The position numbers and the translations under genes were made by a program. Source: a virus. Taken from it: DNA of 64,000 nucleotides. Below the pieces are notes generated by a model, which was not told where the DNA came from, did no database searches, and saw nothing but the letters and a program-made list of their open reading frames with translations. The stretch is from IMG/VR virus record IMGVR_UViG_3300044568_003873, positions 23,978 to 87,977 of that record; one strand, written 5' to 3'. Below, one piece after another: positions 1-64,000 of the stretch (the first letter of the stretch is position 1; each line of letters opens with the position of its first letter).

Positions 1-167
1 TATGGTATATCTTTTATTCTTCCATCCAAAATTTCATCTATGGTAAGATAATCTACTCTACAATCCATATTATCTTTTTGTTCTTGTGATATTGGTTCAC
101 CTGATGATTCACCTGGTTGTGGAACATTAAATTCTTCCTTTAATATTCTTTTAATTAATTGTCTCAT
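1..167 (-). CDS. Leader-bearing protein of unknown function (C-terminus off window)
   Basis: An open frame runs from an ATG at 165-167 off the left edge, giving about 55 residues. It begins MRQLIKRILKEEFNVPQPG, nearly the same leader as the three genes at 28.5-29.8 kb (MKDLIKKILKEE). The leader is a basic amphipathic helix ending in L-K-E, a match to the Ile/Leu-X-Glu rule of T4 prohead protease gp21. The visible body is hydrophilic and acidic (SSGEPISQEQK, then CRVDYLTIDEILDG) and I do not recognise it. A TAATATTTAT box lies 6 bases upstream of the start, and the nrdA terminator lies just beyond it, so this looks like its own transcription unit. Function unknown; packaging in the head is inferred from the leader only. 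Confidence 0.7.
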   Translation of the reverse strand, partial: MRQLIKRILKEEFNVPQPGESSGEPISQEQKDNMDCRVDYLTIDEILDGRIKDIP

Positions 168-172
168 GAAAA

Positions 173-182
173 ATAAATATTA
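173..182 (-). promoter_or_regulatory. TATTTAT-box promoter candidate
   Basis: Minus-strand TAATATTTAT ending 5 bases before the ATG of the leftmost gene. It is one of at least fourteen similar boxes in the window. Confidence 0.4.
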
Positions 183-192
183 TTAGAAATAA

Positions 193-219
193 AAAACTCC
201 AACACTTGGTTGGAGTTTT
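193..219 (-). terminator. Intrinsic terminator after nrdA
   Basis: Eleven-base perfect stem (193-203 pairing with 209-219, core CTCCAAC/GTTGGAG) with a five-base loop. Read on the minus strand it follows the nrdA stop at 225 and runs into TTTTTTATTTC. Confidence 0.8.
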
Positions 220-224
220 ATTTG

Positions 225-2690
225 TTATGCTGAACAAGTCAAACAGTCGGGATCATCTATTGAACATACTTTTGACATCATCTCGGTTGTGATTTCATCA
301 GGAATATTTACCTGTGTTACAGGAACCGATTGTATCAAATAATCTTCATTGATTTTTATTTCATTCATATCAACTCCGAGTCCTTTAAGTGCCGAAGCTT
401 TAGCTTTGGTTCTCAAATAATACATACCCGTCTTTAGTCCAAGTCCCCAACCGTAGAAATGTGCTGAAGAAAGTTTTGAGTGAGTAACATCTTTCATAAA
501 CATATTGAGAGATTGTGATTGATCAATGAAGATCGCTCTGTCTCTTGCCATATCAAGAAGATTTTTACCTTTCATCTCCCAAACTGTCTTGTAAGTTTCT
601 TTGATGTGGTCAGGAATTTCGTTGATATTTTGAATTGATCCTTCCTCAGCAAAAAGTTTAACTCGGATTTCATTGTTCCATAGACCGAGATCAACCAAGT
701 CCTCTACAAGATATTTGTTGATTACAACATATTCACCTGAAAGGGTATTTCTCTTATAGAGGTTGGAGGTGAAGGGTTCAAAACATTCGTTGTTTCCAAG
801 AATCTGTGCTGTAGATGCGGTTGGCATCGGTGCCAACAACAATGAGTTTCTCAATCCTTTTTCGATAATAGATGTCTTCAACTTATCCCAATCCCATCTT
901 CCTGATAGATCATCACCTTCATTGATATTCCACATATCAAATTGTAAAATACCTTTGGAAGCCGGTGATCCTTTGAATGATTCATATGATCCGTGTTGAA
1001 TTGCCAAGTCATTAGACGCCGACAACGCCGCATAATACATCGTTTCAAAGATTTCCTTGTTGAGGGTCTTCGCCTCATCCGATTCAAACGCATAACCCAA
1101 CATAGCGAATGTGTCAGCCAATCCTTGAACACCCAATCCAATAGGACGATGTTTCATATTGGATGTTTTGGTTTCAGGTGTTGGGTAATAGTTGATATCA
1201 ATCACCTGATTGAGGTTGATGGTCGCTTGGTAAGTAACATCAAACAACTTATCAAAGTCAAAGGTTCTGAATCTTTTATTACGACTCCTAACTTTACCAG
1301 TAGGAATTTCCACCATCTTGGGAAGAGCGATAGATGCCAAGTTACAAACCGCAGTTTCGTTCTTGTCCGTATATTCAAGAATTTCGGTACACAGGTTGGA
1401 AGACTTAATCGTTCCAAGATTTTTCTGATTCGTCTTTTTGTTCGCAGCATCCTTATAAAGCATATATGGAGTTCCTGTTTCAATCTGCGAATCAAGGATT
1501 TTTTCCCAAAGAAGTCTTGCTTTTACAGTTTTGAGTCCTTTACCCTCACTTTCATATTGTTCATAAAGACGGGTGAACTTAAGATCGTTCTCATCATCAT
1601 CATATGCGTCAATAAGACCTGGAACTTCATTAGGTGAAAACAATGTCCAATCACCATCTTCGTTAACCCTCTTCATAAAAAGGTCGGGTGTCCAAAGAGC
1701 AAGGAACAAATCACGAGCCCTGAGTTCTTCTTTACCGTGATTTTTTCTCAAATCAAGGAATTCAAAGATGTCAGCGTGCCACGGCTCCAAATAGATGGCA
1801 ATTGAACCTTTTCTTTTTCCACCCCCCTGATCAACATATCTTGCAGTTTCGTTAAAGACACGGAGCATCGGGATGATTCCGTTAGATGTTCCGTTGGTTC
1901 CCTTAATATATGAACCCTTTGAACGGATTTTATGGATGTTAATACCAATACCACCTGCAGATTGTGAAATAAGTGCACAATCAGAGAGGGTCTTGTAAAT
2001 ACCAGGTATTGAATCATCGTCAATATCCAAAAGGAAACAAGAAGAAAGTTGTGGACGGGTTGTACCAGCATTGAAAAGGGTGGGGGTGGCGTGGGTAAAG
2101 AGACCCTGTGACAACATATCGTATGTCTTTTGTACCATCTCCAAGTTATCACCCCAAATGCCAACAGCAACCCTCATATAAAGGTGTTGTGGTGTTTCTG
2201 CAACATTACCATCCACCTTCAAAAGATATGATTTTTCCAAGGTCTTGAAACCAAAGAAATCAAACTCAAAGTCACGATCGTGAACAATCATAGCGTTCAG
2301 ATCCTTACCGTGTTTTTTGATAACCTTATAGGTTTCATCGGAAATCATACCTGCCCTTTCACCTGTCTTGGGATTGATATAGTCGTATAGATTTTTAGCA
2401 ACCGTAGTGAACTCTTTAGGTACGTGTTTGTATAGTGAAGTAATAGCAATTCTTGAAGCCAAGAATGAATAGTCAGGGTGAATCGGAATCATTGATGCCG
2501 CCGTTTCAGCTGCCAACTTATCCAATTGATCCGTTGTTACTCCATCATAAATTCCCGCAATTACCTTCTTCGATACACTAATCGGATCAACATAATCTGT
2601 ATTCAGATCATAGGTTTGCTTTTTAATTCTGAGAACTACCTTATCAAATTTTACAGGTTCCCTTTCTCCGTTTCTTTTTGTTACATACAT
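225..2690 (-). CDS. nrdA: Ribonucleoside-diphosphate reductase alpha subunit, class I (NrdA)
   Basis: Large subunit of aerobic ribonucleotide reductase, which converts ribonucleoside diphosphates to deoxy forms for phage DNA synthesis. The 821-residue protein is full length. It opens with an N-terminal ATP-cone (about residues 1-90, [16 protein letters not shown]), then shows the active-site cysteine motifs SSCFLLD, NLCTEI and [11 protein letters not shown], the [19 protein letters not shown] signature, and a C-terminal redox pair (CLTC, last five residues). The wording resembles eukaryotic and Bacteroidota NrdA more than E. coli NrdA; that is a judgement by eye. nrdB lies 12 bases upstream, and a strong terminator follows the stop. 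The start has no Shine-Dalgarno; it is preceded by TAATTATTAAAACA. Confidence 0.98.
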
Positions 2691-2702
2691 TGTTTTAATA
2701 AT

Positions 2703-3662
2703 TTAGAAGTCTTCGTCTGTTGAGAATGATTTTCCTTCGTTCACACCCACCGCAGCTTTGGAATAGTCGGAAACTCTTTTCTCAAAGAAGTTGGTTTTAT
2801 TTTCCATTGCGATATTTTGCATGAAATCAAAAGGATTTTCAGAATTATAAACTTTTCCAACCCCAAGATCAACTAGCAAACGATCCGCAACATATTCAAG
2901 ATATTGTTTCATCAAGTCTTTGTTCATTCCGATCAAATCAACAGGAAGTGATTCGGTGATGAACTCTTTTTCAATTTCAAGTGCCGAACCGATGATTTCC
3001 ATAATCCGGTCTTTTGTCAATTTGTTTTCAATGTGGTTGTTGTAAAGGTGAACCGCAAAGTCACAATGTAACCCTTCATCTCGTGAGATAAGTTCGTTAC
3101 TGAATGAAAGACCCGGCATCAAACCTCTTTTCTTGAGCCAGAAAATTGAACAGAATGATCCTGAGAAGAAGATCCCTTCAACCGCCGCAAAGGCAATCAA
3201 TCGTTCAATAAATGACTCGGACCCGATCCACTTTAGAGCCCATTGTGCTTTCTTTTGAACCGCAGGAATGGTGTCAATTGCATTGAACAAATAGTTTTGT
3301 TCTTCTTTGTCTTTGATATAAGTGTCTATCAACAATGAATAGGTCTCAGAATGGATGTTTTCCATCATAATCTGAAATCCGTAGAAGAATTTTGCTTCCG
3401 TATATTGAACTTCACTTACAAAGTTCTCTGCGAGATTCTCGTTTACAATTCCATCCGAAGCCGCAAAGAATGCCAAAACATTTTTAACGAAATGTTTTTC
3501 TCCGTCATTGAGTCTTTCCCAATCAATAAGATCGGAAGAGAGGTCAATTTCTTCAGCAGTCCAGAATACGGATTCTGCTTTTTTATAGTAATCCCAAATA
3601 TCGTGGTGTTCAATTGGAAACAGCACAAATCTGTTCTTATTTTCTGTTAAGATTTTTTCCAT
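2703..3662 (-). CDS. nrdB: Ribonucleoside-diphosphate reductase beta subunit (NrdB)
   Basis: Small, di-iron radical subunit of class I ribonucleotide reductase, partner of the adjacent NrdA. The 319-residue ferritin-like protein keeps the iron ligands and radical site: Asp70 in [13 protein letters not shown]101-N-I-H104, and Tyr108 in SETYSLL. The second ligand helix is recognisable from [20 protein letters not shown] and [14 protein letters not shown]. The tail FSTDEDF is the usual C-terminal peptide that docks on NrdA. The wording is like eukaryotic RRM2 and Bacteroidota R2 proteins. It lies between the helicase gene (13 bases upstream) and nrdA in one minus-strand operon. No Shine-Dalgarno is seen before the ATG. 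Confidence 0.98.
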
Positions 3663-3675
3663 TTTTTTGTATAAA

Positions 3676-5061
3676 TTAAAGTGTTTGTTCTCGTTGTCTT
3701 CTTCTATCCATCAATTCTTTCTGACGCTGTTTTGCCGATTCTTCTTTCTTTTCTTCTAATCCCAAGAAAGTAACACTCTGCTCAGTGTCAATATCCAATA
3801 ACTCGTTATTGAATTTACAATTCTCAAATACAATACCATCCCTACCAATACGAGATTTGGTGATGGCGATCGTTGCGAGGTTCATCTCCTTTTGTTGAAG
3901 TGATTTCGCAATTGAAATAATCACGTGTCCGACTTGAGCCTTCTTAATTGATCCACCCATCTGATCTGTGGTTACAACATCAGAAGAGATTGACGATCTA
4001 TTACCTTGAGTTGCCGTCCAACCCGCAATATCCAACTCCGTACACATCGCTTCAAACTTTCTCATTACCGATCCTTCACTCTTCCAATCATCTGCTCCTG
4101 CCATACTTTTGTCAGGAAGAATACAATCAATATAATCCACAACCAAAAGGTCAATAGTCACGCCTTCAGATTTGATTTTACGAATGTAGTTCTTGATATG
4201 ACTCATGGTTAGAGTATCCGATGGTAGTTTTCTAAGCATCAACTTGTTGGGTTGTGATTCTCGGATTTCTCTAACTTTTTCCATCACATCGTCTTTGTGT
4301 GCAGGAAGTTCAGAGTTTGCAAGTCCTGTCCACAAGGTGAAGTGCTTTCTTTGGATAATCTTTTGGTTGTCTTCAAAGAAGATTTGAAGGACATTGAAAC
4401 CCATATTGAAAGCGTTGTTTGCTATTTTTGTGAGTATAGTTGTCTTACCCACCCCCGTCGGAGCGAGAATAACACCAATTTCACCCTTCGCCAATCCACC
4501 ACTCAGAAGATTGTCTAACCCATTAATCCCCATCGGGATTGGGTGTCTATAGTCTTCCGCCAAAACATCATCTAAATCACTGAACACATCTGCTGTGTCT
4601 TGTTCCATATTACCAACCTGTAACCCCTCTCTCACCATTTCTTCCAACGCATCATAATTCTCGAAATCACCTTTATCGATGATTTTCTGTGCTCTTTCAA
4701 GCACCTTCTTCATAACTTGTTGTTTACAAAACTTCAATGCTTTGTCTTGTACAAACTCGTGCCCCTCCTGTGGTGCGTTCTTGACATTTTCAAGTGTGTC
4801 AATGATTACCTTGCGGGCTTGTTCTTGAGAAATTTCAGAGATAGTTAGTTGTTCAAGTGTGGCAATGTTCGGAATAGATTCGTACTTTGCGTGGTATTCC
4901 TTTACCATTTGGACAATGATTGAGTAATACTTGTTGTCAAAGTACGTGGGTTCAATAACCTCCATAATAGACCCCGAAAACTTCTTATCAAAGATGATTT
5001 GATTGAGAAGTTGGAGCTGAAAGGTATTACCTAAATAACCGAAATTTTTCTGATTTGCCAT
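3676..5061 (-). CDS. 41: Replicative DNA helicase, DnaB/T4 gp41 family
   Basis: Hexameric 5'-3' helicase that unwinds DNA at the phage fork. Of 461 residues, about 1-150 form an N-terminal helical domain like DnaB/gp41. The RecA-like motor follows, with Walker [10 protein letters not shown] near residue 198, a Walker B-type LLVVDYID near 304, and the family segments [10 protein letters not shown] and [20 protein letters not shown]. It ends in a charged tail ([14 protein letters not shown]). No separate primase gene is visible in the window, and I see no primase motif in this protein. The gene is flanked by recombination genes upstream and nrdB downstream. A TATATTTATA box sits 23 bases before the ATG. 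Confidence 0.95.
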
Positions 5062-5083
5062 GAATGAAACTACCTGATTTTTC

Positions 5084-5093
5084 TATAAATATA
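5084..5093 (-). promoter_or_regulatory. TATTTAT-box promoter candidate for the helicase gene
   Basis: Minus-strand TATATTTATA, between the stop of the preceding gene (5095) and the helicase ATG at 5061. It could give the helicase-nrdB-nrdA segment its own start. Confidence 0.4.
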
Positions 5094-5094
5094 G

Positions 5095-5544
5095 TTAAAC
5101 GAGTTCTAAATCTAGGTAAGAGTAAGTTAAATTTTCGTCGGAAAAAATGTCAGTTAGGTTACGCAAAACACCTTTCAGAAGTGGTCGTATATCAACGGTA
5201 TAACGAACTTTTGGGGGGTAAACTTTCGCATCGAACTGAAGGTGACAAATTGTCCGATTTCCATCCTTAATATAAATGTTAAAATTCTCGGGTCCATCGG
5301 TGTTTGATGTTTCCATAATGGACTCATCGGTGGTGATCTGAAAATAATTATCGGTCATATACACAAGGGTCTTACGCTTGAGATCATTTTGAATAATGTT
5401 CTTGATATTATTCAACTCGTGATAGAGATTCAAAGATCGTCCTGCGTTTTCTTGATAATCCCGTACATTAAAGAATCGTTGTACCACAAAGTTGTCGTTG
5501 AGGGTAATCAACAATTCCATTTTTTTCAATTCCTGTTCTTTCAT
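5095..5544 (-). CDS. Conserved-looking small protein of the replication operon, function unknown
   Basis: The 149-residue protein is not one I can name. It starts MKEQELKKMELLITLNDNF, so the second Met (residue 9) is a possible alternative start. It has mixed alpha/beta character: a first strand with FVVQRFFNVRDY, a central stretch with LVYMTDNYFQITTDE, and a C-terminal acidic end (SYLDLELV). The position, overlapping the start of the gene by 4 bases with the exonuclease upstream (ATGA) and directly before the helicase, suggests a replication or recombination accessory role. No catalytic motif or cysteine cluster is visible. A helicase loader or transcription-coupling factor are only possibilities from position. 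Confidence 0.8.
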   Translation of the reverse strand: MKEQELKKMELLITLNDNFVVQRFFNVRDYQENAGRSLNLYHELNNIKNIIQNDLKRKTLVYMTDNYFQITTDESIMETSNTDGPENFNIYIKDGNRTICHLQFDAKVYPPKVRYTVDIRPLLKGVLRNLTDIFSDENLTYSYLDLELV

Positions 5545-6545
5545 TTTTTTTGTTTTTTAAAGGTTTGTTTTTCTTTTCTTGTTAACTTCATAAAAGGGGT
5601 GATAAAATCAACCCACGCATTGTCCCCTCTCGGTAAAAAATTGTACAGACCATCTTCTCTCATAAGTTTCATCGCCTGTTTGTATGATCTACCATCGGGG
5701 TCTAAACTCTCATTGATTAGACTTAATATTTCATTTTTTGCTTCTTGTGTTAAAAGTGGGTTTCGTAGATCAATTAACTTTCTGTTGACTTCATAAAGTT
5801 CTTTTTCAAATATACCATCTTTTGTTTTACCAGTCAAAAGGTTTTGTAACGTTTTGTTGTTTTTGTTTTCTTCAAAAAGTTTCTCAGCCAAACCCAATAC
5901 TTCCTCTACTTCCATCTTTTTTGTTAATAGGTCGGGGAATAACTTAACCAAAGTCCTTTCTCCAAGAAAATAAACTCCATTTATATTATCCGACTTATCA
6001 CCACAAAAAATCTTGAAGACTGCCATATTTTCTGATGGAACATACAGATCTTTTACTATCTGAATCTTCTCACCATACTTTATTAGTCCCTTAAACGGAT
6101 TATAGATCCACACATTTTCTTTCATGAGTTGTGTTAGATCTTTATCCCCCGAATAAATAGTTACTTGTTCGTTGTCAGAATTTTGAGTATAAAATGCAAT
6201 TAGATCATCAGACTCACATTCTGCTTGTTCTACTTGTCTTACAAAGAATTCTTCCAAATAAAGTTGGATACGGTTCTTTTGTTCGTAAAAGGATTCTGTG
6301 TCAAAATCATCGGATTTGATTCTATTTGCTTTGTATTCTGCAAGAATCTTTCTTCTTTCCAAAGAGTTATACTCACCATCCCAAAATACAAGAATTTTGT
6401 CGTAGTTATATTCCGTAAGTTGTTTTCTAAGTGTATTCAAAAAATGGAAAATACCTCCTACTTTCTTATCTTGAGAGTATAAGTTCTTAGCTCCGTGAAA
6501 TCCGATTTTCAGGAGGTTATTTCCATCAACTAATAAAGTTCTCAC
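5541..6545 (-). CDS. rnh: 5'-3' exonuclease / RNase H, T4 Rnh type (FEN family)
   Basis: Flap-endonuclease-family enzyme that removes RNA primers and 5' flaps during lagging-strand maturation. The 334-residue protein has the metal-binding acidic residues in order: Asp7 (LLVDGNN), Asp56 (VFWDGE), ECESDD around 110-114, YSGDKDL with Asp134/Asp136, and GDKSDN with Asp183/Asp186, followed by the helix-hairpin-helix region (NGVYFLGERTLVKLFP). Length is close to T4 Rnh (about 305). It overlaps uvsX by 4 bases and the next gene by 4 bases, so it is translationally coupled in the replication operon. The long lysine-rich tail (RKEKQTFKKQKK) may help bind DNA. Confidence 0.93.
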   Translation of the reverse strand: MRTLLVDGNNLLKIGFHGAKNLYSQDKKVGGIFHFLNTLRKQLTEYNYDKILVFWDGEYNSLERRKILAEYKANRIKSDDFDTESFYEQKNRIQLYLEEFFVRQVEQAECESDDLIAFYTQNSDNEQVTIYSGDKDLTQLMKENVWIYNPFKGLIKYGEKIQIVKDLYVPSENMAVFKIFCGDKSDNINGVYFLGERTLVKLFPDLLTKKMEVEEVLGLAEKLFEENKNNKTLQNLLTGKTKDGIFEKELYEVNRKLIDLRNPLLTQEAKNEILSLINESLDPDGRSYKQAMKLMREDGLYNFLPRGDNAWVDFITPFMKLTRKEKQTFKKQKK

Positions 6546-7558
6546 AACAAATCACTTAAAGATTCAACATCTTCTTCTAATTTGTATTCTCCACCTGACC
6601 CCAAGATTTCTTTCCAATAGTCAGCATGTTCTTTTTTGTAGGTTTCAATAGAGGTCTTTTCCTCTGACGCATCTTTACCATGCAAAAACCCGTGAGGTGT
6701 GACCAAAATTTTACCATCTTCATACCCCAACCCATTGATGTGATTTTTCATCACAGAAATTTTGGTTCGTGTTGCGAACTTTACCTTACGTCCGTCTTTA
6801 GTAGCACTGATCTTAGTTGTTCCCGCATTTTTCTGATTTCCAAATAAGAAAACGATGGATGAATTCAACCAAATCGCCTCACCCCCTTTCGCCTTAATCT
6901 TCGGTTGACCAAAAGGATTATCAGGAAGTTCAACCCAAGGCTGATTGACGATTACCAAAGTGTTGGTGTATTTACTATCTGACCTACGGCTTCCCGAAAT
7001 TCGTTGGTTGATACCCATCCCAATCTTGTCAGCAAGAACCGATGCGTTGTGTTGTTTTCCTCCTTTACCATCGAACGTCATTTTACAGGGAACAGAACCA
7101 ACCGAGTCCCAAAGGAACAAAAGATCGTAGTCAATATCACCTTTATCTTGTGCGTCCAATACCTCATTGATATAATCGGTGATTTGTTCAATGTAATCAA
7201 AGTCGTTTTTGAAAAGGAAGAATCCATCCCAATCCAATTCACCCGTTTCTTCATCAACAACTTCTTCACATTGGAATCCCATAATTTTAGCGTGATCAAA
7301 ACTCCATTTTTGTTCTGTAATAATAAAAACAGGTAGGATATTTTTTTGTTGTGCACTAACTGCCGATTTTACAAGTGCAGTTGTCTTACCCGTATCGGAG
7401 TGACCCAAGAACATATTAAGGTGACCAAGTGCCGGTCCTGGCATACCTGTAGCGTCCAAAAATTCTTGACCCAAGTCAAGGTATTTTTGTGGTTTATATT
7501 TTGCCGAAGTCGAAAACTTCTTCTTTACCGAAGTAAAATCTTTTTTCTTGATTGCCAT
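6542..7558 (-). CDS. uvsX: RecA-like recombinase UvsX
   Basis: Strand-exchange ATPase for recombination-dependent replication and repair; it displaces gp32 and forms filaments on single-stranded DNA. The 338-residue protein has Walker A GHSDTGKT (52-59), a Walker B-type LLFLWDSVGS, and the RecA/UvsX segments RISGSRRSDSKYTNTLVIVNQPW and KAKGGEAIWLNSSIVFLFG, quoted in parts here. The acidic C-terminus (EEDVESLSDLL) is typical. It directly follows gp32, as its functional partner, with an intrinsic terminator between them, so some readthrough or a separate start is needed. The start is preceded by AACTTATAAAAATT, with no Shine-Dalgarno. Confidence 0.95.
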   Translation of the reverse strand: MAIKKKDFTSVKKKFSTSAKYKPQKYLDLGQEFLDATGMPGPALGHLNMFLGHSDTGKTTALVKSAVSAQQKNILPVFIITEQKWSFDHAKIMGFQCEEVVDEETGELDWDGFFLFKNDFDYIEQITDYINEVLDAQDKGDIDYDLLFLWDSVGSVPCKMTFDGKGGKQHNASVLADKIGMGINQRISGSRRSDSKYTNTLVIVNQPWVELPDNPFGQPKIKAKGGEAIWLNSSIVFLFGNQKNAGTTKISATKDGRKVKFATRTKISVMKNHINGLGYEDGKILVTPHGFLHGKDASEEKTSIETYKKEHADYWKEILGSGGEYKLEEDVESLSDLL

Positions 7559-7572
7559 AATTTTTATAAGTT

Positions 7573-7596
7573 AAAAAAGGGGAGGAAAACCTCCCC
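7573..7596 (-). terminator. Intrinsic terminator after gp32
   Basis: GGGGAGG-TTTT-CCTCCCC on the minus strand (7579-7596) followed by six T residues (7573-7578). It lies 7 bases after the gp32 stop, so gp32 can be made as a short abundant message. Confidence 0.88.
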
Positions 7597-7603
7597 GTGA
7601 TTT

Positions 7604-8455
7604 TTAGAATGGAAGTTCCGCCGAGGGAAGTTCGTTGTGTTGTGGATCAAGGTCACTTTCTTCATCTGTGGTTCCTCCACCACCGAACTCAGATGTTCCT
7701 TCTTCACCATACACATATTTGCCCGTTGCGTTGTCCCAACGTGGGGTCTCTCCACGAGAGATTGCCTCAAGATATTCATAAGGCTTCTTCGAGTACACAT
7801 CCTCCCAAGTCAATTCGTCAGCAAGCCACTCTTCTTGTTGTTTCTTGTCTGTAGCCAAAGGAGATGGGTCGTCGTGCATTATGGATTGAATTGTGGTATA
7901 TTCTTTTCCATTTGGGGATTTAGACTTTGTGAGGGTGATGATGAGGTCTCGTCCTTTGGTTGGGTCGGTGACATCACCTTTTTCACGCCAAATCGGAATG
8001 ATCTTATCCAACACACCTTCGTTCTTATAGTTGTGTTTGAAACGCCAGAATTTTACACCATCCTCTTCAGCATCACGGTCAATTACCTTTACAATGTAGA
8101 ATTTACGAGACCGATATTGACTTGCAAGTTCTTTGTCTTGAGCTTTACCCGTAGACATAAGTTCGTCATATAGGTCATTCAACGGTGAAGGTTCGTTGTC
8201 ATTCTTTCCTGGATCATAGAGCTTAAGCCATTGTTTGTTAACCTGTACTTCGTGGAACCAAACTTCCTTAAATGGTGAAGAATTGTCGGGAGTTGGTAGA
8301 ATACGAATTCGCTTCCGTCCTGAAGTTTCTCCTTGCAAAAGGATAGTTGTGAAATACTTCTTCAATCGATCTTCACGATCCATTGAGTTACCATTACCGG
8401 TTGGTTTGGTGTTTTTTTCGTACTGAGCCAGTACCGCGTCTAAAGATGTTGCCAT
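7604..8455 (-). CDS. 32: Single-stranded DNA-binding protein, T4 gp32 family
   Basis: Coats single-stranded DNA at forks and in recombination. The 283-residue protein (T4 gp32 is about 301) has a basic N-terminal region with REDRLKKYF, an OB-fold core with KRIRILP, VWFHEVQV and KFWRFKHNYK segments, and an acidic flexible C-terminus with Gly/Thr-rich linker ending PSAELPF, which in T4 recruits partners. Unusually for a gp32 relative it contains no cysteine at all, so the T4-type zinc site (His-Cys-Cys-Cys) is absent. It is the first gene of the replication block. A sigma70-like promoter precedes it and a terminator follows it. Confidence 0.92.
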   Translation of the reverse strand: MATSLDAVLAQYEKNTKPTGNGNSMDREDRLKKYFTTILLQGETSGRKRIRILPTPDNSSPFKEVWFHEVQVNKQWLKLYDPGKNDNEPSPLNDLYDELMSTGKAQDKELASQYRSRKFYIVKVIDRDAEEDGVKFWRFKHNYKNEGVLDKIIPIWREKGDVTDPTKGRDLIITLTKSKSPNGKEYTTIQSIMHDDPSPLATDKKQQEEWLADELTWEDVYSKKPYEYLEAISRGETPRWDNATGKYVYGEEGTSEFGGGGTTDEESDLDPQHNELPSAELPF

Positions 8456-8481
8456 AATGTGTTAATTAAAAGGTTTGATAA

Positions 8482-8510
8482 AAATTAGATTTAAAGTTTC
8501 GTATTGTCAA
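8482..8510 (-). promoter_or_regulatory. Promoter candidate for gp32 (TTGACA, 17 bases, TAATTT)
   Basis: Minus strand TTGACA (8505-8510), a 17-base spacer and TAATTT (8482-8487), placed between an upstream terminator and the gp32 start at 8455. The TAATTTTT stretch also partly fits the Bacteroidota -7 pattern TAnnTTTG. It looks like a host-type early or middle promoter. Confidence 0.5.
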
Positions 8511-8548
8511 ATAAAAAAAGGGGTCTTGGATTTTACCGCTGACCCCTT
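8511..8548 (-). terminator. Intrinsic terminator of the tail block
   Basis: AAGGGGTC (8518-8525) pairs with GACCCCTT (8541-8548); minus-strand reading continues into a run of T residues. It lies 27 bases after the stop of the 8575-9237 gene and insulates the gp32 promoter. Confidence 0.82.
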
Positions 8549-8574
8549 AATAATAATTATAAAATTGTTTTAAA

Positions 8575-9237
8575 TCAATATCTGTTCAAAGGTAAACTCT
8601 CGTCATATACATTAAATGATTTCTTAATTGTACTAGCATCGTATCCTGTTACTTCGTCATCTGTTAAAACATATTCGTTTTTACCTGAAGCCTCCATCTC
8701 ATCCTGTTTTACGTCAAAAAAGTCGGTAAGTTTTTGACTATAGGGATAAGAGTCCAAGGATCTTAATTCTAATTTCTCTTCAGGAGTTTTTTGTCTGTAT
8801 TTTTCAAACTTAACTTCCAAACTATCTACCTTTTGTAAAATTTTGTCCATTTCAGATAGTTTATCCTGTAAGTCATTCAATTGTGAAAGAATCTGATCTG
8901 TCATTTCAGTTTGCTTTGACAAAATATCATCTTGTTTTGTAACCAAATCGGTAATATCTAATTCTTCAGTACCACCATCTGTTGTTTCTGTAGTGTCGGT
9001 GACATCGGTAGTTTCAGTATCACCCACTTTCTCAACATCAGGATCTGTTGCCGTATCAATTGGGGTTGGTTCTGTACCCGTATCTGCCGCCGGTAATGTC
9101 TCAGCACCCGCATCTGCTGCTGGTAATTCCTCAGCACCCACATCAGGCACCTCACCAGCCAATTCTTGTTCTACAATATATTTGTTGATTTGACGATATC
9201 TTTTGATTTCTTCTAAAATTCTTTTTTCCGCTGACAT
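8575..9237 (-). CDS. Acidic coiled-coil virion-type protein, function unknown
   Basis: The 220-residue protein has three parts. A basic helical N-terminus (MSAEKRILEEIKRYRQINKY) contains two Ile-X-Glu sites (after residues 9 and 23). Then comes a low-complexity acidic Ala/Thr/Asp-rich linker (about 28-95) with imperfect repeats such as ELPAADAGAETLPAADTGTE. A long coiled-coil follows (about 100-145, ILSQLNDLQDKLSEMDKILQ) with a polar C-terminal domain. It is the last gene of the tail block, 3 bases after the 74-residue gene. The leader is weaker than the MKDLIKKILKEE type. A head-core or internal virion protein is possible, but a tail accessory protein fits the position equally well. Confidence 0.75.
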   Translation of the reverse strand: MSAEKRILEEIKRYRQINKYIVEQELAGEVPDVGAEELPAADAGAETLPAADTGTEPTPIDTATDPDVEKVGDTETTDVTDTTETTDGGTEELDITDLVTKQDDILSKQTEMTDQILSQLNDLQDKLSEMDKILQKVDSLEVKFEKYRQKTPEEKLELRSLDSYPYSQKLTDFFDVKQDEMEASGKNEYVLTDDEVTGYDASTIKKSFNVYDESLPLNRY

Positions 9238-9240
9238 TTT

Positions 9241-9465
9241 TTAATCGTTTAAAAGTTGCTTTATACCTCCACTTGTTCTTACTTGAACATTACGGTTGGT
9301 AATTCTGTTATTGTCCACTCTTTCAATAAGTCCATCACTTGTTGAAATAATGTAACACTCGTTTGTGTCCAAATCACAAACTTCTTTTTGGTTGGGCCCG
9401 ATAGACCTCTCCGTAATTCTTGTGTTCTTCCCCAAGAATCTATCTAATGTTTCTTTAGTGGTCAT
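9241..9465 (-). CDS. Small protein of the baseplate block, function unknown
   Basis: A 74-residue hydrophilic protein starting MTTKETLDRFLGKN. Two cysteines sit in EVCDLDTNECYII, followed by a short beta-rich stretch (DGLIERVDNNRITNRNVQVR). No family is recognised. It lies 16 bases after the giant baseplate gene and 3 bases before the next gene. An ATATTTATA box lies 8 bases before its ATG, so it may also be transcribed separately. Confidence 0.65.
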   Translation of the reverse strand: MTTKETLDRFLGKNTRITERSIGPNQKEVCDLDTNECYIISTSDGLIERVDNNRITNRNVQVRTSGGIKQLLND

Positions 9466-9473
9466 TTTTTATT

Positions 9474-9482
9474 TATAAATAT
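9474..9482 (-). promoter_or_regulatory. TATTTAT-box promoter candidate
   Basis: Minus-strand ATATTTATA immediately upstream of the 74-residue gene. The sequence here is partly palindromic and also contains TATAAATA in the coding orientation, the only such case I found, so a T4-type late promoter is an alternative. Confidence 0.35.
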
Positions 9483-12400
9483 CATGTTATCCTTAAAAGG
9501 TAAAGGTTCATATTATCACGGATTTTTTTATCATCAGTTTCAAGAACCGAACCTCCTATAGTTTCCTTATATTTTATCCAACAATTTTTGAGACTATTAA
9601 ACAATTGATTTTTTTCGTCTTCACTCATATTACTTCTTGGTTCAATATTATATGTTGTACCCGAAACGGTTGGGTTTTTCATCAAAGCGCTGATCCACAC
9701 TTGGTTGACACTAATAAAAGCCTGAACACATTTTTCGGGTGACTCAAATGTTGCCAAAGGAACAACAGAATTATCTTTCAATTGATAACACAAACATCCA
9801 TTTATATAACTATCTTCCGAATAAAGACCTGTTGACCCTAATAACTTAATATTATTAGCACTTTCTAATATAAAACTATATAAGTTATTTTGAACGTAAT
9901 TTGGTGAATTGTCGTAGTTATATAAAAGATGTGGAAATATAAATGCATTTATACCAACCTTCTTATCGCTTGTAACTCCAGAAATTATGTTGAATAATTC
10001 TTCATCCGAAATTTTAGTTTCGATAGGTTGTGACGAAGCGTCTTTTGTTGGGACTTGGGCAAATACCTCATTGATTTTTCGTGAACAAGTGTCGATGGCT
10101 GCCGCTGGACCCGTTGGCGATGATGTGGCCGCTTGGTCATCAACTCGAGTTGATAATATAAAATTCTCTTCTGTTTTATATTTTTTGATTCTGTCCTTAA
10201 TTTTATTAATGTAATTTCTATTTACAACAGCGACCAATTGTTCCGGAGTTTCATCCTCATACTTAGAAACTTTTGTTCCTGTAAATTTTGTTGTGAATTC
10301 ACCACCAACTTGTATGTCATGTTCTACCCCTAAAATCAAGTACGCTCCCGAAAACATTGGGACATTTCTCAATTGGAAATACATGGTGGGTTGAATTAAC
10401 ATGGACCCCATACTACCTACTTCACATTTATAACTTCTACTTTTATAGAGGTCATATAATCCTTGTGGTTGTGGCATAGCGGTATTGGAGTTATACTGAT
10501 TAGATAAACCCATCAGAATATCAATAGATTCCGCGGTCACTTTATGTTGTGCTTGATCCAAAGATAATGAAGTAAAAATGTTTTGATTCTGTATTCCGAA
10601 GTCAACTGCAAATGCAACAACCTTATTACTCAATCCCAAATCCGCATTTTGATCTTGATTAGTATCAATTAAAGTATCGGGTGAGTTTTCTAAGTCTAAT
10701 CCATCCGATCCGAAATAATAGTTTTCTCCAATTTTCAAATGTTCACTCAATCTACCAATAAACTGACAAAGGTATTTTGGTTTTGAATTCTGATAGTCAA
10801 CCTCCAAGAAAGTCCCAAAGGCCAAAGATCCTATATCGTCACTACCAATTGTCGGTCCTGAATTTAATCCTGGTTCTTGTAAACCATAAAAATTCACATA
10901 CGAAGGTAAAGCAAAAAAGTTGAATCTATTTTCTTTGAAGATTGCACTTATGAAATTAAGTAAAGATGTTTTATCCCTTTTTTCCGTGAGATATGTTCTT
11001 ATTGAGTAAATATCTATAATAAATTTCTGTCCAATGTCTCGGTTTCTACGATCGAAAAACAAAAACTCTTCGAATAATGTCTTTTCTTTGAAGTTTGCAC
11101 CAGCAACCCACTTTTCATCCAATGTTTTGAATAACCTCCAAAGGTCATTTTTAACAGTATCACCATCTATTCTCGATGTAAAATCAACAGGTTTTTGAAT
11201 TATTGTTGGAATTTGATTTTTCACTTGGTCCAAGGTGTAATTCAAAACATTACTGTGATTTTGATTAAGTGTATTAATATAGTTTGTGAGGGTTGTTTGA
11301 AATTGTGTCTTGGTTAGTTGTGGATTTTGTATTTTTTCGTTTGCAAAAATCTTAATAACTTTATTCAAAATTTGTACATTTTCGGACGTAAATTCAATAT
11401 CCATAGTAGGGAAAAAGTCTGTAATATAAGATCCTCCGTCTGTATATGTGAGACCTGATATTGTTGAGAATCCAACATATTCTTCCAAGGCATTCCAAGC
11501 ATCGGGGTTCAATGCTTTTGATTGTAATAATGTCACACTACCGTTTGTTGTTGGTAAGGTATTAGAAACGTATTTACTAAAAGTATATGGTTGTGTGGGT
11601 ATTAATAGTTGGTTCCCTGATAAACTATCAAACAATTTTCTGTCGTAATTTCCACAATTACCAAGTTTAAGAACAACATCCAAATCCATAAATGTTCTTA
11701 CAAAATTTAGTATTCTTTTTTCTTGGAATGATGCTAATTGATATGATAATTGGGTTGGGTCCGAAGAAACACCCGAAGGATTGACTTTAAAAAATTCCCT
11801 TAGAAGACCAGCAAAATTTTTGAACTTGAAGTTTTCGGTTTCAGATAATAGGCTTTGAGTTAAAATATTGTTGAAATTACCTGATCCAAGTTGTGCGTTG
11901 TCATAATTTATTGGATGTTCACAGAATTTCAAAAACATTTGTTCGAATAAATCCAAAGTGTTTTTATCGAAAACACCAAAAATTTCCTCGATTGATGAGT
12001 ATTTCGCAGCTAAAGTAAAAGATTCTTGAATTTTTTCCTGACCTGAGAAAACAAATTTCATATATTCGCTCGGAGTTGGTTTTTTGATTGTTGTCGTGTT
12101 GAAATATCCGAAGTTTGGGCTATTCCAATTCATTCGTGCCGAACCGTTATAATACGCGTTGTCCTCTGCCAAGTATTCTGTAACCGTACCATTCTTAAGA
12201 TATTCCAAATAAGTTTGATTAAATCTTAGAGCCCCGATACTAGGGAATAAAACCCAATCAGTAATACCACTACCCGAAAAATCTACCAAACCTTCGAGAT
12301 CAAAATAAGAATAGTAACCCAATGAACTGAATTGATTTGTACTATTGAGTCCGACTTGGGAAAAGTTAGACTTCACATTATTCTTGATATTCAATCCTTG

Positions 12401-15400
12401 ACTTATTGCGTTCTGAAATTCAGAATCTGTATAACCACTAAAAACATTCTTTCCAATATAGAAATACATTAAATCATTTACTAATTTTGGATAAAATCCT
12501 ACTTGAAACGTTGTTATATTAGTAGGGAATAAACCAAATATTTGGTTTTGGTTTACACTGGTCGGTTGTCCAACCATAGTATATGTAACCGTAGATGAAC
12601 TATATGTTTTGGTGGTTGCACTACCAATAGGATCGTATAAACCCGCAAAATCTATATCTTTCCAACATTCATCCAAGAAATCAACACCTGTTTCAATATA
12701 AGTTTTATACCTATTCCAAATACTTCCATATTTTAATATCCAAGCAAAAGGGAGTTTGTGAACACCCGAAAATTTGGTCATTGTAGATGCTATATAATTC
12801 AAAAACTCATTTGTGTTGTCGGTTTTTGAAATGTATTTTTCTAATGTTGTTGCCAAAGGTAGGGAGTTCAAAAACAAGTATGCCGCCGCTTTGAAAGGAT
12901 GACTGTCTAATTGTTTATAATTTTGTAAACCTTCAGTAAATGCATTTACAAAATAAGGTGTGTTGAGAATAGAGGTAGTTTGTGTGGCCGTTACATTATT
13001 TGTATAATCGGAATAGTACACCGATCCTTCCAAAATTACTTTTTTTCTATTGTCTGTTCTTTGATCAAAAAAACTTTTTAAATTACTTGCAGTATTAATA
13101 TTAGACAAGTCATCACCATTGGGTGTTGTTTGTGTTATTTGGTTTTCTTGCCAATTGAAGTAATTGAATGGTCTTATTTCGGTTTTTGATCCAACGTCAG
13201 TAAAATTAGTTATTACCTTTTTCTCTGAAAAAAAGTTAAGTACCTTTGTTGTGTCATAAAATTTATTTTCAGAAGCCCCTTGAAAACCCGCTAAATTATT
13301 AATTCTCCAATTTGGATTATCAAAGGGATATGTATTCAGAAGGTCTTTGATTGTCGAATCGCTACTCTTGATATAAGATGTGAGGGTGTTGGTTGTTTCT
13401 TGCTCCCCATTAATGGTTGCGGAATTATTACCCAAGGACTCAATACTCAGAATCTCGGAACTATTTTTGACTTGTTCTTCTATATACGGAGTTGCAAAAA
13501 TATCCCTAATATATTGATTCCAATATAACCCAGTTCCATTATTGGACGAACTTCTCAAAACCTCTTTATAATTTTGATAATCGAGGGGTGTCTTTTTAAA
13601 TAATTCAAGTAATGAAATGGAATCATTTATTTGTTGTAATAAGTTGTATTTTTCAAAATCACCTAATACTTTATACAATTGTTGAGAACTCGATCCTCCT
13701 TTCATTAACCCAATATAGTATGAACTTGCTAATGTTCTTTCAAATAATTCATATAATACCGACACATCAGTCAGATTGAGGTAGGGTATGTTTTTGAAAG
13801 GAAATTCAAGTGCGTTGGACGAAACATATGGGGGGGTCTGTTCTGCATTTTGAATTGGGTTCTTTAACGTCTGTTCGTCGTATGGTATCATACCCGACAT
13901 AAACTGTTCAACAAATTCAACTTCGGGCCATATCTCAAAATTATAAGCGTCTGTTTTTTGAAAAGCTGTTGAATCACCAGGATATTTTACAACTATTTTA
14001 TTTTCAACATCTTTTACTTCCGTATAGGACGGCCAAGGGTAAACAATCTGATCTTCCGTAGGGATCGGAATGGTACTATCAGTATTTATACCTCCTAAAA
14101 TAGTACTTAATCTTTTAGGGTCTTTCCTTTTATCCCACGCTTTACTGTGAACTTCATCCATCAATCTCAAAAAAGCATCAACTTGAGCCATAATTACCGC
14201 CATCACATTCCGAATCGTCGGATTAAATCCGAGTCCGAAATTTGGGTCTATTATTTTTTCTAATAATGAGTCGGTAAGTGCTTTTTCTATTTCTTCGCTT
14301 TTTTCTTTAAGTTGTTTTCTTATTTGTGCAATTTTTTGTTCGAAACCAACATTAGGACCCTTTTTCACCAAACCGTAGTTATCAATAACTTGTAGATTTT
14401 TGGGGTCTATATATGTTGAATCCAATATTGTTGAAGTATATGTTTGAATAAATTGTTGAATCTGTGCGGTAGTTGCACTTTGAACTCCAAATTCAGTTTT
14501 GTACTTGGTTTCAAAATCTAAGTCGAATTGTTCTGTTACAATTATGTCATCAACTGATATATTAATATCGATTGAAGATGATTTACCTTTTATTTTTCCT
14601 GTAGAGTATTGACCTCTCTCCCCAAGGGTTGGGTTGTCAAGAAGTTTTTTCGAATATTCATCAATTAAATTTTGAAGTTCACTTTTGATTGATGATAGTG
14701 TCGTGTCACTTGAATTGATCGGATAATATCTTGTCGATTGGTCTGTATTTGAGATGTAGTAATTGTTTTTTTGTGTCCACTTAGTAAACCAAGCCCCCGA
14801 AGAAGTACCAAAAATATTAGCATAGAACTTCTGTAGATCATCTTCATATCTAGCAATATCACTCAATACTGAAAAATTTTCTTCTCCAAATGATGACAGT
14901 TGTTGATTGATTAATAAATCAAGTTTTATCCTCAACTGATCTAAATTCATCACAGGAAAGTCCTGTGGAATCAAACCTTTGGATTTGTAAACTGAGTAAA
15001 CTTCTCTAAGTTTTTGATATCCTCTTGTCGTCTCTTGTGTTATTTGAGTTTTCAGGTTTTGAGCAACATCATCCGTAGTCTGATTATTTGTCGTCGTATC
15101 TGTATAAAAGGTTGAGGGGTACATGTACGGAAGTGCGTACATATACGATAAATTAATATCAGAAAAAAGAGCGGGTGTTCTTCCCATTAATTTCAAAGAT
15201 ATTTGGTAGTTACCGTTGCTCGGGTTGAATCTAGCGTTGAAAGAAACCAAATTCAACTCATACTTGACAGCTTTACCATAATACCCTTTGACGGTTAGTT
15301 CAAATAGAGGATATGGTAGTTGAAAAAAAGCGGCGTATGGTGACTTTTCCCCTTTTTCAAATAAAGCTCTACCCTGTACATCTTCTAATTCAATATTAAC

Positions 15401-15838
15401 TTCGGGAATAAAGATTTGATTGTTTCTGATTGATATACTTTTAATACCCAACAATTGTGTGTCGTAGTTGGTGTTGGTGAGGTTTTTTCTCTGTTCTTCA
15501 GAGGTTTGGTTCAATTTGTTTGTATTTCCGATACTTCCATAATCACCAAGTAGTTCATTGGTCCAAGTGGTGTCCAAATATTGTTTGTCGGAAGGTTTTA
15601 GAAAGTTAATTTTAGCTAATTGAATTTGTCGTATAGGTGTACTAAAGTTTTCTCCAACCGCAAGCTTTGTTCTTGGAATTACATTACAAGTTAAATTCGC
15701 ATATGTTATAAGATTTTCGGGTTGAACCAAACGATCAACTGGTACACCATCGGCGTTAAAGACCTTATTGGGGTCTACCAATATTACGTTATTATAATCC
15801 TGATAATATAATTTTTCTTCCGAAATATTACCTGCCAT
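9482..15838 (-). CDS. Giant baseplate/tail structural protein (2118 residues)
   Basis: The largest gene here. It starts MAGNISEEKLYYQDYNNV just after the gp53-like gene, overlapping it by 11 bases. The first 250 residues have beta-rich segments typical of baseplate proteins (NVIPRTKLAVGENFSTPIRQ, PYPLFELTVKGYYGKAVKYE). Most of the middle is Asn/Gln/Ser-rich with no motif I can name. Near residues 1815-1865 is a segment with FQLRNVPMFSGAYLILGVEH and GEFTTKFTGTKVS, which looks like the end of a gp27-type/late-control-D hub domain. A Ser/Pro/Ala linker (about 1900) leads to a C-terminal globular domain. I infer a hub or wedge component acting at the baseplate; the exact T4 equivalent is not clear. 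Confidence 0.8.
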   Translation of the reverse strand: MAGNISEEKLYYQDYNNVILVDPNKVFNADGVPVDRLVQPENLITYANLTCNVIPRTKLAVGENFSTPIRQIQLAKINFLKPSDKQYLDTTWTNELLGDYGSIGNTNKLNQTSEEQRKNLTNTNYDTQLLGIKSISIRNNQIFIPEVNIELEDVQGRALFEKGEKSPYAAFFQLPYPLFELTVKGYYGKAVKYELNLVSFNARFNPSNGNYQISLKLMGRTPALFSDINLSYMYALPYMYPSTFYTDTTTNNQTTDDVAQNLKTQITQETTRGYQKLREVYSVYKSKGLIPQDFPVMNLDQLRIKLDLLINQQLSSFGEENFSVLSDIARYEDDLQKFYANIFGTSSGAWFTKWTQKNNYYISNTDQSTRYYPINSSDTTLSSIKSELQNLIDEYSKKLLDNPTLGERGQYSTGKIKGKSSSIDINISVDDIIVTEQFDLDFETKYKTEFGVQSATTAQIQQFIQTYTSTILDSTYIDPKNLQVIDNYGLVKKGPNVGFEQKIAQIRKQLKEKSEEIEKALTDSLLEKIIDPNFGLGFNPTIRNVMAVIMAQVDAFLRLMDEVHSKAWDKRKDPKRLSTILGGINTDSTIPIPTEDQIVYPWPSYTEVKDVENKIVVKYPGDSTAFQKTDAYNFEIWPEVEFVEQFMSGMIPYDEQTLKNPIQNAEQTPPYVSSNALEFPFKNIPYLNLTDVSVLYELFERTLASSYYIGLMKGGSSSQQLYKVLGDFEKYNLLQQINDSISLLELFKKTPLDYQNYKEVLRSSSNNGTGLYWNQYIRDIFATPYIEEQVKNSSEILSIESLGNNSATINGEQETTNTLTSYIKSSDSTIKDLLNTYPFDNPNWRINNLAGFQGASENKFYDTTKVLNFFSEKKVITNFTDVGSKTEIRPFNYFNWQENQITQTTPNGDDLSNINTASNLKSFFDQRTDNRKKVILEGSVYYSDYTNNVTATQTTSILNTPYFVNAFTEGLQNYKQLDSHPFKAAAYLFLNSLPLATTLEKYISKTDNTNEFLNYIASTMTKFSGVHKLPFAWILKYGSIWNRYKTYIETGVDFLDECWKDIDFAGLYDPIGSATTKTYSSSTVTYTMVGQPTSVNQNQIFGLFPTNITTFQVGFYPKLVNDLMYFYIGKNVFSGYTDSEFQNAISQGLNIKNNVKSNFSQVGLNSTNQFSSLGYYSYFDLEGLVDFSGSGITDWVLFPSIGALRFNQTYLEYLKNGTVTEYLAEDNAYYNGSARMNWNSPNFGYFNTTTIKKPTPSEYMKFVFSGQEKIQESFTLAAKYSSIEEIFGVFDKNTLDLFEQMFLKFCEHPINYDNAQLGSGNFNNILTQSLLSETENFKFKNFAGLLREFFKVNPSGVSSDPTQLSYQLASFQEKRILNFVRTFMDLDVVLKLGNCGNYDRKLFDSLSGNQLLIPTQPYTFSKYVSNTLPTTNGSVTLLQSKALNPDAWNALEEYVGFSTISGLTYTDGGSYITDFFPTMDIEFTSENVQILNKVIKIFANEKIQNPQLTKTQFQTTLTNYINTLNQNHSNVLNYTLDQVKNQIPTIIQKPVDFTSRIDGDTVKNDLWRLFKTLDEKWVAGANFKEKTLFEEFLFFDRRNRDIGQKFIIDIYSIRTYLTEKRDKTSLLNFISAIFKENRFNFFALPSYVNFYGLQEPGLNSGPTIGSDDIGSLAFGTFLEVDYQNSKPKYLCQFIGRLSEHLKIGENYYFGSDGLDLENSPDTLIDTNQDQNADLGLSNKVVAFAVDFGIQNQNIFTSLSLDQAQHKVTAESIDILMGLSNQYNSNTAMPQPQGLYDLYKSRSYKCEVGSMGSMLIQPTMYFQLRNVPMFSGAYLILGVEHDIQVGGEFTTKFTGTKVSKYEDETPEQLVAVVNRNYINKIKDRIKKYKTEENFILSTRVDDQAATSSPTGPAAAIDTCSRKINEVFAQVPTKDASSQPIETKISDEELFNIISGVTSDKKVGINAFIFPHLLYNYDNSPNYVQNNLYSFILESANNIKLLGSTGLYSEDSYINGCLCYQLKDNSVVPLATFESPEKCVQAFISVNQVWISALMKNPTVSGTTYNIEPRSNMSEDEKNQLFNSLKNCWIKYKETIGGSVLETDDKKIRDNMNLYLLRIT

Positions 15839-16145
15839 AATACAAGAAATGTGTCTCTAAAGCTGATTTATAATCTTGTAATGATTGTAACAGAGGAAAT
15901 GGAACAATAATAACTGCGTTGTCAGGAATTGACCATTCCGTTCCACCATATTGGGGATTGGCTTGCAAAATCAACCATCCAAAATAAGGTGTGTTATAAA
16001 ATTGTTGACTTATTTTATCCAATCTTGATTGTCCCACCTTGTAAATATACTTTTTATCTGTGGATTTTGAAGGCAATTCAACGAAGGGTACAACAGATTG
16101 TTGTCCGTTCAATATAAATTTGGTGTATCTATTGTAATATTCCAT
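15828..16145 (-). CDS. 53: Baseplate wedge protein, T4 gp53-like, LysM fold
   Basis: A 105-residue protein with a LysM-like core at about 32-65 (YKVGQSRLDKISQQFYNTP then FGWLILQANP), ending in a segment IIVPFPLLQSLQDYKS. T4 gp53 is a LysM-containing wedge protein that helps join the wedges around the hub. It is shorter than T4 gp53 (about 196), but the pattern of a small LysM protein between large baseplate genes fits. Its start overlaps the stop of the preceding gene by one base (TAATG), and its end overlaps the giant downstream gene by 11 bases. Confidence 0.7.
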   Translation of the reverse strand: MEYYNRYTKFILNGQQSVVPFVELPSKSTDKKYIYKVGQSRLDKISQQFYNTPYFGWLILQANPQYGGTEWSIPDNAVIIVPFPLLQSLQDYKSALETHFLYYGR

Positions 16146-19100
16146 TATACAAAGTTTTCTTTTCCGTTAAACGAGTCATTTGGTCCTGTATTTACCCCGT
16201 CGTATAAATTCTTTAATTCATCAATTTGTGTGGTGTTTGGACTAATATTTTGAACTATACCAAATGCGAATCCTGTTGAGTTTTGGAATGGCTCGAAAAC
16301 TTCGAATTCACTATTAATCTCTGTGGTGATTTTATTAAATTGTGTTTCGGTTTCTTTCTTATCTTTTTCATATCCGTGATCAGTGTACATTTTTTTAATA
16401 ATTTTCTTCAAGTATTCTCTTGTTTTTGACTTTTCATCGTCATCTACATTTTTCAACAAAAAATCTATAAATCCAGGTTGTGATACTGTGGCTTGTGATA
16501 TAGAACTAACCGTTTGTTGAGTAACAATACCTGGACCACTGACCGGCGTGCCAATCGTATCTAACAATGTGTCAATTTCCGCTTCTCTGTTCACGTCCAA
16601 TCTATTTACTTCACTAACTATTTCTTTATAAAGTGTTAAATATTCATAATAGTACTGACCGTCATTGGATATGTATTGTGTAGGATCAAAGACGTAGTAT
16701 TCATCGAGGATGTTTATAATATAATCGATGTATTCAATTAATGTGAAAATTTCGAGGAAGGGAGATGAGCTGTCGGTGGTTGGTAATGCCACGTCAGCAA
16801 TCGTAGAGTTACCTTTATTGTCAAAAAATCCATCAGATTTTTGAGTTGTTACGTAGTTGATTTTATTTATGTTTGTTATTAGGTTGACCTGATTAGTGTT
16901 AATTTCACTAATTTTTAACATAACATCAGAACTTACTGTGTTTTTTTTCTGCGTAATATATTCAATTAAATTCTTCCTTACAGTCCTTATTGTTTTGTTT
17001 TTAAGTGGTTCCTGAGCAATACCACTCATGAGATAACCTTCGTCATTTTCAAAATAACCCTGAGCGGTTGTAAATATTTCATCAACTTTACCCTGTATAT
17101 TCTGAGGACTTCCATAAATTGTTGTTGATCCGGTATAAAAATTACCGTTTTGATAGTTTCTTTTTAAATTATTTATTTCATACATAAATCCCCACCCTTT
17201 GTCAGACGAAATTGATTTGAGGTTATTTGTTAGTGCAAAAGCATAGCTCTTTACCCCATTTTTAGTTTCGTTCATAATTTTTTCATAACTCAAAGTACCC
17301 GTAAATCCAGTTCCATTTACTTCGGTTGCAACAACTGTACCAATATAGGTTCCACCATTATTCTGTTGTGATAAGTCTCCCTGAGTTTTTACTCTTTGAT
17401 TATCTTGAATTTGTTTATACAAGTTATTATCAATTACACTCGTATCCTCACTTGCTTCAGCTCTCTCATCATACATCTCTGTATTCGCATAGTAGTTGAA
17501 CGACAAGGCGTTTTGAAGTCGATTAATCGGTTCTTTGAGTCCTGATCCTCCTATAAAGTCAAAAGCAATTTGAACTGCGGCAATCATGGGTTGAATACCT
17601 ATTCCTTCAGGATTAATATCTAATCCTTCATAGGATAAACTTATTGAGTTGATTGCAATTTTCGTATTATAAAAATCACCGACTCTCAAAACGCATATCG
17701 GAGGAGCACCAAACGATGTGTTTTCCGAATCATTTATCACCTCCTGACCCCTATCATTAATTATAGGTATTGTAGATCCCGGTCTTGTACATTGATTCAA
17801 GAAGGTCAATCTCGAATTTAATCCTTCTGGTGTTATTGCGTGAAAGGCTGGATGAAAATATTTAAGTTTTTCTTTCAAAGAATCATAAATAACAGGTGAA
17901 TCCTCTTTCAACATTTCAAAATATGAACATTCTGTAAGTAAATTTCTCAAAACTTTTTTCGATAAACCTGGTAAAGCACTAATTTCCCTTCTTATGGTTT
18001 CACTTGTGGTCGTAACCGTCTTTTGACCCAAGGGTGGGGTAATCCCATTTATTAAGTCTTTCGGATCCGTATTTATGTCATTTTGTGGTGATGCAGTTTC
18101 TTCTATTGCGTCATCCGGTGCCGGAACTGGGTCCGGCGGTTGTGCATCAAGTAATACTCGTACATTACGGTTTTGAATTGCAAGTAACGAACACACAGTT
18201 TGATTCAAAGGACCGTCTTCCGCGGAGGTTGCATTTGTTTCACCTTGAGGGTCTTCTTTAATAATCAAAAGATCATTCAATCCAAATTTTCCCAAAGTAC
18301 CCCCCTTGTAATCTAGTATATATTTTTTTATTGAATCGATTCTTCTTTGTGATAATGATAGATTGTACTCATCTGAAGCAATACTTGACGTATTTCCTAC
18401 TAAATTGAGTGTAACTTTATATTTTTGATTACACAATTCTTCTATTTCATCACACAATCCATTCAAATCGTTGATATTTTCATTAATAACAATTTGGAAA
18501 AAATTACCCACGGATTCTTTTTGGTCACTTGCCGCACAACCCACATAGGTGTTTTTCATGTTTTTATATTGATCCCAGTATACTTGAAATGACTGAACGG
18601 TTTGGTTTGGTAGGGGATATTTATTTCTGAAATAACAAAGGATTTCGGTATTGACGGGGGGTAATACTATGGGATTTACTGTCACCGCAACATCATCTGT
18701 TTTAGATGGTCCTTGCGGTTCTGTGTTTGTTTCAGTAATGGGTTGTTCGGTTGAAAGCTGAGTGATCACTCCCTCAACTGTTGTCGTATTTGTCGTTACG
18801 TTAAGTATTTCTTGTATTTGTTGTAACTCAGTTAAAGGAATAGTATTATATAAAGCAGCCAATTCGTATAGATCATATTCTTTACACCCAGAAAAAAAGG
18901 ATTCCAAAATCGAGTTTGTTTCTTCCGTGGTTTGACCTTTCATAACTTTGTCAACAATAAGGTTCAAAACTGAAGGATGATCCACGATAATTTTGAACGC
19001 CAAGGTCCCCCCTCTTGTTGCGTTTCCGTAAGTATAAACAGGTTCAGGTCTTCCTATAAATTCAGTTTTGTTCCATTGACTCGACAAAGTCTCGGCAAAA

Positions 19101-20893
19101 GTGAGTTCGTAGGGTGGAAACCACATTATTCTTCCACCGTTAGGTCCCCTCTCACATAAAGGTAAATCCTGAACAGTATATCCTTGTTTGTTCGATGGTT
19201 TCCAAGCCAAGTTTTCAAGGGAAAACATGTATTTTTTTACCCCTTCGTTTGTTAAATTGGTCGAATCTTCACCTTTGGTTGGTGTAATATTAAGATTATA
19301 TGGCGAATCTAAGTTGGAGTAGGTAAACCCGCGGATGTTACGTGTTTTTTTCTGTAATCTACTCATCGTTGTGAATGGTTGATCTTTGGTGAATATCCTA
19401 CAATATTCAGCCCCTTTTTCAATACCATTTTCATTGACATATTTGATTACTTTAGAACCTTTAGTTATCTCTTTGTAGCCATCATTGAATATTTTGGATA
19501 CTTGGTTTATTGCATTACCAACACTTTCAAAGGCTTTTCCACCACCTGGGTTTGATAAAACTAATTGTTGTGTTTTATCTAATATTGAATCTTTTGTAAA
19601 TGCAAATCCGTCAGAAACCGTCCCTCCGAATGTCGAAGACGCATTTCCACCAAAGGTTGTGCCATTAGGGCCTACAAAAGCACCAATAGGTGTTGTTTCC
19701 GCACCCGCCCATGAAAAACCTCCTTGAATATCTCCTTGATTATAGAATGATCTACCGGCAAATCCGAATCTGAAAGTACCGTCTAACCCTTCCCCTTCAT
19801 ATGTTTTTCCCAAAATGGTATAACCATAAACAGGAACACCATCCATACCCGATGGTTGTTCATTTGGTGGTGCGACTAAATTAGGGATCGGTGTTTGTTG
19901 TGTTCCAAGATAGTATTGTCCCGCGGGTGGTTGTGTTCCACCCAGTGCTCTACCTAATTCGGCTATTGATTGTATCCCCTGTCCAAGTAAGGTCTGAGCA
20001 GCTTGTACTTGAGAACTTCTGTATTCGGGTCTATACTTGTTAAATTCAAGATTATTGAATAAAACAGATTTTTGACCTCCACCTGTGTTTTGTAAAAAGT
20101 TATATGAAGGGTCTAATTCGGGTCTACCAATTCCTATAACAGATGAAATCGCTTGTCTTAAGTCGTTTACAATTCTCCCACCTACAGTTGTTTGTTCGTT
20201 TGCCGTGACTGGTGCCGAATCGTCAAAGTAATCTCCGGGAATCCAAGAATATGGACTATACACACCTGTGATCCTTGAAACTAAATCTAATCCTTTACCC
20301 ACCAAATTGTCAGGTTGTGAAATCTGCCAATTTCTTTCTATCAAAGTTCGGTTCCCCGTTAATAACGCAGTTGCTTCGTAAGGATCCGATAATGCGTCCA
20401 ATAAATTGATTCGTCCAAAAGTTTCTTCTCTAATTTCTTGACCAATTCTATATTGAAACTGTTGTTTCAACAAATCAGCAGAGATCTGCGCAAGTTTTGA
20501 GTCGTTACTTAATGACGCTTCCGAACCAACAGGGTTGATTTGGAATACAATGTTTTGTAGTGGGTAAAACGAAGCTACAAATGTGTAGTAGGTGTCTCTA
20601 TTTGTAACTATATTTTGAATGTCTTGTATGGAGATCGGAACCCCAAATCCATCTTGGGGCCCAAAAAAATTCAAAAGGTATTGTTTTTCTAAATATTCAG
20701 GATATATCTCTATCAATTCGGCTGAATCTTGGACCGCCATGTTCCTAAGTTTTATTGGAAATATACCATTTTCCCCTGAAACTTGGGTAGAGAAACTACC
20801 TTCTACGGTGTAGGGTGGAAGATTTCTGATAATATTATTTGTTCTGAAAAATTCAGAAATACTATTATCAAAACTTAATGGACTATATGGCAT
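16145..20893 (-). CDS. Giant baseplate protein with OmpA-like peptidoglycan-binding domain (1582 residues)
   Basis: The protein starts MPYSPLSFDNSISEFFRTNN and has a long Gly/Asn-rich N-terminal half, with repeated segments that resemble virion assembly surfaces. At about residues 800-915 is an OmpA-C/MotB-like domain: VTLNLVGNTSS, then NLSLSQRRIDSIKKYIL, then NDLLIIKEDPQGETN, then QNRNVRVLL. This matches the usual order of a beta strand, an NxxLSxxRA helix and a final NRRV strand. Such domains bind peptidoglycan non-covalently in bacterial envelopes. The C-terminal third has coiled-coil stretches (EYLKKIIKKMYTDHG). It lies between gp51-like and gp53-like genes. I infer a baseplate part that touches the cell wall on injection. 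Confidence 0.8.
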   Translation of the reverse strand: MPYSPLSFDNSISEFFRTNNIIRNLPPYTVEGSFSTQVSGENGIFPIKLRNMAVQDSAELIEIYPEYLEKQYLLNFFGPQDGFGVPISIQDIQNIVTNRDTYYTFVASFYPLQNIVFQINPVGSEASLSNDSKLAQISADLLKQQFQYRIGQEIREETFGRINLLDALSDPYEATALLTGNRTLIERNWQISQPDNLVGKGLDLVSRITGVYSPYSWIPGDYFDDSAPVTANEQTTVGGRIVNDLRQAISSVIGIGRPELDPSYNFLQNTGGGQKSVLFNNLEFNKYRPEYRSSQVQAAQTLLGQGIQSIAELGRALGGTQPPAGQYYLGTQQTPIPNLVAPPNEQPSGMDGVPVYGYTILGKTYEGEGLDGTFRFGFAGRSFYNQGDIQGGFSWAGAETTPIGAFVGPNGTTFGGNASSTFGGTVSDGFAFTKDSILDKTQQLVLSNPGGGKAFESVGNAINQVSKIFNDGYKEITKGSKVIKYVNENGIEKGAEYCRIFTKDQPFTTMSRLQKKTRNIRGFTYSNLDSPYNLNITPTKGEDSTNLTNEGVKKYMFSLENLAWKPSNKQGYTVQDLPLCERGPNGGRIMWFPPYELTFAETLSSQWNKTEFIGRPEPVYTYGNATRGGTLAFKIIVDHPSVLNLIVDKVMKGQTTEETNSILESFFSGCKEYDLYELAALYNTIPLTELQQIQEILNVTTNTTTVEGVITQLSTEQPITETNTEPQGPSKTDDVAVTVNPIVLPPVNTEILCYFRNKYPLPNQTVQSFQVYWDQYKNMKNTYVGCAASDQKESVGNFFQIVINENINDLNGLCDEIEELCNQKYKVTLNLVGNTSSIASDEYNLSLSQRRIDSIKKYILDYKGGTLGKFGLNDLLIIKEDPQGETNATSAEDGPLNQTVCSLLAIQNRNVRVLLDAQPPDPVPAPDDAIEETASPQNDINTDPKDLINGITPPLGQKTVTTTSETIRREISALPGLSKKVLRNLLTECSYFEMLKEDSPVIYDSLKEKLKYFHPAFHAITPEGLNSRLTFLNQCTRPGSTIPIINDRGQEVINDSENTSFGAPPICVLRVGDFYNTKIAINSISLSYEGLDINPEGIGIQPMIAAVQIAFDFIGGSGLKEPINRLQNALSFNYYANTEMYDERAEASEDTSVIDNNLYKQIQDNQRVKTQGDLSQQNNGGTYIGTVVATEVNGTGFTGTLSYEKIMNETKNGVKSYAFALTNNLKSISSDKGWGFMYEINNLKRNYQNGNFYTGSTTIYGSPQNIQGKVDEIFTTAQGYFENDEGYLMSGIAQEPLKNKTIRTVRKNLIEYITQKKNTVSSDVMLKISEINTNQVNLITNINKINYVTTQKSDGFFDNKGNSTIADVALPTTDSSSPFLEIFTLIEYIDYIINILDEYYVFDPTQYISNDGQYYYEYLTLYKEIVSEVNRLDVNREAEIDTLLDTIGTPVSGPGIVTQQTVSSISQATVSQPGFIDFLLKNVDDDEKSKTREYLKKIIKKMYTDHGYEKDKKETETQFNKITTEINSEFEVFEPFQNSTGFAFGIVQNISPNTTQIDELKNLYDGVNTGPNDSFNGKENFV

Positions 20894-20905
20894 CTATTTT
20901 TATTT

Positions 20906-20913
20906 TATAAATA
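20906..20913 (-). promoter_or_regulatory. TATTTAT-box promoter candidate
   Basis: Minus-strand TATTTATA followed by an A-rich stretch, 12 bases before the ATG of the 1582-residue baseplate gene. Confidence 0.4.
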
Positions 20914-20933
20914 GATGAATTTGAAATTTCTGA

Positions 20934-21131
20934 TCATCCTTTCCTTTTTTCATTTATTCTTTGAAATTCATCGGAAAGTTCTTTTATCATGAATTTTCTT
21001 TCGTAAACCGGCATCATTTGTAAGTCTTGGTAAGTCATAGACGTATTTCTCACCAAGTAATAGAACTCTTTGAGTTGTATTTGCTTGTAATCAGAAGAAA
21101 GGGCGAAAAAATTCAGCCCCAAAGGATACAT
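20934..21131 (-). CDS. Small baseplate-assembly protein, gp26/gp51 chaperone-like
   Basis: A 65-residue helical protein starting MYPLGLNFFALSSDYKQIQL, with YYLVRNTSMTYQDLQMMPVYERKFMIKELSDEF in the middle (given here in summary). The pattern 'small gene, M-P-[VI]-x-x-R-x-F-x-x-[KR]-x-L' is seen in the T4-like hub-assembly chaperones gp26/gp51, which share this motif. It starts inside the end of the gp26-like gene, 41 bases before that gene stops, in the +1 frame. GAGG lies 9 bases before its ATG, one of the few Shine-Dalgarno-like sites in the window, so independent or coupled initiation is likely. Confidence 0.65.
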   Translation of the reverse strand: MYPLGLNFFALSSDYKQIQLKEFYYLVRNTSMTYQDLQMMPVYERKFMIKELSDEFQRINEKRKG

Positions 21132-21846
21132 TGACCTGTACCTCTTCTCCTGACGGGGCTATAATTCTTTGTTTTAGGTCAAGTCTAGGTTCCAATCCTT
21201 CTAGTTCAGTTCTCAAAAATTTCGAATCGGCTATTGGAAGTATATTTATAAATCTTGATATATCACTTCTGTCTTCATTTCCGTCTATAGAGACAATATT
21301 CATCTCCAAACGTTTTGTGATTATTGGAACCACCATTCCCGAAGGATATGAGTCTCTTAGTTTTCTCAAAGCAAATTGATCTCCAAGAGTTAGTAATTTT
21401 ACTTTGACTTCATTTCCTGATTTTGGGAGTTTGATTGTAAAATGTCCACTTTGATCAGGTTCTTTTTCTAACTTTTTGAAGTTTAGTTCATCCAAATTTA
21501 TGTCGGTCTCAAACATTTCATTTGTTTTCGGGTCCGTTGTTTTAATTTTGTATTGTGATCCAAACGCAGTGTTTCTCAAAAAAACTAAAATTGCCTCAGC
21601 GTCTCCTTCCAAAAGTTGTTCTGGTTGAATGTCAGGTTCATATATTTTACTCCTCAGTAGAGTTATGATCATGTTGTTGACATCCTTGAGGTTTTGACTC
21701 ATTAATAGGTTTTCATCTGCTGCCGTAAGGTAACCGACCTTTAGTGATTTTTTCCCTGAATCATAAAATTTACCTTGTGAAGGTAATGGAACCACATCGT
21801 GTGGTAAGTTGAAATTTTCTTGTCCGTAAATTTTTGAAGTGTCCAT
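21091..21846 (-). CDS. 26: T4-type baseplate hub assembly protein, gp26-like
   Basis: The 251-residue protein resembles the T4 base plate protein family (gp26-type). It has the opening LPHDVVPLPSQGKFYDSGKK, then KVGYLTAADENLLMSQN, a helical segment on hub targeting (LLEGDAEAILVFLRNTAFG), and a C-terminal domain where the family usually carries cysteines but here has none (QRIIAPSGEEVQVNVSFGAEF). It functions in baseplate hub assembly in T4. It follows the tail tube gene, with a terminator hairpin ending about 7 bases before its ATG. Its end overlaps the chaperone-like gene by 41 bases. Confidence 0.78.
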   Translation of the reverse strand: MDTSKIYGQENFNLPHDVVPLPSQGKFYDSGKKSLKVGYLTAADENLLMSQNLKDVNNMIITLLRSKIYEPDIQPEQLLEGDAEAILVFLRNTAFGSQYKIKTTDPKTNEMFETDINLDELNFKKLEKEPDQSGHFTIKLPKSGNEVKVKLLTLGDQFALRKLRDSYPSGMVVPIITKRLEMNIVSIDGNEDRSDISRFINILPIADSKFLRTELEGLEPRLDLKQRIIAPSGEEVQVNVSFGAEFFRPFF

Positions 21847-21853
21847 AATAAAA

Positions 21854-21878
21854 AACCTCGGAGATTGGCTCCGAGGTT
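21854..21878 (-). terminator. Terminator after tail tube gene, hairpin abutting next start
   Basis: Nine-base perfect stem AACCTCGGA/TCCGAGGTT with a seven-base loop, followed on the minus strand by TTTTATT and then the ATG of the gp26-like gene. It terminates tube message; in readthrough message it would sit on the ribosome landing site. Confidence 0.82.
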
Positions 21879-21934
21879 AAAATAAACTGAAATATAATAA
21901 AGTCAATATCTCTTACAAATATATAATTATAAAC

Positions 21935-22423
21935 TTAATAAACAAGGATACATCTATCAGGACGAAGTGTTGCGGTAATAGTAGCAAGACCGTCTTCGCC
22001 ATACCCCAATGAATCAAAGTTAACATCAGTAAGGAACGTACCTTGTAGGATCCACTTTTCAACCACAACACCGGTTGGGTCTAAGAGTTCAAGGTCAATA
22101 TCCTTTTTGTAACCCGCAGCATAACCCATACGACCTGTAACGGACTCCGCATGTAATCTAACCCACTCCATCAGTGCTTGAGCTGCTGACGGTCCAATCG
22201 GGTCTCTAAAGGTGACGTTAATAGTGTCCCAATTGAATTTACCGGCAACATACGTTTCAGTATTCAAAAACGGAATAGCAACGGAATTGATAGTTATTTT
22301 TGGTCTTGAGGTTGACTCAACAAACCACTCATTTATACCCAAAGATGAAGGAAATCTGAGGATAAATCTATTTTTTCTTTTGGGTTCATAAGGAACCGGC
22401 ATTTTCATTAGTAAGTCTGCCAT
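21935..22423 (-). CDS. 19: Tail tube protein, T4 gp19
   Basis: The 162-residue protein matches gp19 in length (163 in T4) and pattern: MADLLMKMPVPYEPKRKNRF start, RFILRFPSSLGINEWFVES, TINSVAIPFLNTETYVAGKF, then TINVTFRDPIGPSAAQALMEW and a C-terminal LATITATLRPDRC. It stacks as hexameric rings forming the inner tube through which DNA passes. It is expressed between a TATTTAT-box leader and a strong terminator, which suits a very abundant protein. Confidence 0.95.
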   Translation of the reverse strand: MADLLMKMPVPYEPKRKNRFILRFPSSLGINEWFVESTSRPKITINSVAIPFLNTETYVAGKFNWDTINVTFRDPIGPSAAQALMEWVRLHAESVTGRMGYAAGYKKDIDLELLDPTGVVVEKWILQGTFLTDVNFDSLGYGEDGLATITATLRPDRCILVY

Positions 22424-22495
22424 ATTTTCTATTTACTTTTATTCAGTTTATTTTATTTCTTTATCTAGTTAGTTCACTAGGTTGTTTATTTTAAT

Positions 22496-22506
22496 TATAA
22501 ATATTA
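22496..22506 (-). promoter_or_regulatory. TATTTAT-box promoter candidate for tail tube
   Basis: Minus-strand TAATATTTATA about 72 bases before the gp19 ATG, just after the stop of the upstream HAD gene (22513). Confidence 0.45.
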
Positions 22507-22512
22507 TAATTT

Positions 22513-23376
22513 CTATTTTATTTCTTTTTTTTGTCCTCCATGTGTTGCAAAAACTTTTACTGGACTCTCTTCTGGATATTCTTTTTCTAGAAATCCTTTG
22601 ATTTTTTCTATATTTCTAAGATCGTCATCAGAAAATCCTATTTGGGGTACAAAAAAATTCTTTACATCATTCTTGAAAAATGCTCTGTTGTTTAATTTTG
22701 CAGACATTTCTTTTACATATCCTATGAATTCTCTTAATGCATTTATTTTACCTTGTTCCGGATTTTGAGCACTTCCCTCTCCATATGTCACTGGATAAAA
22801 TTTACACAAATTAAGGTATTCGTCTATCATTTGGGTTTTTGAAGAGTTTGTAACTTCACCTGTTAATTCACGATATTTTTTTAAATTTTCGTAACAAACA
22901 TTTCCATTCAAACCATTGTAGTTCATCAGAAGATAATTTTTACAAGCTTCTCGGATCGCTTTTGGTGAGTGACCTCTTGCTGTAATAATTGCAAATATAG
23001 ATCCTCCATTTAAACACTCTACAAAGTCGTTCCACGACGGACCGGGAGGTGCGGTAAGTGCATCAATTACAAATTGTTTATCACCAGCAACTGAGAAATG
23101 TCTAAAAGGATCTTTTGCAAAACCAACAATAGTGAGTCCGTGATAAATAAAGGGTTCTTTTCCGATTTGTTCACGGTATTTTGCAAAATCTTCACTACCC
23201 ATACCTACCTCTCTATTGTCATCAGATAAAACCAATATTTTGGTCGGCATATAAACAATATTGTCGTCCCAATCAAAAGCGTAATACTTTGAATCAGGGG
23301 TCAAGTCTTCATCAAAACCTTCAGAGAGGACTTTTTCCTCTACATATTCTGATATTATTTTTCGTAGTAGTTTCAT
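22513..23376 (-). CDS. HAD-superfamily phosphatase-like protein with head-targeting-type leader
   Basis: The 287-residue protein has the HAD nucleophile motif at 34-39 (FDWDDN, Asp35 and Asp37), a motif II Thr in AIITARGHS near residue 137, and a helical cap region between them. Members hydrolyse phosphate esters; T4 Pnk has a related 3'-phosphatase domain, but no kinase domain is present here. Before the enzyme is a leader MKLLRKIISEYVEEKVLSEG with two Ile/Leu-X-Glu sites (after residues 10 and 19), like the other leader proteins. It sits between the sheath and tube genes, which is not a normal place for a metabolic enzyme and supports packaging in the virion. Substrate unknown. Confidence 0.75.
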   Translation of the reverse strand: MKLLRKIISEYVEEKVLSEGFDEDLTPDSKYYAFDWDDNIVYMPTKILVLSDDNREVGMGSEDFAKYREQIGKEPFIYHGLTIVGFAKDPFRHFSVAGDKQFVIDALTAPPGPSWNDFVECLNGGSIFAIITARGHSPKAIREACKNYLLMNYNGLNGNVCYENLKKYRELTGEVTNSSKTQMIDEYLNLCKFYPVTYGEGSAQNPEQGKINALREFIGYVKEMSAKLNNRAFFKNDVKNFFVPQIGFSDDDLRNIEKIKGFLEKEYPEESPVKVFATHGGQKKEIK

Positions 23377-23383
23377 TTTTTAA

Positions 23384-23412
23384 AAAAGGGGGAGACCTTT
23401 TCTCCCCCTTTT
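23384..23412 (-). terminator. Intrinsic terminator after tail sheath
   Basis: Twelve-base stem AAAAGGGGGAGA/TCTCCCCCTTTT with a five-base loop, 13 bases after the sheath stop, ending in a T run on the minus strand. Confidence 0.9.
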
Positions 23413-23425
23413 ATTAAATAGTTGT

Positions 23426-26400
23426 TTAGATATTTTCGAATGATGCACCTGTTGGTGTGATTACAAATTCGATGTCAATAAATTCCAAAGATCTTGTTGG
23501 TTTGATGTAAATCTTACCAGTCAATTGGTTTCTATCAATATCTTCAGGAGAACTTGAAACCGTCACTCTGAAGTCCGTCAAACCTCTGTCCCTTCTTATA
23601 CCATCCAAGATTGGATTGACTGCGTCCAAGAAGTCTTGTCTAACTTGTTGGTCGTTTTGTTCGAAGAGAAGTCTCACAGCAACCGCTGAAATCAACTTAC
23701 GAGCTTGTAACAACAATCTTCTTACGTTGATTCTGTCAAGTGCCGACTCACGAACTTGGAGAGTTTTATTACCCCAAATCACAGGACCCACATCAGAGAA
23801 TGTTGCGATCGGGTTGATTCTTCCTTGATAAAGGATGTCTCTATCTTCTTGTGTGAGTTTTCTTCTTGCTTTGACCGCATTAACCAAACCTCTCGAGTAA
23901 CCCGCCGATGCAAACCAAGGGAAAGCAATGTTGTCGGTAAGAGCTAAGTTCCTTACAACCTCAGATGTTGGTGGGATCCAAAGATTTGTATTGTTCACAC
24001 TATCTTTTACCAAAATCCAAGGGTAGTATGTAGCGGTATAGTTCGAATCGATGTCACTGTCCTCTAAATTAACCACCGCATCTGTTGGGTAGATGAAGTC
24101 ATCAGGATTCGAGGTGGATGACACAAACATTTCATAATCGGGTGTAGTGGTAATGTAAATCGAGTCAGCTCTATCCTGTTCTACAATATCAATAGCGTCT
24201 AGTACCAAAGCTAAGTTATTTACATAATCAATACCCGGTGTTACAAATACGTTGATGTTGACAGACGCTGGATTATTGAATGTTTGGAAACCTTTGAGGT
24301 AAGCGTAGTAGTCAGTATTCGCCCACTCTGTGTTTTCACCATCGGTAATTTTCTTGAATGCTCCCCATCCTGACGCGTCAGGGAATTGAGCCGTTGCTGC
24401 GGCCCCAAGAAGATATTTTGTATCTCCGAGTTGGTAAGCGTCCGCGTTAGTTCTGTATTCTCTGTAGATGTCCCACCCGTCAAAACCACCTGCCGGTAAA
24501 ATAGTAAATTTACGTGAGAAAATTTTATAGTATGGACTTGATGAAGATGTTGGTTCTGCTTGGAAGGTAGCAACACCACATTGGTAAGCTGTTTGACCTG
24601 AAGTGACGTAAGTACTTGGTATTGTAATTGCACTTGCATTAACATCCATATGGAAACCTTGAGTTAGGTAGTTCCAATCTGCCGAGGTGGTGTCAGTAGC
24701 TATATTGTCAGGTAATTGTTTTCCTTTGTAGGAGAAGAAGTCAGCATCGAATCCTTGTACATTCGAAATACCCAAGTAAGTTCTTCTTACCTTATCTCCC
24801 GAACTTCTTACATTAGAAGCTCCACCACCCGCTGTTAGTACAGGAATGTTAAATGGAGGGGTATAAACAAGTTGACCAGGTGTGTAGTATTGTGTTTTAT
24901 AGACCAAGAAAGGTGAAATATTTGTTGAGTAATTTCTCGAAATATAACCTTCGAATCCACAAGGAAGTGCGTCAACTGGGTGACCCTCCACTAATTCGAG
25001 CATGATGTACTTAGATTTCAACTCATATTCACCATTAGCTGTTCCGACTTTCTGAGCGATGTAGCTCGGACTTGAAACATTCATCGTACAGTTTGCAAAT
25101 CTCTCTAAAACAACAGGATTTTCATCTGTGTCGTAGAAATCACGAACTAAAATGTCAAAGTTATTGTTTGCGAAAGACATGTTGACCAAAGAAATCTTAA
25201 TTTGTCTATTTGCATTGTTTCCGTCAGAAATTGAAATAAATCTGAACAATCTTTCCACTATATCACCACGCAGTTCTGAAACCACGTAAGGTGTCGCGGG
25301 TGTCTGATATTGTTCACAGTACCAACCGATAGTGTTAGGATCCAAACTTTGAGCGGAATCGAACGACACCAAACTTGTAGAGAGACCTCTAACTTTACCT
25401 TGGTTGTAAAGTGTCGCTAAAAGACCTGAATATTCCTCCTCGATGAACAAAGGAACCTCGGTTCTATCTTTGTTAAAGTTAGATCTACCAAATACTTTTC
25501 CGACAAAGTCGGTATTCGATGATTGGAAAGAAGTTTGGAAACTGAAGGTGACAGAATCTTTGGTAATACCAGAAACTGTGAAATTGTTGAAAGGATTTTG
25601 TGAAATACCATCCAAGTTGTCTAACATAACAACATCGGTAGTTCCTGTAACCTCATAAGTAGGATTAGTATTATCGGTGTATTGAGAAACTCCTCGAGAT
25701 CTGAATGTACCCACGATCAAATCATGTGAATCAGAATAAGTGTCAGCGGTATAGGAGTTCACAAAACCAACACAAGTTCCTGTATACGAACCTGTACCAT
25801 TGGTTACAAGAGTCGAAATACGAGAAGAGAATGAAAGACCTGAGTATGTATTATTTGTCAACTCAAACAAACCGTAGTACCAAGTGTCATTACTAACTGC
25901 TGTTAAATCAGCACTTGACTCGTTCAGATTATCACAACCAAAAACATTGACGAGTTCAGTGAAACCAGCAGCGGTGAGAGCGTTGAACGTACCGGCAGAT
26001 AAAGAACCATATACATATGCTGTATCACCAGATAAAGTATTATCGGAAATAACATCAAAAGCAAAACCCTCAAGTTCATCCAAGATAGTAGAACTTGTAC
26101 CATCTGCAAAAGTTACAGTGTTTCCAGTGACACTTGAAATATAAGAACTAGCACCACCACCTGAAAGAGTGATAGTTATACTAGTGGTTGATGCTGTTGT
26201 ACCGACGAAAGTGAAACCAAAGGTGCCCAAGTCAGAAGAAAGACCTATGGTGTTCACATCGGGATTAGATATTGTTTTGATAGACCAAGATGGTCCAGCA
26301 TCATATCCCGAAAGACCCAAAATTCTTGTTACAAAAAGTTGATTAGATTGTTGAAGATATGCTTTAGCTATATAAGCCGCTTCATATTTTGGGATTTGAG

Positions 26401-26608
26401 TGTTTACAAATTTGGTTGGATTGGTTCCTCCAAAATACAATTGGAATTCATCGAAATTTCTGATGAAGACGGGTTCAAACGCGGGTCCCTGTAAAGTCTC
26501 ACCGACGAGACCTAATGTGGTAACACCAACACTTTGAGCCACAAATGATAAGTCTCGTTCTGAAGTATATACTCCAGGAGATACGAATACTGAATTTGCT
26601 GTTGCCAT
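23426..26608 (-). CDS. 18: Tail sheath protein, T4 gp18 family, enlarged
   Basis: Contractile sheath subunit. The 1060-residue protein is much longer than T4 gp18 (659). The N-terminal polymerisation part is clear (FVSPGVYTSERDLSF, GLVGETLQGPAFEPV). The conserved C-terminal region is also clear (RINPIATFSDVGPVIWGNKT, DRINVRRLLLQARKLIS, LTDFRVTVSSSPEDID, LEFIDIEFVITPTG). The extra length lies between, in a Ser/Thr/Gly-rich region (about residues 100-300) that probably forms surface domains. It is expressed from a TATTTAT-box leader and ends at a strong terminator. The start has no Shine-Dalgarno (TTTTTAATCAAAAA before the ATG). Confidence 0.95.
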   Translation of the reverse strand: MATANSVFVSPGVYTSERDLSFVAQSVGVTTLGLVGETLQGPAFEPVFIRNFDEFQLYFGGTNPTKFVNTQIPKYEAAYIAKAYLQQSNQLFVTRILGLSGYDAGPSWSIKTISNPDVNTIGLSSDLGTFGFTFVGTTASTTSITITLSGGGASSYISSVTGNTVTFADGTSSTILDELEGFAFDVISDNTLSGDTAYVYGSLSAGTFNALTAAGFTELVNVFGCDNLNESSADLTAVSNDTWYYGLFELTNNTYSGLSFSSRISTLVTNGTGSYTGTCVGFVNSYTADTYSDSHDLIVGTFRSRGVSQYTDNTNPTYEVTGTTDVVMLDNLDGISQNPFNNFTVSGITKDSVTFSFQTSFQSSNTDFVGKVFGRSNFNKDRTEVPLFIEEEYSGLLATLYNQGKVRGLSTSLVSFDSAQSLDPNTIGWYCEQYQTPATPYVVSELRGDIVERLFRFISISDGNNANRQIKISLVNMSFANNNFDILVRDFYDTDENPVVLERFANCTMNVSSPSYIAQKVGTANGEYELKSKYIMLELVEGHPVDALPCGFEGYISRNYSTNISPFLVYKTQYYTPGQLVYTPPFNIPVLTAGGGASNVRSSGDKVRRTYLGISNVQGFDADFFSYKGKQLPDNIATDTTSADWNYLTQGFHMDVNASAITIPSTYVTSGQTAYQCGVATFQAEPTSSSSPYYKIFSRKFTILPAGGFDGWDIYREYRTNADAYQLGDTKYLLGAAATAQFPDASGWGAFKKITDGENTEWANTDYYAYLKGFQTFNNPASVNINVFVTPGIDYVNNLALVLDAIDIVEQDRADSIYITTTPDYEMFVSSTSNPDDFIYPTDAVVNLEDSDIDSNYTATYYPWILVKDSVNNTNLWIPPTSEVVRNLALTDNIAFPWFASAGYSRGLVNAVKARRKLTQEDRDILYQGRINPIATFSDVGPVIWGNKTLQVRESALDRINVRRLLLQARKLISAVAVRLLFEQNDQQVRQDFLDAVNPILDGIRRDRGLTDFRVTVSSSPEDIDRNQLTGKIYIKPTRSLEFIDIEFVITPTGASFENI

Positions 26609-26641
26609 TTTTTGATTAAAAATTCTTTACTTTTATTTTTT

Positions 26642-26652
26642 CATAAATATTA
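26642..26652 (-). promoter_or_regulatory. TATTTAT-box promoter candidate for tail sheath
   Basis: Minus-strand TAATATTTATG followed by AAAAAATAAAAG, 33 bases before the sheath ATG. Confidence 0.5.
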
Positions 26653-26759
26653 TGGAAAATCTCAAAAGAATGGGGTTACAAAACAAATTTTCAAAAAAAG
26701 ATAATTTTTTCTTCTTTTTTTATCCTTGATTTAATACGTCATTAACGTATATTTTCTAC

Positions 26760-26900
26760 ATGAAGAATATAAAAATATCAGAAGAACATCATTTAGTATT
26801 AAAAAATTACTGTATGAAGAATGGTATTAAAATACACAAATTTGTGGAAAAATTAATTACGGATAATTGTAAAAAAAAGAAAGACATATATGGTGAATGA
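26760..26900 (+). CDS. 46-residue ribbon-helix-helix-like protein on the opposite strand
   Basis: A short ORF on the plus strand inside an otherwise minus-strand block: MKNIKISEEHHLVLKNYC then NGIKIHKFVEKLITDN, ending KKKKDIYGE. The pattern (short strand, helix, turn, helix with FVEKLI) is like small ribbon-helix-helix regulators. It fills the sheath to gp15-like gap exactly: its TGA (26898-26900) abuts the stop of the gp15-like gene at 26901, tail to tail. No promoter is obvious upstream. A DNA-binding repressor is possible. At this length chance is possible too, though a complete fold pattern argues against it. Confidence 0.6.
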   Translation: MKNIKISEEHHLVLKNYCMKNGIKIHKFVEKLITDNCKKKKDIYGE

Positions 26901-27938
26901 TCAAATCAACTTTGATGTCACCATAATTTTACTATCTTCATTATCGTCCACCTTCCTAATGGTAATCGAAACAATATCACCATTATTTACAAAAACTAAA
27001 GGAGAGTTTTCACCAAAATATTCATTATTGACGTAGACATAGTAACTTTCAACATTGATTAAATCACCAAAGGTCAGATCGGCATTGAAATCAAATTTTT
27101 GACTTAAAGTTGTAAGCCCATTTAAGTAAGAAAAAGAAAAGTTAGAATCTCTTAAATCAGGAACAACAAATTTTTGCCTCTTTCTTTTTGGAGGGACCAC
27201 CTCAACCATCTGAAGGATTCTATTAATGGCTGGATAGACCTCAAACTCTTTTTCATCAATCAAAAACCCAAGCATTGTAAAACTATAATCTTGAATATAG
27301 TACTTTCTTTTTTCCAAATCCAAAACAGATTCATCCGAAACATTTTCTAATATAATCGGAATATAGTGACCCTTAATAAATGTATAAGCCTGTCGTGAAG
27401 CAAATTTAGAAACAACGACTTTGTTAAATGCATTCAACTCAGTCATTCTATTACAAAAAATCTTGACATTGAATGTTATATCAACAGGAACAGGTTGAGG
27501 TATTTTGTAAATATCCATACCTTTTCTGTTTCCATCCCACGTTGGAACCTTGGCATAATAAAACATTTTTTTGTTTGGAATGTTATATTTCAGAGCCGGA
27601 TTGGTTCCGAATTTTACATCAGGGTTTCTAACAGTAGCGATAAAGGGTGGATTTATATTTTCATCTAAATCCGTAAAATTCCAAGTTTCAGCAAATTGTG
27701 CCCAATTCTGAGTCGTAATGATAATATCAATGGTGGGTATTTTTTTTCCTGACACAACGGTTGAAAGATCATTCTTCACAAACTCCAACATTCCCAAATC
27801 AAGATCTTCGTGTAGAATACTTTTGGGAAGATAAGTTCCATCTTCTGTAATATAATCCAAAAGTTGTTCCCTCCTATCAAGAAGTATCTTATCAGGAACT
27901 AAGTCAATTTTCTTCTTTATCTTCTTTGGAAATCCCAT
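26901..27938 (-). CDS. 15: Tail terminator / sheath stabiliser, T4 gp15-like
   Basis: The 345-residue protein has the gp15 arrangement: an alpha/beta domain with PVPVDITFNVKIFCNRMTEL, NAFNKVVVSKFASRQAY, GHYIPIILENVSDES, then a strand-rich end of that domain (YYIQDYSFTMLGFLIDEKEF), matching T4 gp15 patterns 'YELSIFTR..DD..QIVEQILPYF' and 'RRIEWSLTFEVNGW'. The last 90 residues form an extra beta domain not in T4. gp15 caps the tube and sheath at the head-proximal end. Order gp14-like, gp15-like, sheath, tube is as in T4. Its start shares one base with the upstream stop (TGATG). Confidence 0.72.
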   Translation of the reverse strand: MGFPKKIKKKIDLVPDKILLDRREQLLDYITEDGTYLPKSILHEDLDLGMLEFVKNDLSTVVSGKKIPTIDIIITTQNWAQFAETWNFTDLDENINPPFIATVRNPDVKFGTNPALKYNIPNKKMFYYAKVPTWDGNRKGMDIYKIPQPVPVDITFNVKIFCNRMTELNAFNKVVVSKFASRQAYTFIKGHYIPIILENVSDESVLDLEKRKYYIQDYSFTMLGFLIDEKEFEVYPAINRILQMVEVVPPKRKRQKFVVPDLRDSNFSFSYLNGLTTLSQKFDFNADLTFGDLINVESYYVYVNNEYFGENSPLVFVNNGDIVSITIRKVDDNEDSKIMVTSKLI

Positions 27939-28450
27939 CAGTTTCCTCTAAATTCGTTGTCCTTAACGGGTGAAGCAATAATTGTCCTATAATAAGGATA
28001 TACCCCTCCGTAAGTGTGTTTATTGTCTGAAGTTACTTTTCCGTCGTTTACTACAGTATAATATCTGACTCTTGATTCGGTTTCATAATAACCGATATAA
28101 TCACCATATTTTATGTCTATACCCAACTCTTCAAGTTCTGAAATATAAACAGATATTTGAATATTTCCAGGTTCTAAGTTTCTGAGTTTGGTGGATCCCA
28201 AGTTTTCATTTTGGGGTTCCATAACTCTTACATAACCTTTGAATTCAACGGGTGTTTTATAAACAATTCCATCTTCTTCTACTTCACCGTAAACATTACT
28301 TTTTTTTGTTTTGGACTGATCTATTTGATATAAAACTAATGTAAAGTTCATATCACCATAGAGCCATTCTTGACCCATCTCTAATTCTAAAGAAAAATCT
28401 TTATCACCAAAAAATTTTGAAAGCCTGTTTATAGGTACTTTTCTATTCAT
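27938..28450 (-). CDS. Neck/tail-completion protein, gp14-like candidate
   Basis: A 170-residue, mainly beta protein: NRKVPINRLSKFFGDKDFSL, EFKGYVRVMEPQNENL, then YGDYIGYYETESRVRYYTVV and a polar end (GGVYPYYRTIIASPVKDNEF). The 'GD.I.Y......Y.V' pattern resembles part of T4 gp14, but by eye only. Its place, one base before the gp15-like gene and before sheath and tube, is where gp14 lies in T4. The length is shorter than T4 gp14 (256). A head-tail connector or gp14 role is inferred from position. A CAATATTTATA box precedes it by 4 bases. Confidence 0.65.
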   Translation of the reverse strand: MNRKVPINRLSKFFGDKDFSLELEMGQEWLYGDMNFTLVLYQIDQSKTKKSNVYGEVEEDGIVYKTPVEFKGYVRVMEPQNENLGSTKLRNLEPGNIQISVYISELEELGIDIKYGDYIGYYETESRVRYYTVVNDGKVTSDNKHTYGGVYPYYRTIIASPVKDNEFRGN

Positions 28451-28454
28451 ACAC

Positions 28455-28464
28455 TATAAATATT
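28455..28464 (-). promoter_or_regulatory. TATTTAT-box promoter candidate for the gp14/gp15-like pair
   Basis: Minus-strand AATATTTATA, four bases from the ATG of the gp14-like gene. Confidence 0.42.
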
Positions 28465-28477
28465 GAAAATAAGTTTT

Positions 28478-28951
28478 TTATTCGGGTAGTGGTACTTGGT
28501 CGAAATAATGATATAGTTCCTCAACTTTAAGTTTCCCTGACTTTATTCGTTCAAGAATTGGTTCAATAAGTTTTGAATTAACCCTTAAAGCACCTTCAAC
28601 ATATTCCAAACTATCTAACGATGTGATTGAAGTTCCACGAATATCCATATTACCATACACACGTTTTAAATTATTTAAACTTTTTAAATCTTTAACCCTA
28701 TAAAGATCAAGTTCACCATAAACATCAACCAAATTATTTAAATATTTTAGGTCTTCAGGGTTATCAAAAAGAGTTACAAGAATTTTTCTGTTGAAAAAAT
28801 CTAAATCATCATTAAATGACCATTTTTTATGACCGTATTTTCTCAAAAAATTAAGTAATCCTTCTTCACCATCAAGAAAAATATTAAAACCCGGTATTAC
28901 CAATACCTCTTCTGTTTCCTCTTTTAAAATTTTTTTGATTAAGTCTTTCAT
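28478..28951 (-). CDS. Leucine-rich-repeat-like protein with MKDLIKKILKEE leader
   Basis: A 157-residue protein in two parts. The first 12 residues, MKDLIKKILKEE, are identical to the leaders of the next two upstream genes. The body is unrelated to theirs: it holds short leucine-rich steps such as LKYLNNLVDVYGELDL, KSLNNLKRVYGNMDI and DSLEYVEGALRV, a pattern of about 20-residue LRR-like repeats. It overlaps the upstream gene by 4 bases (ATGA), so the three are co-translated. The leader ends in L-K-E. I infer a packaged internal protein; the target of the LRR-like part is unknown. Confidence 0.75.
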   Translation of the reverse strand: MKDLIKKILKEETEEVLVIPGFNIFLDGEEGLLNFLRKYGHKKWSFNDDLDFFNRKILVTLFDNPEDLKYLNNLVDVYGELDLYRVKDLKSLNNLKRVYGNMDIRGTSITSLDSLEYVEGALRVNSKLIEPILERIKSGKLKVEELYHYFDQVPLPE

Positions 28952-29355
28952 TGTAGTTCAATTCCTGTAATGAGAACGTCCTCCACCTCGGGATTCATAT
29001 CGGTGTAAATCATTCGTATTGTTGACACTTTTCTTCTTAGAAAGTCCTCCACCCACATCGTTATAAGTTGTTCAAATACAGATTTGTCCTCCTTAAACCA
29101 AATTAAAAAATTTTCGTAAAGTTGAGTGTTATACCAAAGTTTTCCGAACCTTTTAAATCCTATAATCCATCCTTTAGTGTCTGGATTTATAATCCAAATG
29201 GATTCAGGATTGTATTCAAATCTATTTTCAGGAGTATCTACATAAATGTTATAACCCTCCATTTCCATCTCCATGAAAGTATAGAATGCTCTGATCAAAG
29301 ACGGTTTGATATCCGATGTTTCCTCTTTTAATATTTTCTTGATTAGGTCTTTCAT
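28948..29355 (-). CDS. Leader protein, paralogue of its upstream neighbour, function unknown
   Basis: A 135-residue protein starting with the shared leader MKDLIKKILKEE. The body (RAFYTFMEMEMEGYNIYVD, NPESIWIINPDTKGWIIGF, SVFEQLITMWVEDFLRR) is a clear paralogue of the 29352-29825 gene, so the pair arose by tandem duplication. It carries the short 'VEDVL' segment near the end. No catalytic motif is seen. It overlaps both neighbours by 4 bases. The aromatic, single-domain form resembles small internal phage proteins; no function can be given. Confidence 0.78.
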   Translation of the reverse strand: MKDLIKKILKEETSDIKPSLIRAFYTFMEMEMEGYNIYVDTPENRFEYNPESIWIINPDTKGWIIGFKRFGKLWYNTQLYENFLIWFKEDKSVFEQLITMWVEDFLRRKVSTIRMIYTDMNPEVEDVLITGIELQ

Positions 29356-29825
29356 GATATTTTAATTCCTTTTTTGAGAACGTCTTCCACCCGGTCGTCC
29401 CCTGGAGCGAAGTGAAACCGTGTTGTTAATATCCCTCTTTTGAGAACGTCCCCCACCGAACGGATCGCTGCCGGCATTGGGACCGGAATTGTTAATACCC
29501 CTCTTTTGAGAACGTCCTCCACCCACATCCTTATAAGTTGTTCAAATACAGAACGTTCCTCATTAAACCAATTTAAAAAATTGTCGTAAAGTGGGCCATA
29601 ATACCAAAGTTTTCCTGATTTTAGTAATCCTATAATCCATCCTTTGGTCTTTGGATTGATGATCCAAATGGACTCAGGATTGTATCTAAATCTGTTTTCA
29701 GGAATATCAACATAAATCTCATAACCTTGTGTCTCCATTTCCATGAAACCATAGAATGCTTTAATCAATGCGGGTTTGAGATCTGATGTTTCCTCTTTTA
29801 ATATTTTTTTGATCAGGTCTTTCAT
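29352..29825 (-). CDS. Leader protein with duplicated C-terminal DVLKRG repeats, function unknown
   Basis: First of three tandem leader genes. The 157-residue protein starts MKDLIKKILKEETSDLK and shares its body with the next gene (KAFYGFMEMETQGYEIYVD, YNPESIWIINPKTKGWIIG). Its C-terminus differs: VEDVLKRG, VGDVLKRG and VEDVLKKG recur three times. At DNA level this is the repeat TTTTGAGAACGTC at about 29370, 29435 and 29503, an internal expansion. A GTATTTATC box lies 7 bases before its ATG, so it probably starts the transcript of the three genes. No catalytic site seen. Confidence 0.78.
   Translation of the reverse strand: MKDLIKKILKEETSDLKPALIKAFYGFMEMETQGYEIYVDIPENRFRYNPESIWIINPKTKGWIIGLLKSGKLWYYGPLYDNFLNWFNEERSVFEQLIRMWVEDVLKRGVLTIPVPMPAAIRSVGDVLKRGILTTRFHFAPGDDRVEDVLKKGIKIS
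29366..29526 (-). repeat. Three imperfect copies of a TTTTGAGAACGTC-containing repeat
   Basis: Copies of about 25 bases around 29366, 29431 and 29499 encode the triple DVLKRG motif at the end of the 29352-29825 gene. A related single copy (ATGAGAACGTCCTCCACC) lies near 28970 in the paralogue. Confidence 0.75.
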
Positions 29826-29831
29826 ATTATT

Positions 29832-29840
29832 GATAAATAC
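29832..29840 (-). promoter_or_regulatory. TATTTAT-box promoter candidate for the leader-gene trio
   Basis: Minus-strand GTATTTATC in the divergent gap between the leader genes and the plus-strand helicase gene. Confidence 0.4.
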
Positions 29841-29868
29841 ACAAAAATAAACTATTTTTTATTACGTT

Positions 29869-31629
29869 ATGGGAGAAAAAACATCCAAGACACATAATTT
29901 GCCTGAAGTTAAGGCGATGTCAATTTTGGACACCTATGAAGGTTCCAATAATTATATCCTGAAATTAAAAAAAAGTTCAAAAAATCAAAAGAACTTTAAG
30001 ATCTCCAAAAACCAAGCGACATATATTTTAGAAAACCACGACAAAACCCCAAAGGTCGCCAGAAAGTGGGTTGATATTGATTTTTATTTTTCAGAGAAAA
30101 TATTTCTTGATAAATTATTATCCGAACCACCAAAACAAGTTTATATTGAAAAACTATTGGTTGAGGGTGATAAGGCGTTTCATGTGTGGGGGAAGTTTTT
30201 TGAAAGTGAAGATTTACACGACTTCTATTTACCAAAAGCCAGTTTGTTGAAGAAACAAAAAGAGGTAAAAATAGACTATGATAAGTATTCTGTCCGACCA
30301 CCTATGGAACACCAAAAAATCGCAATCGAAAAATTGGTTTCTAATGATAAGTTTATATTGGCTGACGATATGGGTCTTGGAAAAACAACCTCAACAGTAA
30401 TTGCATCTTTGGAAGTTGAATCCAAGAAGGTTTTAATTATTTGTCCCGCCTCTTTGAAGATCAATTGGTATAGAGAAATTAAAAACTATACCGATAAAAC
30501 CATATCAATAGTTGAAGGGAAAAAGTGGGAAAGTGCTGATTATGTAATTGTAAATTATGATATCATCAAAAACTTCCACGATGAATCAAATAGAGAAAAC
30601 TCTACCATTCTTAAAGAAAACTTTGATTTGGTTATTATTGATGAAGCACATTATATTCAAAATAAAAAAGCAGCGAGAACCAAACTTTGTAATGATGTGG
30701 CAGAAAAAATTGGTCGGGTTTGGTTGCTTACAGGAACCCCACTTACCTCAAGACCGATTAACTATTTTAACCTTTTGGAGTTGGTTGACTCTTCCGTTGC
30801 TCAAAATTGGATGGCATATGTAAGAAGGTATTGTAACGGATTTCAATTCAGAGCAGGAAACAGGTTGATATGGAATGTAAACGGAGCATCAAATCTTGAA
30901 GAACTCCGAGAAAGAACTCAACCCACCATCTTAAGAAGATTAAAAGAAGACATCTTGGATCTTCCCGATAAAATTAGAACACCCGTCTATTTGAATCTAC
31001 AATCCAACTTATATAAGAGTTTGATGGGTGAATATTATGAGTGGTATAGAAATAGTGAGGAATCCAAATCTTTGGCACTTCAGTTCTCCAAATTAATGAA
31101 GGTCAGACAGATAATCGCCCAAGAAAAAATACAAAATACAATAGAAATTGCAAACTCGGCAATAGATCAGGAAAAAAAGGTGATTATCTTTACCAATTTT
31201 ACCGACACTTTAAATCAGTTTGTGGATTATTACAAAAAAGATTGTGTTTATCTTGATGGATCTTGTTCCAAAACAAAGAGACAAGAAGCGGTGGACAAAT
31301 TTCAAAACGATGAAAATGTTAAAGTTTTTATCGGAAATTTAAAAGCTGCCGGTGTCGGTATTACCTTAACCGCCGCCGAGGTGGTGATAATGAACGACCT
31401 ATCATTTGTCCCGTCAGATCATTCTCAAGCTGAGGACAGGGCTTACAGGATTGGACAAAACAACAAAGTCAGCGTTTATTATCCGATCTTTGAAAATACG
31501 ATTGAAGGTGCGATTTATGATATTCTAACCAAGAAAAAAGATATTTTTGAAACCGTTATGGGGGATAATGTTGATGACGGAAGTGTGGCCGAAGAAATCT
31601 TAAATTTAATTACGGAACACTTCTCTTAA
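29869..31629 (+). CDS. SNF2-family DNA helicase/translocase, SMARCAL1-like
   Basis: The 586-residue superfamily 2 motor has the SNF2 motifs in order: DDMGLGKTTS near 167 (motif I), VLIICPASLKINWYREI (Ia), VIIDEAHYIQN near 256 (II), WLLTGTP (III), IIFTNFTDTLNQF (IV), GVGITLTAAE (V) and SQAEDRAYRIGQ (VI). The N-terminal 130 residues are a separate basic domain. In T4 the recombination helicase UvsW belongs to a different SF2 branch; the RxxRxGQ end here is SNF2 type, so I call it SNF2 rather than UvsW, though it may fill that role in fork remodelling. It begins the plus-strand unit, 43 bases from the divergent leader genes. Confidence 0.93.
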   Translation: MGEKTSKTHNLPEVKAMSILDTYEGSNNYILKLKKSSKNQKNFKISKNQATYILENHDKTPKVARKWVDIDFYFSEKIFLDKLLSEPPKQVYIEKLLVEGDKAFHVWGKFFESEDLHDFYLPKASLLKKQKEVKIDYDKYSVRPPMEHQKIAIEKLVSNDKFILADDMGLGKTTSTVIASLEVESKKVLIICPASLKINWYREIKNYTDKTISIVEGKKWESADYVIVNYDIIKNFHDESNRENSTILKENFDLVIIDEAHYIQNKKAARTKLCNDVAEKIGRVWLLTGTPLTSRPINYFNLLELVDSSVAQNWMAYVRRYCNGFQFRAGNRLIWNVNGASNLEELRERTQPTILRRLKEDILDLPDKIRTPVYLNLQSNLYKSLMGEYYEWYRNSEESKSLALQFSKLMKVRQIIAQEKIQNTIEIANSAIDQEKKVIIFTNFTDTLNQFVDYYKKDCVYLDGSCSKTKRQEAVDKFQNDENVKVFIGNLKAAGVGITLTAAEVVIMNDLSFVPSDHSQAEDRAYRIGQNNKVSVYYPIFENTIEGAIYDILTKKKDIFETVMGDNVDDGSVAEEILNLITEHFS

Positions 31630-31636
31630 TATTTAT
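31627..31636 (+). promoter_or_regulatory. TATTTAT-box promoter candidate for the SOD-nuclease gene
   Basis: TAATATTTAT overlapping the stop of the helicase gene, 17 bases before the SOD ATG. Confidence 0.42.
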
Positions 31637-31653
31637 TAAGAAACTATCACATT

Positions 31654-33180
31654 ATGTCTATTGAAACCAAAACCGATGTTTTAAAAAACCAAATCATCTT
31701 AGCCGAACAGAAAGACCCACTGTTAACAGAAATGAAATCCATTGGGATTGAGAATTTACCTTACAGTTACGCATCTTTAAGGAAGTTTATTGATCCTGAG
31801 ACTATGAATGTTCACTACAACAAACATTATAAGGGTTATGTAAAGAACCTAAACTCCGCATTGAAGAAGTTAGGTGAAGACGATGTTGATCTTGAAAAGA
31901 TTGTAAAAAATATATCAAGATATAATACAACAGTAAGAAATAACGCAGGGGGTGCCTTCAACCACGCTTTGTTTTGGAAAATGTTAACACCCGAAAAACA
32001 GAATATTCACGGAGAAATTTTGAAAAGGATCAGAAAAGACTTCGGATCTTATGAAAATTTCAAAAACAAGTTTGTAAGCACCGCAACAAGAAAATTTGGA
32101 TCAGGGTGGTGTTGGCTTGTTCTCACCAAAAGAAACACCTTGAAGATTATCTGCACCTCCAACCAAGATAATCCCCTTATGAATATCATCAAAAATGGTG
32201 GTTATCCACTTCTTGGGTTGGATCTTTGGGAACACGCATATTATCTCAAATACAAAAATAAAAGAGATGAATATGTTCAAAACTTTTGGAAGGTAGTGAA
32301 CTGGGAGTTTGTAAATAAGTTATACAACGACCAAATTAACAGAGAAAAGAAAGAAGAACCCAAAGAACAGATCAAAGAATCAAGAATTTTGACTGAACAA
32401 GACTCGGTTGATCCTTGTAAAGGAACAAGATTTAAAATGGTGGTTTACAACAGATTGTCAAGAAACCAAAAGTTGAACTACTCCAAACTTATCTTTGATG
32501 TTTTTAGACACAAGTACTCCTCCAATTGGAAAGAGACCGATAGATCACAAGGTATTGAGTCAGGGTTTTATGATATAGAACAACCCGGAAGATCCGTGTT
32601 GAGTTATGCAAACACGAACTACACCCTTATGTGTTTTCTTGTTCTTATGATGAACAAAATCGCAAAAAAGAAGGGGTGGGATAATTTAAATCTAAAATCT
32701 GAGGACAACGCAACCTTTGATAAAAATTTCAACAGATTTTTGGGGATGTTAAAATCCTTCAAAGATGAAATTACCCAAGATTGGGTGATGGAAAAGATAC
32801 TTGATGTTTTAAAGAAACAACACGAAAAAGGTCAGGCAACAGAAAATAGATTCAAAAAGGTGTGTGAAGAAAAAAGTAACGGAAAAGTCACCGTTGAACT
32901 TGTAAGTGGTCTTGGAAATAGAGAAGATTTTTATGGAATTGACGGATATATAGACTTCGGAGACGGAAAGAAGTCCATTCAGATCAAACCTTTTGACGGA
33001 TATCATATTGATGAAGAAGGTTATTATGTTATAGATAAAACCGCAGCGGTAAAAAAATATAACACAGATCTGATGGGATTTATTTCAAGAAGAGATGAGG
33101 TTTTAATCTTCAAAACCAACAATATGGATATTTCAACAGGTAAATATAGGTTCCCAGAAGAAAATAAGGTTGAACTATAA
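31654..33180 (+). CDS. Fe/Mn superoxide dismutase fused to a PD-(D/E)XK-like nuclease domain
   Basis: Residues about 35-225 are a complete Fe/Mn superoxide dismutase: VHYNKHYKGYV with metal ligand His54, NNAGGAFNHALFW with His104, GSGWCWLVL, SNQDNPLM with Gln171 (Mn-type position), and LDLWEHAYYLKY with Asp190 and His194. All four ligands are present. A charged linker (225-245) contains RILTEQ. The second half (about 250-508) is different; near its end ENRFKKVCEEK, YGIDGYIDFGDG and SIQIKPFDGY give an E...D...QxK pattern like restriction-type nucleases. Both the N-terminus (IILAEQ) and the linker (ILTEQ) fit Leu-X-Glu cleavage sites. It lies between the helicase and neck genes. The nuclease call is tentative. 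Confidence 0.88.
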   Translation: MSIETKTDVLKNQIILAEQKDPLLTEMKSIGIENLPYSYASLRKFIDPETMNVHYNKHYKGYVKNLNSALKKLGEDDVDLEKIVKNISRYNTTVRNNAGGAFNHALFWKMLTPEKQNIHGEILKRIRKDFGSYENFKNKFVSTATRKFGSGWCWLVLTKRNTLKIICTSNQDNPLMNIIKNGGYPLLGLDLWEHAYYLKYKNKRDEYVQNFWKVVNWEFVNKLYNDQINREKKEEPKEQIKESRILTEQDSVDPCKGTRFKMVVYNRLSRNQKLNYSKLIFDVFRHKYSSNWKETDRSQGIESGFYDIEQPGRSVLSYANTNYTLMCFLVLMMNKIAKKKGWDNLNLKSEDNATFDKNFNRFLGMLKSFKDEITQDWVMEKILDVLKKQHEKGQATENRFKKVCEEKSNGKVTVELVSGLGNREDFYGIDGYIDFGDGKKSIQIKPFDGYHIDEEGYYVIDKTAAVKKYNTDLMGFISRRDEVLIFKTNNMDISTGKYRFPEENKVEL

Positions 33181-33188
33181 TATTTATG
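33178..33188 (+). promoter_or_regulatory. TATTTAT-box promoter candidate for neck gene
   Basis: TAATATTTATG overlapping the SOD stop, followed by AAAAAAG and the gp13 ATG 12 bases on. Confidence 0.5.
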
Positions 33189-33200
33189 TAAAAAAGATAA

Positions 33201-34319
33201 ATGGCAGGAATTAGTCAATCAGAAAGGGAAACCTTATACAAAAGAGTTCTTCACTTGCTCGGGGCTCCCCTCCGTAGTATTGAAATAGAAGAAGAACAGA
33301 TGGACTCTCTATTGGAGTTTTCCATTCAGGATTACTCTCAATACATCAATGAGTGGTTGATTGAATCACAGTGGACATCACTTTATGGACTAAACCTTGA
33401 TGAACAATCACTTACAAAAGCATTTATTACAAGAAATTTAGATTGGGCAACACAATACACTTACGCTTACTCCAAAATTGTAGGATTACAAACCGGTGGA
33501 GATTGGGTATTAGAAAAAGATTATGTAGATTTGGTTGCGGGACAACAAATATATGAAATACCCGCAGGTCGTGAAATCAACGAATTACTTTGGTTTACCG
33601 TAGCAGAATTAAACGGAGGATTTATTGATCCATTCTTAGGTGGATTCGGTGGATTCGGTGGTATGGGTCTTGGTGGACCGGCAGGATACGCTCAGTTTGG
33701 TGTTCAAGGAAACTATTTCTTGATGCCTTCTTTCGATATTCTTTTGAGAATGCAAGATAGAAATATCAAACAAAGATTGATCGGTGGAGAATTAACTTAT
33801 AGAGTAACTGCACTTCCTGACGGAAAGAAAGCCCTACACCTCTATAACGTTCCTGGTGGTACCTTTGACTTTGGAAATATTCAAAGAAACCAATATAGAG
33901 TTTGGTATTGGTATTATGATACACACAATAAGGACAGAGACGCTTGTTTATCCAACAATCCAGACATCGTAAAACTACCATCAGATATTCCGATTGATGT
34001 TGTCGCTTGGGATGAACTTAACACTCCTTCCAAAACTTGGGTGAGAAGATGGTTCGTAGCTTATGTAAAAGAAACTTTAGGTAGGGTAAGAGGTAAATTC
34101 AGTGGTAATTTAAAAACCCCTGACTCCGAACTACAACTTGAATACGATTCTCTTTTAACTGAGGCTAAAGACGAAAAATCTAAATTATTAGAAGAGTTAA
34201 CCTTAAGACTTGAAAGATTAAGACCCGATAAAATGATGGAAAGACAAGCTCTTGAAGCAGAAAACTTAAATAAATCACTTCAATATAGAGCGTTCCCCTA
34301 TTCATTCTTTAGTATTTAA
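33201..34319 (+). CDS. 13: Neck protein, T4 gp13-like
   Basis: Head-completion protein at the portal-tail junction. The 372-residue protein (T4 gp13 is 309) has the helical N-terminus typical of the family (RVLHLLGAPLRSIEIEEEQM, FSIQDYSQYINEWLIESQW), a central beta domain (DLVAGQQIYEIPAGREINEL) and a helical end (VRRWFVAYVKETLGRVRGKF, EEL.LRLERLRPDKMMERQ). A Gly-rich insert with GGFGGFGGMGLGG near 150-160 is an extra loop. It starts 20 bases after the SOD gene and is followed at once by a small gene. It is on the opposite strand from the rest of the neck/tail genes. Confidence 0.82.
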   Translation: MAGISQSERETLYKRVLHLLGAPLRSIEIEEEQMDSLLEFSIQDYSQYINEWLIESQWTSLYGLNLDEQSLTKAFITRNLDWATQYTYAYSKIVGLQTGGDWVLEKDYVDLVAGQQIYEIPAGREINELLWFTVAELNGGFIDPFLGGFGGFGGMGLGGPAGYAQFGVQGNYFLMPSFDILLRMQDRNIKQRLIGGELTYRVTALPDGKKALHLYNVPGGTFDFGNIQRNQYRVWYWYYDTHNKDRDACLSNNPDIVKLPSDIPIDVVAWDELNTPSKTWVRRWFVAYVKETLGRVRGKFSGNLKTPDSELQLEYDSLLTEAKDEKSKLLEELTLRLERLRPDKMMERQALEAENLNKSLQYRAFPYSFFSI

Positions 34320-34320
34320 T

Positions 34321-34656
34321 ATGAGTATTTTAAAATCTACACCCGTCTTTAAATTCGTCGGCGGAAAATTCGTAAAAACATCAGAGATTTCAATAATTTC
34401 TGAAAAAGATTATTCAACCAATGGGGAGGGAGTTCTTTTGGTGAAAAAAGTTGACACTTGCATTTTGACTTTGGATTCCACAACAACAGATAATATCGTT
34501 GTGAAATCCTTAACCAAAACCATCATCAGACCTGATAAAGGATTGATCGATGAAGAGTATTCTGAATTAGAAATCAACAAAGGAACCGCAGTTCATTTCC
34601 AATTTATGGGTGGAAACTGGTATATCTTGGGTTCCGACGGAATTAAGTGGGATTAA
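34321..34656 (+). CDS. Small beta-rich virion-type protein, function unknown
   Basis: A 111-residue protein starting one base after the gp13-like stop. It is mostly beta: STPVFKFVGGKFVKTSE, ILTLDSTTTDNIVVKSLTKT, then a C-terminal AVHFQFMGGNWYILGSDG. This last pattern (F.M.GNWYILGS) resembles the ends of small phage head-decoration or fibre-tip domains. No T4 equivalent is recognised. It converges on the DNA polymerase gene and overlaps its 3' end by 14 bases. Confidence 0.72.
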   Translation: MSILKSTPVFKFVGGKFVKTSEISIISEKDYSTNGEGVLLVKKVDTCILTLDSTTTDNIVVKSLTKTIIRPDKGLIDEEYSELEINKGTAVHFQFMGGNWYILGSDGIKWD

Positions 34657-37357
34657 CCAACTCCAAATCTGCAAGTTCGTAGATATAGTTTGGTGAAAGT
34701 CCCCTCTTTCTCCAATACTCAAGTTCCTGATCTGAAATAGTCAAAACCTCATCCAAAGAATCTTGGTCGGTTTCCTTGATCGGCTTACCATTAATAAGTT
34801 TACATTGTGTTTTTGTGAACACATACTTATCTTTTGGATTATCAATCAAAAGGTTATCACGAACAATTTCATCAAACACAACCAATAGAGGTTCAATTCG
34901 TTTGTTGATGGTATTAATCGCCCTTGGAACATTATATTCCCCCACCTTATCGGGGTTATTTTCAATATCTTGTGGATCCAAACGATAACAGTTGATAATT
35001 AACTCATCTTTTTTCTTTTGAACATCCCCGTGAGATTGGCGGGTTCCATTATTTACATAATAAATCACATCGCCAAGATCTACCTTCAGGTTTTCTTTAA
35101 TAGCAAGTTCCATATGAGCCATCCGTGACATCGGATTTCCTGCGGTAGTTTTCATACCACACCTTTTGACATAATCATCAATAGACAGTTTTACTTTTGC
35201 TCTGTTTGCGATTTTTAACAAAGGGATTTGACGGTTATAAATCTGATCTATATAATCGTAGTAATATGCAACAAACCCTTCACCATCACCGGCGAGAAGC
35301 ATTCTCAATCCCTTGTCAATAAATTCCTCAATATAGATCGGAAGTTTCTTTGACTTAATGGTATTCCCCACAAGTTTGATTTTTCCTTTTGCCGTTACAA
35401 GAGCATAGTTCTTTCTCGCCACATTGATACAAGAAGGCCAAACCCCGTCGGTATCCAAAGCCATCTCTCCCCTCATATAGATGTCATTATACTCGGCCAC
35501 GTGAGCTTCAGTTCCCTTATATACCTTTCCCTTTTCAACCTTCCAGTTCAATCCCTTTCCGATATATTCATAGTCCTCTACATCGGGTGGTGAAGAGAAG
35601 TTCACACCGTCAGTATCCATAACGAGGGGGTCAAATCCCTTGTCCATAAAGAACTTGATCATCTGACGCAAGTATTGTCTTCCTGTACAAGTGATCTGTT
35701 CACCCATATACATATCACCCCAATGGAATACTTGAGGAGCGGACAATGCACCGAACATAGAGTTGATAAAGATCTTAATCGGAAGTTGCTTTCTGTTATA
35801 TTGTGATGACAACTTCGGATTGGTGGAATAATGGTCTTCGGCGAGTTGTTTATATTGAATCCTCGCATCACGGAAAAACTTAAGCATCCCCTTCATCGCA
35901 TTGGTCACATCACATTCAGGAAAGACATCATGAACAAGTTGGATGGAAGGATAAAGAGAAGAGAAGTCAAGTTTCAAGACATTTTCAGAATACCCCACCT
36001 TGATTAGTCGAGACAATCCTCCGACAAAATTAGTTTTTTCTTCTTTTGCAGGAATGGCGAGCTTATATTTATATGACCATGCGAGCATAAGCATCTTCCA
36101 CAGAGTTGCCGTTCCCATCGTTGAAACCCTTTCATAGGTGGTGGGAAGCATGGACGCAAGAAGGAAAGATGCTTGGTTATATTCTTCATCCACAACCATC
36201 GTTTCCTCCAAGTCACCGTCAAGATATTTCTCCACAAGTTCCATACCCGTCACCTTTTGGTAAACACCGGGAAACCGAACATCCAAATCCTTGAACTCTT
36301 CTTTATCTTTTCTCCAATTTCCGTTTTGGACATTTAACCAAAAGTTTTCATTATCACGATAAAAAGGACCTATGTCTGTGTGATCAATATACACACGATT
36401 TTCTTTGTTTGCTCCGATATATTTGGTGATGTACTTAAGACCAGCCGATTTAATATCGGAGTTGATGGCTTGAGCTCTTCTTACCGCATGGATAATATCA
36501 ATCACATTATAACCCCAAATAGAGGTTTGGACATACTTCTCCACCTCGTTGGCGAGTTTCAACATATTTTCCCTTTGAGAAATCTTTCTCTCAGGGTTAA
36601 GGGATATACAGATTTGCTTAATATCCAAACCCAAGATCTTGCACCTTTCAAAGATCCAAAACCAGTCAAAGTTGAATCCATTATAAGATCCAATGATGGA
36701 GGGTTTGAGTTCATTGATTACCTTGAAGAATTCAATAATACCATTCTTCTCGGTTTCATCGTCATGACATTCAATAACCCGATGATAACCTTTGTTGGTT
36801 TTCATACCGATCATAAAGATACGACCGTCCTTCGGTTCCAAAGAGGTCGTCTCCAAGTCAAATACAAAACGGGTGATCTCGTTATATTCAGAAAAACCTT
36901 TGAACAACCTTTTTTCTCTTTGGATAAGATATTGTTCCACAGGTGGTAGGATCATAATCTTATCCTTACCTTTTTCACCATAAGGATCAAGTCCTCCGTC
37001 ACGGAAGAATTTAATCAAACTACGATAACCATTGAGACATTTAACCATAAAGGTCAACCCCTTCTCCAATCGATCGTTGTCGTGGGTTTCGAGTTTTTCA
37101 ATAACAATTTTGTGTTCACTAATTGCTTTTTGTTGAAGTTCTTTGGATCCATTATAGAACTTCAGAGATCTTAAATCTCCAACCCAAGCGAAGGGAATAA
37201 ATGTGTCCCTTTGGATTGTTTTACCCTTACCAGGTACTTCTTTGATTTTATATATACAGTCGTTTACGAAATCAAATTCAACGGAAACGATGTATTCCTC
37301 AGGGTCACTTCCCTCAAGAAAGGACTTAATAACGTCGGGTGATGGTGCTTCTTTCAT
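34643..37357 (-). CDS. 43: DNA polymerase, family B, T4 gp43 type
   Basis: Replicative polymerase with proofreading. The 904-residue protein matches T4 gp43 (898). The 3'-5' exonuclease has FVFDLETTS near 165 (Exo I) and NGFNFDWFWIF (Exo II). The polymerase has motif A LKLDFSSLYPSIQ near 462, motif B KIFINSMFGALS near 527 (Phe where Tyr is usual in NSxYG), and motif C VMDTDGVNF near 579. The tail YELADLELV is a plausible clamp-binding end. A structured RNA element precedes the start, as in autoregulated T4 gene 43. It lies alone beside the adhesin island, away from the replication block at 1-8 kb. Confidence 0.97.
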   Translation of the reverse strand: MKEAPSPDVIKSFLEGSDPEEYIVSVEFDFVNDCIYKIKEVPGKGKTIQRDTFIPFAWVGDLRSLKFYNGSKELQQKAISEHKIVIEKLETHDNDRLEKGLTFMVKCLNGYRSLIKFFRDGGLDPYGEKGKDKIMILPPVEQYLIQREKRLFKGFSEYNEITRFVFDLETTSLEPKDGRIFMIGMKTNKGYHRVIECHDDETEKNGIIEFFKVINELKPSIIGSYNGFNFDWFWIFERCKILGLDIKQICISLNPERKISQRENMLKLANEVEKYVQTSIWGYNVIDIIHAVRRAQAINSDIKSAGLKYITKYIGANKENRVYIDHTDIGPFYRDNENFWLNVQNGNWRKDKEEFKDLDVRFPGVYQKVTGMELVEKYLDGDLEETMVVDEEYNQASFLLASMLPTTYERVSTMGTATLWKMLMLAWSYKYKLAIPAKEEKTNFVGGLSRLIKVGYSENVLKLDFSSLYPSIQLVHDVFPECDVTNAMKGMLKFFRDARIQYKQLAEDHYSTNPKLSSQYNRKQLPIKIFINSMFGALSAPQVFHWGDMYMGEQITCTGRQYLRQMIKFFMDKGFDPLVMDTDGVNFSSPPDVEDYEYIGKGLNWKVEKGKVYKGTEAHVAEYNDIYMRGEMALDTDGVWPSCINVARKNYALVTAKGKIKLVGNTIKSKKLPIYIEEFIDKGLRMLLAGDGEGFVAYYYDYIDQIYNRQIPLLKIANRAKVKLSIDDYVKRCGMKTTAGNPMSRMAHMELAIKENLKVDLGDVIYYVNNGTRQSHGDVQKKKDELIINCYRLDPQDIENNPDKVGEYNVPRAINTINKRIEPLLVVFDEIVRDNLLIDNPKDKYVFTKTQCKLINGKPIKETDQDSLDEVLTISDQELEYWRKRGLSPNYIYELADLELVNPT

Positions 37358-37359
37358 AA

Positions 37360-37413
37360 TTTTTCAAATGGTTTATTAGCTGTCGGGTCATCCGACATTT
37401 ACCTTTTGAAAAA
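37360..37413 (-). promoter_or_regulatory. Nested hairpin in the leader of the DNA polymerase gene
   Basis: Outer stem 37360-37371 with 37402-37413 (11 of 12 pairs, TTTTTCAAAAGG/CCATTTGAAAAA) encloses an inner stem TGTCGG (37392-37397 on the minus strand) pairing with CCGACA (37381-37386). It ends 2 bases before the gp43 ATG. In T4, gp43 represses its own translation by binding a leader hairpin; a similar operator is inferred here. No U-tract follows, so a terminator is unlikely. Confidence 0.55.
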
Positions 37414-37423
37414 CATAAAACAA

Positions 37424-37798
37424 TTAGATCGTTAAATCAATCGAGTCCTTGACATTAATAAATAAAGGTTCACGGATGGGAGTTTTTAAAACACCTTTTC
37501 CGGGTATAGATATAAAAAATTCACCTTCATATCTTCCAACCCTGTTTGTGTCCTGAGATCTGAATTTATAAAAAATATAATATTCGGTATTTGTTTCAGG
37601 TTCAGTAAATTCTTTTGCTGTAATATACGCCCTTTCGTTTACAACTTTCTTGGTTCCTGTGGCAACATCATTCATTGAAAAAAAAATCGTCGCCTTTTCA
37701 AGGTCATCTATAAAATCAGTAAACATCGTTACCCCATCCTTAGTAAGTTCTACTTTAAGGAGGGGTAACGTGCTTTTTTTACTGATATTAAATTCCAT
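37424..37798 (-). CDS. Stand-alone copy of the island's N-terminal attachment domain
   Basis: The 124-residue beta protein is clearly related to the first 125 residues of the 744-residue Thr-Pro protein at 45127-47361: both have SxLPxLKVEL, a TIFFSM segment, a TGxKxx step, R/K-x-G-x-Y-x-G-x-F and a closing I..DSI. Here the domain stands alone with no stalk. I infer a shared virion-attachment or capping domain, so this may be a free competitor or a fibre cap. It lies 10 bases after the 717-residue adhesin gene, at the promoter-distal end of the island. Confidence 0.78.
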   Translation of the reverse strand: MEFNISKKSTLPLLKVELTKDGVTMFTDFIDDLEKATIFFSMNDVATGTKKVVNERAYITAKEFTEPETNTEYYIFYKFRSQDTNRVGRYEGEFFISIPGKGVLKTPIREPLFINVKDSIDLTI

Positions 37799-37808
37799 TC
37801 ACTGAATG

Positions 37809-39962
37809 TTATGATAAACAATCGTTACAAGACACTTGAGTTGACGAATACACGTATTGGTAAGTAGGTTGTGGTGACAAATTTAACACCAACCAACATT
37901 GTAGATCAGAAGTTCTTACAACGTTACCATTTGTTAATGTCGAAGGACCTGACATGGTAGAAACAAGTCCTGTGACACAATTTCTGACCTCCCAAACCAA
38001 ACTATCAGGTTGAGGGGCAGATCCACAACACTCACTCTGTCCTACTTCTACGATGAACAATTCCGCGGGGTTCAGTTCGGTGATTGCTTCTATACTATTG
38101 AATACGACACATTCTTGTAAAACTTTACTGTTGTACAACTCGATAGATGAAACCACTTCTTCCAAAGTTTCACAATCGGTATATTTGAAATCTATCGACC
38201 CTTGACAGAATGTTGTTTGGTCGATCTCATCACACAAATACGAAACACTTACGTATCTTCTACAATCACATGCTGGTGTAGAGGAAGGTGTAGGTGCGGG
38301 TGGTGTATAACAAGAGAACTGTACAACAGGAGCCGCTAAAGCCAATGAACATGTGTTATATGGTCCATTTATTGTTGATGGAACGTAAGAAGAAGGACCG
38401 GTTAATGGACCCGCTACTGTATATGCCACACCATCGAGTATATATCTTCTACCGTTAATGAAGTTGTACGCGGAACTAGCAACCGTTTGTTCAATTGTTA
38501 TTGATGGGTCATAATCACAACAAGGGGTCAACTTGAAATAAGTAGAAGGTGTCGGTGTTGGAGTGACCGTTGGTGTTGGAGTTGGTGTTACTGGACATGG
38601 ATATACTAAGAGACATGATGCGCAATCTCCAGACCCCGCAGTAAATGTTGATTGATAAACCAAATTTATCGTACCTGGTTGAGGAAGTTGAACACCTAAC
38701 GTGAAGCAGTTATTGTCTGCAACTATAACCTGCGGGAGACTATAAGATGATGCTGGCATCACGACACTTATATTCGTCTGTCCAGGATATAATTCAGGAC
38801 AACAGGGACTTACTCTTGCATATATTAGGTTTTGACTCAACGTTGGAGTGACTGTTCTTGTAACACTTGGGGTTAATGTTGGTGTACTTGTTACTGTAGG
38901 TGTTACTGTTACGGTCGGAGTAACTGTTGGTGTCGGTGTAGGACAAACATTAACGGTTGTACATCCCGAACATTGATCATACACATCTTCGATCGTGGCG
39001 ATCGGTGCTCCGAAAACATCACCAACAGAAATTACATTTGTGATCAAATAACACTGTGCGGGGAATTGTTGGTTTCCTTCCCAATAAAAACTGTTTCCTA
39101 CAAATACTGCGGTTGGGAATGTAAATGTTGTAGAAAGAACATTCGGGAAGCAACATCCTGAAATACTAACCGCGAAATTGAGACTTGTAGGTGTCACGGT
39201 AGGTGTAAGTGTGGGTGTTGGTGTATTCGTAGATGTGCTGGTTTGTGTTGGTGTCGGAGAGAGAGGTGGATCAGCACAACAATCAGCATTAGAGAAATCA
39301 ACTACTAATTGACCATCCAAGATTGGAGTTGAACTACTTACTTGGAATGAATTGAGTGTCGAACAACCTGAGATCAAAATACCTGAAGCTCCGTAGTTTA
39401 ATTGAATGGACGCTTGACTACCACCACAAGTTGTATAATCTACAAAAATAAACTCAGGACAGCTTTGACCTTCAAGAATATCACACACCAAACTCAATTG
39501 AATGTTTTCATAACAAAGACAGGGAGGGGTTGGAGTTACAGTTGATGTTGGAGTAACAGTTCTAGTCAATGTTGGTGTTAATGTTGGTGTTCGTGTAATT
39601 GTCGGTGTTACTGTCGGAGTAATGGTATTCGTGGGTGTGATTGTATTTGTTGGTGTTATAGACGCAGTCACCGTATTGGTCGGAGTTATTGTTGGTGTGA
39701 CGGTTTTTGTTGGAGTTGGGGATGCGGGTATATTTGTGTATTGTCCTTCACAAATACATCCTGTATCTCCTGAAATAAAATAGTTATAACATCCTGAATA
39801 TCCCGTTAAATATTGTTCTATATCAAAAGTATATTCGAATTGTTCGAATGTTATACCTGTCACATAAACCAATATACCATCGTTACAATCACTAACGTAA
39901 ATATCATAATTTTCAACACCTATTGTGTCATTCGATAGACCCACGAGTACATTAGTTGGCAT
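37809..39962 (-). CDS. Mucin-like adhesin 1: Cys-rich domains on Thr-Pro stalks
   Basis: A 717-residue modular protein. The N-terminal domain (1-80) has YDIYVSDCNDG and ISGDTGCIC, shared with the next gene. Then a long stalk of about 60 residues ([15 protein letters not shown] type). Then alternating small Cys-rich domains and short Thr-Pro linkers. One type has CLCYENIQLSLVCD, YTTCGGS and ADCCADP; it recurs as CDCRRYVSVSYLCD...SECCGS. The other type starts with a CC pair (SGCCFPN, SPCCPEL, TPCCDYD) and ends with a C-x-x-C pair (CSGC, CASC). Each linker is a likely O-glycosylation target. No signal peptide or membrane segment is seen. I infer a tail-fibre or head-surface adhesin. Confidence 0.8.
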   Translation of the reverse strand: MPTNVLVGLSNDTIGVENYDIYVSDCNDGILVYVTGITFEQFEYTFDIEQYLTGYSGCYNYFISGDTGCICEGQYTNIPASPTPTKTVTPTITPTNTVTASITPTNTITPTNTITPTVTPTITRTPTLTPTLTRTVTPTSTVTPTPPCLCYENIQLSLVCDILEGQSCPEFIFVDYTTCGGSQASIQLNYGASGILISGCSTLNSFQVSSSTPILDGQLVVDFSNADCCADPPLSPTPTQTSTSTNTPTPTLTPTVTPTSLNFAVSISGCCFPNVLSTTFTFPTAVFVGNSFYWEGNQQFPAQCYLITNVISVGDVFGAPIATIEDVYDQCSGCTTVNVCPTPTPTVTPTVTVTPTVTSTPTLTPSVTRTVTPTLSQNLIYARVSPCCPELYPGQTNISVVMPASSYSLPQVIVADNNCFTLGVQLPQPGTINLVYQSTFTAGSGDCASCLLVYPCPVTPTPTPTVTPTPTPSTYFKLTPCCDYDPSITIEQTVASSAYNFINGRRYILDGVAYTVAGPLTGPSSYVPSTINGPYNTCSLALAAPVVQFSCYTPPAPTPSSTPACDCRRYVSVSYLCDEIDQTTFCQGSIDFKYTDCETLEEVVSSIELYNSKVLQECVVFNSIEAITELNPAELFIVEVGQSECCGSAPQPDSLVWEVRNCVTGLVSTMSGPSTLTNGNVVRTSDLQCWLVLNLSPQPTYQYVYSSTQVSCNDCLS
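39540..39730 (-). repeat. Thr-Pro stalk of adhesin 1
   Basis: Degenerate 18-24-base periodic repeat (minus-strand units like ACACCAACAATAACTCCGAC) encoding TPT[IV/N]T[IV]TPT-type residues. Confidence 0.8.
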
Positions 39963-39968
39963 TTTTTT

Positions 39969-41591
39969 TTATCCTTGTAAATTTATTAGTCCCCAGAACG
40001 AATTACTGTTGGGATAACCTGTCGCTGTTTGACCGTTTATAGAGTATGCGAAATAATACAAATCATTATTTCCATAATCTTCGTTTGGTGTAAATACTAT
40101 TGTACCTAGATCTTCACCTGTAGTATTATTTGTTGAAATTACTGCTTGATCAACGATTGGTGAGAAATCTCCATCCAATAAGAAATTACCTCTGAAGTTT
40201 CCAATTGCAAACTTATATCCCTCAGCACAGATATGGAATCGGTATTCTTCATTTCTTGTCAGAGTAATAGTTGGGTTATTGGGTATGTAATTATCAAAAT
40301 CCCAACTATTTGTCACAGAATTTGTTATATTATAGTCTCTTGTAACGTTATAATCACCCGAACAACAATTGACTAACTCCAAGAACATCGGTGTCGATGA
40401 TGTTGGAGAAGGATTCTCAGGAAAACCGGGATAGAATTGGTATACACAATTATTCAACATTATATAGTGGAATGCAATCGATGGTGAAACACTTGTTGTG
40501 ATCGATGTCAACATTCCATAAGTAAGAGGTACATAACTTCCTGCGCTGAAAACATATACTTGTGAACTATCACCTACAACCGTGGGTCTTGGATCTGTTG
40601 AAATAAAACACAGGTTTGTTGTTATCAAATTACCTTCGGTCTTAATTTGCTCAATATCTTCACAATTCAAGAAGTCACAAATATGAACATTAACAGTATC
40701 TAAAGTACCAAATAAATTAGCAAAAGTATTGATAGGTTGTTCACTATCTTGGTTATACTTTGTTTCGGCACTAAAACAAGTGTAACCAAAAGGACTTGGA
40801 GTCGGAGTTTTGGTCCTTGTTGGTGTAATTGTTGGTGTTTTGGTGACTGTTCTTGTAACTGTAGGGGTTGGTGTAGGTGTTTGTGTATTATTTGGTGTTT
40901 GTGTTACTGTTGGAGTCACAGTCTGTGTTGGTGTCTGTGTTGGTGAAACAGGTACACCACAGCAAATAGATTCAGAGGTATCCAATAAGAAGTTCAGACC
41001 AGGTATTGCCTGTGCGGTTTCAATCGAAATTGAACTCAAAATAACACAATCTGTGATCAATTGTTGATTTTCGACACCTTCGGATAATAAAAATTTGTCG
41101 GTTGTTTGATCACATAAAGTGTACACAACTTGTATTTGTTCGGGACAAATTGTTGAAGACTGTCCACCTGTATTACATGTATACCAAACATAGATATTTT
41201 CAAAACAACTACAGGGTACTGTTGTTGTTGGGGTTGGAGTTGTTGTAGTTGTAGGTGTTCTAGTCACTGTTGGTGTAACAGTGCGGGTAACGGTATTTGT
41301 TGGAGTAACTGTATTTGTAGGTGTATTTGTTGGTGTTGGTGAAATCGGAACTTGACCAACAACATTTTCACAAATACAACCAGTGTCTGCTGAAATTATG
41401 TATTCATAACAAGTAACACCGTCTAAACCAAACTCGTCGGCACTTAGGTCAACATAAATTGGAAAAGTGGCCGCATTTATGTCATTTGCCACCAAAATAT
41501 TGGAACCGCCTTCACAATCACTTACATATACGTCATAAATTGTAGCCCCCGCGGCTGGATTTGTCAAATTTATTTGAATCGTTGTTGGCAT
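39969..41591 (-). CDS. Mucin-like adhesin 2: Cys-rich and beta domains on Thr-Pro stalks
   Basis: A 540-residue protein with the same plan. Its N-terminal domain (YDVYVSDCEGG, CYEYIISADTGCICEN) is a paralogue of adhesin 1. A stalk ([19 protein letters not shown]) leads to a Cys-rich domain CSCFENIYVWYTCN...ESICCGVP, the same type as in adhesin 1. A second stalk (TPTQTVTPTVTQTPNNTQ) leads to a domain of about 100 residues (FSAETKYNQDSEQPIN start) and a C-terminal beta domain (LTRNEEYRFHICAEGYKFAI, NDLYYFAYSINGQ) that resembles a cupredoxin-like or lectin-type beta sandwich. This end is probably the receptor-binding part; that is inference. Confidence 0.78.
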   Translation of the reverse strand: MPTTIQINLTNPAAGATIYDVYVSDCEGGSNILVANDINAATFPIYVDLSADEFGLDGVTCYEYIISADTGCICENVVGQVPISPTPTNTPTNTVTPTNTVTRTVTPTVTRTPTTTTTPTPTTTVPCSCFENIYVWYTCNTGGQSSTICPEQIQVVYTLCDQTTDKFLLSEGVENQQLITDCVILSSISIETAQAIPGLNFLLDTSESICCGVPVSPTQTPTQTVTPTVTQTPNNTQTPTPTPTVTRTVTKTPTITPTRTKTPTPSPFGYTCFSAETKYNQDSEQPINTFANLFGTLDTVNVHICDFLNCEDIEQIKTEGNLITTNLCFISTDPRPTVVGDSSQVYVFSAGSYVPLTYGMLTSITTSVSPSIAFHYIMLNNCVYQFYPGFPENPSPTSSTPMFLELVNCCSGDYNVTRDYNITNSVTNSWDFDNYIPNNPTITLTRNEEYRFHICAEGYKFAIGNFRGNFLLDGDFSPIVDQAVISTNNTTGEDLGTIVFTPNEDYGNNDLYYFAYSINGQTATGYPNSNSFWGLINLQG

Positions 41592-41609
41592 TTTCCTTCT
41601 TTTTATTTT

Positions 41610-43817
41610 TTATTGAATTACATAATTTGTATTCACATTATTTATTGTTCCTCCACTAAAAACAAACGCCAAATCATTTCCCGATACTGACTGACTCAAG
41701 ACACGGAATTCTTCAGGATCACTTGGATTTATTAATTCTATTCTATATCTAGCATAAATTCTTCTATAGTAATCCGTATTTGGACTATTTGCTTGATCCA
41801 AAGTATATAAATTTGGGCACGTTACAGAACTGTATTGTGGATATATAATATTTGTATCGTTATAATTTCTTGGTAAAGTCTCATTTAATTTTCTATGGAA
41901 AACCCAATTATAGCTTAAAGTTACACCAGTATTAAGTGAATTAATTGTCGAAATTTCAAGCTTACCAACAGGATCTATAGGTCTTGATCCTTTATTATTG
42001 GTAAATGAAGTATTATTTCCTGTTCTAGAATTTGTGTAACTATTAACCACACTGTTTATTGTACCATACGCACAATTCGATGCGGAAATGTTATTATATA
42101 CTGGACCCCAAAAAACTTGAAGTTCGTACCCTCCACCATCTGTTTGTCCTGATACGAATAAAGCATCTTTAGGTATATAATAAGTTATAGGATCAGGACT
42201 TGTATCACCACATTGAGTATTTGGTGTCAGTTGTGGTCTTACTATGAAAACATAACCTTCATAATATTCAGGATCATTTGTGTTTTGTGTTGGTGAAAAT
42301 TGGTTACTAACACTGAGATAATTATTCCAATACGATAAAAATTCAGATTGATTAGTAAAATACATGTAGATAGTTGCCTCTTGTATACCTGGGTTATAAG
42401 TTTTGGTAAATTGAATTTGGTTGGTGCTTGGTGTATTACATGCGGGAGAAATACTGATCGGAAAACTACTATAACTTAATTGTGTAAAATATAAATAGGT
42501 TGTGTCCCAATATGAGGTTGATCCGTTAGGGAGAAATCTATTTATAAAGTAAGAACCTGTATTCGGCCAAGTAGGGTTAACCCCTGGTGGATTTATAATG
42601 AATTGAGTTTGAAAGTAATCATTTAGGTTGTCTTCAAAACTACTACATGACCCACTTAAATTAAATAAGAAGGCTCTTCTATCTGTGCAAGTATTTTGAA
42701 TTGAATTTATTCCAAACGCATTTGTTAAATTAATTTTTGAAGTACCGGTCAACCAACAAGATTCACAATCAAATGTTTCTAAGCATTTATATCTTAAATT
42801 CCAATTTGTATTATTATTCAATTGATTCGGAATCACTTCAAAAATTATTTTGTCCCCTTCAGAAACAGTAAATCCTGTCAAACAATTTACTTTTTTCAAA
42901 TCTTGTCTATCACCAGATGATGATTGTAAAAATTGTATTTCATACGGAGGTGGTTCTGAAAAACTTGTAGATATATTCAATTGACCAACATTGAACCAAT
43001 CTAAAATATATTTTTCTGAATATGCCGATCCTGAAAAAACAACTTTAATCTGATCAGTGATCGCATCGGCATCAAATGCCCAAGCAATATAGTTTACGCT
43101 CGAATCTATTTCCAAGACTATATCCATTGACGAGGGTATTTCACCAACGACTGCGTTATATGTGACACTATGACTATAAGTACCATTTGGAGTGTTTCCA
43201 TTGTCACAGGTGTTCGGAGAAACAATTACTTCAATATTAGGTAAACATCCACTTAATGAAGTCAAAACATTATTATTACCAAATTCGACCGATGAAAAGA
43301 TTACGCCATTTATCAAAACTTGTCTGATAATTGGTTCATATATACCTGGATTTATAGGTGGTGATGCATTGCCCGTCATTGGGTGTGGAAAGGTATAGGC
43401 AAATTGATCACCAAAACCACTTGTTAATACAACTTCACCGTTTGAATTAAACCAATCAATTACGTAGTCGGTGATTTCACTTGTACATGATGCAGTCAAA
43501 ATACCAACAGAGAGTATACCAATCGTCTGAGCGGTGTATTCATTGAAACCAAAATCACAATCTTCACATAAGTTTATCTCTTGAAATGGTAAATATAAAC
43601 ATACTTCACCGCCAACGGTCTCTATATAAATTTGTGTTGTACCTTCGGGTACATCTGTCAACAAGTAAGGACAACTCTCTTCAGAAGACGCCATAGATTC
43701 GATCAAAACATCTTGAACAATTGGGGTGGTAAACCCATCAACATTGGAATAGATATTAACCAAATCGGTTAATTCGAATCCACCTAAATCAGTTAAACAG
43801 AGTTGTCCTAATGGCAT
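41610..43817 (-). CDS. Large beta-rich virion protein of the adhesin island, no stalk
   Basis: A 735-residue protein that lacks Thr-Pro repeats. It begins PLGQLCLTDLGGFELTDLVN. Cysteines sit in small clusters (LCEDCDFG near 105, ETFDCESCWLTG near 355), each followed by a beta domain. Segments of long Asn/Ser/Tyr/Thr-rich text suggest a beta-sandwich or beta-helix fibre. No enzymatic motif is seen. It lies between adhesin genes with 18-20 base gaps and the same codon style, so it is probably part of the same fibre assembly. I do not recognise a family. Confidence 0.72.
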   Translation of the reverse strand: MPLGQLCLTDLGGFELTDLVNIYSNVDGFTTPIVQDVLIESMASSEESCPYLLTDVPEGTTQIYIETVGGEVCLYLPFQEINLCEDCDFGFNEYTAQTIGILSVGILTASCTSEITDYVIDWFNSNGEVVLTSGFGDQFAYTFPHPMTGNASPPINPGIYEPIIRQVLINGVIFSSVEFGNNNVLTSLSGCLPNIEVIVSPNTCDNGNTPNGTYSHSVTYNAVVGEIPSSMDIVLEIDSSVNYIAWAFDADAITDQIKVVFSGSAYSEKYILDWFNVGQLNISTSFSEPPPYEIQFLQSSSGDRQDLKKVNCLTGFTVSEGDKIIFEVIPNQLNNNTNWNLRYKCLETFDCESCWLTGTSKINLTNAFGINSIQNTCTDRRAFLFNLSGSCSSFEDNLNDYFQTQFIINPPGVNPTWPNTGSYFINRFLPNGSTSYWDTTYLYFTQLSYSSFPISISPACNTPSTNQIQFTKTYNPGIQEATIYMYFTNQSEFLSYWNNYLSVSNQFSPTQNTNDPEYYEGYVFIVRPQLTPNTQCGDTSPDPITYYIPKDALFVSGQTDGGGYELQVFWGPVYNNISASNCAYGTINSVVNSYTNSRTGNNTSFTNNKGSRPIDPVGKLEISTINSLNTGVTLSYNWVFHRKLNETLPRNYNDTNIIYPQYSSVTCPNLYTLDQANSPNTDYYRRIYARYRIELINPSDPEEFRVLSQSVSGNDLAFVFSGGTINNVNTNYVIQ

Positions 43818-43836
43818 TATATCTTTTTTTTTCTAT

Positions 43837-45069
43837 TTATTCGGGATAATCATAAACATAACCCTCAGCGTCAGGATCCAAACAAATCAAGTTGGTTGGT
43901 GTAACACTTGGTGTTGGAGTTATAGTTGGTGTTATTGTTGAGGTTGGTGTTGGTGTAGGTGTAACTGTACTTGTAGGTGTTGGACTCACACCAATTGGAT
44001 ATGAGTAACATCCCATAATCTCATAACAATCAACAAAATTAGATTCACAATCGGAACATGGTGACGTTGGTGTAACACTACTTGTAGGTGTGATTGTAGG
44101 TGTTTTGGTGATAGTTGGTGTAACTGTTGGTGTCCTTGTAACTGTGGGTGTTGGAGATGTAATTACTTGACATGATGGGCATATTGAAGATGAACAAGTA
44201 GACCCATCTGGTGCTGGATAATATAAAGTTCCCGTTCCTCCTTGAGTCAATGGCTTATAACAATTACCCAAATAACTGATGACTCTACCTTGTAGAACCC
44301 AAGGATTAGATGAATTTACCTGAACCGCAGTCAACGGAACCACAACCTCCAAATTAGGTAAAATTCCACAACAATCTTGGAAAATATATTGTACATTTGG
44401 AATAACAACTCCTTGGAATGTAACTTCAGTATATCGATCAACAACAGTTGTTTCTAATGAAGTAGATGTAAATGCTGAGATATTGGAATATCCTGGTTCA
44501 ATTTCACTATAAGAATTAAACGGTAATTTAGAAATTGTTTCCCCACTTAAAAATCCTGTGGGTATTTCTATCAACGATCCAATTGAAATCTCTGTACCTC
44601 CTGTTGTTTTTAAAGTGTTTGTGAATCGATATGAGATGTCCTCAGTTGCTATACTATCTCTTACCAACACATAATTCGCCAACAGAGAACCCGAACTATA
44701 TGTTGAATATAGATTCAAAGTGACACCGGAATCAACAGAAGATGTTGGTGTAGGTGTTGGTGTCGGTGTTTTAGTTTTAGTTGGTGTAGGTGTTTGAGTT
44801 TTAGTTGGCGTCGGTGTTGGTGTTACAAAATTAACTTGTCCGGTACATTGAGCCAACGTTGTTGGTTCTTCTACCAAATATTCAAAACAAGTTACAGATC
44901 CACTGAGAACGGCATCTACGTTAAAATAATAAGGAAACCCACTGTAAGGAATAGTATCGATCGGAGATCCCCAACTACCCGAACCACATTCACGAATATA
45001 TATCTCAAAATTATATGATCCACCAGAAAGATTGGTTGCCGTGATCGATATTTGTCCTTGTGTAGCCAT
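43837..45069 (-). CDS. Mucin-like adhesin 3
   Basis: A 410-residue protein. The N-terminal domain (YNFEIYIRECGSGS, CFEYLVEEPTTL) is a diverged relative of those in adhesins 1 and 2. A short stalk ([20 protein letters not shown]) leads to a domain of about 190 residues (LNLYSTYSSGSLLANYVLV, then EIEPGYSN, YIFQDCCG, YLGNCYKP, CSSSICPSC). That domain is a paralogue of the domain in the 744-residue protein next door. A second and third stalk flank a small Cys segment (CSDCESNFVDCYEIMGC). It starts from a CATATTTATA box. Likely a fibre or adhesin component. Confidence 0.78.
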   Translation of the reverse strand: MATQGQISITATNLSGGSYNFEIYIRECGSGSWGSPIDTIPYSGFPYYFNVDAVLSGSVTCFEYLVEEPTTLAQCTGQVNFVTPTPTPTKTQTPTPTKTKTPTPTPTPTSSVDSGVTLNLYSTYSSGSLLANYVLVRDSIATEDISYRFTNTLKTTGGTEISIGSLIEIPTGFLSGETISKLPFNSYSEIEPGYSNISAFTSTSLETTVVDRYTEVTFQGVVIPNVQYIFQDCCGILPNLEVVVPLTAVQVNSSNPWVLQGRVISYLGNCYKPLTQGGTGTLYYPAPDGSTCSSSICPSCQVITSPTPTVTRTPTVTPTITKTPTITPTSSVTPTSPCSDCESNFVDCYEIMGCYSYPIGVSPTPTSTVTPTPTPTSTITPTITPTPSVTPTNLICLDPDAEGYVYDYPE

Positions 45070-45082
45070 TCAAGTTTTTTTT

Positions 45083-45092
45083 TATAAATATG
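45083..45092 (-). promoter_or_regulatory. TATTTAT-box promoter candidate for adhesin 3
   Basis: Minus-strand CATATTTATA followed by nine A residues, 13 bases before the ATG at 45069. Confidence 0.45.
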
Positions 45093-45126
45093 TTAATTTG
45101 GATAAAATTTCATTTGAAGTAAAAAT

Positions 45127-47361
45127 TTATCTTCTTGGTGTAGACGTTGGTGTAGACGTTGGTGTCAGAGTCACCTTATCTTGAGTCGGTGTTATTGTTG
45201 GTGTTGGTGTTTTAGTTCTTGTGACCGTTGGTGTTGGTGTTTTAGTTCTCGTAACAGTTGGTGTGTTTGTGGTTGTAGTAGTAGGAGTAATTGTTTGTGT
45301 TGGTGTTAATGATATTGTTGGTGTGAGTGTGGTAGTTGGTGTAAGTGTTGGTGTAAGTGTCACCGTTGATGTAGGAGTTGGTGTTAGATATTCAAAATTA
45401 CCTATACATTCTAAAAAGAAAGTTTGGAATGAAGATTCGCAGTTCAAAAAGTATGGGATAGTGTTTACATCACATTCCAAAAAGTAATTTTGTGTAGTTA
45501 CTTGACATTCAATAATAAATTCTTGAGTAGATATTTCACATTCAATGAATAAATTTTGAGAAGAACCTGAACAATCTATAAAAAAAGGATCCGATGTGCC
45601 CACACAATCAATGAAAAATGGAGTCGCAGAACCAATACAGTCAATAAAAATTGCAGAAACATTACTAGAACAAAGCAGACTATTAGGATTTGTAGAGGTT
45701 GGTGTTAATGTTGTTGTGATAGAAGGTGTTACTGTTTTAGTCGGTGTTGGTGTTGGTGTTTTTGTTAGTGAAGGAGTTGCAGTCTTAGTTGGTGTAACAG
45801 AAGGTGTTGGTGTTGGTGCAATGTAACAAGAACAAAATCTTTGATCTGTGCAATCCCCGAAAAAGTCAGCACCATACCTCAAACCAATAAACGTCGATTG
45901 TATCGGCCCTTCAATTGGTGAATAACAAGTACCACTATAAACAATACCACCACCCAATGAATGCCATTCAAAAGTAGTTACTTGAACTTCTATATAATCG
46001 GGACCTGGATCACTTTTGTCACAACACTTTTCGAAATAAACAAAACCTGTTATTGGTGTATAATCTTCAAAAACAACTTTGACATACTTATTGAAAGAAG
46101 TATTTCTTCTTGTTGAAACTACATTGACAAATGATGTTGATCCTTTTTCTATTTCCGTATTATAATCAACATCTCTTAGAAGAACTTCAGTACGACCAGT
46201 AATTGATCCTGCATTTATAGTAACACCCGTCGTAATTGTAATTTGTTGATCTGTAACTTTATTATATAAGACATTATCAAACGAAATTATCACATTTTCA
46301 TCTGATATTGATGATGCTGTGAAAGTGTAAACAATCCTTGTTGAACCAGATCCATATTCAGATCCAAAATTTATAACCAATTCACTCAACGGTGTTAGTG
46401 AAGGTGTGTTTGTTGGTGTTACGGTATTCGTTGGTGTTACGGTATTCGTTGGTGTTACAGTATTTGTCGGAGTAGATGTTGGTGTTACAGTATTTGTCGG
46501 AGTAGATGTTGGAGATAATCCTGGTGTTGCGGTACTTGTTCTTGTAACAGTATTGGTGGGTGTGATACTCGGGGAAAGTCCGGGAGTGACTGTATTTGTC
46601 GGTGTAATAGTATTTGTGGGTGTAACCGTAACAGTTGGAGTTTGCGTTATTGTATTTGTAGGTGTAATAGTTGGTGTAACAGTACTTGTTCGTGTAATTG
46701 TAGGAGTAACTGTCCTTGTGGGTGTAGTAGTTGGCGTAACAGTACTTGTTCGTGTAATTGTAGGAGTAACTGTCCTTGTGGGTGTAGTAGTTGGCGTAAC
46801 AGTACTTGTTCGTGTAATTGTAGGAGTAACTGTCCTTGTGGGTGTAGTAGTTGGTGTAACCGTAGGAGTAGATGTCGGAGTTCTTGTGGGTGTTTTTGTT
46901 GGTAGAGGTGTTTTTGTTGGTAAAGGTGATATTGTACTTGTTGGTGTTGTGGTCGGAGTTGGTGATGGTAGTATTGAAATCGGTTTATCAGTAGAACAAC
47001 AATCAACTGAACTTTGATCATAAATTGAATCGATAATACCTATTTTTATTTTTTCTGTTATAGGAAAAATTTGAGATCCGTAATTGTTGGATATATTAAA
47101 CTGCCCGAAATAAGACCCTATTTTTTTTGTGTAGTGTGAAGTAAATTGATAAGATAGTATAATTTTCGAATCAGTTATTTCATAACTGGCAATATCTTTC
47201 AAAATTCTCTTAACACCTGTATTTTCCTCTTCCATTGAAAAGAAAATGGTAGAACCTGTAATACTGGTTAATAAACCGTTATACAGATTTCTACCATCAA
47301 CAAGTAATTCAACCTTGAGAATTGGTAAACTAGAGGATTTTTTTATAAAAAAATTTATCAT
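45127..47361 (-). CDS. Mucin-like adhesin 4 with 11-residue Cys repeat
   Basis: A 744-residue protein with five parts. The N-terminal domain (1-125) is shared with the 37424-37798 gene. A stalk of about 190 residues follows ([20 protein letters not shown]), containing a near-exact 60-base tandem repeat. Then comes a domain of about 190 residues paralogous to adhesin 3 ([38 protein letters not shown]). Short stalks lead to eight cysteines at exactly 11-residue spacing, in units like [12 protein letters not shown] final Thr-Pro stalk runs to the C-terminus ([12 protein letters not shown]). It starts from a TATATTTATA box. Probably a long glycosylated fibre; no enzyme motif. Confidence 0.8.
45394..45651 (-). 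repeat. Eight-fold 33-base repeat encoding an 11-residue Cys motif
   Basis: Cys codons fall every 33 bases from 45637-45639 down to 45406-45408. Each unit reads roughly [PN][FY]F[IL][DE]Cxxxxx. The DNA copies are diverged, so the protein spacing is under constraint. Confidence 0.85.
46390..46960 (-). repeat. Long Thr-Pro stalk repeat of adhesin 4
   Basis: Degenerate short-period repeat on the minus strand encoding about 190 residues of alternating Thr, Pro, Val, Ile and Arg ([26 protein letters not shown]). Confidence 0.85.
46681..46860 (-). repeat. Three tandem copies of a 60-base unit
   Basis: 46681-46740 and 46741-46800 are identical and 46801-46860 differs at one base (GGCG to GGTG). 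They encode a 20-residue stalk unit and show recent expansion. Confidence 0.95.
47069..47078 (+). other. No feature: placeholder not used
   Basis: Nothing is annotated at this position beyond the adhesin 4 coding sequence; this entry carries no claim. Confidence 0.01.
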
Positions 47362-47368
47362 AATATAT

Positions 47369-47378
47369 TATAAATATA
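47369..47378 (-). promoter_or_regulatory. TATTTAT-box promoter candidate for adhesin 4
   Basis: Minus-strand TATATTTATA between the glycosyltransferase operon and the adhesin 4 ATG at 47361. Confidence 0.45.
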
Positions 47379-49061
47379 CTATGATTCTTTTCTTAATTTT
47401 CCGTCGTAATGATCAAATCGATTATGTTCTGTTGGTGTCAAAAGGAGGATTCCCGGTGTAATTCTGTCTTTAAGAGTTTCTTGGTAAATGTAAGACATCC
47501 ATGTTTGCTCATGAGGATGTGCCCAAGTAGTTTCTAAAAACATTTTTTTATTTCCTTCTCTCGTCACAATTTGTGGCCAATTTGAATAATAAACTTCTCC
47601 GCTGGCATACGGTATACCTTTGTAACTCTTGATGTTTTTAAATGAAGTTTTGGGTGCATTTGGATCTAAACCATGAGTAGGTAATTTATTATATTCGGGC
47701 CATTTTTGGTTTCTAAAGTCTTGAGGTACATTATACCAAGACCACTGTGTTGAATTATCTCCGTAAAATTCCGTAAAGTTGAGTTTTAAGAAATCAAATC
47801 CTTCATTTTTTGTAATTTCCAATGATTTAGAATATATTTGTGAAACTTTCCTACCAAAACCATTTTTACAAAAATCCTCTACACCACCATAAAAAAACAT
47901 ATCATCTTCAAAGAAAAACATAAAATCTGAATCACTCTCTTCAAAATGTTCAGCAATATATTGTCTTCCCCCACAAATACCTAAGTTTTCAGGAAATTTA
48001 ATTTGTGTAAACTCATACTCTTCACAAAGTTCATCATAATGATTATCAGTACTTCTATCTGTCGAGTTATTCAATAAATATTTTTTTGGCTTTTCGATGA
48101 AATCGTCATCATAATGAATAAATGAATTTATTAATTTTTCAAATTGTTTTGGACTATTGAAGGTAATAACGTAAACTGAAGTTTTATTTAAGTCTAAACT
48201 TATATTCTTATTTAATATTGTTGTTTCGTTTTTCACTTTGAGACTGGAATTTTTTAAATCCTCAAAAAATTTACTTAATAATCCATTTGATTCAATTTCA
48301 AAATAATCAAACTGTTGGGGGTATTTGTAAACCATTATTGAAAAAATACTTTCTTCAGTACCCATAAAACCTCTATTTAGAGTGTCATTGGTGAAACCAT
48401 AGTAAAGATTCATAGCGTCGGATATTTGATCTTTTGGACCACCGAAAAAACCACCTCTAGCCACTTTTTTAACTTTAGTACCGGATAATTTACAAATTTC
48501 ATCGTAGTTAAATCCGTGAATTTCACCATCCGCATCATACGGGAAACAAACAAAAGAAAATTTGTTTATAAATTTTGGTAATTTTTCCAAAACTTTGTCA
48601 TGCGTAAAATAACCAAGGTGAACAGTATTAGTAATTCCAGCATCTAACCAAAACATATATTTCGAATCAAACTGATCCATTATTTTGGCATCATTTAATA
48701 AAAACATTTTTTGCATAACCAAAGGATTATACATTTCCAATTTAGCTTGAGTAGATTCACTTAACCACCCTTTTTGATTGAACCAGTTAGGATCCGTTCT
48801 GATTGATTGTATTTTTTCATAAAAATTACCTTTGAACCAATCCAAGTTTCTTTCAATAAATTGAATTTCGTTATGTGTTTTGTGTACATTAACAAACTCC
48901 CTCAACTCTGAATCACCAAATATGATCAAATTGGTAGGTATTTTGAGAATATCCTTGAACTTACTCAAATAGTGTGATTCAAAATCACGTCCCCATCCTT
49001 CAGATAAAGCACCTCTACCTAAATCCCATAAACCTGTTACTAAAGTTACGTTACTCATCAT
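47379..49061 (-). CDS. Two-domain glycosyltransferase: HtrL/YibB-like plus GT2
   Basis: The 560-residue protein is a fusion. Residues 1-270 resemble the HtrL/YibB family: NVTLVTGLWDLGRGALSEGW, ESTQAKLEMYNPLVMQKMFL, then KYMFWLDAGIT with an aspartate at the expected metal site, and GGFFGGPKDQI. Residues about 290-560 resemble a GT2-like GT-A domain: SVYVITFNSPKQFEKLINSF, ENLGICGGRQYIAEHF, then MFFFEDDMFF with an acidic DD motif. Two active sites in one chain would allow sequential sugar addition. It is the last gene of the operon, 17 bases from the adhesin 4 start, and overlaps the methyltransferase upstream by 4 bases. Sugars unknown. Confidence 0.82.
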   Translation of the reverse strand: MMSNVTLVTGLWDLGRGALSEGWGRDFESHYLSKFKDILKIPTNLIIFGDSELREFVNVHKTHNEIQFIERNLDWFKGNFYEKIQSIRTDPNWFNQKGWLSESTQAKLEMYNPLVMQKMFLLNDAKIMDQFDSKYMFWLDAGITNTVHLGYFTHDKVLEKLPKFINKFSFVCFPYDADGEIHGFNYDEICKLSGTKVKKVARGGFFGGPKDQISDAMNLYYGFTNDTLNRGFMGTEESIFSIMVYKYPQQFDYFEIESNGLLSKFFEDLKNSSLKVKNETTILNKNISLDLNKTSVYVITFNSPKQFEKLINSFIHYDDDFIEKPKKYLLNNSTDRSTDNHYDELCEEYEFTQIKFPENLGICGGRQYIAEHFEESDSDFMFFFEDDMFFYGGVEDFCKNGFGRKVSQIYSKSLEITKNEGFDFLKLNFTEFYGDNSTQWSWYNVPQDFRNQKWPEYNKLPTHGLDPNAPKTSFKNIKSYKGIPYASGEVYYSNWPQIVTREGNKKMFLETTWAHPHEQTWMSYIYQETLKDRITPGILLLTPTEHNRFDHYDGKLRKES

Positions 49062-49687
49062 TCTTTAACTTTACAAACCCAAGCTGCTTTTTTAAATAAA
49101 TCATAATCATAGAAAGACAGATTGTTTTTTTGAGATTTACTTACTATGTCAGATTCTTTAATTTCACACCAATTCCAAATTTTATTTTTCATTTCATTTT
49201 CAAATACCTCGTCATTTAAGCAAAAATCATGTGCCAATATAAAGTCACCGACCTTTAAAAAATCAGATAATAAATTAAATTCTCCGATTTTATACCCTCC
49301 GTCACAAAGTACTATAGTTATACCATCTTCCCTTATGAAGTCAATGACCTCCTGATTAACATTAGTCCAATCATCTGAAAAAATGTTTTCAACACGAACG
49401 TCAATACCTTTTTCAATCATTTCTCTATACCAAGGTCTTTCGGAAATATCATATGATAGTATTTTGACATCTAATTTGAGTTCTTTAGTAATTATATCTA
49501 AAAATTCAGTAAAACCACCCAAAGCAGTTCCTATTTCTAAAATCCTCTTGGGTTTTACTCTTGAAATAAAGTCATAGAATACTTGGTACGCCTCGTGAGT
49601 TTGTTGTGCCGAATGATAGTCAAAGGCCGATAGACTGTCATTATCTATCAAGTTTGTAAATTTAGTAATTCTTGTTTGTATATTCAT
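49058..49687 (-). CDS. SAM-dependent methyltransferase 1 of the sugar operon
   Basis: The 209-residue class I methyltransferase-like protein has the glycine-rich SAM loop RILEIGTALGGFTEFL (about 49-64), then ILSYDIS (acidic end of strand two) and a later LCDGGYKIGEFNLLSDFLK, GDFILAHDFC. This pattern is like the Methyltransf_24/cephalosporin-hydroxylase-type families often found in sugar clusters. It overlaps the next gene by 4 bases and starts 2 bases after the upstream stop. I infer O-methylation of a glycan. A hydroxylase-type role is an alternative, because relatives with that fold exist. Confidence 0.8.
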   Translation of the reverse strand: MNIQTRITKFTNLIDNDSLSAFDYHSAQQTHEAYQVFYDFISRVKPKRILEIGTALGGFTEFLDIITKELKLDVKILSYDISERPWYREMIEKGIDVRVENIFSDDWTNVNQEVIDFIREDGITIVLCDGGYKIGEFNLLSDFLKVGDFILAHDFCLNDEVFENEMKNKIWNWCEIKESDIVSKSQKNNLSFYDYDLFKKAAWVCKVKE

Positions 49688-49689
49688 AT

Positions 49690-50403
49690 TTAAAACTTTT
49701 TATGTAAGTTATTAGATTTATCATAAAATTTAAAACAATTTGGTAACAAGTATCTAAAAGCTTCGTAATCCCATTTCATATCAGACTCCAAAGCAGAAAC
49801 ACCTATTTCGAATCCGTCAGGGTAATTCCTTATATTATTTTTTATAGAGTACCACAAAAACTCCTCCCATCTCCTAACGAAAAATCTGAATTTCCAATTA
49901 TTTTTAAACACTAAAAATTGTTCATTAACTACATGAGCTTCATCCCATTTATTATGATCGAAGACGTTATAATCAAATAATTTCCTGTCAAAAAAACAAT
50001 TTTGTAAATCTTTTTTGTGGTCACCAATTTTGGCAGGTCTTTCAAATAATAAATCTAAATTATTTTTTTCCATATAATTGAACATGTTAATAATTTTTTG
50101 TTCACTAAAACCTTCCGAAGTCATCCAATCGGCGTCGTTAAAAATGATGTAGTCAAATTCCTTATCTAAACAATATTTGAGGGATAATACTTTTAAATTC
50201 AAGTAAAATGAAAATCCAGCACCGTCATCGTGATATTTGTCTAACTTAAATAAATCTAAATTGATTCTATCACTTACATCCATCGATTCGTTTGTTGTAA
50301 TATTAAAACTTGCTGAACATTTTTCACTTAATTGATTATAACAATTGATTGCATTTTCCAAGTACGAATTACCAACAGCCAACGTTGTAAAAATGTATTT
50401 CAT
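49690..50403 (-). CDS. Putative GT-A glycosyltransferase
   Basis: The 237-residue protein starts MKYIFTTLAVGNSYLENAIN, a strand then helix with the usual GT-A nucleotide-binding opening. YIIFNDADWMTSEGFSE (about 84-100) gives a DxD-like metal motif. WDEAHVVNEQFLVFKNNW and FEIGVSALESDMKWDYEAF fit acceptor-side helices. It resembles small family-6-type or uncharacterised GT-A enzymes; I cannot name the family. It overlaps the fucosyltransferase gene by 4 bases. Confidence 0.72.
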   Translation of the reverse strand: MKYIFTTLAVGNSYLENAINCYNQLSEKCSASFNITTNESMDVSDRINLDLFKLDKYHDDGAGFSFYLNLKVLSLKYCLDKEFDYIIFNDADWMTSEGFSEQKIINMFNYMEKNNLDLLFERPAKIGDHKKDLQNCFFDRKLFDYNVFDHNKWDEAHVVNEQFLVFKNNWKFRFFVRRWEEFLWYSIKNNIRNYPDGFEIGVSALESDMKWDYEAFRYLLPNCFKFYDKSNNLHKKF

Positions 50404-51383
50404 GATTCAACAATTTTCTCTAGAAAATTAAGTGTGTAATCAAAATCATAGTAAATTGGTAATTCATTATTCAAAAAAAGAGGGGCTTCAATATATTTTT
50501 TATACAAATTGTCGTCATTATCTATTCTCTTGATTAACTCCAAAAAATCATTCAAATCCGAAAAATTATGCAAATTTACGAAACTATCAGGGTTAAATCC
50601 CTCCTCTAAAATATATTGATTCCCGTAGAAAATAGGAATAGCACCCGAAAAAAAAGCATGATATAACTTTTCCTGTAATATATAATCAGTATTTGTGTAG
50701 TGTATTGCAATATTAAATTTATACTTTTGAAAAAACTGTATTTTTTCTCTGTAAGTCAATCCATCGTTTCTTCCAATATAAACTTGATTCAACCATTGAT
50801 ATTTGTTCAGTTCATCTTTTGGATCTATATTTTGTCTCCAAGGGCCTGATGACGTAACCATCTTATATTCATTTAATTTGTCAAAGACTAAACCTCTAAA
50901 TTTATTATCTGATGCCTGTGTTATTGAACAAAATCCTGTGTTTCTATTCTTAATTTGATCAATATTCCTCTTTTGAGTCAACCAAGATAATGGACTATCA
51001 ACCAATCTTGATTCGTCATATAATGTCCACACATCGAACACACCAGATGGTTGTCTCAAATATCTTTCGTGTTCAAATTTATTGTAACCTATCGCCCACT
51101 GATTGTCATTTGCAAATATAGGTCCTGAAAAATCGGCGACTTCACCTGAAACATAAATAAATTTTTTATTCTTATCATTCTGTCTATATTCTGTAGGTAA
51201 ATGATTGGTATATGTATCGATTTGTTCTCTATTATAGTGTAGATCCGAGTGTATTACAATGTCAGGATTAATTGGATCAATAAGTACATTATATTTTTTG
51301 GATAGTACAAATTTAAAGTAACTCATCCAACTGTGTTGACCGTGATTTGGAAACCCTTGTCTAGTTATTCTGATAGTTTTCAT
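50400..51383 (-). CDS. GT10-family fucosyltransferase
   Basis: The 327-residue protein has the GT10 donor-binding end at about 223-255: FNIAIHYTNTDYILQEK, then LYHAFFSGAIPIFYG, then GFNPDSFVNLHNFSDL and YKKYIEAP. This follows the alpha-1,3-fucosyltransferase pattern of a basic EK pair, 'G.IP...G' and 'SF....F...'. The first 200 residues hold the acceptor domain (HSWMSYFKF, VSGEVADFSGPIF). Enzymes of this family move fucose from GDP-fucose onto GlcNAc-containing glycans. No GDP-fucose synthesis genes are visible here, so the host must supply it. It overlaps both neighbours by 4 and 23 bases. Confidence 0.85.
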   Translation of the reverse strand: MKTIRITRQGFPNHGQHSWMSYFKFVLSKKYNVLIDPINPDIVIHSDLHYNREQIDTYTNHLPTEYRQNDKNKKFIYVSGEVADFSGPIFANDNQWAIGYNKFEHERYLRQPSGVFDVWTLYDESRLVDSPLSWLTQKRNIDQIKNRNTGFCSITQASDNKFRGLVFDKLNEYKMVTSSGPWRQNIDPKDELNKYQWLNQVYIGRNDGLTYREKIQFFQKYKFNIAIHYTNTDYILQEKLYHAFFSGAIPIFYGNQYILEEGFNPDSFVNLHNFSDLNDFLELIKRIDNDDNLYKKYIEAPLFLNNELPIYYDFDYTLNFLEKIVES

Positions 51384-52080
51384 TAATAAATTGAGTTAAT
51401 TTTATGGTATTATCGTTGAAGGGTCCATTATCATGAATTATAAACGCATTTGAATTTAACAATGTTACTTTATTATTTTCGATTTCTACATAGTCTTTAT
51501 TATCTAACGTACTGAAAAAGAAGTTTTTTTCTTGATCGATGATAATATCATCATTCAATAGATATTGAATTGTCCATCTTCCTTGATCATCAATACCCGT
51601 TTGATATTCTTTAGTAATAATATCCTCTAAATGATAGATTATTTTTTCAGTGTATCCGAAATATGTACCTGAGTTAAGATATTTGGAATTGTTTATAGAC
51701 CTTTTTTTTTCATATAAGTGAGTATAGTTAGTCGGTGGCCACAAACCCTTCTCAGCTCCCATAACTATACTACAATTCAATGAATGAAAATCTTCAACTA
51801 TATTTTTTGGTGAACCGATAAAATTTGTGTCCGTGGCATCTAAAAATAGTATATATTTATACTTCCCAAGAATTTGAGATTTAATGTATTCTAAAAGATT
51901 TACTATTTTATAGTAATACAGTTTGTCATAGTAAGATCCATTCTTAACCAAACCAGAATTTCTGACTATGTGAATATCCTCAGATGAAAAATATTTCAAC
52001 GCGTTTTTATAAAAAGATGGTTCGTAATAATCAGGATAGTCAAATAATACTGTAATCAGGCAAATTTTTTCATTTTCCAT
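51361..52080 (-). CDS. Procollagen-type (PLOD-like) glycosyltransferase
   Basis: The 239-residue protein follows the glycosyltransferase domain of lysyl hydroxylase/PLOD and procollagen sugar-transfer enzymes: YILFLDATDTNFIGSP with Asp81 and Asp84, MGAEKGLWPP (108-116), KYLNSGTYFGYTEK (133-146), and IDDQGRWTIQYL (163-174), then IIIDQEKNFFFSTL. No hydroxylase domain is present. I chose the ATG at 52080 because it directly follows the upstream stop (52082) and the first strand starts there; an in-frame ATG at 52110 would add 10 residues that only overlap the previous gene. Viral and bacterial relatives exist. Likely adds hexose to a fibre glycan or protein. Confidence 0.82.
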   Translation of the reverse strand: MENEKICLITVLFDYPDYYEPSFYKNALKYFSSEDIHIVRNSGLVKNGSYYDKLYYYKIVNLLEYIKSQILGKYKYILFLDATDTNFIGSPKNIVEDFHSLNCSIVMGAEKGLWPPTNYTHLYEKKRSINNSKYLNSGTYFGYTEKIIYHLEDIITKEYQTGIDDQGRWTIQYLLNDDIIIDQEKNFFFSTLDNKDYVEIENNKVTLLNSNAFIIHDNGPFNDNTIKLTQFINENYQNN

Positions 52081-52081
52081 A

Positions 52082-52714
52082 TTAATTATCCAATTGTCTA
52101 TAATATTCATTAATTAAGTTACTATCTGATTGAAACGGTATACCATTTCCGAATACTTTTATAGGTATTTCCTTTTCCCAAAAAAAAGAAATTTCCTTAC
52201 CTTTATTTTTCATCAAGATTTCATCACTTCTAACATCATTTTCAATCCAAGAAAATTTTGGAAAAATAACAACTTCATTGTTAATAATTTCTAAAAATTG
52301 TTTATGATGGGCATTACCACGATATTTATTTTGGTATAAAAACGAAAATTCATCATATTTTGATGGTGACGCAATAAACCCCTCAAGTGATATTTTAGTC
52401 AACAAGTCTGTTAATTCCAAAGGATTAAATACATCTTCAATTGTGTGTGAGCAAATAGAGAAATCAAATTTTCCATAGGTTTCGACATATGATAATATCT
52501 CACCCCATGTGGTTTTATCTTCCAAATTCAAATTAAAAAAAGTAACATCATCCTTATTGACAACAATCGAATCGGCAACAAATTTACACTCAGGATAAGA
52601 CCAAAACATGTAAGATGCACCAACATCAACTGTTTTCAAATTGTTGTCGGATATATATTTTTTTATGTCTTCCCTTTTACCACCGGTGGTGTTATATGTC
52701 CAACTTTTTATCAT
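52082..52714 (-). CDS. Methyltransferase-like protein 2 of the sugar operon
   Basis: The 210-residue protein has a class I methyltransferase start, LKTVDVGASYMFWSYP (28-43) where a G-x-G loop is reduced to VGASYMF, and FDFSICSHTIEDVFNPLELT (about 92-111), the usual strand-four motif. The SAM loop is short, so activity is less certain than for its neighbours. GNAHHKQFLEIINNEVVIF suggests an acceptor region. It follows the next gene by 2 bases. A catalytically weakened or noncanonical enzyme is possible. Confidence 0.7.
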   Translation of the reverse strand: MIKSWTYNTTGGKREDIKKYISDNNLKTVDVGASYMFWSYPECKFVADSIVVNKDDVTFFNLNLEDKTTWGEILSYVETYGKFDFSICSHTIEDVFNPLELTDLLTKISLEGFIASPSKYDEFSFLYQNKYRGNAHHKQFLEIINNEVVIFPKFSWIENDVRSDEILMKNKGKEISFFWEKEIPIKVFGNGIPFQSDSNLINEYYRQLDN

Positions 52715-52716
52715 CT

Positions 52717-53277
52717 TTAATCAAAAAAAACAACACCAGTCCCTGATACATGACCCAAGTTGGTGATTTCCATTTTATCTTCATTTATTGTCTCCCAAAA
52801 CTGAGACATTTCATTATTCAAACGTATGTCGTCTAATATCAATATTCCATTATAATTAATTTTTTTCAAATAGTTCAAAAAAATAAGTTCAAAATCTCCT
52901 GTATGGAAAGTATCTAACAGAATTATTTTGGAATCTAATATGATTTCTTTGTATTTATCACTCATTACGTCATCGACTATAAACTCAACATTTTGCGGTT
53001 TTTCTTTCAATTGTAATTGATCTGTCAAATTAAATGAGTAAACTTTATTTGTTTTGTTTGCGGCCAAAGCCAATGCTGAACAACCTAATAAAGTACCGAC
53101 ATCAACAAATGATACACCATCAAAATAATTGGATAAAAAAGTTAGTAGTCGATAGTGTTCCTGAGATGATTTTTGTAAAAAATAATTTTGATATTCTTCA
53201 TTATTGATTAAAGAATAAGATTCCATTTTCAACTCATCCAAGTCTTCATTTTTTAAATTGAGAAATAAATCTTTCAT
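52717..53277 (-). CDS. SAM-dependent methyltransferase 3 of the sugar operon
   Basis: The 186-residue protein has SFVDVGTLLGCSALALA (about 55-71) as the SAM loop, KVYSFNLTD, then EFIVDDVM and ILLDTFHTGDFELIFLNYL and GILILDDIRL (about 145-155). This is the Methyltransf_24 pattern. It differs from methyltransferase 1 in detail, so the two may act on different positions. It starts 4 bases after the GT60-like gene and ends 2 bases before methyltransferase 2. No transmembrane or secretion signal is present. Confidence 0.82.
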   Translation of the reverse strand: MKDLFLNLKNEDLDELKMESYSLINNEEYQNYFLQKSSQEHYRLLTFLSNYFDGVSFVDVGTLLGCSALALAANKTNKVYSFNLTDQLQLKEKPQNVEFIVDDVMSDKYKEIILDSKIILLDTFHTGDFELIFLNYLKKINYNGILILDDIRLNNEMSQFWETINEDKMEITNLGHVSGTGVVFFD

Positions 53278-53281
53278 TTTT

Positions 53282-54526
53282 TTATAAATTTCCTGTCATT
53301 CTTTCACCCCACCCTTTAGATTCAGAGTGTGGCCAAACAACCCAATATGCAGGTTTTTCTTCAGCATTGAAAGTTCTCCAAACTTTACAATACCCGTCAG
53401 GATCTCTAAAAAACCCTTGAATTTCGTGTTTATCCGCATCCTTACGGTATATTGTTTCATCCTTGTGATCATGGAATGCAACCACCCAAAAATCATAATC
53501 TCTTTCGGGAACCTGATCATAGGCAACATCGATACAATGTTTGAATTGTTTTGTGAATGAGTTGATCCAGTCTTCCTCCGTTTCGTAATTATTTGGATTT
53601 GGTGGATATTCCTTATCCAAAGTGTATTTTTGAACCGCTCTTTTACTAAAGAGGAGACCTGAATATTTTTCATAATCTCTTAAAGTTCTGACGGGACCAA
53701 ATCCAAATTGACCTAAGTCAACCATTTCTTCACCATCCATACCAAAAAGTTGTCTGTTTCTCTTATGAGAATGATTGTTCTTTTCAACCCACTTCTTATC
53801 GTCATCCCACTGTTTGGTTCGTCCTTTTCTTGTGTATTCGTGATAAACAACTACCTTGTGAGGGTGAAACAAATCATATCCGTGAGTGTATGCTCTTGCT
53901 GCGATGCTGATTTCCTCTCCGTGGAAATAATATTCAGGGTCGTGTTGAACTTCTTTTGAAAATTTTCCGAGTGTGAAGCAAAAGTGAGCGGAATAAAATC
54001 TAGCGGGAACTGGTTTGGTTAGTTCAGTCCAACCAGGTATTGTTTCAGGTAGGAAGAAAACTGCACCCTCGGGGATAAATCTATCGAATGCCATTCTCCA
54101 AGGATCTCTTGCTCTTCCTGCGGGGTCATTATCAGGATCAAATGAACTTACATATCCTGTTAGAAGTGGTTTCTCATGTCCATCTTCTTGTAGTTGGTCA
54201 ATCATATCGATCAAAGTGGTGTCCCAACCCTTTTCGAATCTCATATGTGAATCGATTTGGAGGGTATAGGTTTCATTCCTATAAAGTTGTTGGATAAGGT
54301 GTCTCGCCCAACAAGCTCCGTTTGATTCTTCGTAAGGTATATCTAAAATTCTGAATCTATCATCATTTCTAAATTCTTCTAATTTATCAAAACCGTCCTC
54401 TTCTTTATATTGTCTTGCAATACCAAACCTTAATTTTTCGGGTCGATCGGCGTTTGAAATCATATCCCTAACTGTGTTTTCTAATTCGGGATCTCTGTAT
54501 GATGCTATTTGGACAAATATAGTCAC
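53282..54526 (-). CDS. GT60-like polypeptide alpha-GlcNAc-transferase
   Basis: The 414-residue protein matches the GlcNAc glycosyltransferase family (Pfam PF11397, CAZy GT60). It has IFVQIASYRDPELENTVRDM (3-22), NGACWARHLIQQLY (69-82) and YTLQIDSHMRFEKGWDTTLI (87-106), where DSH is the metal motif; then RFYSAHFCFTLGKF and HGEEISIAARAYTHGYDL. Known members put alpha-GlcNAc on hydroxyproline in Skp1 (Dictyostelium) or on Thr in trypanosome mucins. The last 90 residues are a separate domain with DFWVVAFHDHKDETIYRK. The start is GTG (54524-54526). First gene of the operon and the likely initiating enzyme for glycosylation of Thr-Pro stalks; that link is inference. Confidence 0.85.
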   Translation of the reverse strand: MTIFVQIASYRDPELENTVRDMISNADRPEKLRFGIARQYKEEDGFDKLEEFRNDDRFRILDIPYEESNGACWARHLIQQLYRNETYTLQIDSHMRFEKGWDTTLIDMIDQLQEDGHEKPLLTGYVSSFDPDNDPAGRARDPWRMAFDRFIPEGAVFFLPETIPGWTELTKPVPARFYSAHFCFTLGKFSKEVQHDPEYYFHGEEISIAARAYTHGYDLFHPHKVVVYHEYTRKGRTKQWDDDKKWVEKNNHSHKRNRQLFGMDGEEMVDLGQFGFGPVRTLRDYEKYSGLLFSKRAVQKYTLDKEYPPNPNNYETEEDWINSFTKQFKHCIDVAYDQVPERDYDFWVVAFHDHKDETIYRKDADKHEIQGFFRDPDGYCKVWRTFNAEEKPAYWVVWPHSESKGWGERMTGNL

Positions 54527-54588
54527 TTTAATTATGTTTGAAAATTTATTTTATTCAAATCATAAATTAAGTTTTGAAGAGGTAAATA

Positions 54589-55809
54589 TTAACTATTAAC
54601 TAATCCAGATTGACAATAAGTAGAACCATCAACAGTTATTGTGTTGTTGGAGTTGAAACCTTGAACTTGGTAAGTACTGACATTATTAAGATCTATAAAA
54701 TTCAATTGAGATCCATCCCACGCTTCAATTCCCATTAAGGCCGCAACCCTATCGATTCTATTGAATATTCCTATATCAATGCCTGAACTCATAGTTCCAC
54801 CGGCAAAGTTCAGACCAACAACTTTCCAAGTTCCTCCGAAATTTCCAAAAACCGCGGAACCCGAATCACCGGGTATTGATGGGTCAGGACAATCTTGATC
54901 TACTCTAGTATAGGCAATTTGATTTGCAAATCTCTTACCCCAAACGTATCCGTCGTTGTTTTTTCTATATCCATTAACCATAGATGAATAATTTACATAT
55001 AATGCTTTTAGTCCACACAATGAACCTTCTTTCGGTCCTGATGATCTACCGGACGCGGCTAAAGGAATATTATTTGTTAAAATAGAATCAAGCTCAGCGG
55101 TTGTTGCAAATACAGGGGGTGTTGTAAAACTCAATCCATATTGTTTGAAAGATTCACTATTTGACAATACACTTTCTTTTAAAGCCACTAAACAACAATC
55201 AATTTCAGCCGAACCAGTATTATAAAGTAAAGTACAATACATAACACGGCCTAAGTTATAAAAATCTGTTTCGTAAGATGAACTTTCACCTGGTTGATAA
55301 ATTTGTTCAATTAGGGAGTTATAATCAAACGTACAAGGTGGTTCTTTACAAAGGTCATTTGCATTAAAATGTACTTTTAGTGCAACGTGTAAATTAGTAA
55401 CACCAACCAATGCACCTGTTTCAGTATGTTTAGCCAAAAAACCAAGAGTTCCAATACCATCAGTTGTTTTTCTTATTGAAATACCACCCTTTATTGGTCT
55501 TATATAAGATCTATTTGGTACTGGATTAAAGATACAGGTTGAATTAAATTCTGTTGGACAAGGATGAACGTTCAGTGTTGTACTTTCAACAACATCGGTC
55601 TTCAAAATAGTCCCACCAACATTTATTCTCGATGGTATTAGATCACTTTGAGTTAAATTTTCTATTGGTTTTTTTTCGTCAACAAAAAAAACTATAGATA
55701 ATTCATCAGTAACCACACCATTTTTGATTTTTTTTCCCAAACAAATTGAATCATTGTTATATTCTATCTTTAAATTTTCAATTGATTGGAGTAAATTGTT
55801 CGTTTCCAT
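54589..55809 (-). CDS. Trypsin-like serine protease with N-terminal prodomain
   Basis: The 406-residue protein has the chymotrypsin-fold triad: His141 in GVTNLHVAL, Asp204 in AEIDCCLVAL and Ser316 in IPGDSGSAVFG. The N-terminal 80 residues (LGKKIKNGVVTDELSIVFFV, NLTQSDLIPSRINVGG) match the domain seen before many bacterial trypsin-like proteases. A pair CC follows the aspartate and further cysteines (CPTEFNSTCIF, KEPPCTF) may form disulphides. No signal peptide. It overlaps nothing, but is 2 bases from the next adhesin gene and lies between adhesin 5 and the sugar operon. Possible roles: processing of fibres or attack on host-surface protein. Location in the virion is inferred. Confidence 0.85.
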   Translation of the reverse strand: METNNLLQSIENLKIEYNNDSICLGKKIKNGVVTDELSIVFFVDEKKPIENLTQSDLIPSRINVGGTILKTDVVESTTLNVHPCPTEFNSTCIFNPVPNRSYIRPIKGGISIRKTTDGIGTLGFLAKHTETGALVGVTNLHVALKVHFNANDLCKEPPCTFDYNSLIEQIYQPGESSSYETDFYNLGRVMYCTLLYNTGSAEIDCCLVALKESVLSNSESFKQYGLSFTTPPVFATTAELDSILTNNIPLAASGRSSGPKEGSLCGLKALYVNYSSMVNGYRKNNDGYVWGKRFANQIAYTRVDQDCPDPSIPGDSGSAVFGNFGGTWKVVGLNFAGGTMSSGIDIGIFNRIDRVAALMGIEAWDGSQLNFIDLNNVSTYQVQGFNSNNTITVDGSTYCQSGLVNS

Positions 55810-55811
55810 TT

Positions 55812-58208
55812 TTACAGCGTATTAAATCTAACAAAGACAGTTCTTATACCCGAAGCGGTAGGTGTTTCTGAAATAGAAGGCGTAATTGATGGTGTTATAG
55901 TAGTTGTCGGTGATACGGTTGGAGTTTGAGTCTGAGTTGGAGTTTGAGTTGGTGTTGGAGTAGTTGTCACCGTTGGTGTCGTCGTAACTGTTGGTGTCTG
56001 TGTTGGAGTTTGAGTGGGGGTTACACTTGGTGTTTGTGTTGGAGTAAGTCCAGGTGTAACTGTTTGACTTGGAGTTAAAGATATTGTTGGTGTGATACTC
56101 GGAGTAATAGATGGTGTAGGGGTTTGTGTAGGTGTTTCTGTGGGTGTTACTGTTGCCGTGGGTGTAGGTGTTTCTGTGGGTGTGGGAGTAATTGTTTGAG
56201 TAGGTGTTATTGTTTGGGTAATTGAAGGTGTAAGTGTTGGTGTTACTGTTGGCGTATTTGTTGGAGTTTTGGTGACCGTTGGTGTAACTGTAGGTGTTGG
56301 GGTTGGTGATGGTGTTGGTAAAGGTTCGAAATTTTCACAATCCAAACAGAAATAATCAAAGAGATCATAAGTATTTCTTAAAATTCTGTTATTGTGTTGA
56401 ACTTGTCCACCATTCAATGGTTCGGCATAGAATCTAAATTCTGAAATTGCACCATCAAAAGTTCCCCCAAAGTACTTTTCTAATAAAATACCGGTCTCTA
56501 ATTGTGAAAGTGATGTACCTGACAAAACTGTATCGGGAAATAACTCAGGATCCTGTTGGTAAGTGGTTCCTGTACAACTATTAAATGTTAGATTCTCCCT
56601 TAATCCTTGAGTACCACCACCCCATGACATTGAATAACTTACACCGATTTGTTTTTCTTTTTCGGTATTCAAAGGTCTTGGAATAATTTCCTCAAAGTTT
56701 TCTACGATCATAAATAAATAACCATTGAGATATACTTTCAAAGATCCAAGTCTTTTATCTTTTGAGTCAATGAAATCTCTATTCATAACGACTCTTTGGA
56801 CGGGGTATTCTTTTTCTTGGTCGTGAGTATAAGGTGGTTGAATTAAACTTAAAGTGTCACCTCTTTCAGTTGCAGGGTAAATTAAGGAACTCATTTCCCC
56901 AATTCCACCTTCATAGAATAAGTCACATCCCTCGTAGAAAGTATATCGTTTGAATACGACATCAACCTGTAACCATTTTTCAGTATTCAAAAAGTCAGTT
57001 TGGTTGGTACTTCCCGAACAGAAATCGTAAATTCCAATATTGGAATAAATGTTGTTGATTGTATATCCTGTTAAATAATATTCGTGTGTTTCACAATCCG
57101 CAGTTGTTTGACATGCTCCCGTGATGGTAATTGTCCTTATATTAATTTTTGGGTTTTTTGGGTCACCCGATAATCGTATTGCAAATGAATTTGATAATAC
57201 ATCTATCGTTGGATCTTTGGGTGGTATGGCAACCACTTTGTGTTCACATGCATTTCCACAAACGGTACAATCCGTTCCTTGATAGGTGTCACCTGATATT
57301 GGGTAAACATTGTAACAATCTGAAGTGAATGCCGTCAAAGTACAAGAACAAGTTTTCAAACAACTTAATTCTTCGGTTACTCGTGTATAAGCTGTGTAAC
57401 TTTCAGGATGACCTGTGGCATAATGATAGAATTTATCTTCCGCTCTTGTCCCCATATAGAAGAAAATCCCTGCGTTATTTGGATAGATTTCGTTTAGAGT
57501 GGTCTCACCTGCGCCGGGTTCAAATTCATCATATATTCTTGGCTTTATTACCGTCTCCATAGACCATCCGAGTTCATATCTTTCGGGTAATATTTGCCAA
57601 TCATATTCGTATAGTTTGTAAAAACCTTGATAAAAACCACCATATAATTCTTGGTAGTATCCTATACCCGCCTCTTGTTTTGAAACTATATTATATAGGG
57701 TGTTTGCCGTTATACCTGAAAATCTTGAGTTGGGTGATCTTACATTTGATGTGACCGAAATTAATTTAAGATGTCTATCGTATGTTAATCTGTCAAATTT
57801 GTTAATTGAATCTAATAATCCTCTTGTGTAATAGAGTGTTTCACCACTCATTCTGTCTGTGAGTCCATTGTCAATTCCTGTTAATCCAACATCACAAATT
57901 CCACTCAACGAGTAACAAGATGCATCAACTAAATCAGGAAAAGGATAGAACTTATCCGATACTAAATTATTATCAGTTTCAAAATCATCGTAAAATAATT
58001 CGAGTTGAGGTGAACAATCCGGATCCCACAATCTTATATTAACAGGTAATACATTTCCGTCATCAAAACCGATCAAATTTGTTGAAAATACGGTCTCCTG
58101 ATCATATTCAATTTCATCTTTAGATAGATAAAAATCATAATACTCAGAAGTATCCAATCTCAATTTAATGGAGTTGTTGGAATGATTTCGGATATTTTGT
58201 ATTCCCAC
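55812..58208 (-). CDS. Mucin-like adhesin 5 with lectin-like body and C-terminal Thr-Pro stalk
   Basis: A 798-residue protein. Residues 1-620 are beta-rich with cysteine clusters (SCLKTCSCTLTAF, CTVCGNACEHK) and a concanavalin/LamG-like part: KEYPVQRVVMNRDFIDSKDK, GSLKVYLNGYLFMIVENF, then GGTFDGAISEFRFYAEPLNG. Residues about 625-785 are a stalk of Thr-Pro repeats ([32 protein letters not shown]), ending GIRTVFVRFNTL. The stalk is at the C-terminus here, reversed from the other adhesins. The start is GTG (58206-58208), supported by the TGTATTTAT box upstream; nearby ATGs are absent. Lectin-like domains bind sugars, so this may be the receptor-binding protein. Confidence 0.8.
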   Translation of the reverse strand: MGIQNIRNHSNNSIKLRLDTSEYYDFYLSKDEIEYDQETVFSTNLIGFDDGNVLPVNIRLWDPDCSPQLELFYDDFETDNNLVSDKFYPFPDLVDASCYSLSGICDVGLTGIDNGLTDRMSGETLYYTRGLLDSINKFDRLTYDRHLKLISVTSNVRSPNSRFSGITANTLYNIVSKQEAGIGYYQELYGGFYQGFYKLYEYDWQILPERYELGWSMETVIKPRIYDEFEPGAGETTLNEIYPNNAGIFFYMGTRAEDKFYHYATGHPESYTAYTRVTEELSCLKTCSCTLTAFTSDCYNVYPISGDTYQGTDCTVCGNACEHKVVAIPPKDPTIDVLSNSFAIRLSGDPKNPKINIRTITITGACQTTADCETHEYYLTGYTINNIYSNIGIYDFCSGSTNQTDFLNTEKWLQVDVVFKRYTFYEGCDLFYEGGIGEMSSLIYPATERGDTLSLIQPPYTHDQEKEYPVQRVVMNRDFIDSKDKRLGSLKVYLNGYLFMIVENFEEIIPRPLNTEKEKQIGVSYSMSWGGGTQGLRENLTFNSCTGTTYQQDPELFPDTVLSGTSLSQLETGILLEKYFGGTFDGAISEFRFYAEPLNGGQVQHNNRILRNTYDLFDYFCLDCENFEPLPTPSPTPTPTVTPTVTKTPTNTPTVTPTLTPSITQTITPTQTITPTPTETPTPTATVTPTETPTQTPTPSITPSITPTISLTPSQTVTPGLTPTQTPSVTPTQTPTQTPTVTTTPTVTTTPTPTQTPTQTQTPTVSPTTTITPSITPSISETPTASGIRTVFVRFNTL
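55855..56330 (-). repeat. C-terminal Thr-Pro stalk of adhesin 5
   Basis: Short-period repeat over about 160 residues on the minus strand, units such as TQTPTQTPTVTTTP and TPTETPTPTAT. Confidence 0.82.
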
Positions 58209-58224
58209 GGATTCTTTTTTTAAA

Positions 58225-58232
58225 ATAAATAC
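58225..58232 (-). promoter_or_regulatory. TATTTAT-box promoter candidate for adhesin 5
   Basis: Minus-strand GTATTTAT then TTTAAAAAAAG and the GTG start 16 bases on. It is one half of a divergent pair with the box at 58243. Confidence 0.5.
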
Positions 58233-58240
58233 ATCTCACC

Positions 58241-58252
58241 TTGTATTTATAG
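58241..58252 (+). promoter_or_regulatory. TATTTAT-box promoter candidate for the right-hand plus-strand block
   Basis: TTGTATTTATAG followed by ATAAAAAAAC and the ATG at 58266. It mirrors the minus-strand box 10 bases away, so both strands carry the same element in a 57-base gap. Confidence 0.5.
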
Positions 58253-58265
58253 ATAAAAAAACTTA

Positions 58266-59042
58266 ATGAAACTTAAGGGATATAAGTTAGAAACAACGGC
58301 CGAAAAAAAGGCAGAAGAACTCGGTTGTGAAGGAACTCACAAACACGGTGAGGTCTTTATGCCATGCAAAAGTCACAAACAATATGTTTCAAAATCAAAG
58401 GAACCCAAAAAACAATATGTTTCAAAATCAAAGGAACCCAAAAAAGAATTGGATGAATTAATTGATTTTGATGGAACTATGAACAGTTCTAAAATACCAT
58501 TTGGACTTAACCCAAAACTTCATCCAAGAAAAACGATGGATCAAACCATTCCAAACGCAAGAATTACTAACGATCCACTATCAAGAGGTTTCAGAGCTTT
58601 CGGAGCTTATTTTTCACCTTCGTTGAAAGAAGTAAATTTTGAAGATGCATTTGGTTATGAAGAAACCAAATTTATGGACGCGGAAGATACAATTAAGTAC
58701 CTTGAAAAAGAACTGGGTATGGATGTTGCCGATGCTGAAGATAGAACCATAGAATTCGGAAAAAAATCAGAAATGGACGAAAAATCACCATACAAAGACG
58801 ATCCAAATTTCGTATCAAGAAGTGTTCTAAAAGAAAGAGAAATTCAAGAAGAACAACGACAAAAAGCGATTAAGATGGTGGAAGATATCTTGGTTAGAAA
58901 ATCATCAAAAGATAATGATGTTAGTGATAAAGAACCAAAAACATCAAAAATCTTACAAAGAAATATAAAATCCATCAAAAAATTGGCAGACAAAGAAGGA
59001 TTAACAATGTCTGAATTATTGAAATTAATAAAGAACCTATGA
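58266..59042 (+). CDS. Probable virion protein with CxHHxxC-type N-terminus, function unknown
   Basis: The 258-residue protein starts MKLKGYKLETTAEKKAEELG; CEGTHKHGEVFMPCKSH may bind metal. An exact repeat of 11 residues (KQYVSKSKEPK) follows at about 38-60. The middle has a Pro/Gly-containing segment (IPFGLNPKLHPRKTMDQTIP, FRAFGAYFSPSLKE), then a helical acidic/basic C-terminus with LADKEGLTMSELLKLIKNL. It is probably a structural protein from its neighbours (small late-type genes). No enzyme motif is seen, and I do not recognise the family. Confidence 0.72.
   Translation: MKLKGYKLETTAEKKAEELGCEGTHKHGEVFMPCKSHKQYVSKSKEPKKQYVSKSKEPKKELDELIDFDGTMNSSKIPFGLNPKLHPRKTMDQTIPNARITNDPLSRGFRAFGAYFSPSLKEVNFEDAFGYEETKFMDAEDTIKYLEKELGMDVADAEDRTIEFGKKSEMDEKSPYKDDPNFVSRSVLKEREIQEEQRQKAIKMVEDILVRKSSKDNDVSDKEPKTSKILQRNIKSIKKLADKEGLTMSELLKLIKNL
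58378..58443 (+). repeat. Exact 33-base direct repeat
   Basis: 58378-58410 is identical to 58411-58443, in frame, encoding two copies of KQYVSKSKEPK; a recent duplication. Confidence 0.95.
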
Positions 59043-59503
59043 ATAGTTCACTCTACGGAAAACAAATAAAGGTTCCACAAGAACTTATAAGTCTTCTAAA
59101 AGAGAAACAAAAACTCGGTGCGGGAAAATCCAAAGAGGAATTATCTCAAACTCAAGGGTGGAAAAGAAATTTGGACTTGGTAAAGAAGGGTATGTTGACA
59201 TTCCAAAACTTGGAGAGAATTCAAAATTGGTTCAAAACCAACCCGAAAGAAGGATTGTCGTTTGAACTTCTCGGAGGAGATAAAATGAGGAGTTGGGTTA
59301 CTGGTATACTTCAGTCTATGAGAGAAAAAGATAAGAAGTCATCCATTATTCAAAAACATACAAAACCTGATACAGATCTCAATCCTATAGTTCCAAATGC
59401 ATCTGACAATACACATCAGAGTCACTTTAAACAACTTGCCCCTGAAAATATAAATGAGGAAATAAACAGAATAAAAAAATTAATAAATTATGGAAGCAAA
59501 TGA
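59039..59503 (+). CDS. Helical basic protein, function unknown
   Basis: A 154-residue protein overlapping the previous gene by 4 bases (ATGA). It begins NSSLYGKQIKVPQELISLL and has a basic, helical body with QGWKRNLDLVKKGMLTFQ, a tryptophan pair (NWFKTNPKEG, RSWVTGILQSM), and a Pro/Asn/His-containing C-terminus (NASDNTHQSHFK) ending ININEEINRIKKLINYG-like. It resembles small internal head or adaptor proteins only in style. No family recognised; the next gene overlaps its end by 14 bases. Confidence 0.7.
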   Translation: MNSSLYGKQIKVPQELISLLKEKQKLGAGKSKEELSQTQGWKRNLDLVKKGMLTFQNLERIQNWFKTNPKEGLSFELLGGDKMRSWVTGILQSMREKDKKSSIIQKHTKPDTDLNPIVPNASDNTHQSHFKQLAPENINEEINRIKKLINYGSK

Positions 59504-59783
59504 TAGATTAGATTTTGCACAACCTGCAAATGAATTGAGTAAAATCGCTGAACAACAAAGAGGTATATTATTCCCAAGAAATGATTTCTCACCTCGTTCA
59601 CAGAGTTATTCATCCGTTCACCCTGACGCTCTTGCTGATGGTGATGATATCGGAAGAGGAACTGGATTTTACTTGGATGTTTATAATGTTCAAGCCGGTA
59701 CTTCATTAGATACTGCTGAAAGAACAAATAACATCAAGATCAATAAGTATAACAAGGACAAAGGTTATACTATTCCTGAATAA
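59490..59783 (+). CDS. Small virion-type protein, function unknown
   Basis: A 97-residue polar protein, MEANDRLDFAQPANELSKIA then RNDFSPRSQSYSSVHPDALA and GRGTGFYLDVYNVQAG. It has no cysteine and no catalytic motif. Overlaps on both sides (14 bases upstream and TAATG with the next gene) show it belongs to the operon. It could be a small head-tail connector or decoration protein, inferred only from size and position. Confidence 0.68.
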   Translation: MEANDRLDFAQPANELSKIAEQQRGILFPRNDFSPRSQSYSSVHPDALADGDDIGRGTGFYLDVYNVQAGTSLDTAERTNNIKINKYNKDKGYTIPE

Positions 59784-60169
59784 TGAAGTTATTAGAGATA
59801 TTAAAAAAACAAATTATTCTTGAGGTCGCGTCCCAAAAAGACCTTATAGACGCAATACGCAATAAAAATATTATTGTCATAAACTATGATGGTGATGAAC
59901 CGGGAGGTAAAGGATTGAGAGAACTCGAACCAGTATGTTTAGGAATATCAAAAAAAGGAAATTTGGTGTTGAGAGCTTGGGAAAGAGAGGGTGCATCACA
60001 TACATCTACAATAGGTAAACAACCCTTACCAGGTTGGCGTTTATTTATTGTACCTAAAACATTTTCTTTTAATCTAACAGGTGATAAATTTACTGAGGCT
60101 CGTCCAGGTTATAACCCAAACGGTGACAAATCTATGACGAGAGTATTTAAAAATGCAAAATTTAATTAA
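59783..60169 (+). CDS. WYL-like domain protein with head-targeting-type leader
   Basis: The 128-residue protein starts with a leader MKLLEILKKQIILEVASQKD, whose I-L-E (residues 12-14) fits the Ile/Leu-X-Glu cut rule. The body is WYL-like: IRNKNIIVINYDGDEPGGKG, REL.EPVCLGISKKGNLVLR then AWEREGAS, and LPGWRLFIVPKTFSF. Free-standing WYL-like proteins are common in large phages and may sense nucleic acid or nucleotides. Its start shares one base with the previous stop (TAATGA). I infer packaging in the virion. Confidence 0.78.
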   Translation: MKLLEILKKQIILEVASQKDLIDAIRNKNIIVINYDGDEPGGKGLRELEPVCLGISKKGNLVLRAWEREGASHTSTIGKQPLPGWRLFIVPKTFSFNLTGDKFTEARPGYNPNGDKSMTRVFKNAKFN

Positions 60170-60170
60170 G

Positions 60171-60725
60171 ATGTCAAACGATATGAATTCCCTGATGCAG
60201 AAATTGGCAGTTTCCAAAAAAATAATGGAGAGACACGACAATATGGGTCGTGGTGAGGTTAGACAATCTCCAAACATCAATATCCCGTCAGAATATAAAG
60301 AACCAATATACAACATTCCCGCGCAACCCAAAGTATCGGAGCCAGAGATCAACGAACAAAGAATTATGAGCTCGAATCTTCCTGATGAAATCAAAAGATT
60401 GATGATTGAAAATCCTATAGCAAAACCTGACTCATACAGTGCAACATTACCAGATGAAATTATTGAAGGTGCTGCGAAATTAATTCAAAGTCAATCAGGG
60501 ACTCAACCCAAAAAACAATCATCACAAAGTCCGATTATTGATGAAAGTTTCAAGACTATGATCAGAAATTTAGTGAGAGATACAGTTAGAGATGTTATCA
60601 AAGAAGAATTTGGTGATATAAAAGGAATGATCTCTGAATCCAAGGTTACTAACGAAACAATGAAGCTTTCGGTAGGTAAACATATTTTTGAAGGTAAGAT
60701 TACAAGTATCAAAAAACTTAAGTAA
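60171..60725 (+). CDS. Helical probable virion protein, function unknown
   Basis: A protein of about 184 residues. I took the ATG at 60171, one base after the previous stop, rather than 60153, which would overlap. It begins MSNDMNSLMQKLAVSKKIME, with I-M-E at 18-20 fitting the leader rule weakly. The middle is Pro-rich (VRQSPNINIPSEYKEPIYNI), then helical; the C-terminus has RNLVRDTVRDVIKEEFGDIK, which may oligomerise, and a beta end (KLSVGKHIFEGKITSIKKLK). A head-core or tape-like assembly role is possible. No close family recognised. Confidence 0.68.
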   Translation: MSNDMNSLMQKLAVSKKIMERHDNMGRGEVRQSPNINIPSEYKEPIYNIPAQPKVSEPEINEQRIMSSNLPDEIKRLMIENPIAKPDSYSATLPDEIIEGAAKLIQSQSGTQPKKQSSQSPIIDESFKTMIRNLVRDTVRDVIKEEFGDIKGMISESKVTNETMKLSVGKHIFEGKITSIKKLK

Positions 60726-60728
60726 CCC

Positions 60729-60770
60729 TTTTTTTATTGAGAGTTTTTAATTATACTTTCAATAAAAAAA
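60729..60770. other. AT-rich inverted repeat between genes
   Basis: Twelve-base perfect arms (60729-60740 and 60759-60770, TTTTTTTATTGA/TCAATAAAAAAA) around an 18-base loop, ending 1 base before the GT4 ATG. It may be a weak bidirectional terminator or a leader element; it has no GC-rich stem. Confidence 0.4.
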
Positions 60771-60771
60771 T

Positions 60772-61986
60772 ATGTCAAAAAAACGAATTTTAGTATTACC
60801 GAGCGACAGAACAGGTGTTGGTAAGTTTCGTTCTGTTCAACCACACACTTATCTACAACAGCAATATCCCGACGAATTCCATATTGATATTATGTACGAT
60901 ATCAGTATTGACGATTTGAATTTCTTCAAAAATTATGATATTGTATCATTTCATAGATCACTTAACACAAACTATGAAAAATCAAGAGAAGTAATCGGAC
61001 AACTCAAACAGATGGGTATTAAAACTGTCTGTGATATTGACGATTATTGGATGCCGGGTATGGAACACCCTGCTCACGCAATGGTTGTTGAAAGAAAGTT
61101 TGATAAAATAATTGTTAATAATCTACGTGAAGCGGAGTGGGTGACCACCACCACTGATATTTTTGCTAATGAAATTAGAAAAACTATTAACAAGAATGTT
61201 CACGTCATTCCAAACGGAATCGATCCAGAAGAACCACAATTCAAAGAGAAAACAATCCCATCCGATAAAGTCAGATTTGGATGGTTGGGTGGGTCATCTC
61301 ACTTACACGACCTTATGATTTTGGATGGCACATTTGATAAAATTTCTGACTTGAAAGACAAATATCGTCTGTACATTTGTGGTTTTGATACTCGTGGAAC
61401 AGTGACTGAGATTGATAAAGCAACGGGTACACAAAAACAAAGACCCATCCTTCCCGAAGAAACTGTTTGGGCTAAATATGAAAAGATTTTTACATCAAAC
61501 TACAAATATGTTTCTGAAAAACAAAAAGAATTTTTGATGAAATGGAAACAGGAAGATTATATGGATGAACCCGATCCTTTCTATACAAGGGTTTGGACCG
61601 CACCTGTCACTTCATATGCCAAGAACTACAGTAAATTTGACGTATCACTTGCACCGATTAAGAATACGATGTTCAATCGGATGAAGTCACAACTCAAAGT
61701 CATTGAAGCGGGGTTCTACAAGAAGGCAATTATCGCATCCAATATCGGTCCTTATACAATTGACATTAAACACGGATTGAATAACGGTGAATTTGTCAAA
61801 GGCGCAAATGGACTCTTGGTTGATGAATACAAGAACCACAAAGATTGGAGTAAGTTCATGAAAAAACTGATCGAAAATCCGAGTTGGGTTGAAGATTTGG
61901 GTGAGCAACTCTATGAAACTGTAAATGAAAAATATCATTTGAAAGTACTTTCCGAAAACAGAAGAAATTTCTATAATTCATTATGA
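60772..61986 (+). CDS. GT4-like glycosyltransferase
   Basis: The 404-residue protein is GT-B type. It has an N-terminal domain with KRILVLPSDRTGVGKFRSVQ and DIVSFHRSLN, TVCDIDDYWMPGMEHPAHAM, then a hinge with NVHVIPNGIDPEEP, RFGWLGGSSHLHDLM and, in the C-terminal domain, VSLAPIKNTMFNRMKSQLKV, IEAGFYKKAIIASNIGP and GLLVDEYKNH. The EAG...G pattern near the nucleotide-sugar site is normal for GT4. It is separate from the adhesin-side operon, on the opposite strand. It could be part of the same glycan pathway or modify another surface molecule. Confidence 0.85.
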   Translation: MSKKRILVLPSDRTGVGKFRSVQPHTYLQQQYPDEFHIDIMYDISIDDLNFFKNYDIVSFHRSLNTNYEKSREVIGQLKQMGIKTVCDIDDYWMPGMEHPAHAMVVERKFDKIIVNNLREAEWVTTTTDIFANEIRKTINKNVHVIPNGIDPEEPQFKEKTIPSDKVRFGWLGGSSHLHDLMILDGTFDKISDLKDKYRLYICGFDTRGTVTEIDKATGTQKQRPILPEETVWAKYEKIFTSNYKYVSEKQKEFLMKWKQEDYMDEPDPFYTRVWTAPVTSYAKNYSKFDVSLAPIKNTMFNRMKSQLKVIEAGFYKKAIIASNIGPYTIDIKHGLNNGEFVKGANGLLVDEYKNHKDWSKFMKKLIENPSWVEDLGEQLYETVNEKYHLKVLSENRRNFYNSL

Positions 61987-62687
61987 CATTAGATAAACCA
62001 CTTGACAAGATCCTGTTTTTTGATATTGAAACAGTATCTGAATTTGAAACTTTGTCCGAGTTAAAGAAACAAAAACCAAAGTTACATAAAGTTTTTTTGG
62101 ATTATATTGATTTCTTCAAACGAAGGTACCCTGAAGATGGCGATATTTCACCCGAAGAAACCTACTTCAAACGTGCAGCCCTTGTTCCTGAATTTTCAAG
62201 AGTTGTTGCGGCCTCTTTTTGTTTTTATGATACTAAAAAAGAACTTCATAGAACAACCTTTACTAACCACAACGAGGTTGAACTTCTGACTGAAATTAGA
62301 AATCTTTTTAATCGTATTGAAAGATTGGATTTTTACATGTGTGGTCATAATATCAAACTTTTTGATATCCCAACACTCGGTAAAAGATTCGTAATCAACG
62401 ACATGAAACCACCAAAAATATTTCCAATTTACAATACAAAGCCTTGGGAAGTAAAAGCAATTGATACTAAAGATTTGTGGAATTATAATAATCCTTATTC
62501 AATTGGTTCTTTGGATCTCTTGTGTGTAAGTATGGGAATTGAATCTCCCAAAGACAGTGAAGTAACAGGTGAAAATCTTAATGAATATTATTACAAAACC
62601 AAAAATCTTGAAACGATTGGTGAGTATTGTGAAAAAGATACAGTGGCACTTGCTCACATAATTAAAAAAATATTTGATTTAAAATGA
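61983..62687 (+). CDS. DEDD 3'-5' exonuclease related to PolB proofreading domain
   Basis: The 234-residue protein has the DnaQ/PolB-type exonuclease motifs: ILFFDIETVSE with Asp14 and Glu16 (Exo I), MCGHNIKLFDIPTLGKR (Exo II) and IGEYCEKDTVALAHI (Exo III, YxxxD type). It stands alone with no polymerase domain, like Pfam 3'-5' exonucleases related to PolB. It likely trims DNA ends in repair or recombination. It overlaps the GT4 gene by 4 bases and the dUTPase by 4 bases, in a nucleic-acid operon with dUTPase and PhoH. Confidence 0.87.
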   Translation: MTLDKPLDKILFFDIETVSEFETLSELKKQKPKLHKVFLDYIDFFKRRYPEDGDISPEETYFKRAALVPEFSRVVAASFCFYDTKKELHRTTFTNHNEVELLTEIRNLFNRIERLDFYMCGHNIKLFDIPTLGKRFVINDMKPPKIFPIYNTKPWEVKAIDTKDLWNYNNPYSIGSLDLLCVSMGIESPKDSEVTGENLNEYYYKTKNLETIGEYCEKDTVALAHIIKKIFDLK

Positions 62688-63253
62688 TTAAAGAGATTAA
62701 AAATTTTACAAGTACAATGTCGGCACTAAAAGAATTGATGGATATGTCAGCCGATCAGTCAAAAATGCAAGAAACCATGTCTTTGTTGGAACAACAGATA
62801 AAAGATTATAAACCTAAAATCGCTTTGTCTTTTGTAAATAAATCAGACAACCCTGACCCTTTTTACAATTATGGAAGTGATTCAGGTTTTGATCTACTAT
62901 CAAATGTTGAAGTGACCATATCGGCTAAATCATGGTCTATTGTCCCAACAGGACTATATTTCGATATTCCTTATGGATATGAAATTCAAGTAAGATCCAA
63001 AAGTGGTCTTGCCCTTAATAAAGGTATTTCCGTCTTAAATTCTCCAGGAACTGTCGATTCTGGTTACAATGGTGAAATAAAGGTTATATTAATGAATAAC
63101 AGTACGATGGACATTACAATACACAAAGGAATGAAAGTTGCTCAAGCGGTAATGGCACCTGTGTTAAATGGTGATTCAGTTAATCTTACCAAAGTCAACG
63201 AAATAAACGATAAAGATAGAAACGCGAATGGATTCGGGTCAACAGGAGTATAA
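62684..63253 (+). CDS. dut: dUTP pyrophosphatase (dUTPase) with extended N-terminus
   Basis: Hydrolyses dUTP to dUMP and so keeps uracil out of DNA. The 189-residue protein has all five trimeric dUTPase motifs: SDSGFDL (65-71), RSKSGLA (104-110), GTVDSGYNGEIKV (122-134) with Asp125, KVAQAVMAPV (151-160) and RNANGFGSTGV (179-189). The first 45 residues (KEIKNFTSTMSALKELMDMS) form an extra helical N-terminus. It overlaps the exonuclease gene by 4 bases and the PhoH gene by 26. Confidence 0.95.
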   Translation: MIKEIKNFTSTMSALKELMDMSADQSKMQETMSLLEQQIKDYKPKIALSFVNKSDNPDPFYNYGSDSGFDLLSNVEVTISAKSWSIVPTGLYFDIPYGYEIQVRSKSGLALNKGISVLNSPGTVDSGYNGEIKVILMNNSTMDITIHKGMKVAQAVMAPVLNGDSVNLTKVNEINDKDRNANGFGSTGV

Positions 63254-63980
63254 AAAAACAAGAACACAAAGAAAAAAAGAAGATACTAAACCAAGAGAGG
63301 TTTATGTAAACAAGAAAGAATTAATAAATTCTATAGTCACTAAAAGACCAAGAAAAAAGTTTTTGACTGATTCACAAAAAGATTATTATGATATTCTTTG
63401 TAACAATCAGATCACGATTTGTTCAGGTCCGGCTGGTGTTGGGAAATCTTTTGTTGCTATGAGAGCGGCTATTGATTTACTTTGTGACCCTGAAAATGGT
63501 TATGAGAAAATTATAATAGTAAGACCAGCCGTTGAAGCTGAAGAAAAATTAGGATCATTACCTGGTAATGTAGAAGAAAAACTTGATCCCTACATCTTTC
63601 CGAGTTATTACTTAATGAATAAGATCATTGGTAAAGAAGCTAGAGAAAAATTGAAAGAAGTAGAGGTAATTGAGGTCTTTGCCTTGGCGTACATGAGGGG
63701 TATGAATATTGACAACTCAATTTTGATTTTTGAGGAGGGTCAAAACGCAACACCAAAACAAATGAAACTTCTTTTAACTCGTATTGGATTTAATAGTAAG
63801 TTCTTCATTTCAGGGGATTTGGAACAAACAGATAGATATAAAGATAAAACTCATTCAGGTTTATACGACGCATTGGTAAAATTTAAGGACGTGGAGGACA
63901 TAGGAGTGTTTAGTTTTGACAATAAAGATATTATTCGTAATCCTCTCATCAATAAAATTTTGGACAAGTACGAACAATGA
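63228..63980 (+). CDS. phoH: PhoH-like ATPase
   Basis: The 250-residue P-loop protein has Walker A GPAGVGKS (67-74), the PhoH segments KIIIVRPAVEAEEKLGSLPG and FALAYMRGMNIDNSILIF with Walker B (LIFEEGQNA), and the sensor-like TRIGFNSKFFISGDLEQTD. PhoH proteins are common in marine and freshwater phages; their job (RNA or nucleotide metabolism) is unsettled. The first 45 residues are basic and unstructured. The start overlaps the dUTPase end by 26 bases; the tail overlaps the next gene by 4 bases. Confidence 0.93.
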   Translation: MDSGQQEYKKTRTQRKKEDTKPREVYVNKKELINSIVTKRPRKKFLTDSQKDYYDILCNNQITICSGPAGVGKSFVAMRAAIDLLCDPENGYEKIIIVRPAVEAEEKLGSLPGNVEEKLDPYIFPSYYLMNKIIGKEAREKLKEVEVIEVFALAYMRGMNIDNSILIFEEGQNATPKQMKLLLTRIGFNSKFFISGDLEQTDRYKDKTHSGLYDALVKFKDVEDIGVFSFDNKDIIRNPLINKILDKYEQ

Positions 63981-64000
63981 GAATTGCTTTTGAGGTGAAT
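63977..64000 (+). CDS. Start of next gene, cut by the right edge
   Basis: ATG at 63977 overlaps the PhoH stop (ATGA) and reads MRIAFEVN before the window ends. Product unknown. Confidence 0.45.

Follow-up and report, generated by a model that had tools for sequence, protein, structure and literature searches.

Animal polypeptide GalNAc-transferases of family GT27 are the initiators of mucin-type O-glycans, and mucin-type O-glycosylation of the GT60/GT27 type has been studied almost wholly in eukaryotes. Characterised members of family GT60, such as Gnt2 of Dictyostelium and TcOGNT-2 of Trypanosoma cruzi, also act on protein, the acceptor expected of the family being Thr or hydroxyproline. The T. 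cruzi pp-alpha-GlcNAcT transfers GlcNAc from the donor UDP-GlcNAc onto Thr of mucins, requires Mn2+, and accepts the peptide KPPTTTTTTTTKPP (PMC3769586).

Phage-encoded glycosyltransferases that modify virion proteins are described for mycobacteriophages, where the part of Freeman 2023 relayed by PMC12619734 names the capsid and the tail tube C-termini as targets. For the jumbo phage XacN1, PMC5852040 reports a proteomic analysis with at least two glycoproteins, ascribed by the authors, as a suggestion, to its two glycosyltransferases. HtrL_YibB proteins (PF09612) are found in bacterial LOS/LPS loci (PMC4172580). Homologues of the phage gene studied here are already catalogued as phrog_24687, as XacN1 ORF334 and as viral BFVD entries titled 'Glycosyltransferase, GlcNAc [uncultured Caudovirales phage]', with further BFVD entries in giant viruses. 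In searchable papers we found no substrate, partner or Thr/Pro link for genes of the phrog_24687/XacN1 ORF334 type, and the open-licence literature searched contained no paper tying phage GT60 to Thr/Pro proteins. What is new here is the genomic context: GT60 and HtrL form a conserved cassette, common to phages and bacteria, next to proteins of mucin-like type that are its probable substrates.

The window, the whole 64,000-nucleotide stretch of DNA analysed, makes up most of an 87,977-base virus record. As the sequence-only reading had it, the virus, a large aquatic one, is a tailed phage; the window holds a contractile tail sheath gene (phrog_23, E=2.6e-57) and a family B DNA polymerase gene.

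The GT60 gene and its predicted fold

The gene under study was first noted from the sequence alone, with correct coordinates and no strand. A 414-codon ORF occupies these positions on the minus strand, and the plus strand is closed by many stops.

53282..54526, minus strand: GT60/PF11397 glycosyltransferase gene, 414 aa, GTG start at 54526

The three motifs on which the family assignment had been based are present, ASYRDPEL at aa 8-15, ACWARH at aa 71-76 and LQIDSHMRF at aa 89-97, and the profile search confirms PF11397/GT60 (E=2.2e-76, 258 bits vs a cutoff of 21; the match covers profile positions 1-43 and 91-349 of 352). All 48 aligned relatives of the protein match PF11397 as well. The protein also matches PHROG 24687, annotated 'glycosyltransferase', with E=4.9e-169. 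Pfam gives PF11397 only, with no match to the GT27 profile, and NCBIfam has no model for the protein. A PDB search by sequence found no relative, while the fold search did find some.

The AlphaFold (AF2) model, based on 48 sequences, has a mean pLDDT of 93.5 and a pTM of 0.88. Every one of its top 19 fold matches in the PDB is an animal GT27 polypeptide GalNAc-transferase (best E=7e-11), and the catalytic core alone aligns to 4d11_F with TMt 0.65 and an rmsd of 3.5 A. In the structural alignment, the predicted model thus shows a GT-A fold near the polypeptide GalNAc-transferases. The DSH metal motif is retained, D92-S93-H94 being invariant in 81/81 rows; E204, E205 and H229 are likewise invariant in the 81 sequences, as are G203-E204-E205 and W240 in the GT60 alignments. 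We take the DSH motif as the counterpart of the DxH metal motif in GT27; by analogy with that family, H229 is probably the third metal ligand. The catalytic domain spans about aa 1-298. The C-terminal extension that follows it (about aa 299-414) is beta-rich and conserved, a segment of ~115 residues that is missing in the 300-aa proteobacterial relatives. From family and model, we predict a GT60 polypeptide glycosyltransferase that has a GT-A fold, is of the retaining type and depends on metal.

The phage enzyme shares with Gnt2 and TcOGNT-2 the Pfam family and the DSH motif and, presumably, UDP-GlcNAc as the donor and, as acceptors, Thr residues of mucin domains rich in Thr (PMC3769586). Unlike these enzymes, it would work without a secretory pathway or Golgi; it carries the conserved C-terminal extension, has an HtrL partner, and its candidate substrates are probable tail proteins with alternating Thr-Pro. 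With GT27 it has in common the GT-A fold and the initiating role that we propose for it below. It differs from GT27 in its low identity (about 11-18%), its GT60 profile and its C-terminal extension, in which Pfam recognises no ricin-type lectin domain.

The sugar-gene cassette and the Thr/Pro-rich proteins around it

GT60 had been read as the start of a sugar operon. Among the sugar genes it does come first, yet the run of genes on this strand opens upstream of it, with a Thr/Pro-rich protein (from 58208) and a protease-like gene. The earlier reading overlooked both the HtrL partner and the Thr/Pro-rich candidate substrates that flank the cassette on both sides. The genes that follow GT60 are listed below, with the number of the 47 non-redundant GT60 loci (defined in the next section) in which a homologue occurs.

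52717..53277, minus strand: probable methyltransferase, variable, 186 aa (Methyltransf_24 E=0.04, below cutoff; 3/47 loci)
52082..52714, minus strand: variable cassette gene, 210 aa, without family match (5/47 loci)
51361..52110, minus strand: PLOD-type glycosyltransferase domain, variable (PF25342 E=3e-16; 7/47 loci)
50400..51383, minus strand: GT10 (fucosyltransferase-type) glycosyltransferase, variable (PF00852 E=4e-11; 6/47 loci)
49690..50403, minus strand: variable cassette gene, 237 aa, without family match (7/47 loci)
49058..49687, minus strand: RMNT_CmcI-type methyltransferase, variable (PF04989 E=3e-9; 14/47 loci)
47379..49061, minus strand: conserved partner, 560 aa, HtrL_YibB domain at aa 3-253 (PF09612 E=4e-11) and a second GT-A/GT2-like domain at about 294-500 (GT2 E=0.006)

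The last of these genes is the constant one. An HtrL homologue lies downstream of GT60 on the same strand in 47/47 loci, although in one of them the contig ends there and the match covers only 54 aa. Between 0 and 10 genes separate the two, and phages differ in which genes these are (methyltransferases, GT10, PLOD-type). The AF2 model of the partner has a pLDDT of 87.8 and a modest pTM of 0.58. By Foldseek, at low whole-chain TM, it folds nearest to LH3, LARGE1 and the chondroitin/heparosan synthases, proteins with two GT domains or a similar build; its WxD and E-D-D motifs are conserved. Its N-terminal domain matches the HtrL_YibB of bacterial LOS/LPS loci. Here, unlike in those proteins, this domain shares its chain with a second GT-A domain and goes with GT60, a predicted protein glycosyltransferase. 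We also notice that the family of the PLOD-type domain is known from collagen glycosylation. A further glycosyltransferase (phrog_7162) lies at 60772-61986 on the opposite strand, and related genes occur on GT60's far side in 12/47 loci.

Five proteins of the window contain together 1,081 Thr/Pro-rich, mucin-like residues, including 392 Thr. They share the strand of the sugar genes at 47379-54526 and flank them on both sides: 37809-47361 holds four of them, and 55812-58208 the fifth. TPTPTVTPTVTKTPTNTPTVTPTLTP is an example of their Thr/Pro-rich stretches, and TPTVTPTVTKTPTNTP is a candidate acceptor peptide of the window.

58244..58251, minus strand: T4-type late-promoter-like TATAAATA, 36 bp ahead of the Thr/Pro-rich first gene of the run
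55812..58208, minus strand: candidate substrate, 798 aa, C-terminal Thr/Pro-rich segment at aa 621-792 (about window 55833-56348) with 69 Thr and 38 Pro
54589..55809, minus strand: protease-like gene, flanked by GT60 and the gene of the 798-aa protein (phrog_20754 protease E=9e-15; weak trypsin match E=0.07)
45127..47361, minus strand: candidate substrate, 744 aa, three Thr/Pro-rich segments at aa 122-333, 508-567 and 652-744, 152 Thr; phrog_15511
43837..45069, minus strand: candidate substrate, 410 aa, Thr/Pro-rich segments at aa 65-125, 290-346 and 351-403, 49 Thr
39969..41591, minus strand: candidate substrate, 540 aa, Thr/Pro-rich segments at aa 73-136 and 204-281, 49 Thr
37809..39962, minus strand: candidate substrate, 717 aa, Thr/Pro-rich linkers between other segments at aa 66-158, 224-267, 326-378 and 450-490, 73 Thr

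Relatives of the 744-aa protein occur in 45/47 loci, mostly directly after HtrL, and relatives of the 798-aa protein lie upstream of GT60 in 21/47. Four of the five proteins match phrog_15511, a family of unknown function, clearly, and the fifth does so weakly. Pfam gave no match for them, and PHROG gave no structural annotation, phrog_15511 being the only hit. From size, repeats and position we infer that they are probable tail fibres; the Thr/Pro segments may also be plain linkers. The antisense Gly/Val ORFs of this region (e.g. 46406-47017, plus strand) were rejected as genes and are by-products of Thr/Pro coding. The protease-like gene has a homologue in only 3/47 loci and is possibly a maturation enzyme of the adjoining protein.

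The TATAAATA site fits late expression of the run, which is suggestive only: the window (1-64000) contains 15 such sites against 7.1 expected, a count reached by 1/100 shuffles, and scans for promoter and terminator consensus sequences did not rise above shuffles.

Association of GT60 with Thr/Pro-rich genes in phages and bacteria

Close relatives of the window GT60 are encoded at no fewer than 181 places in IMG/VR. A copy in a tailed phage of this lineage is therefore not unusual, and the opposite statement of the sequence-only reading was overstated; a PHROG for these proteins, 24687, already exists. The label 'eukaryote-type' was misleading too. It describes the home of the characterised enzymes and not that of the whole PF11397 family, whose proteins occur in many phages, in giant viruses and rarely in bacteria. 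Strong full-length GT60 matches were found in 1/396 Bacteroidota genomes, which is the query genome itself, and in 3/300 genomes of the order of Caenimonas, query included. In INPHARED, at the sensitivity used, only XacN1, CM1 and RAS14 carry GT60; they are jumbo phages of Xanthomonas and Stenotrophomonas. XacN1 ORF334, one of the two glycosyltransferases of that phage, is the GT60 homologue (47.5% identity to the window GT60), ORF330 is HtrL, ORF350 and ORF325 are Thr/Pro-rich, and a carbamoyltransferase gene follows GT60. RAS14 also carries GT60, HtrL and Thr/Pro-rich proteins.

A Thr/Pro-rich ORF lies inside the 10 kb flanks in 66/80 GT60 loci. After redundancy removal at 95% identity, 47 loci remained, and 38 of them have such an ORF within 10 kb, compared with 2/30 control loci that were anchored on PhoH, came from viruses of the same kind and had no GT60 in the stretch (Fisher P=9e-11). 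With a looser detector the numbers are 40/47 GT60 loci vs 7/75 controls, and 7/47 GT60 loci lack a nearby Thr/Pro ORF even so. GT60 directly touches a Thr/Pro gene in 20/47 loci. Genes drawn at random from within each locus would be expected to do so in 6.8, and the observed count was reached in 0/20,000 simulations. Approached from the other side, IMG/VR records picked by the Thr/Pro DNA pattern alone contain PF11397 in 15/38 cases and those picked by the reversed pattern in 1/28; the size-matched comparison (15/38 vs 1/13, P=0.04) is marginal only.

Presence of HtrL follows that of GT60 closely. Among PhoH records it was found in 16/17 with GT60 vs 0/31 without (P=8e-12), and among records with the Thr/Pro pattern in 11/15 vs 0/23. 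The Thr/Pro proteins are themselves common in the lineage: the pattern still occurs in 22/31 PhoH records without detected GT60, and in 25/51 DNA-polymerase-anchored loci without GT60. DNA-polymerase anchoring was dropped as a neutral control, since the polymerase gene adjoins the Thr/Pro region. Within the clade, the contig-level test for the Thr/Pro pattern (17/17 GT60-positive vs 22/31 GT60-negative, P=0.018) is weak because Thr/Pro proteins are near-universal there, so we rely instead on the locus-level controls, the adjacency, the recurrence across lineages and the HtrL pairing. As Thr/Pro proteins are common in the lineage without GT60, co-location may partly reflect a shared fibre or diversification region. 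Many of the virus records are fragments, and the P values are overstated because the loci are related by descent.

The pair recurs on bacterial chromosomes. GT60 and HtrL lie beside a Thr/Pro-rich gene in Saprospiraceae (locus L483), Bacteroidia (L484), Jiulongibacter (L487) and Gemmatimonadota (L491). The Thr/Pro-rich protein of the Saprospiraceae locus contains a T9SS sorting domain (PF18962, TIGR04183). Jiulongibacter sediminis has two GT60 genes with a Thr/Pro-rich gene between them (L487:7945-11230), and a carbamoyltransferase follows GT60. In the Gemmatimonadota locus, the Thr/Pro ORF ends just before GT60. A Gemmatimonadetes locus (L488) has the GT60-HtrL pair without a convincing Thr/Pro neighbour. 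The GT60 of Caenimonas (L492) is more distant, and its divergent neighbour (L492:762-5099) is an adhesin-like protein of 1,445 aa that includes a very long PTPAP repeat. In the GT60 tree, the Saprospiraceae copies lie among phage copies, with 98/98 support for the grouping with L068; this fits an exchange of the gene between phages and bacteria, in a tree with long branches that gives neither date nor direction.

Two minor features of these bacterial genes are worth recording. The N-terminus of the Thr/Pro-rich protein of Jiulongibacter resembles, by eye, a twin-arginine-type signal, and the Thr/Pro-rich ORF L491:6720-7478 has a PqqD domain (PF05402), an unexpected tie to peptide-modification proteins.

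Proposed function and alternative explanations

We propose, as the probable reading, that GT60 adds the first sugar to Thr of the mucin-like, fibre-like phage proteins, that HtrL extends it, and that the variable genes diversify the product. In infected cells, GT60 would place this sugar on Thr of the Thr/Pro-rich segments, with GlcNAc as the most likely sugar and UDP-GlcNAc as its donor. The acceptors would be fibre-like, probably tail, proteins of the phage itself, whose genes lie to either side of GT60. The two-domain HtrL_YibB/GT-A enzyme would then lengthen the glycan, and interchangeable genes (fucosyltransferase-type, PLOD-type, methyltransferases, carbamoyltransferases) would vary its end. 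On the virion, this may give rise to stalks or linkers with a dense cover of glycans. Once glycosylated, the Thr/Pro stretches would form stalks that are stiff and resist proteases, and whose surface can change.

Protein as the acceptor, suggested already by the sequence-only reading, agrees with profile, fold and genomic context. Glycosyltransferases of phages often act on DNA (PMC12619734), and those of the cassette could add sugars to modified bases in the genome of the phage. PF11397 and the fold indicate polypeptide acceptors, however, and among the cassette genes scanned we found no base-modifying gene; moreover, the cassette sits among fibre-like genes, and bacterial genomes have it with a secreted protein. 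We regard DNA hypermodification as highly improbable. GT60 might instead target another virion protein (capsid, sheath or tail tube) and not the Thr/Pro-rich segments, for which the mycobacteriophage glycans on capsid and tail tube C-termini, as relayed from Freeman 2023 by PMC12619734, offer a precedent. The adjacency, however, is to Thr/Pro-rich genes, above the rate of other genes of the same locus, and it recurs in bacteria, which have no virion, so that a target elsewhere on the particle seems quite unlikely to us.

More can be said for an action on the host surface, in which the cassette would alter O-antigen, capsule or LOS, for example as a superinfection block, and would adjoin the fibre genes as both are fast-evolving host-range loci. 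Phage glycosyltransferase clusters, such as those of cyanophages (PMC7824862), are often interpreted so; HtrL_YibB is at home in LOS loci, GT10 and methyltransferases suit surface polysaccharides, and Thr/Pro proteins occur without GT60 too. Against this stand the characterised GT60 members, which act on protein, the nearest solved folds, which are polypeptide transferases, and the bacterial chromosomes in which a Thr/Pro-rich surface protein accompanies the pair. Nor did we recognise a sugar-lipid initiator, flippase or polymerase in those cassette genes that were scanned. On balance, we think a role at the host surface unlikely.

A wider and more tentative reading, which we hold at a little short of even chances, is that of a self-contained mobile mucin-making system of bacteria and viruses. 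GT60 would start and HtrL extend O-glycans on dedicated Thr/Pro-rich surface proteins, fibre-like virion proteins in jumbo phages and secreted ones in Bacteroidota/Gemmatimonadota, with interchangeable genes for the outer glycan. If true, it would be a virion antigenic-variation or receptor-mimicry system. A cytoplasmic prokaryotic or viral version of mucin-type O-glycosylation with its own substrates would be a simple system for dense Thr glycosylation. Such a version would also account for the abundant Thr/Pro-rich proteins (phrog_15511) of large aquatic phages and provide a testable reason for the changing sugar-gene sets of these phages. Two cultured phages with the same cassette, XacN1 and RAS14, make the proposal testable now.

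Apart from the cassette, we notice three adjoining small genes at window 28478-29825 with near-identical N-termini (MKDLIKKILKEET...), which form a tandem paralogue family.
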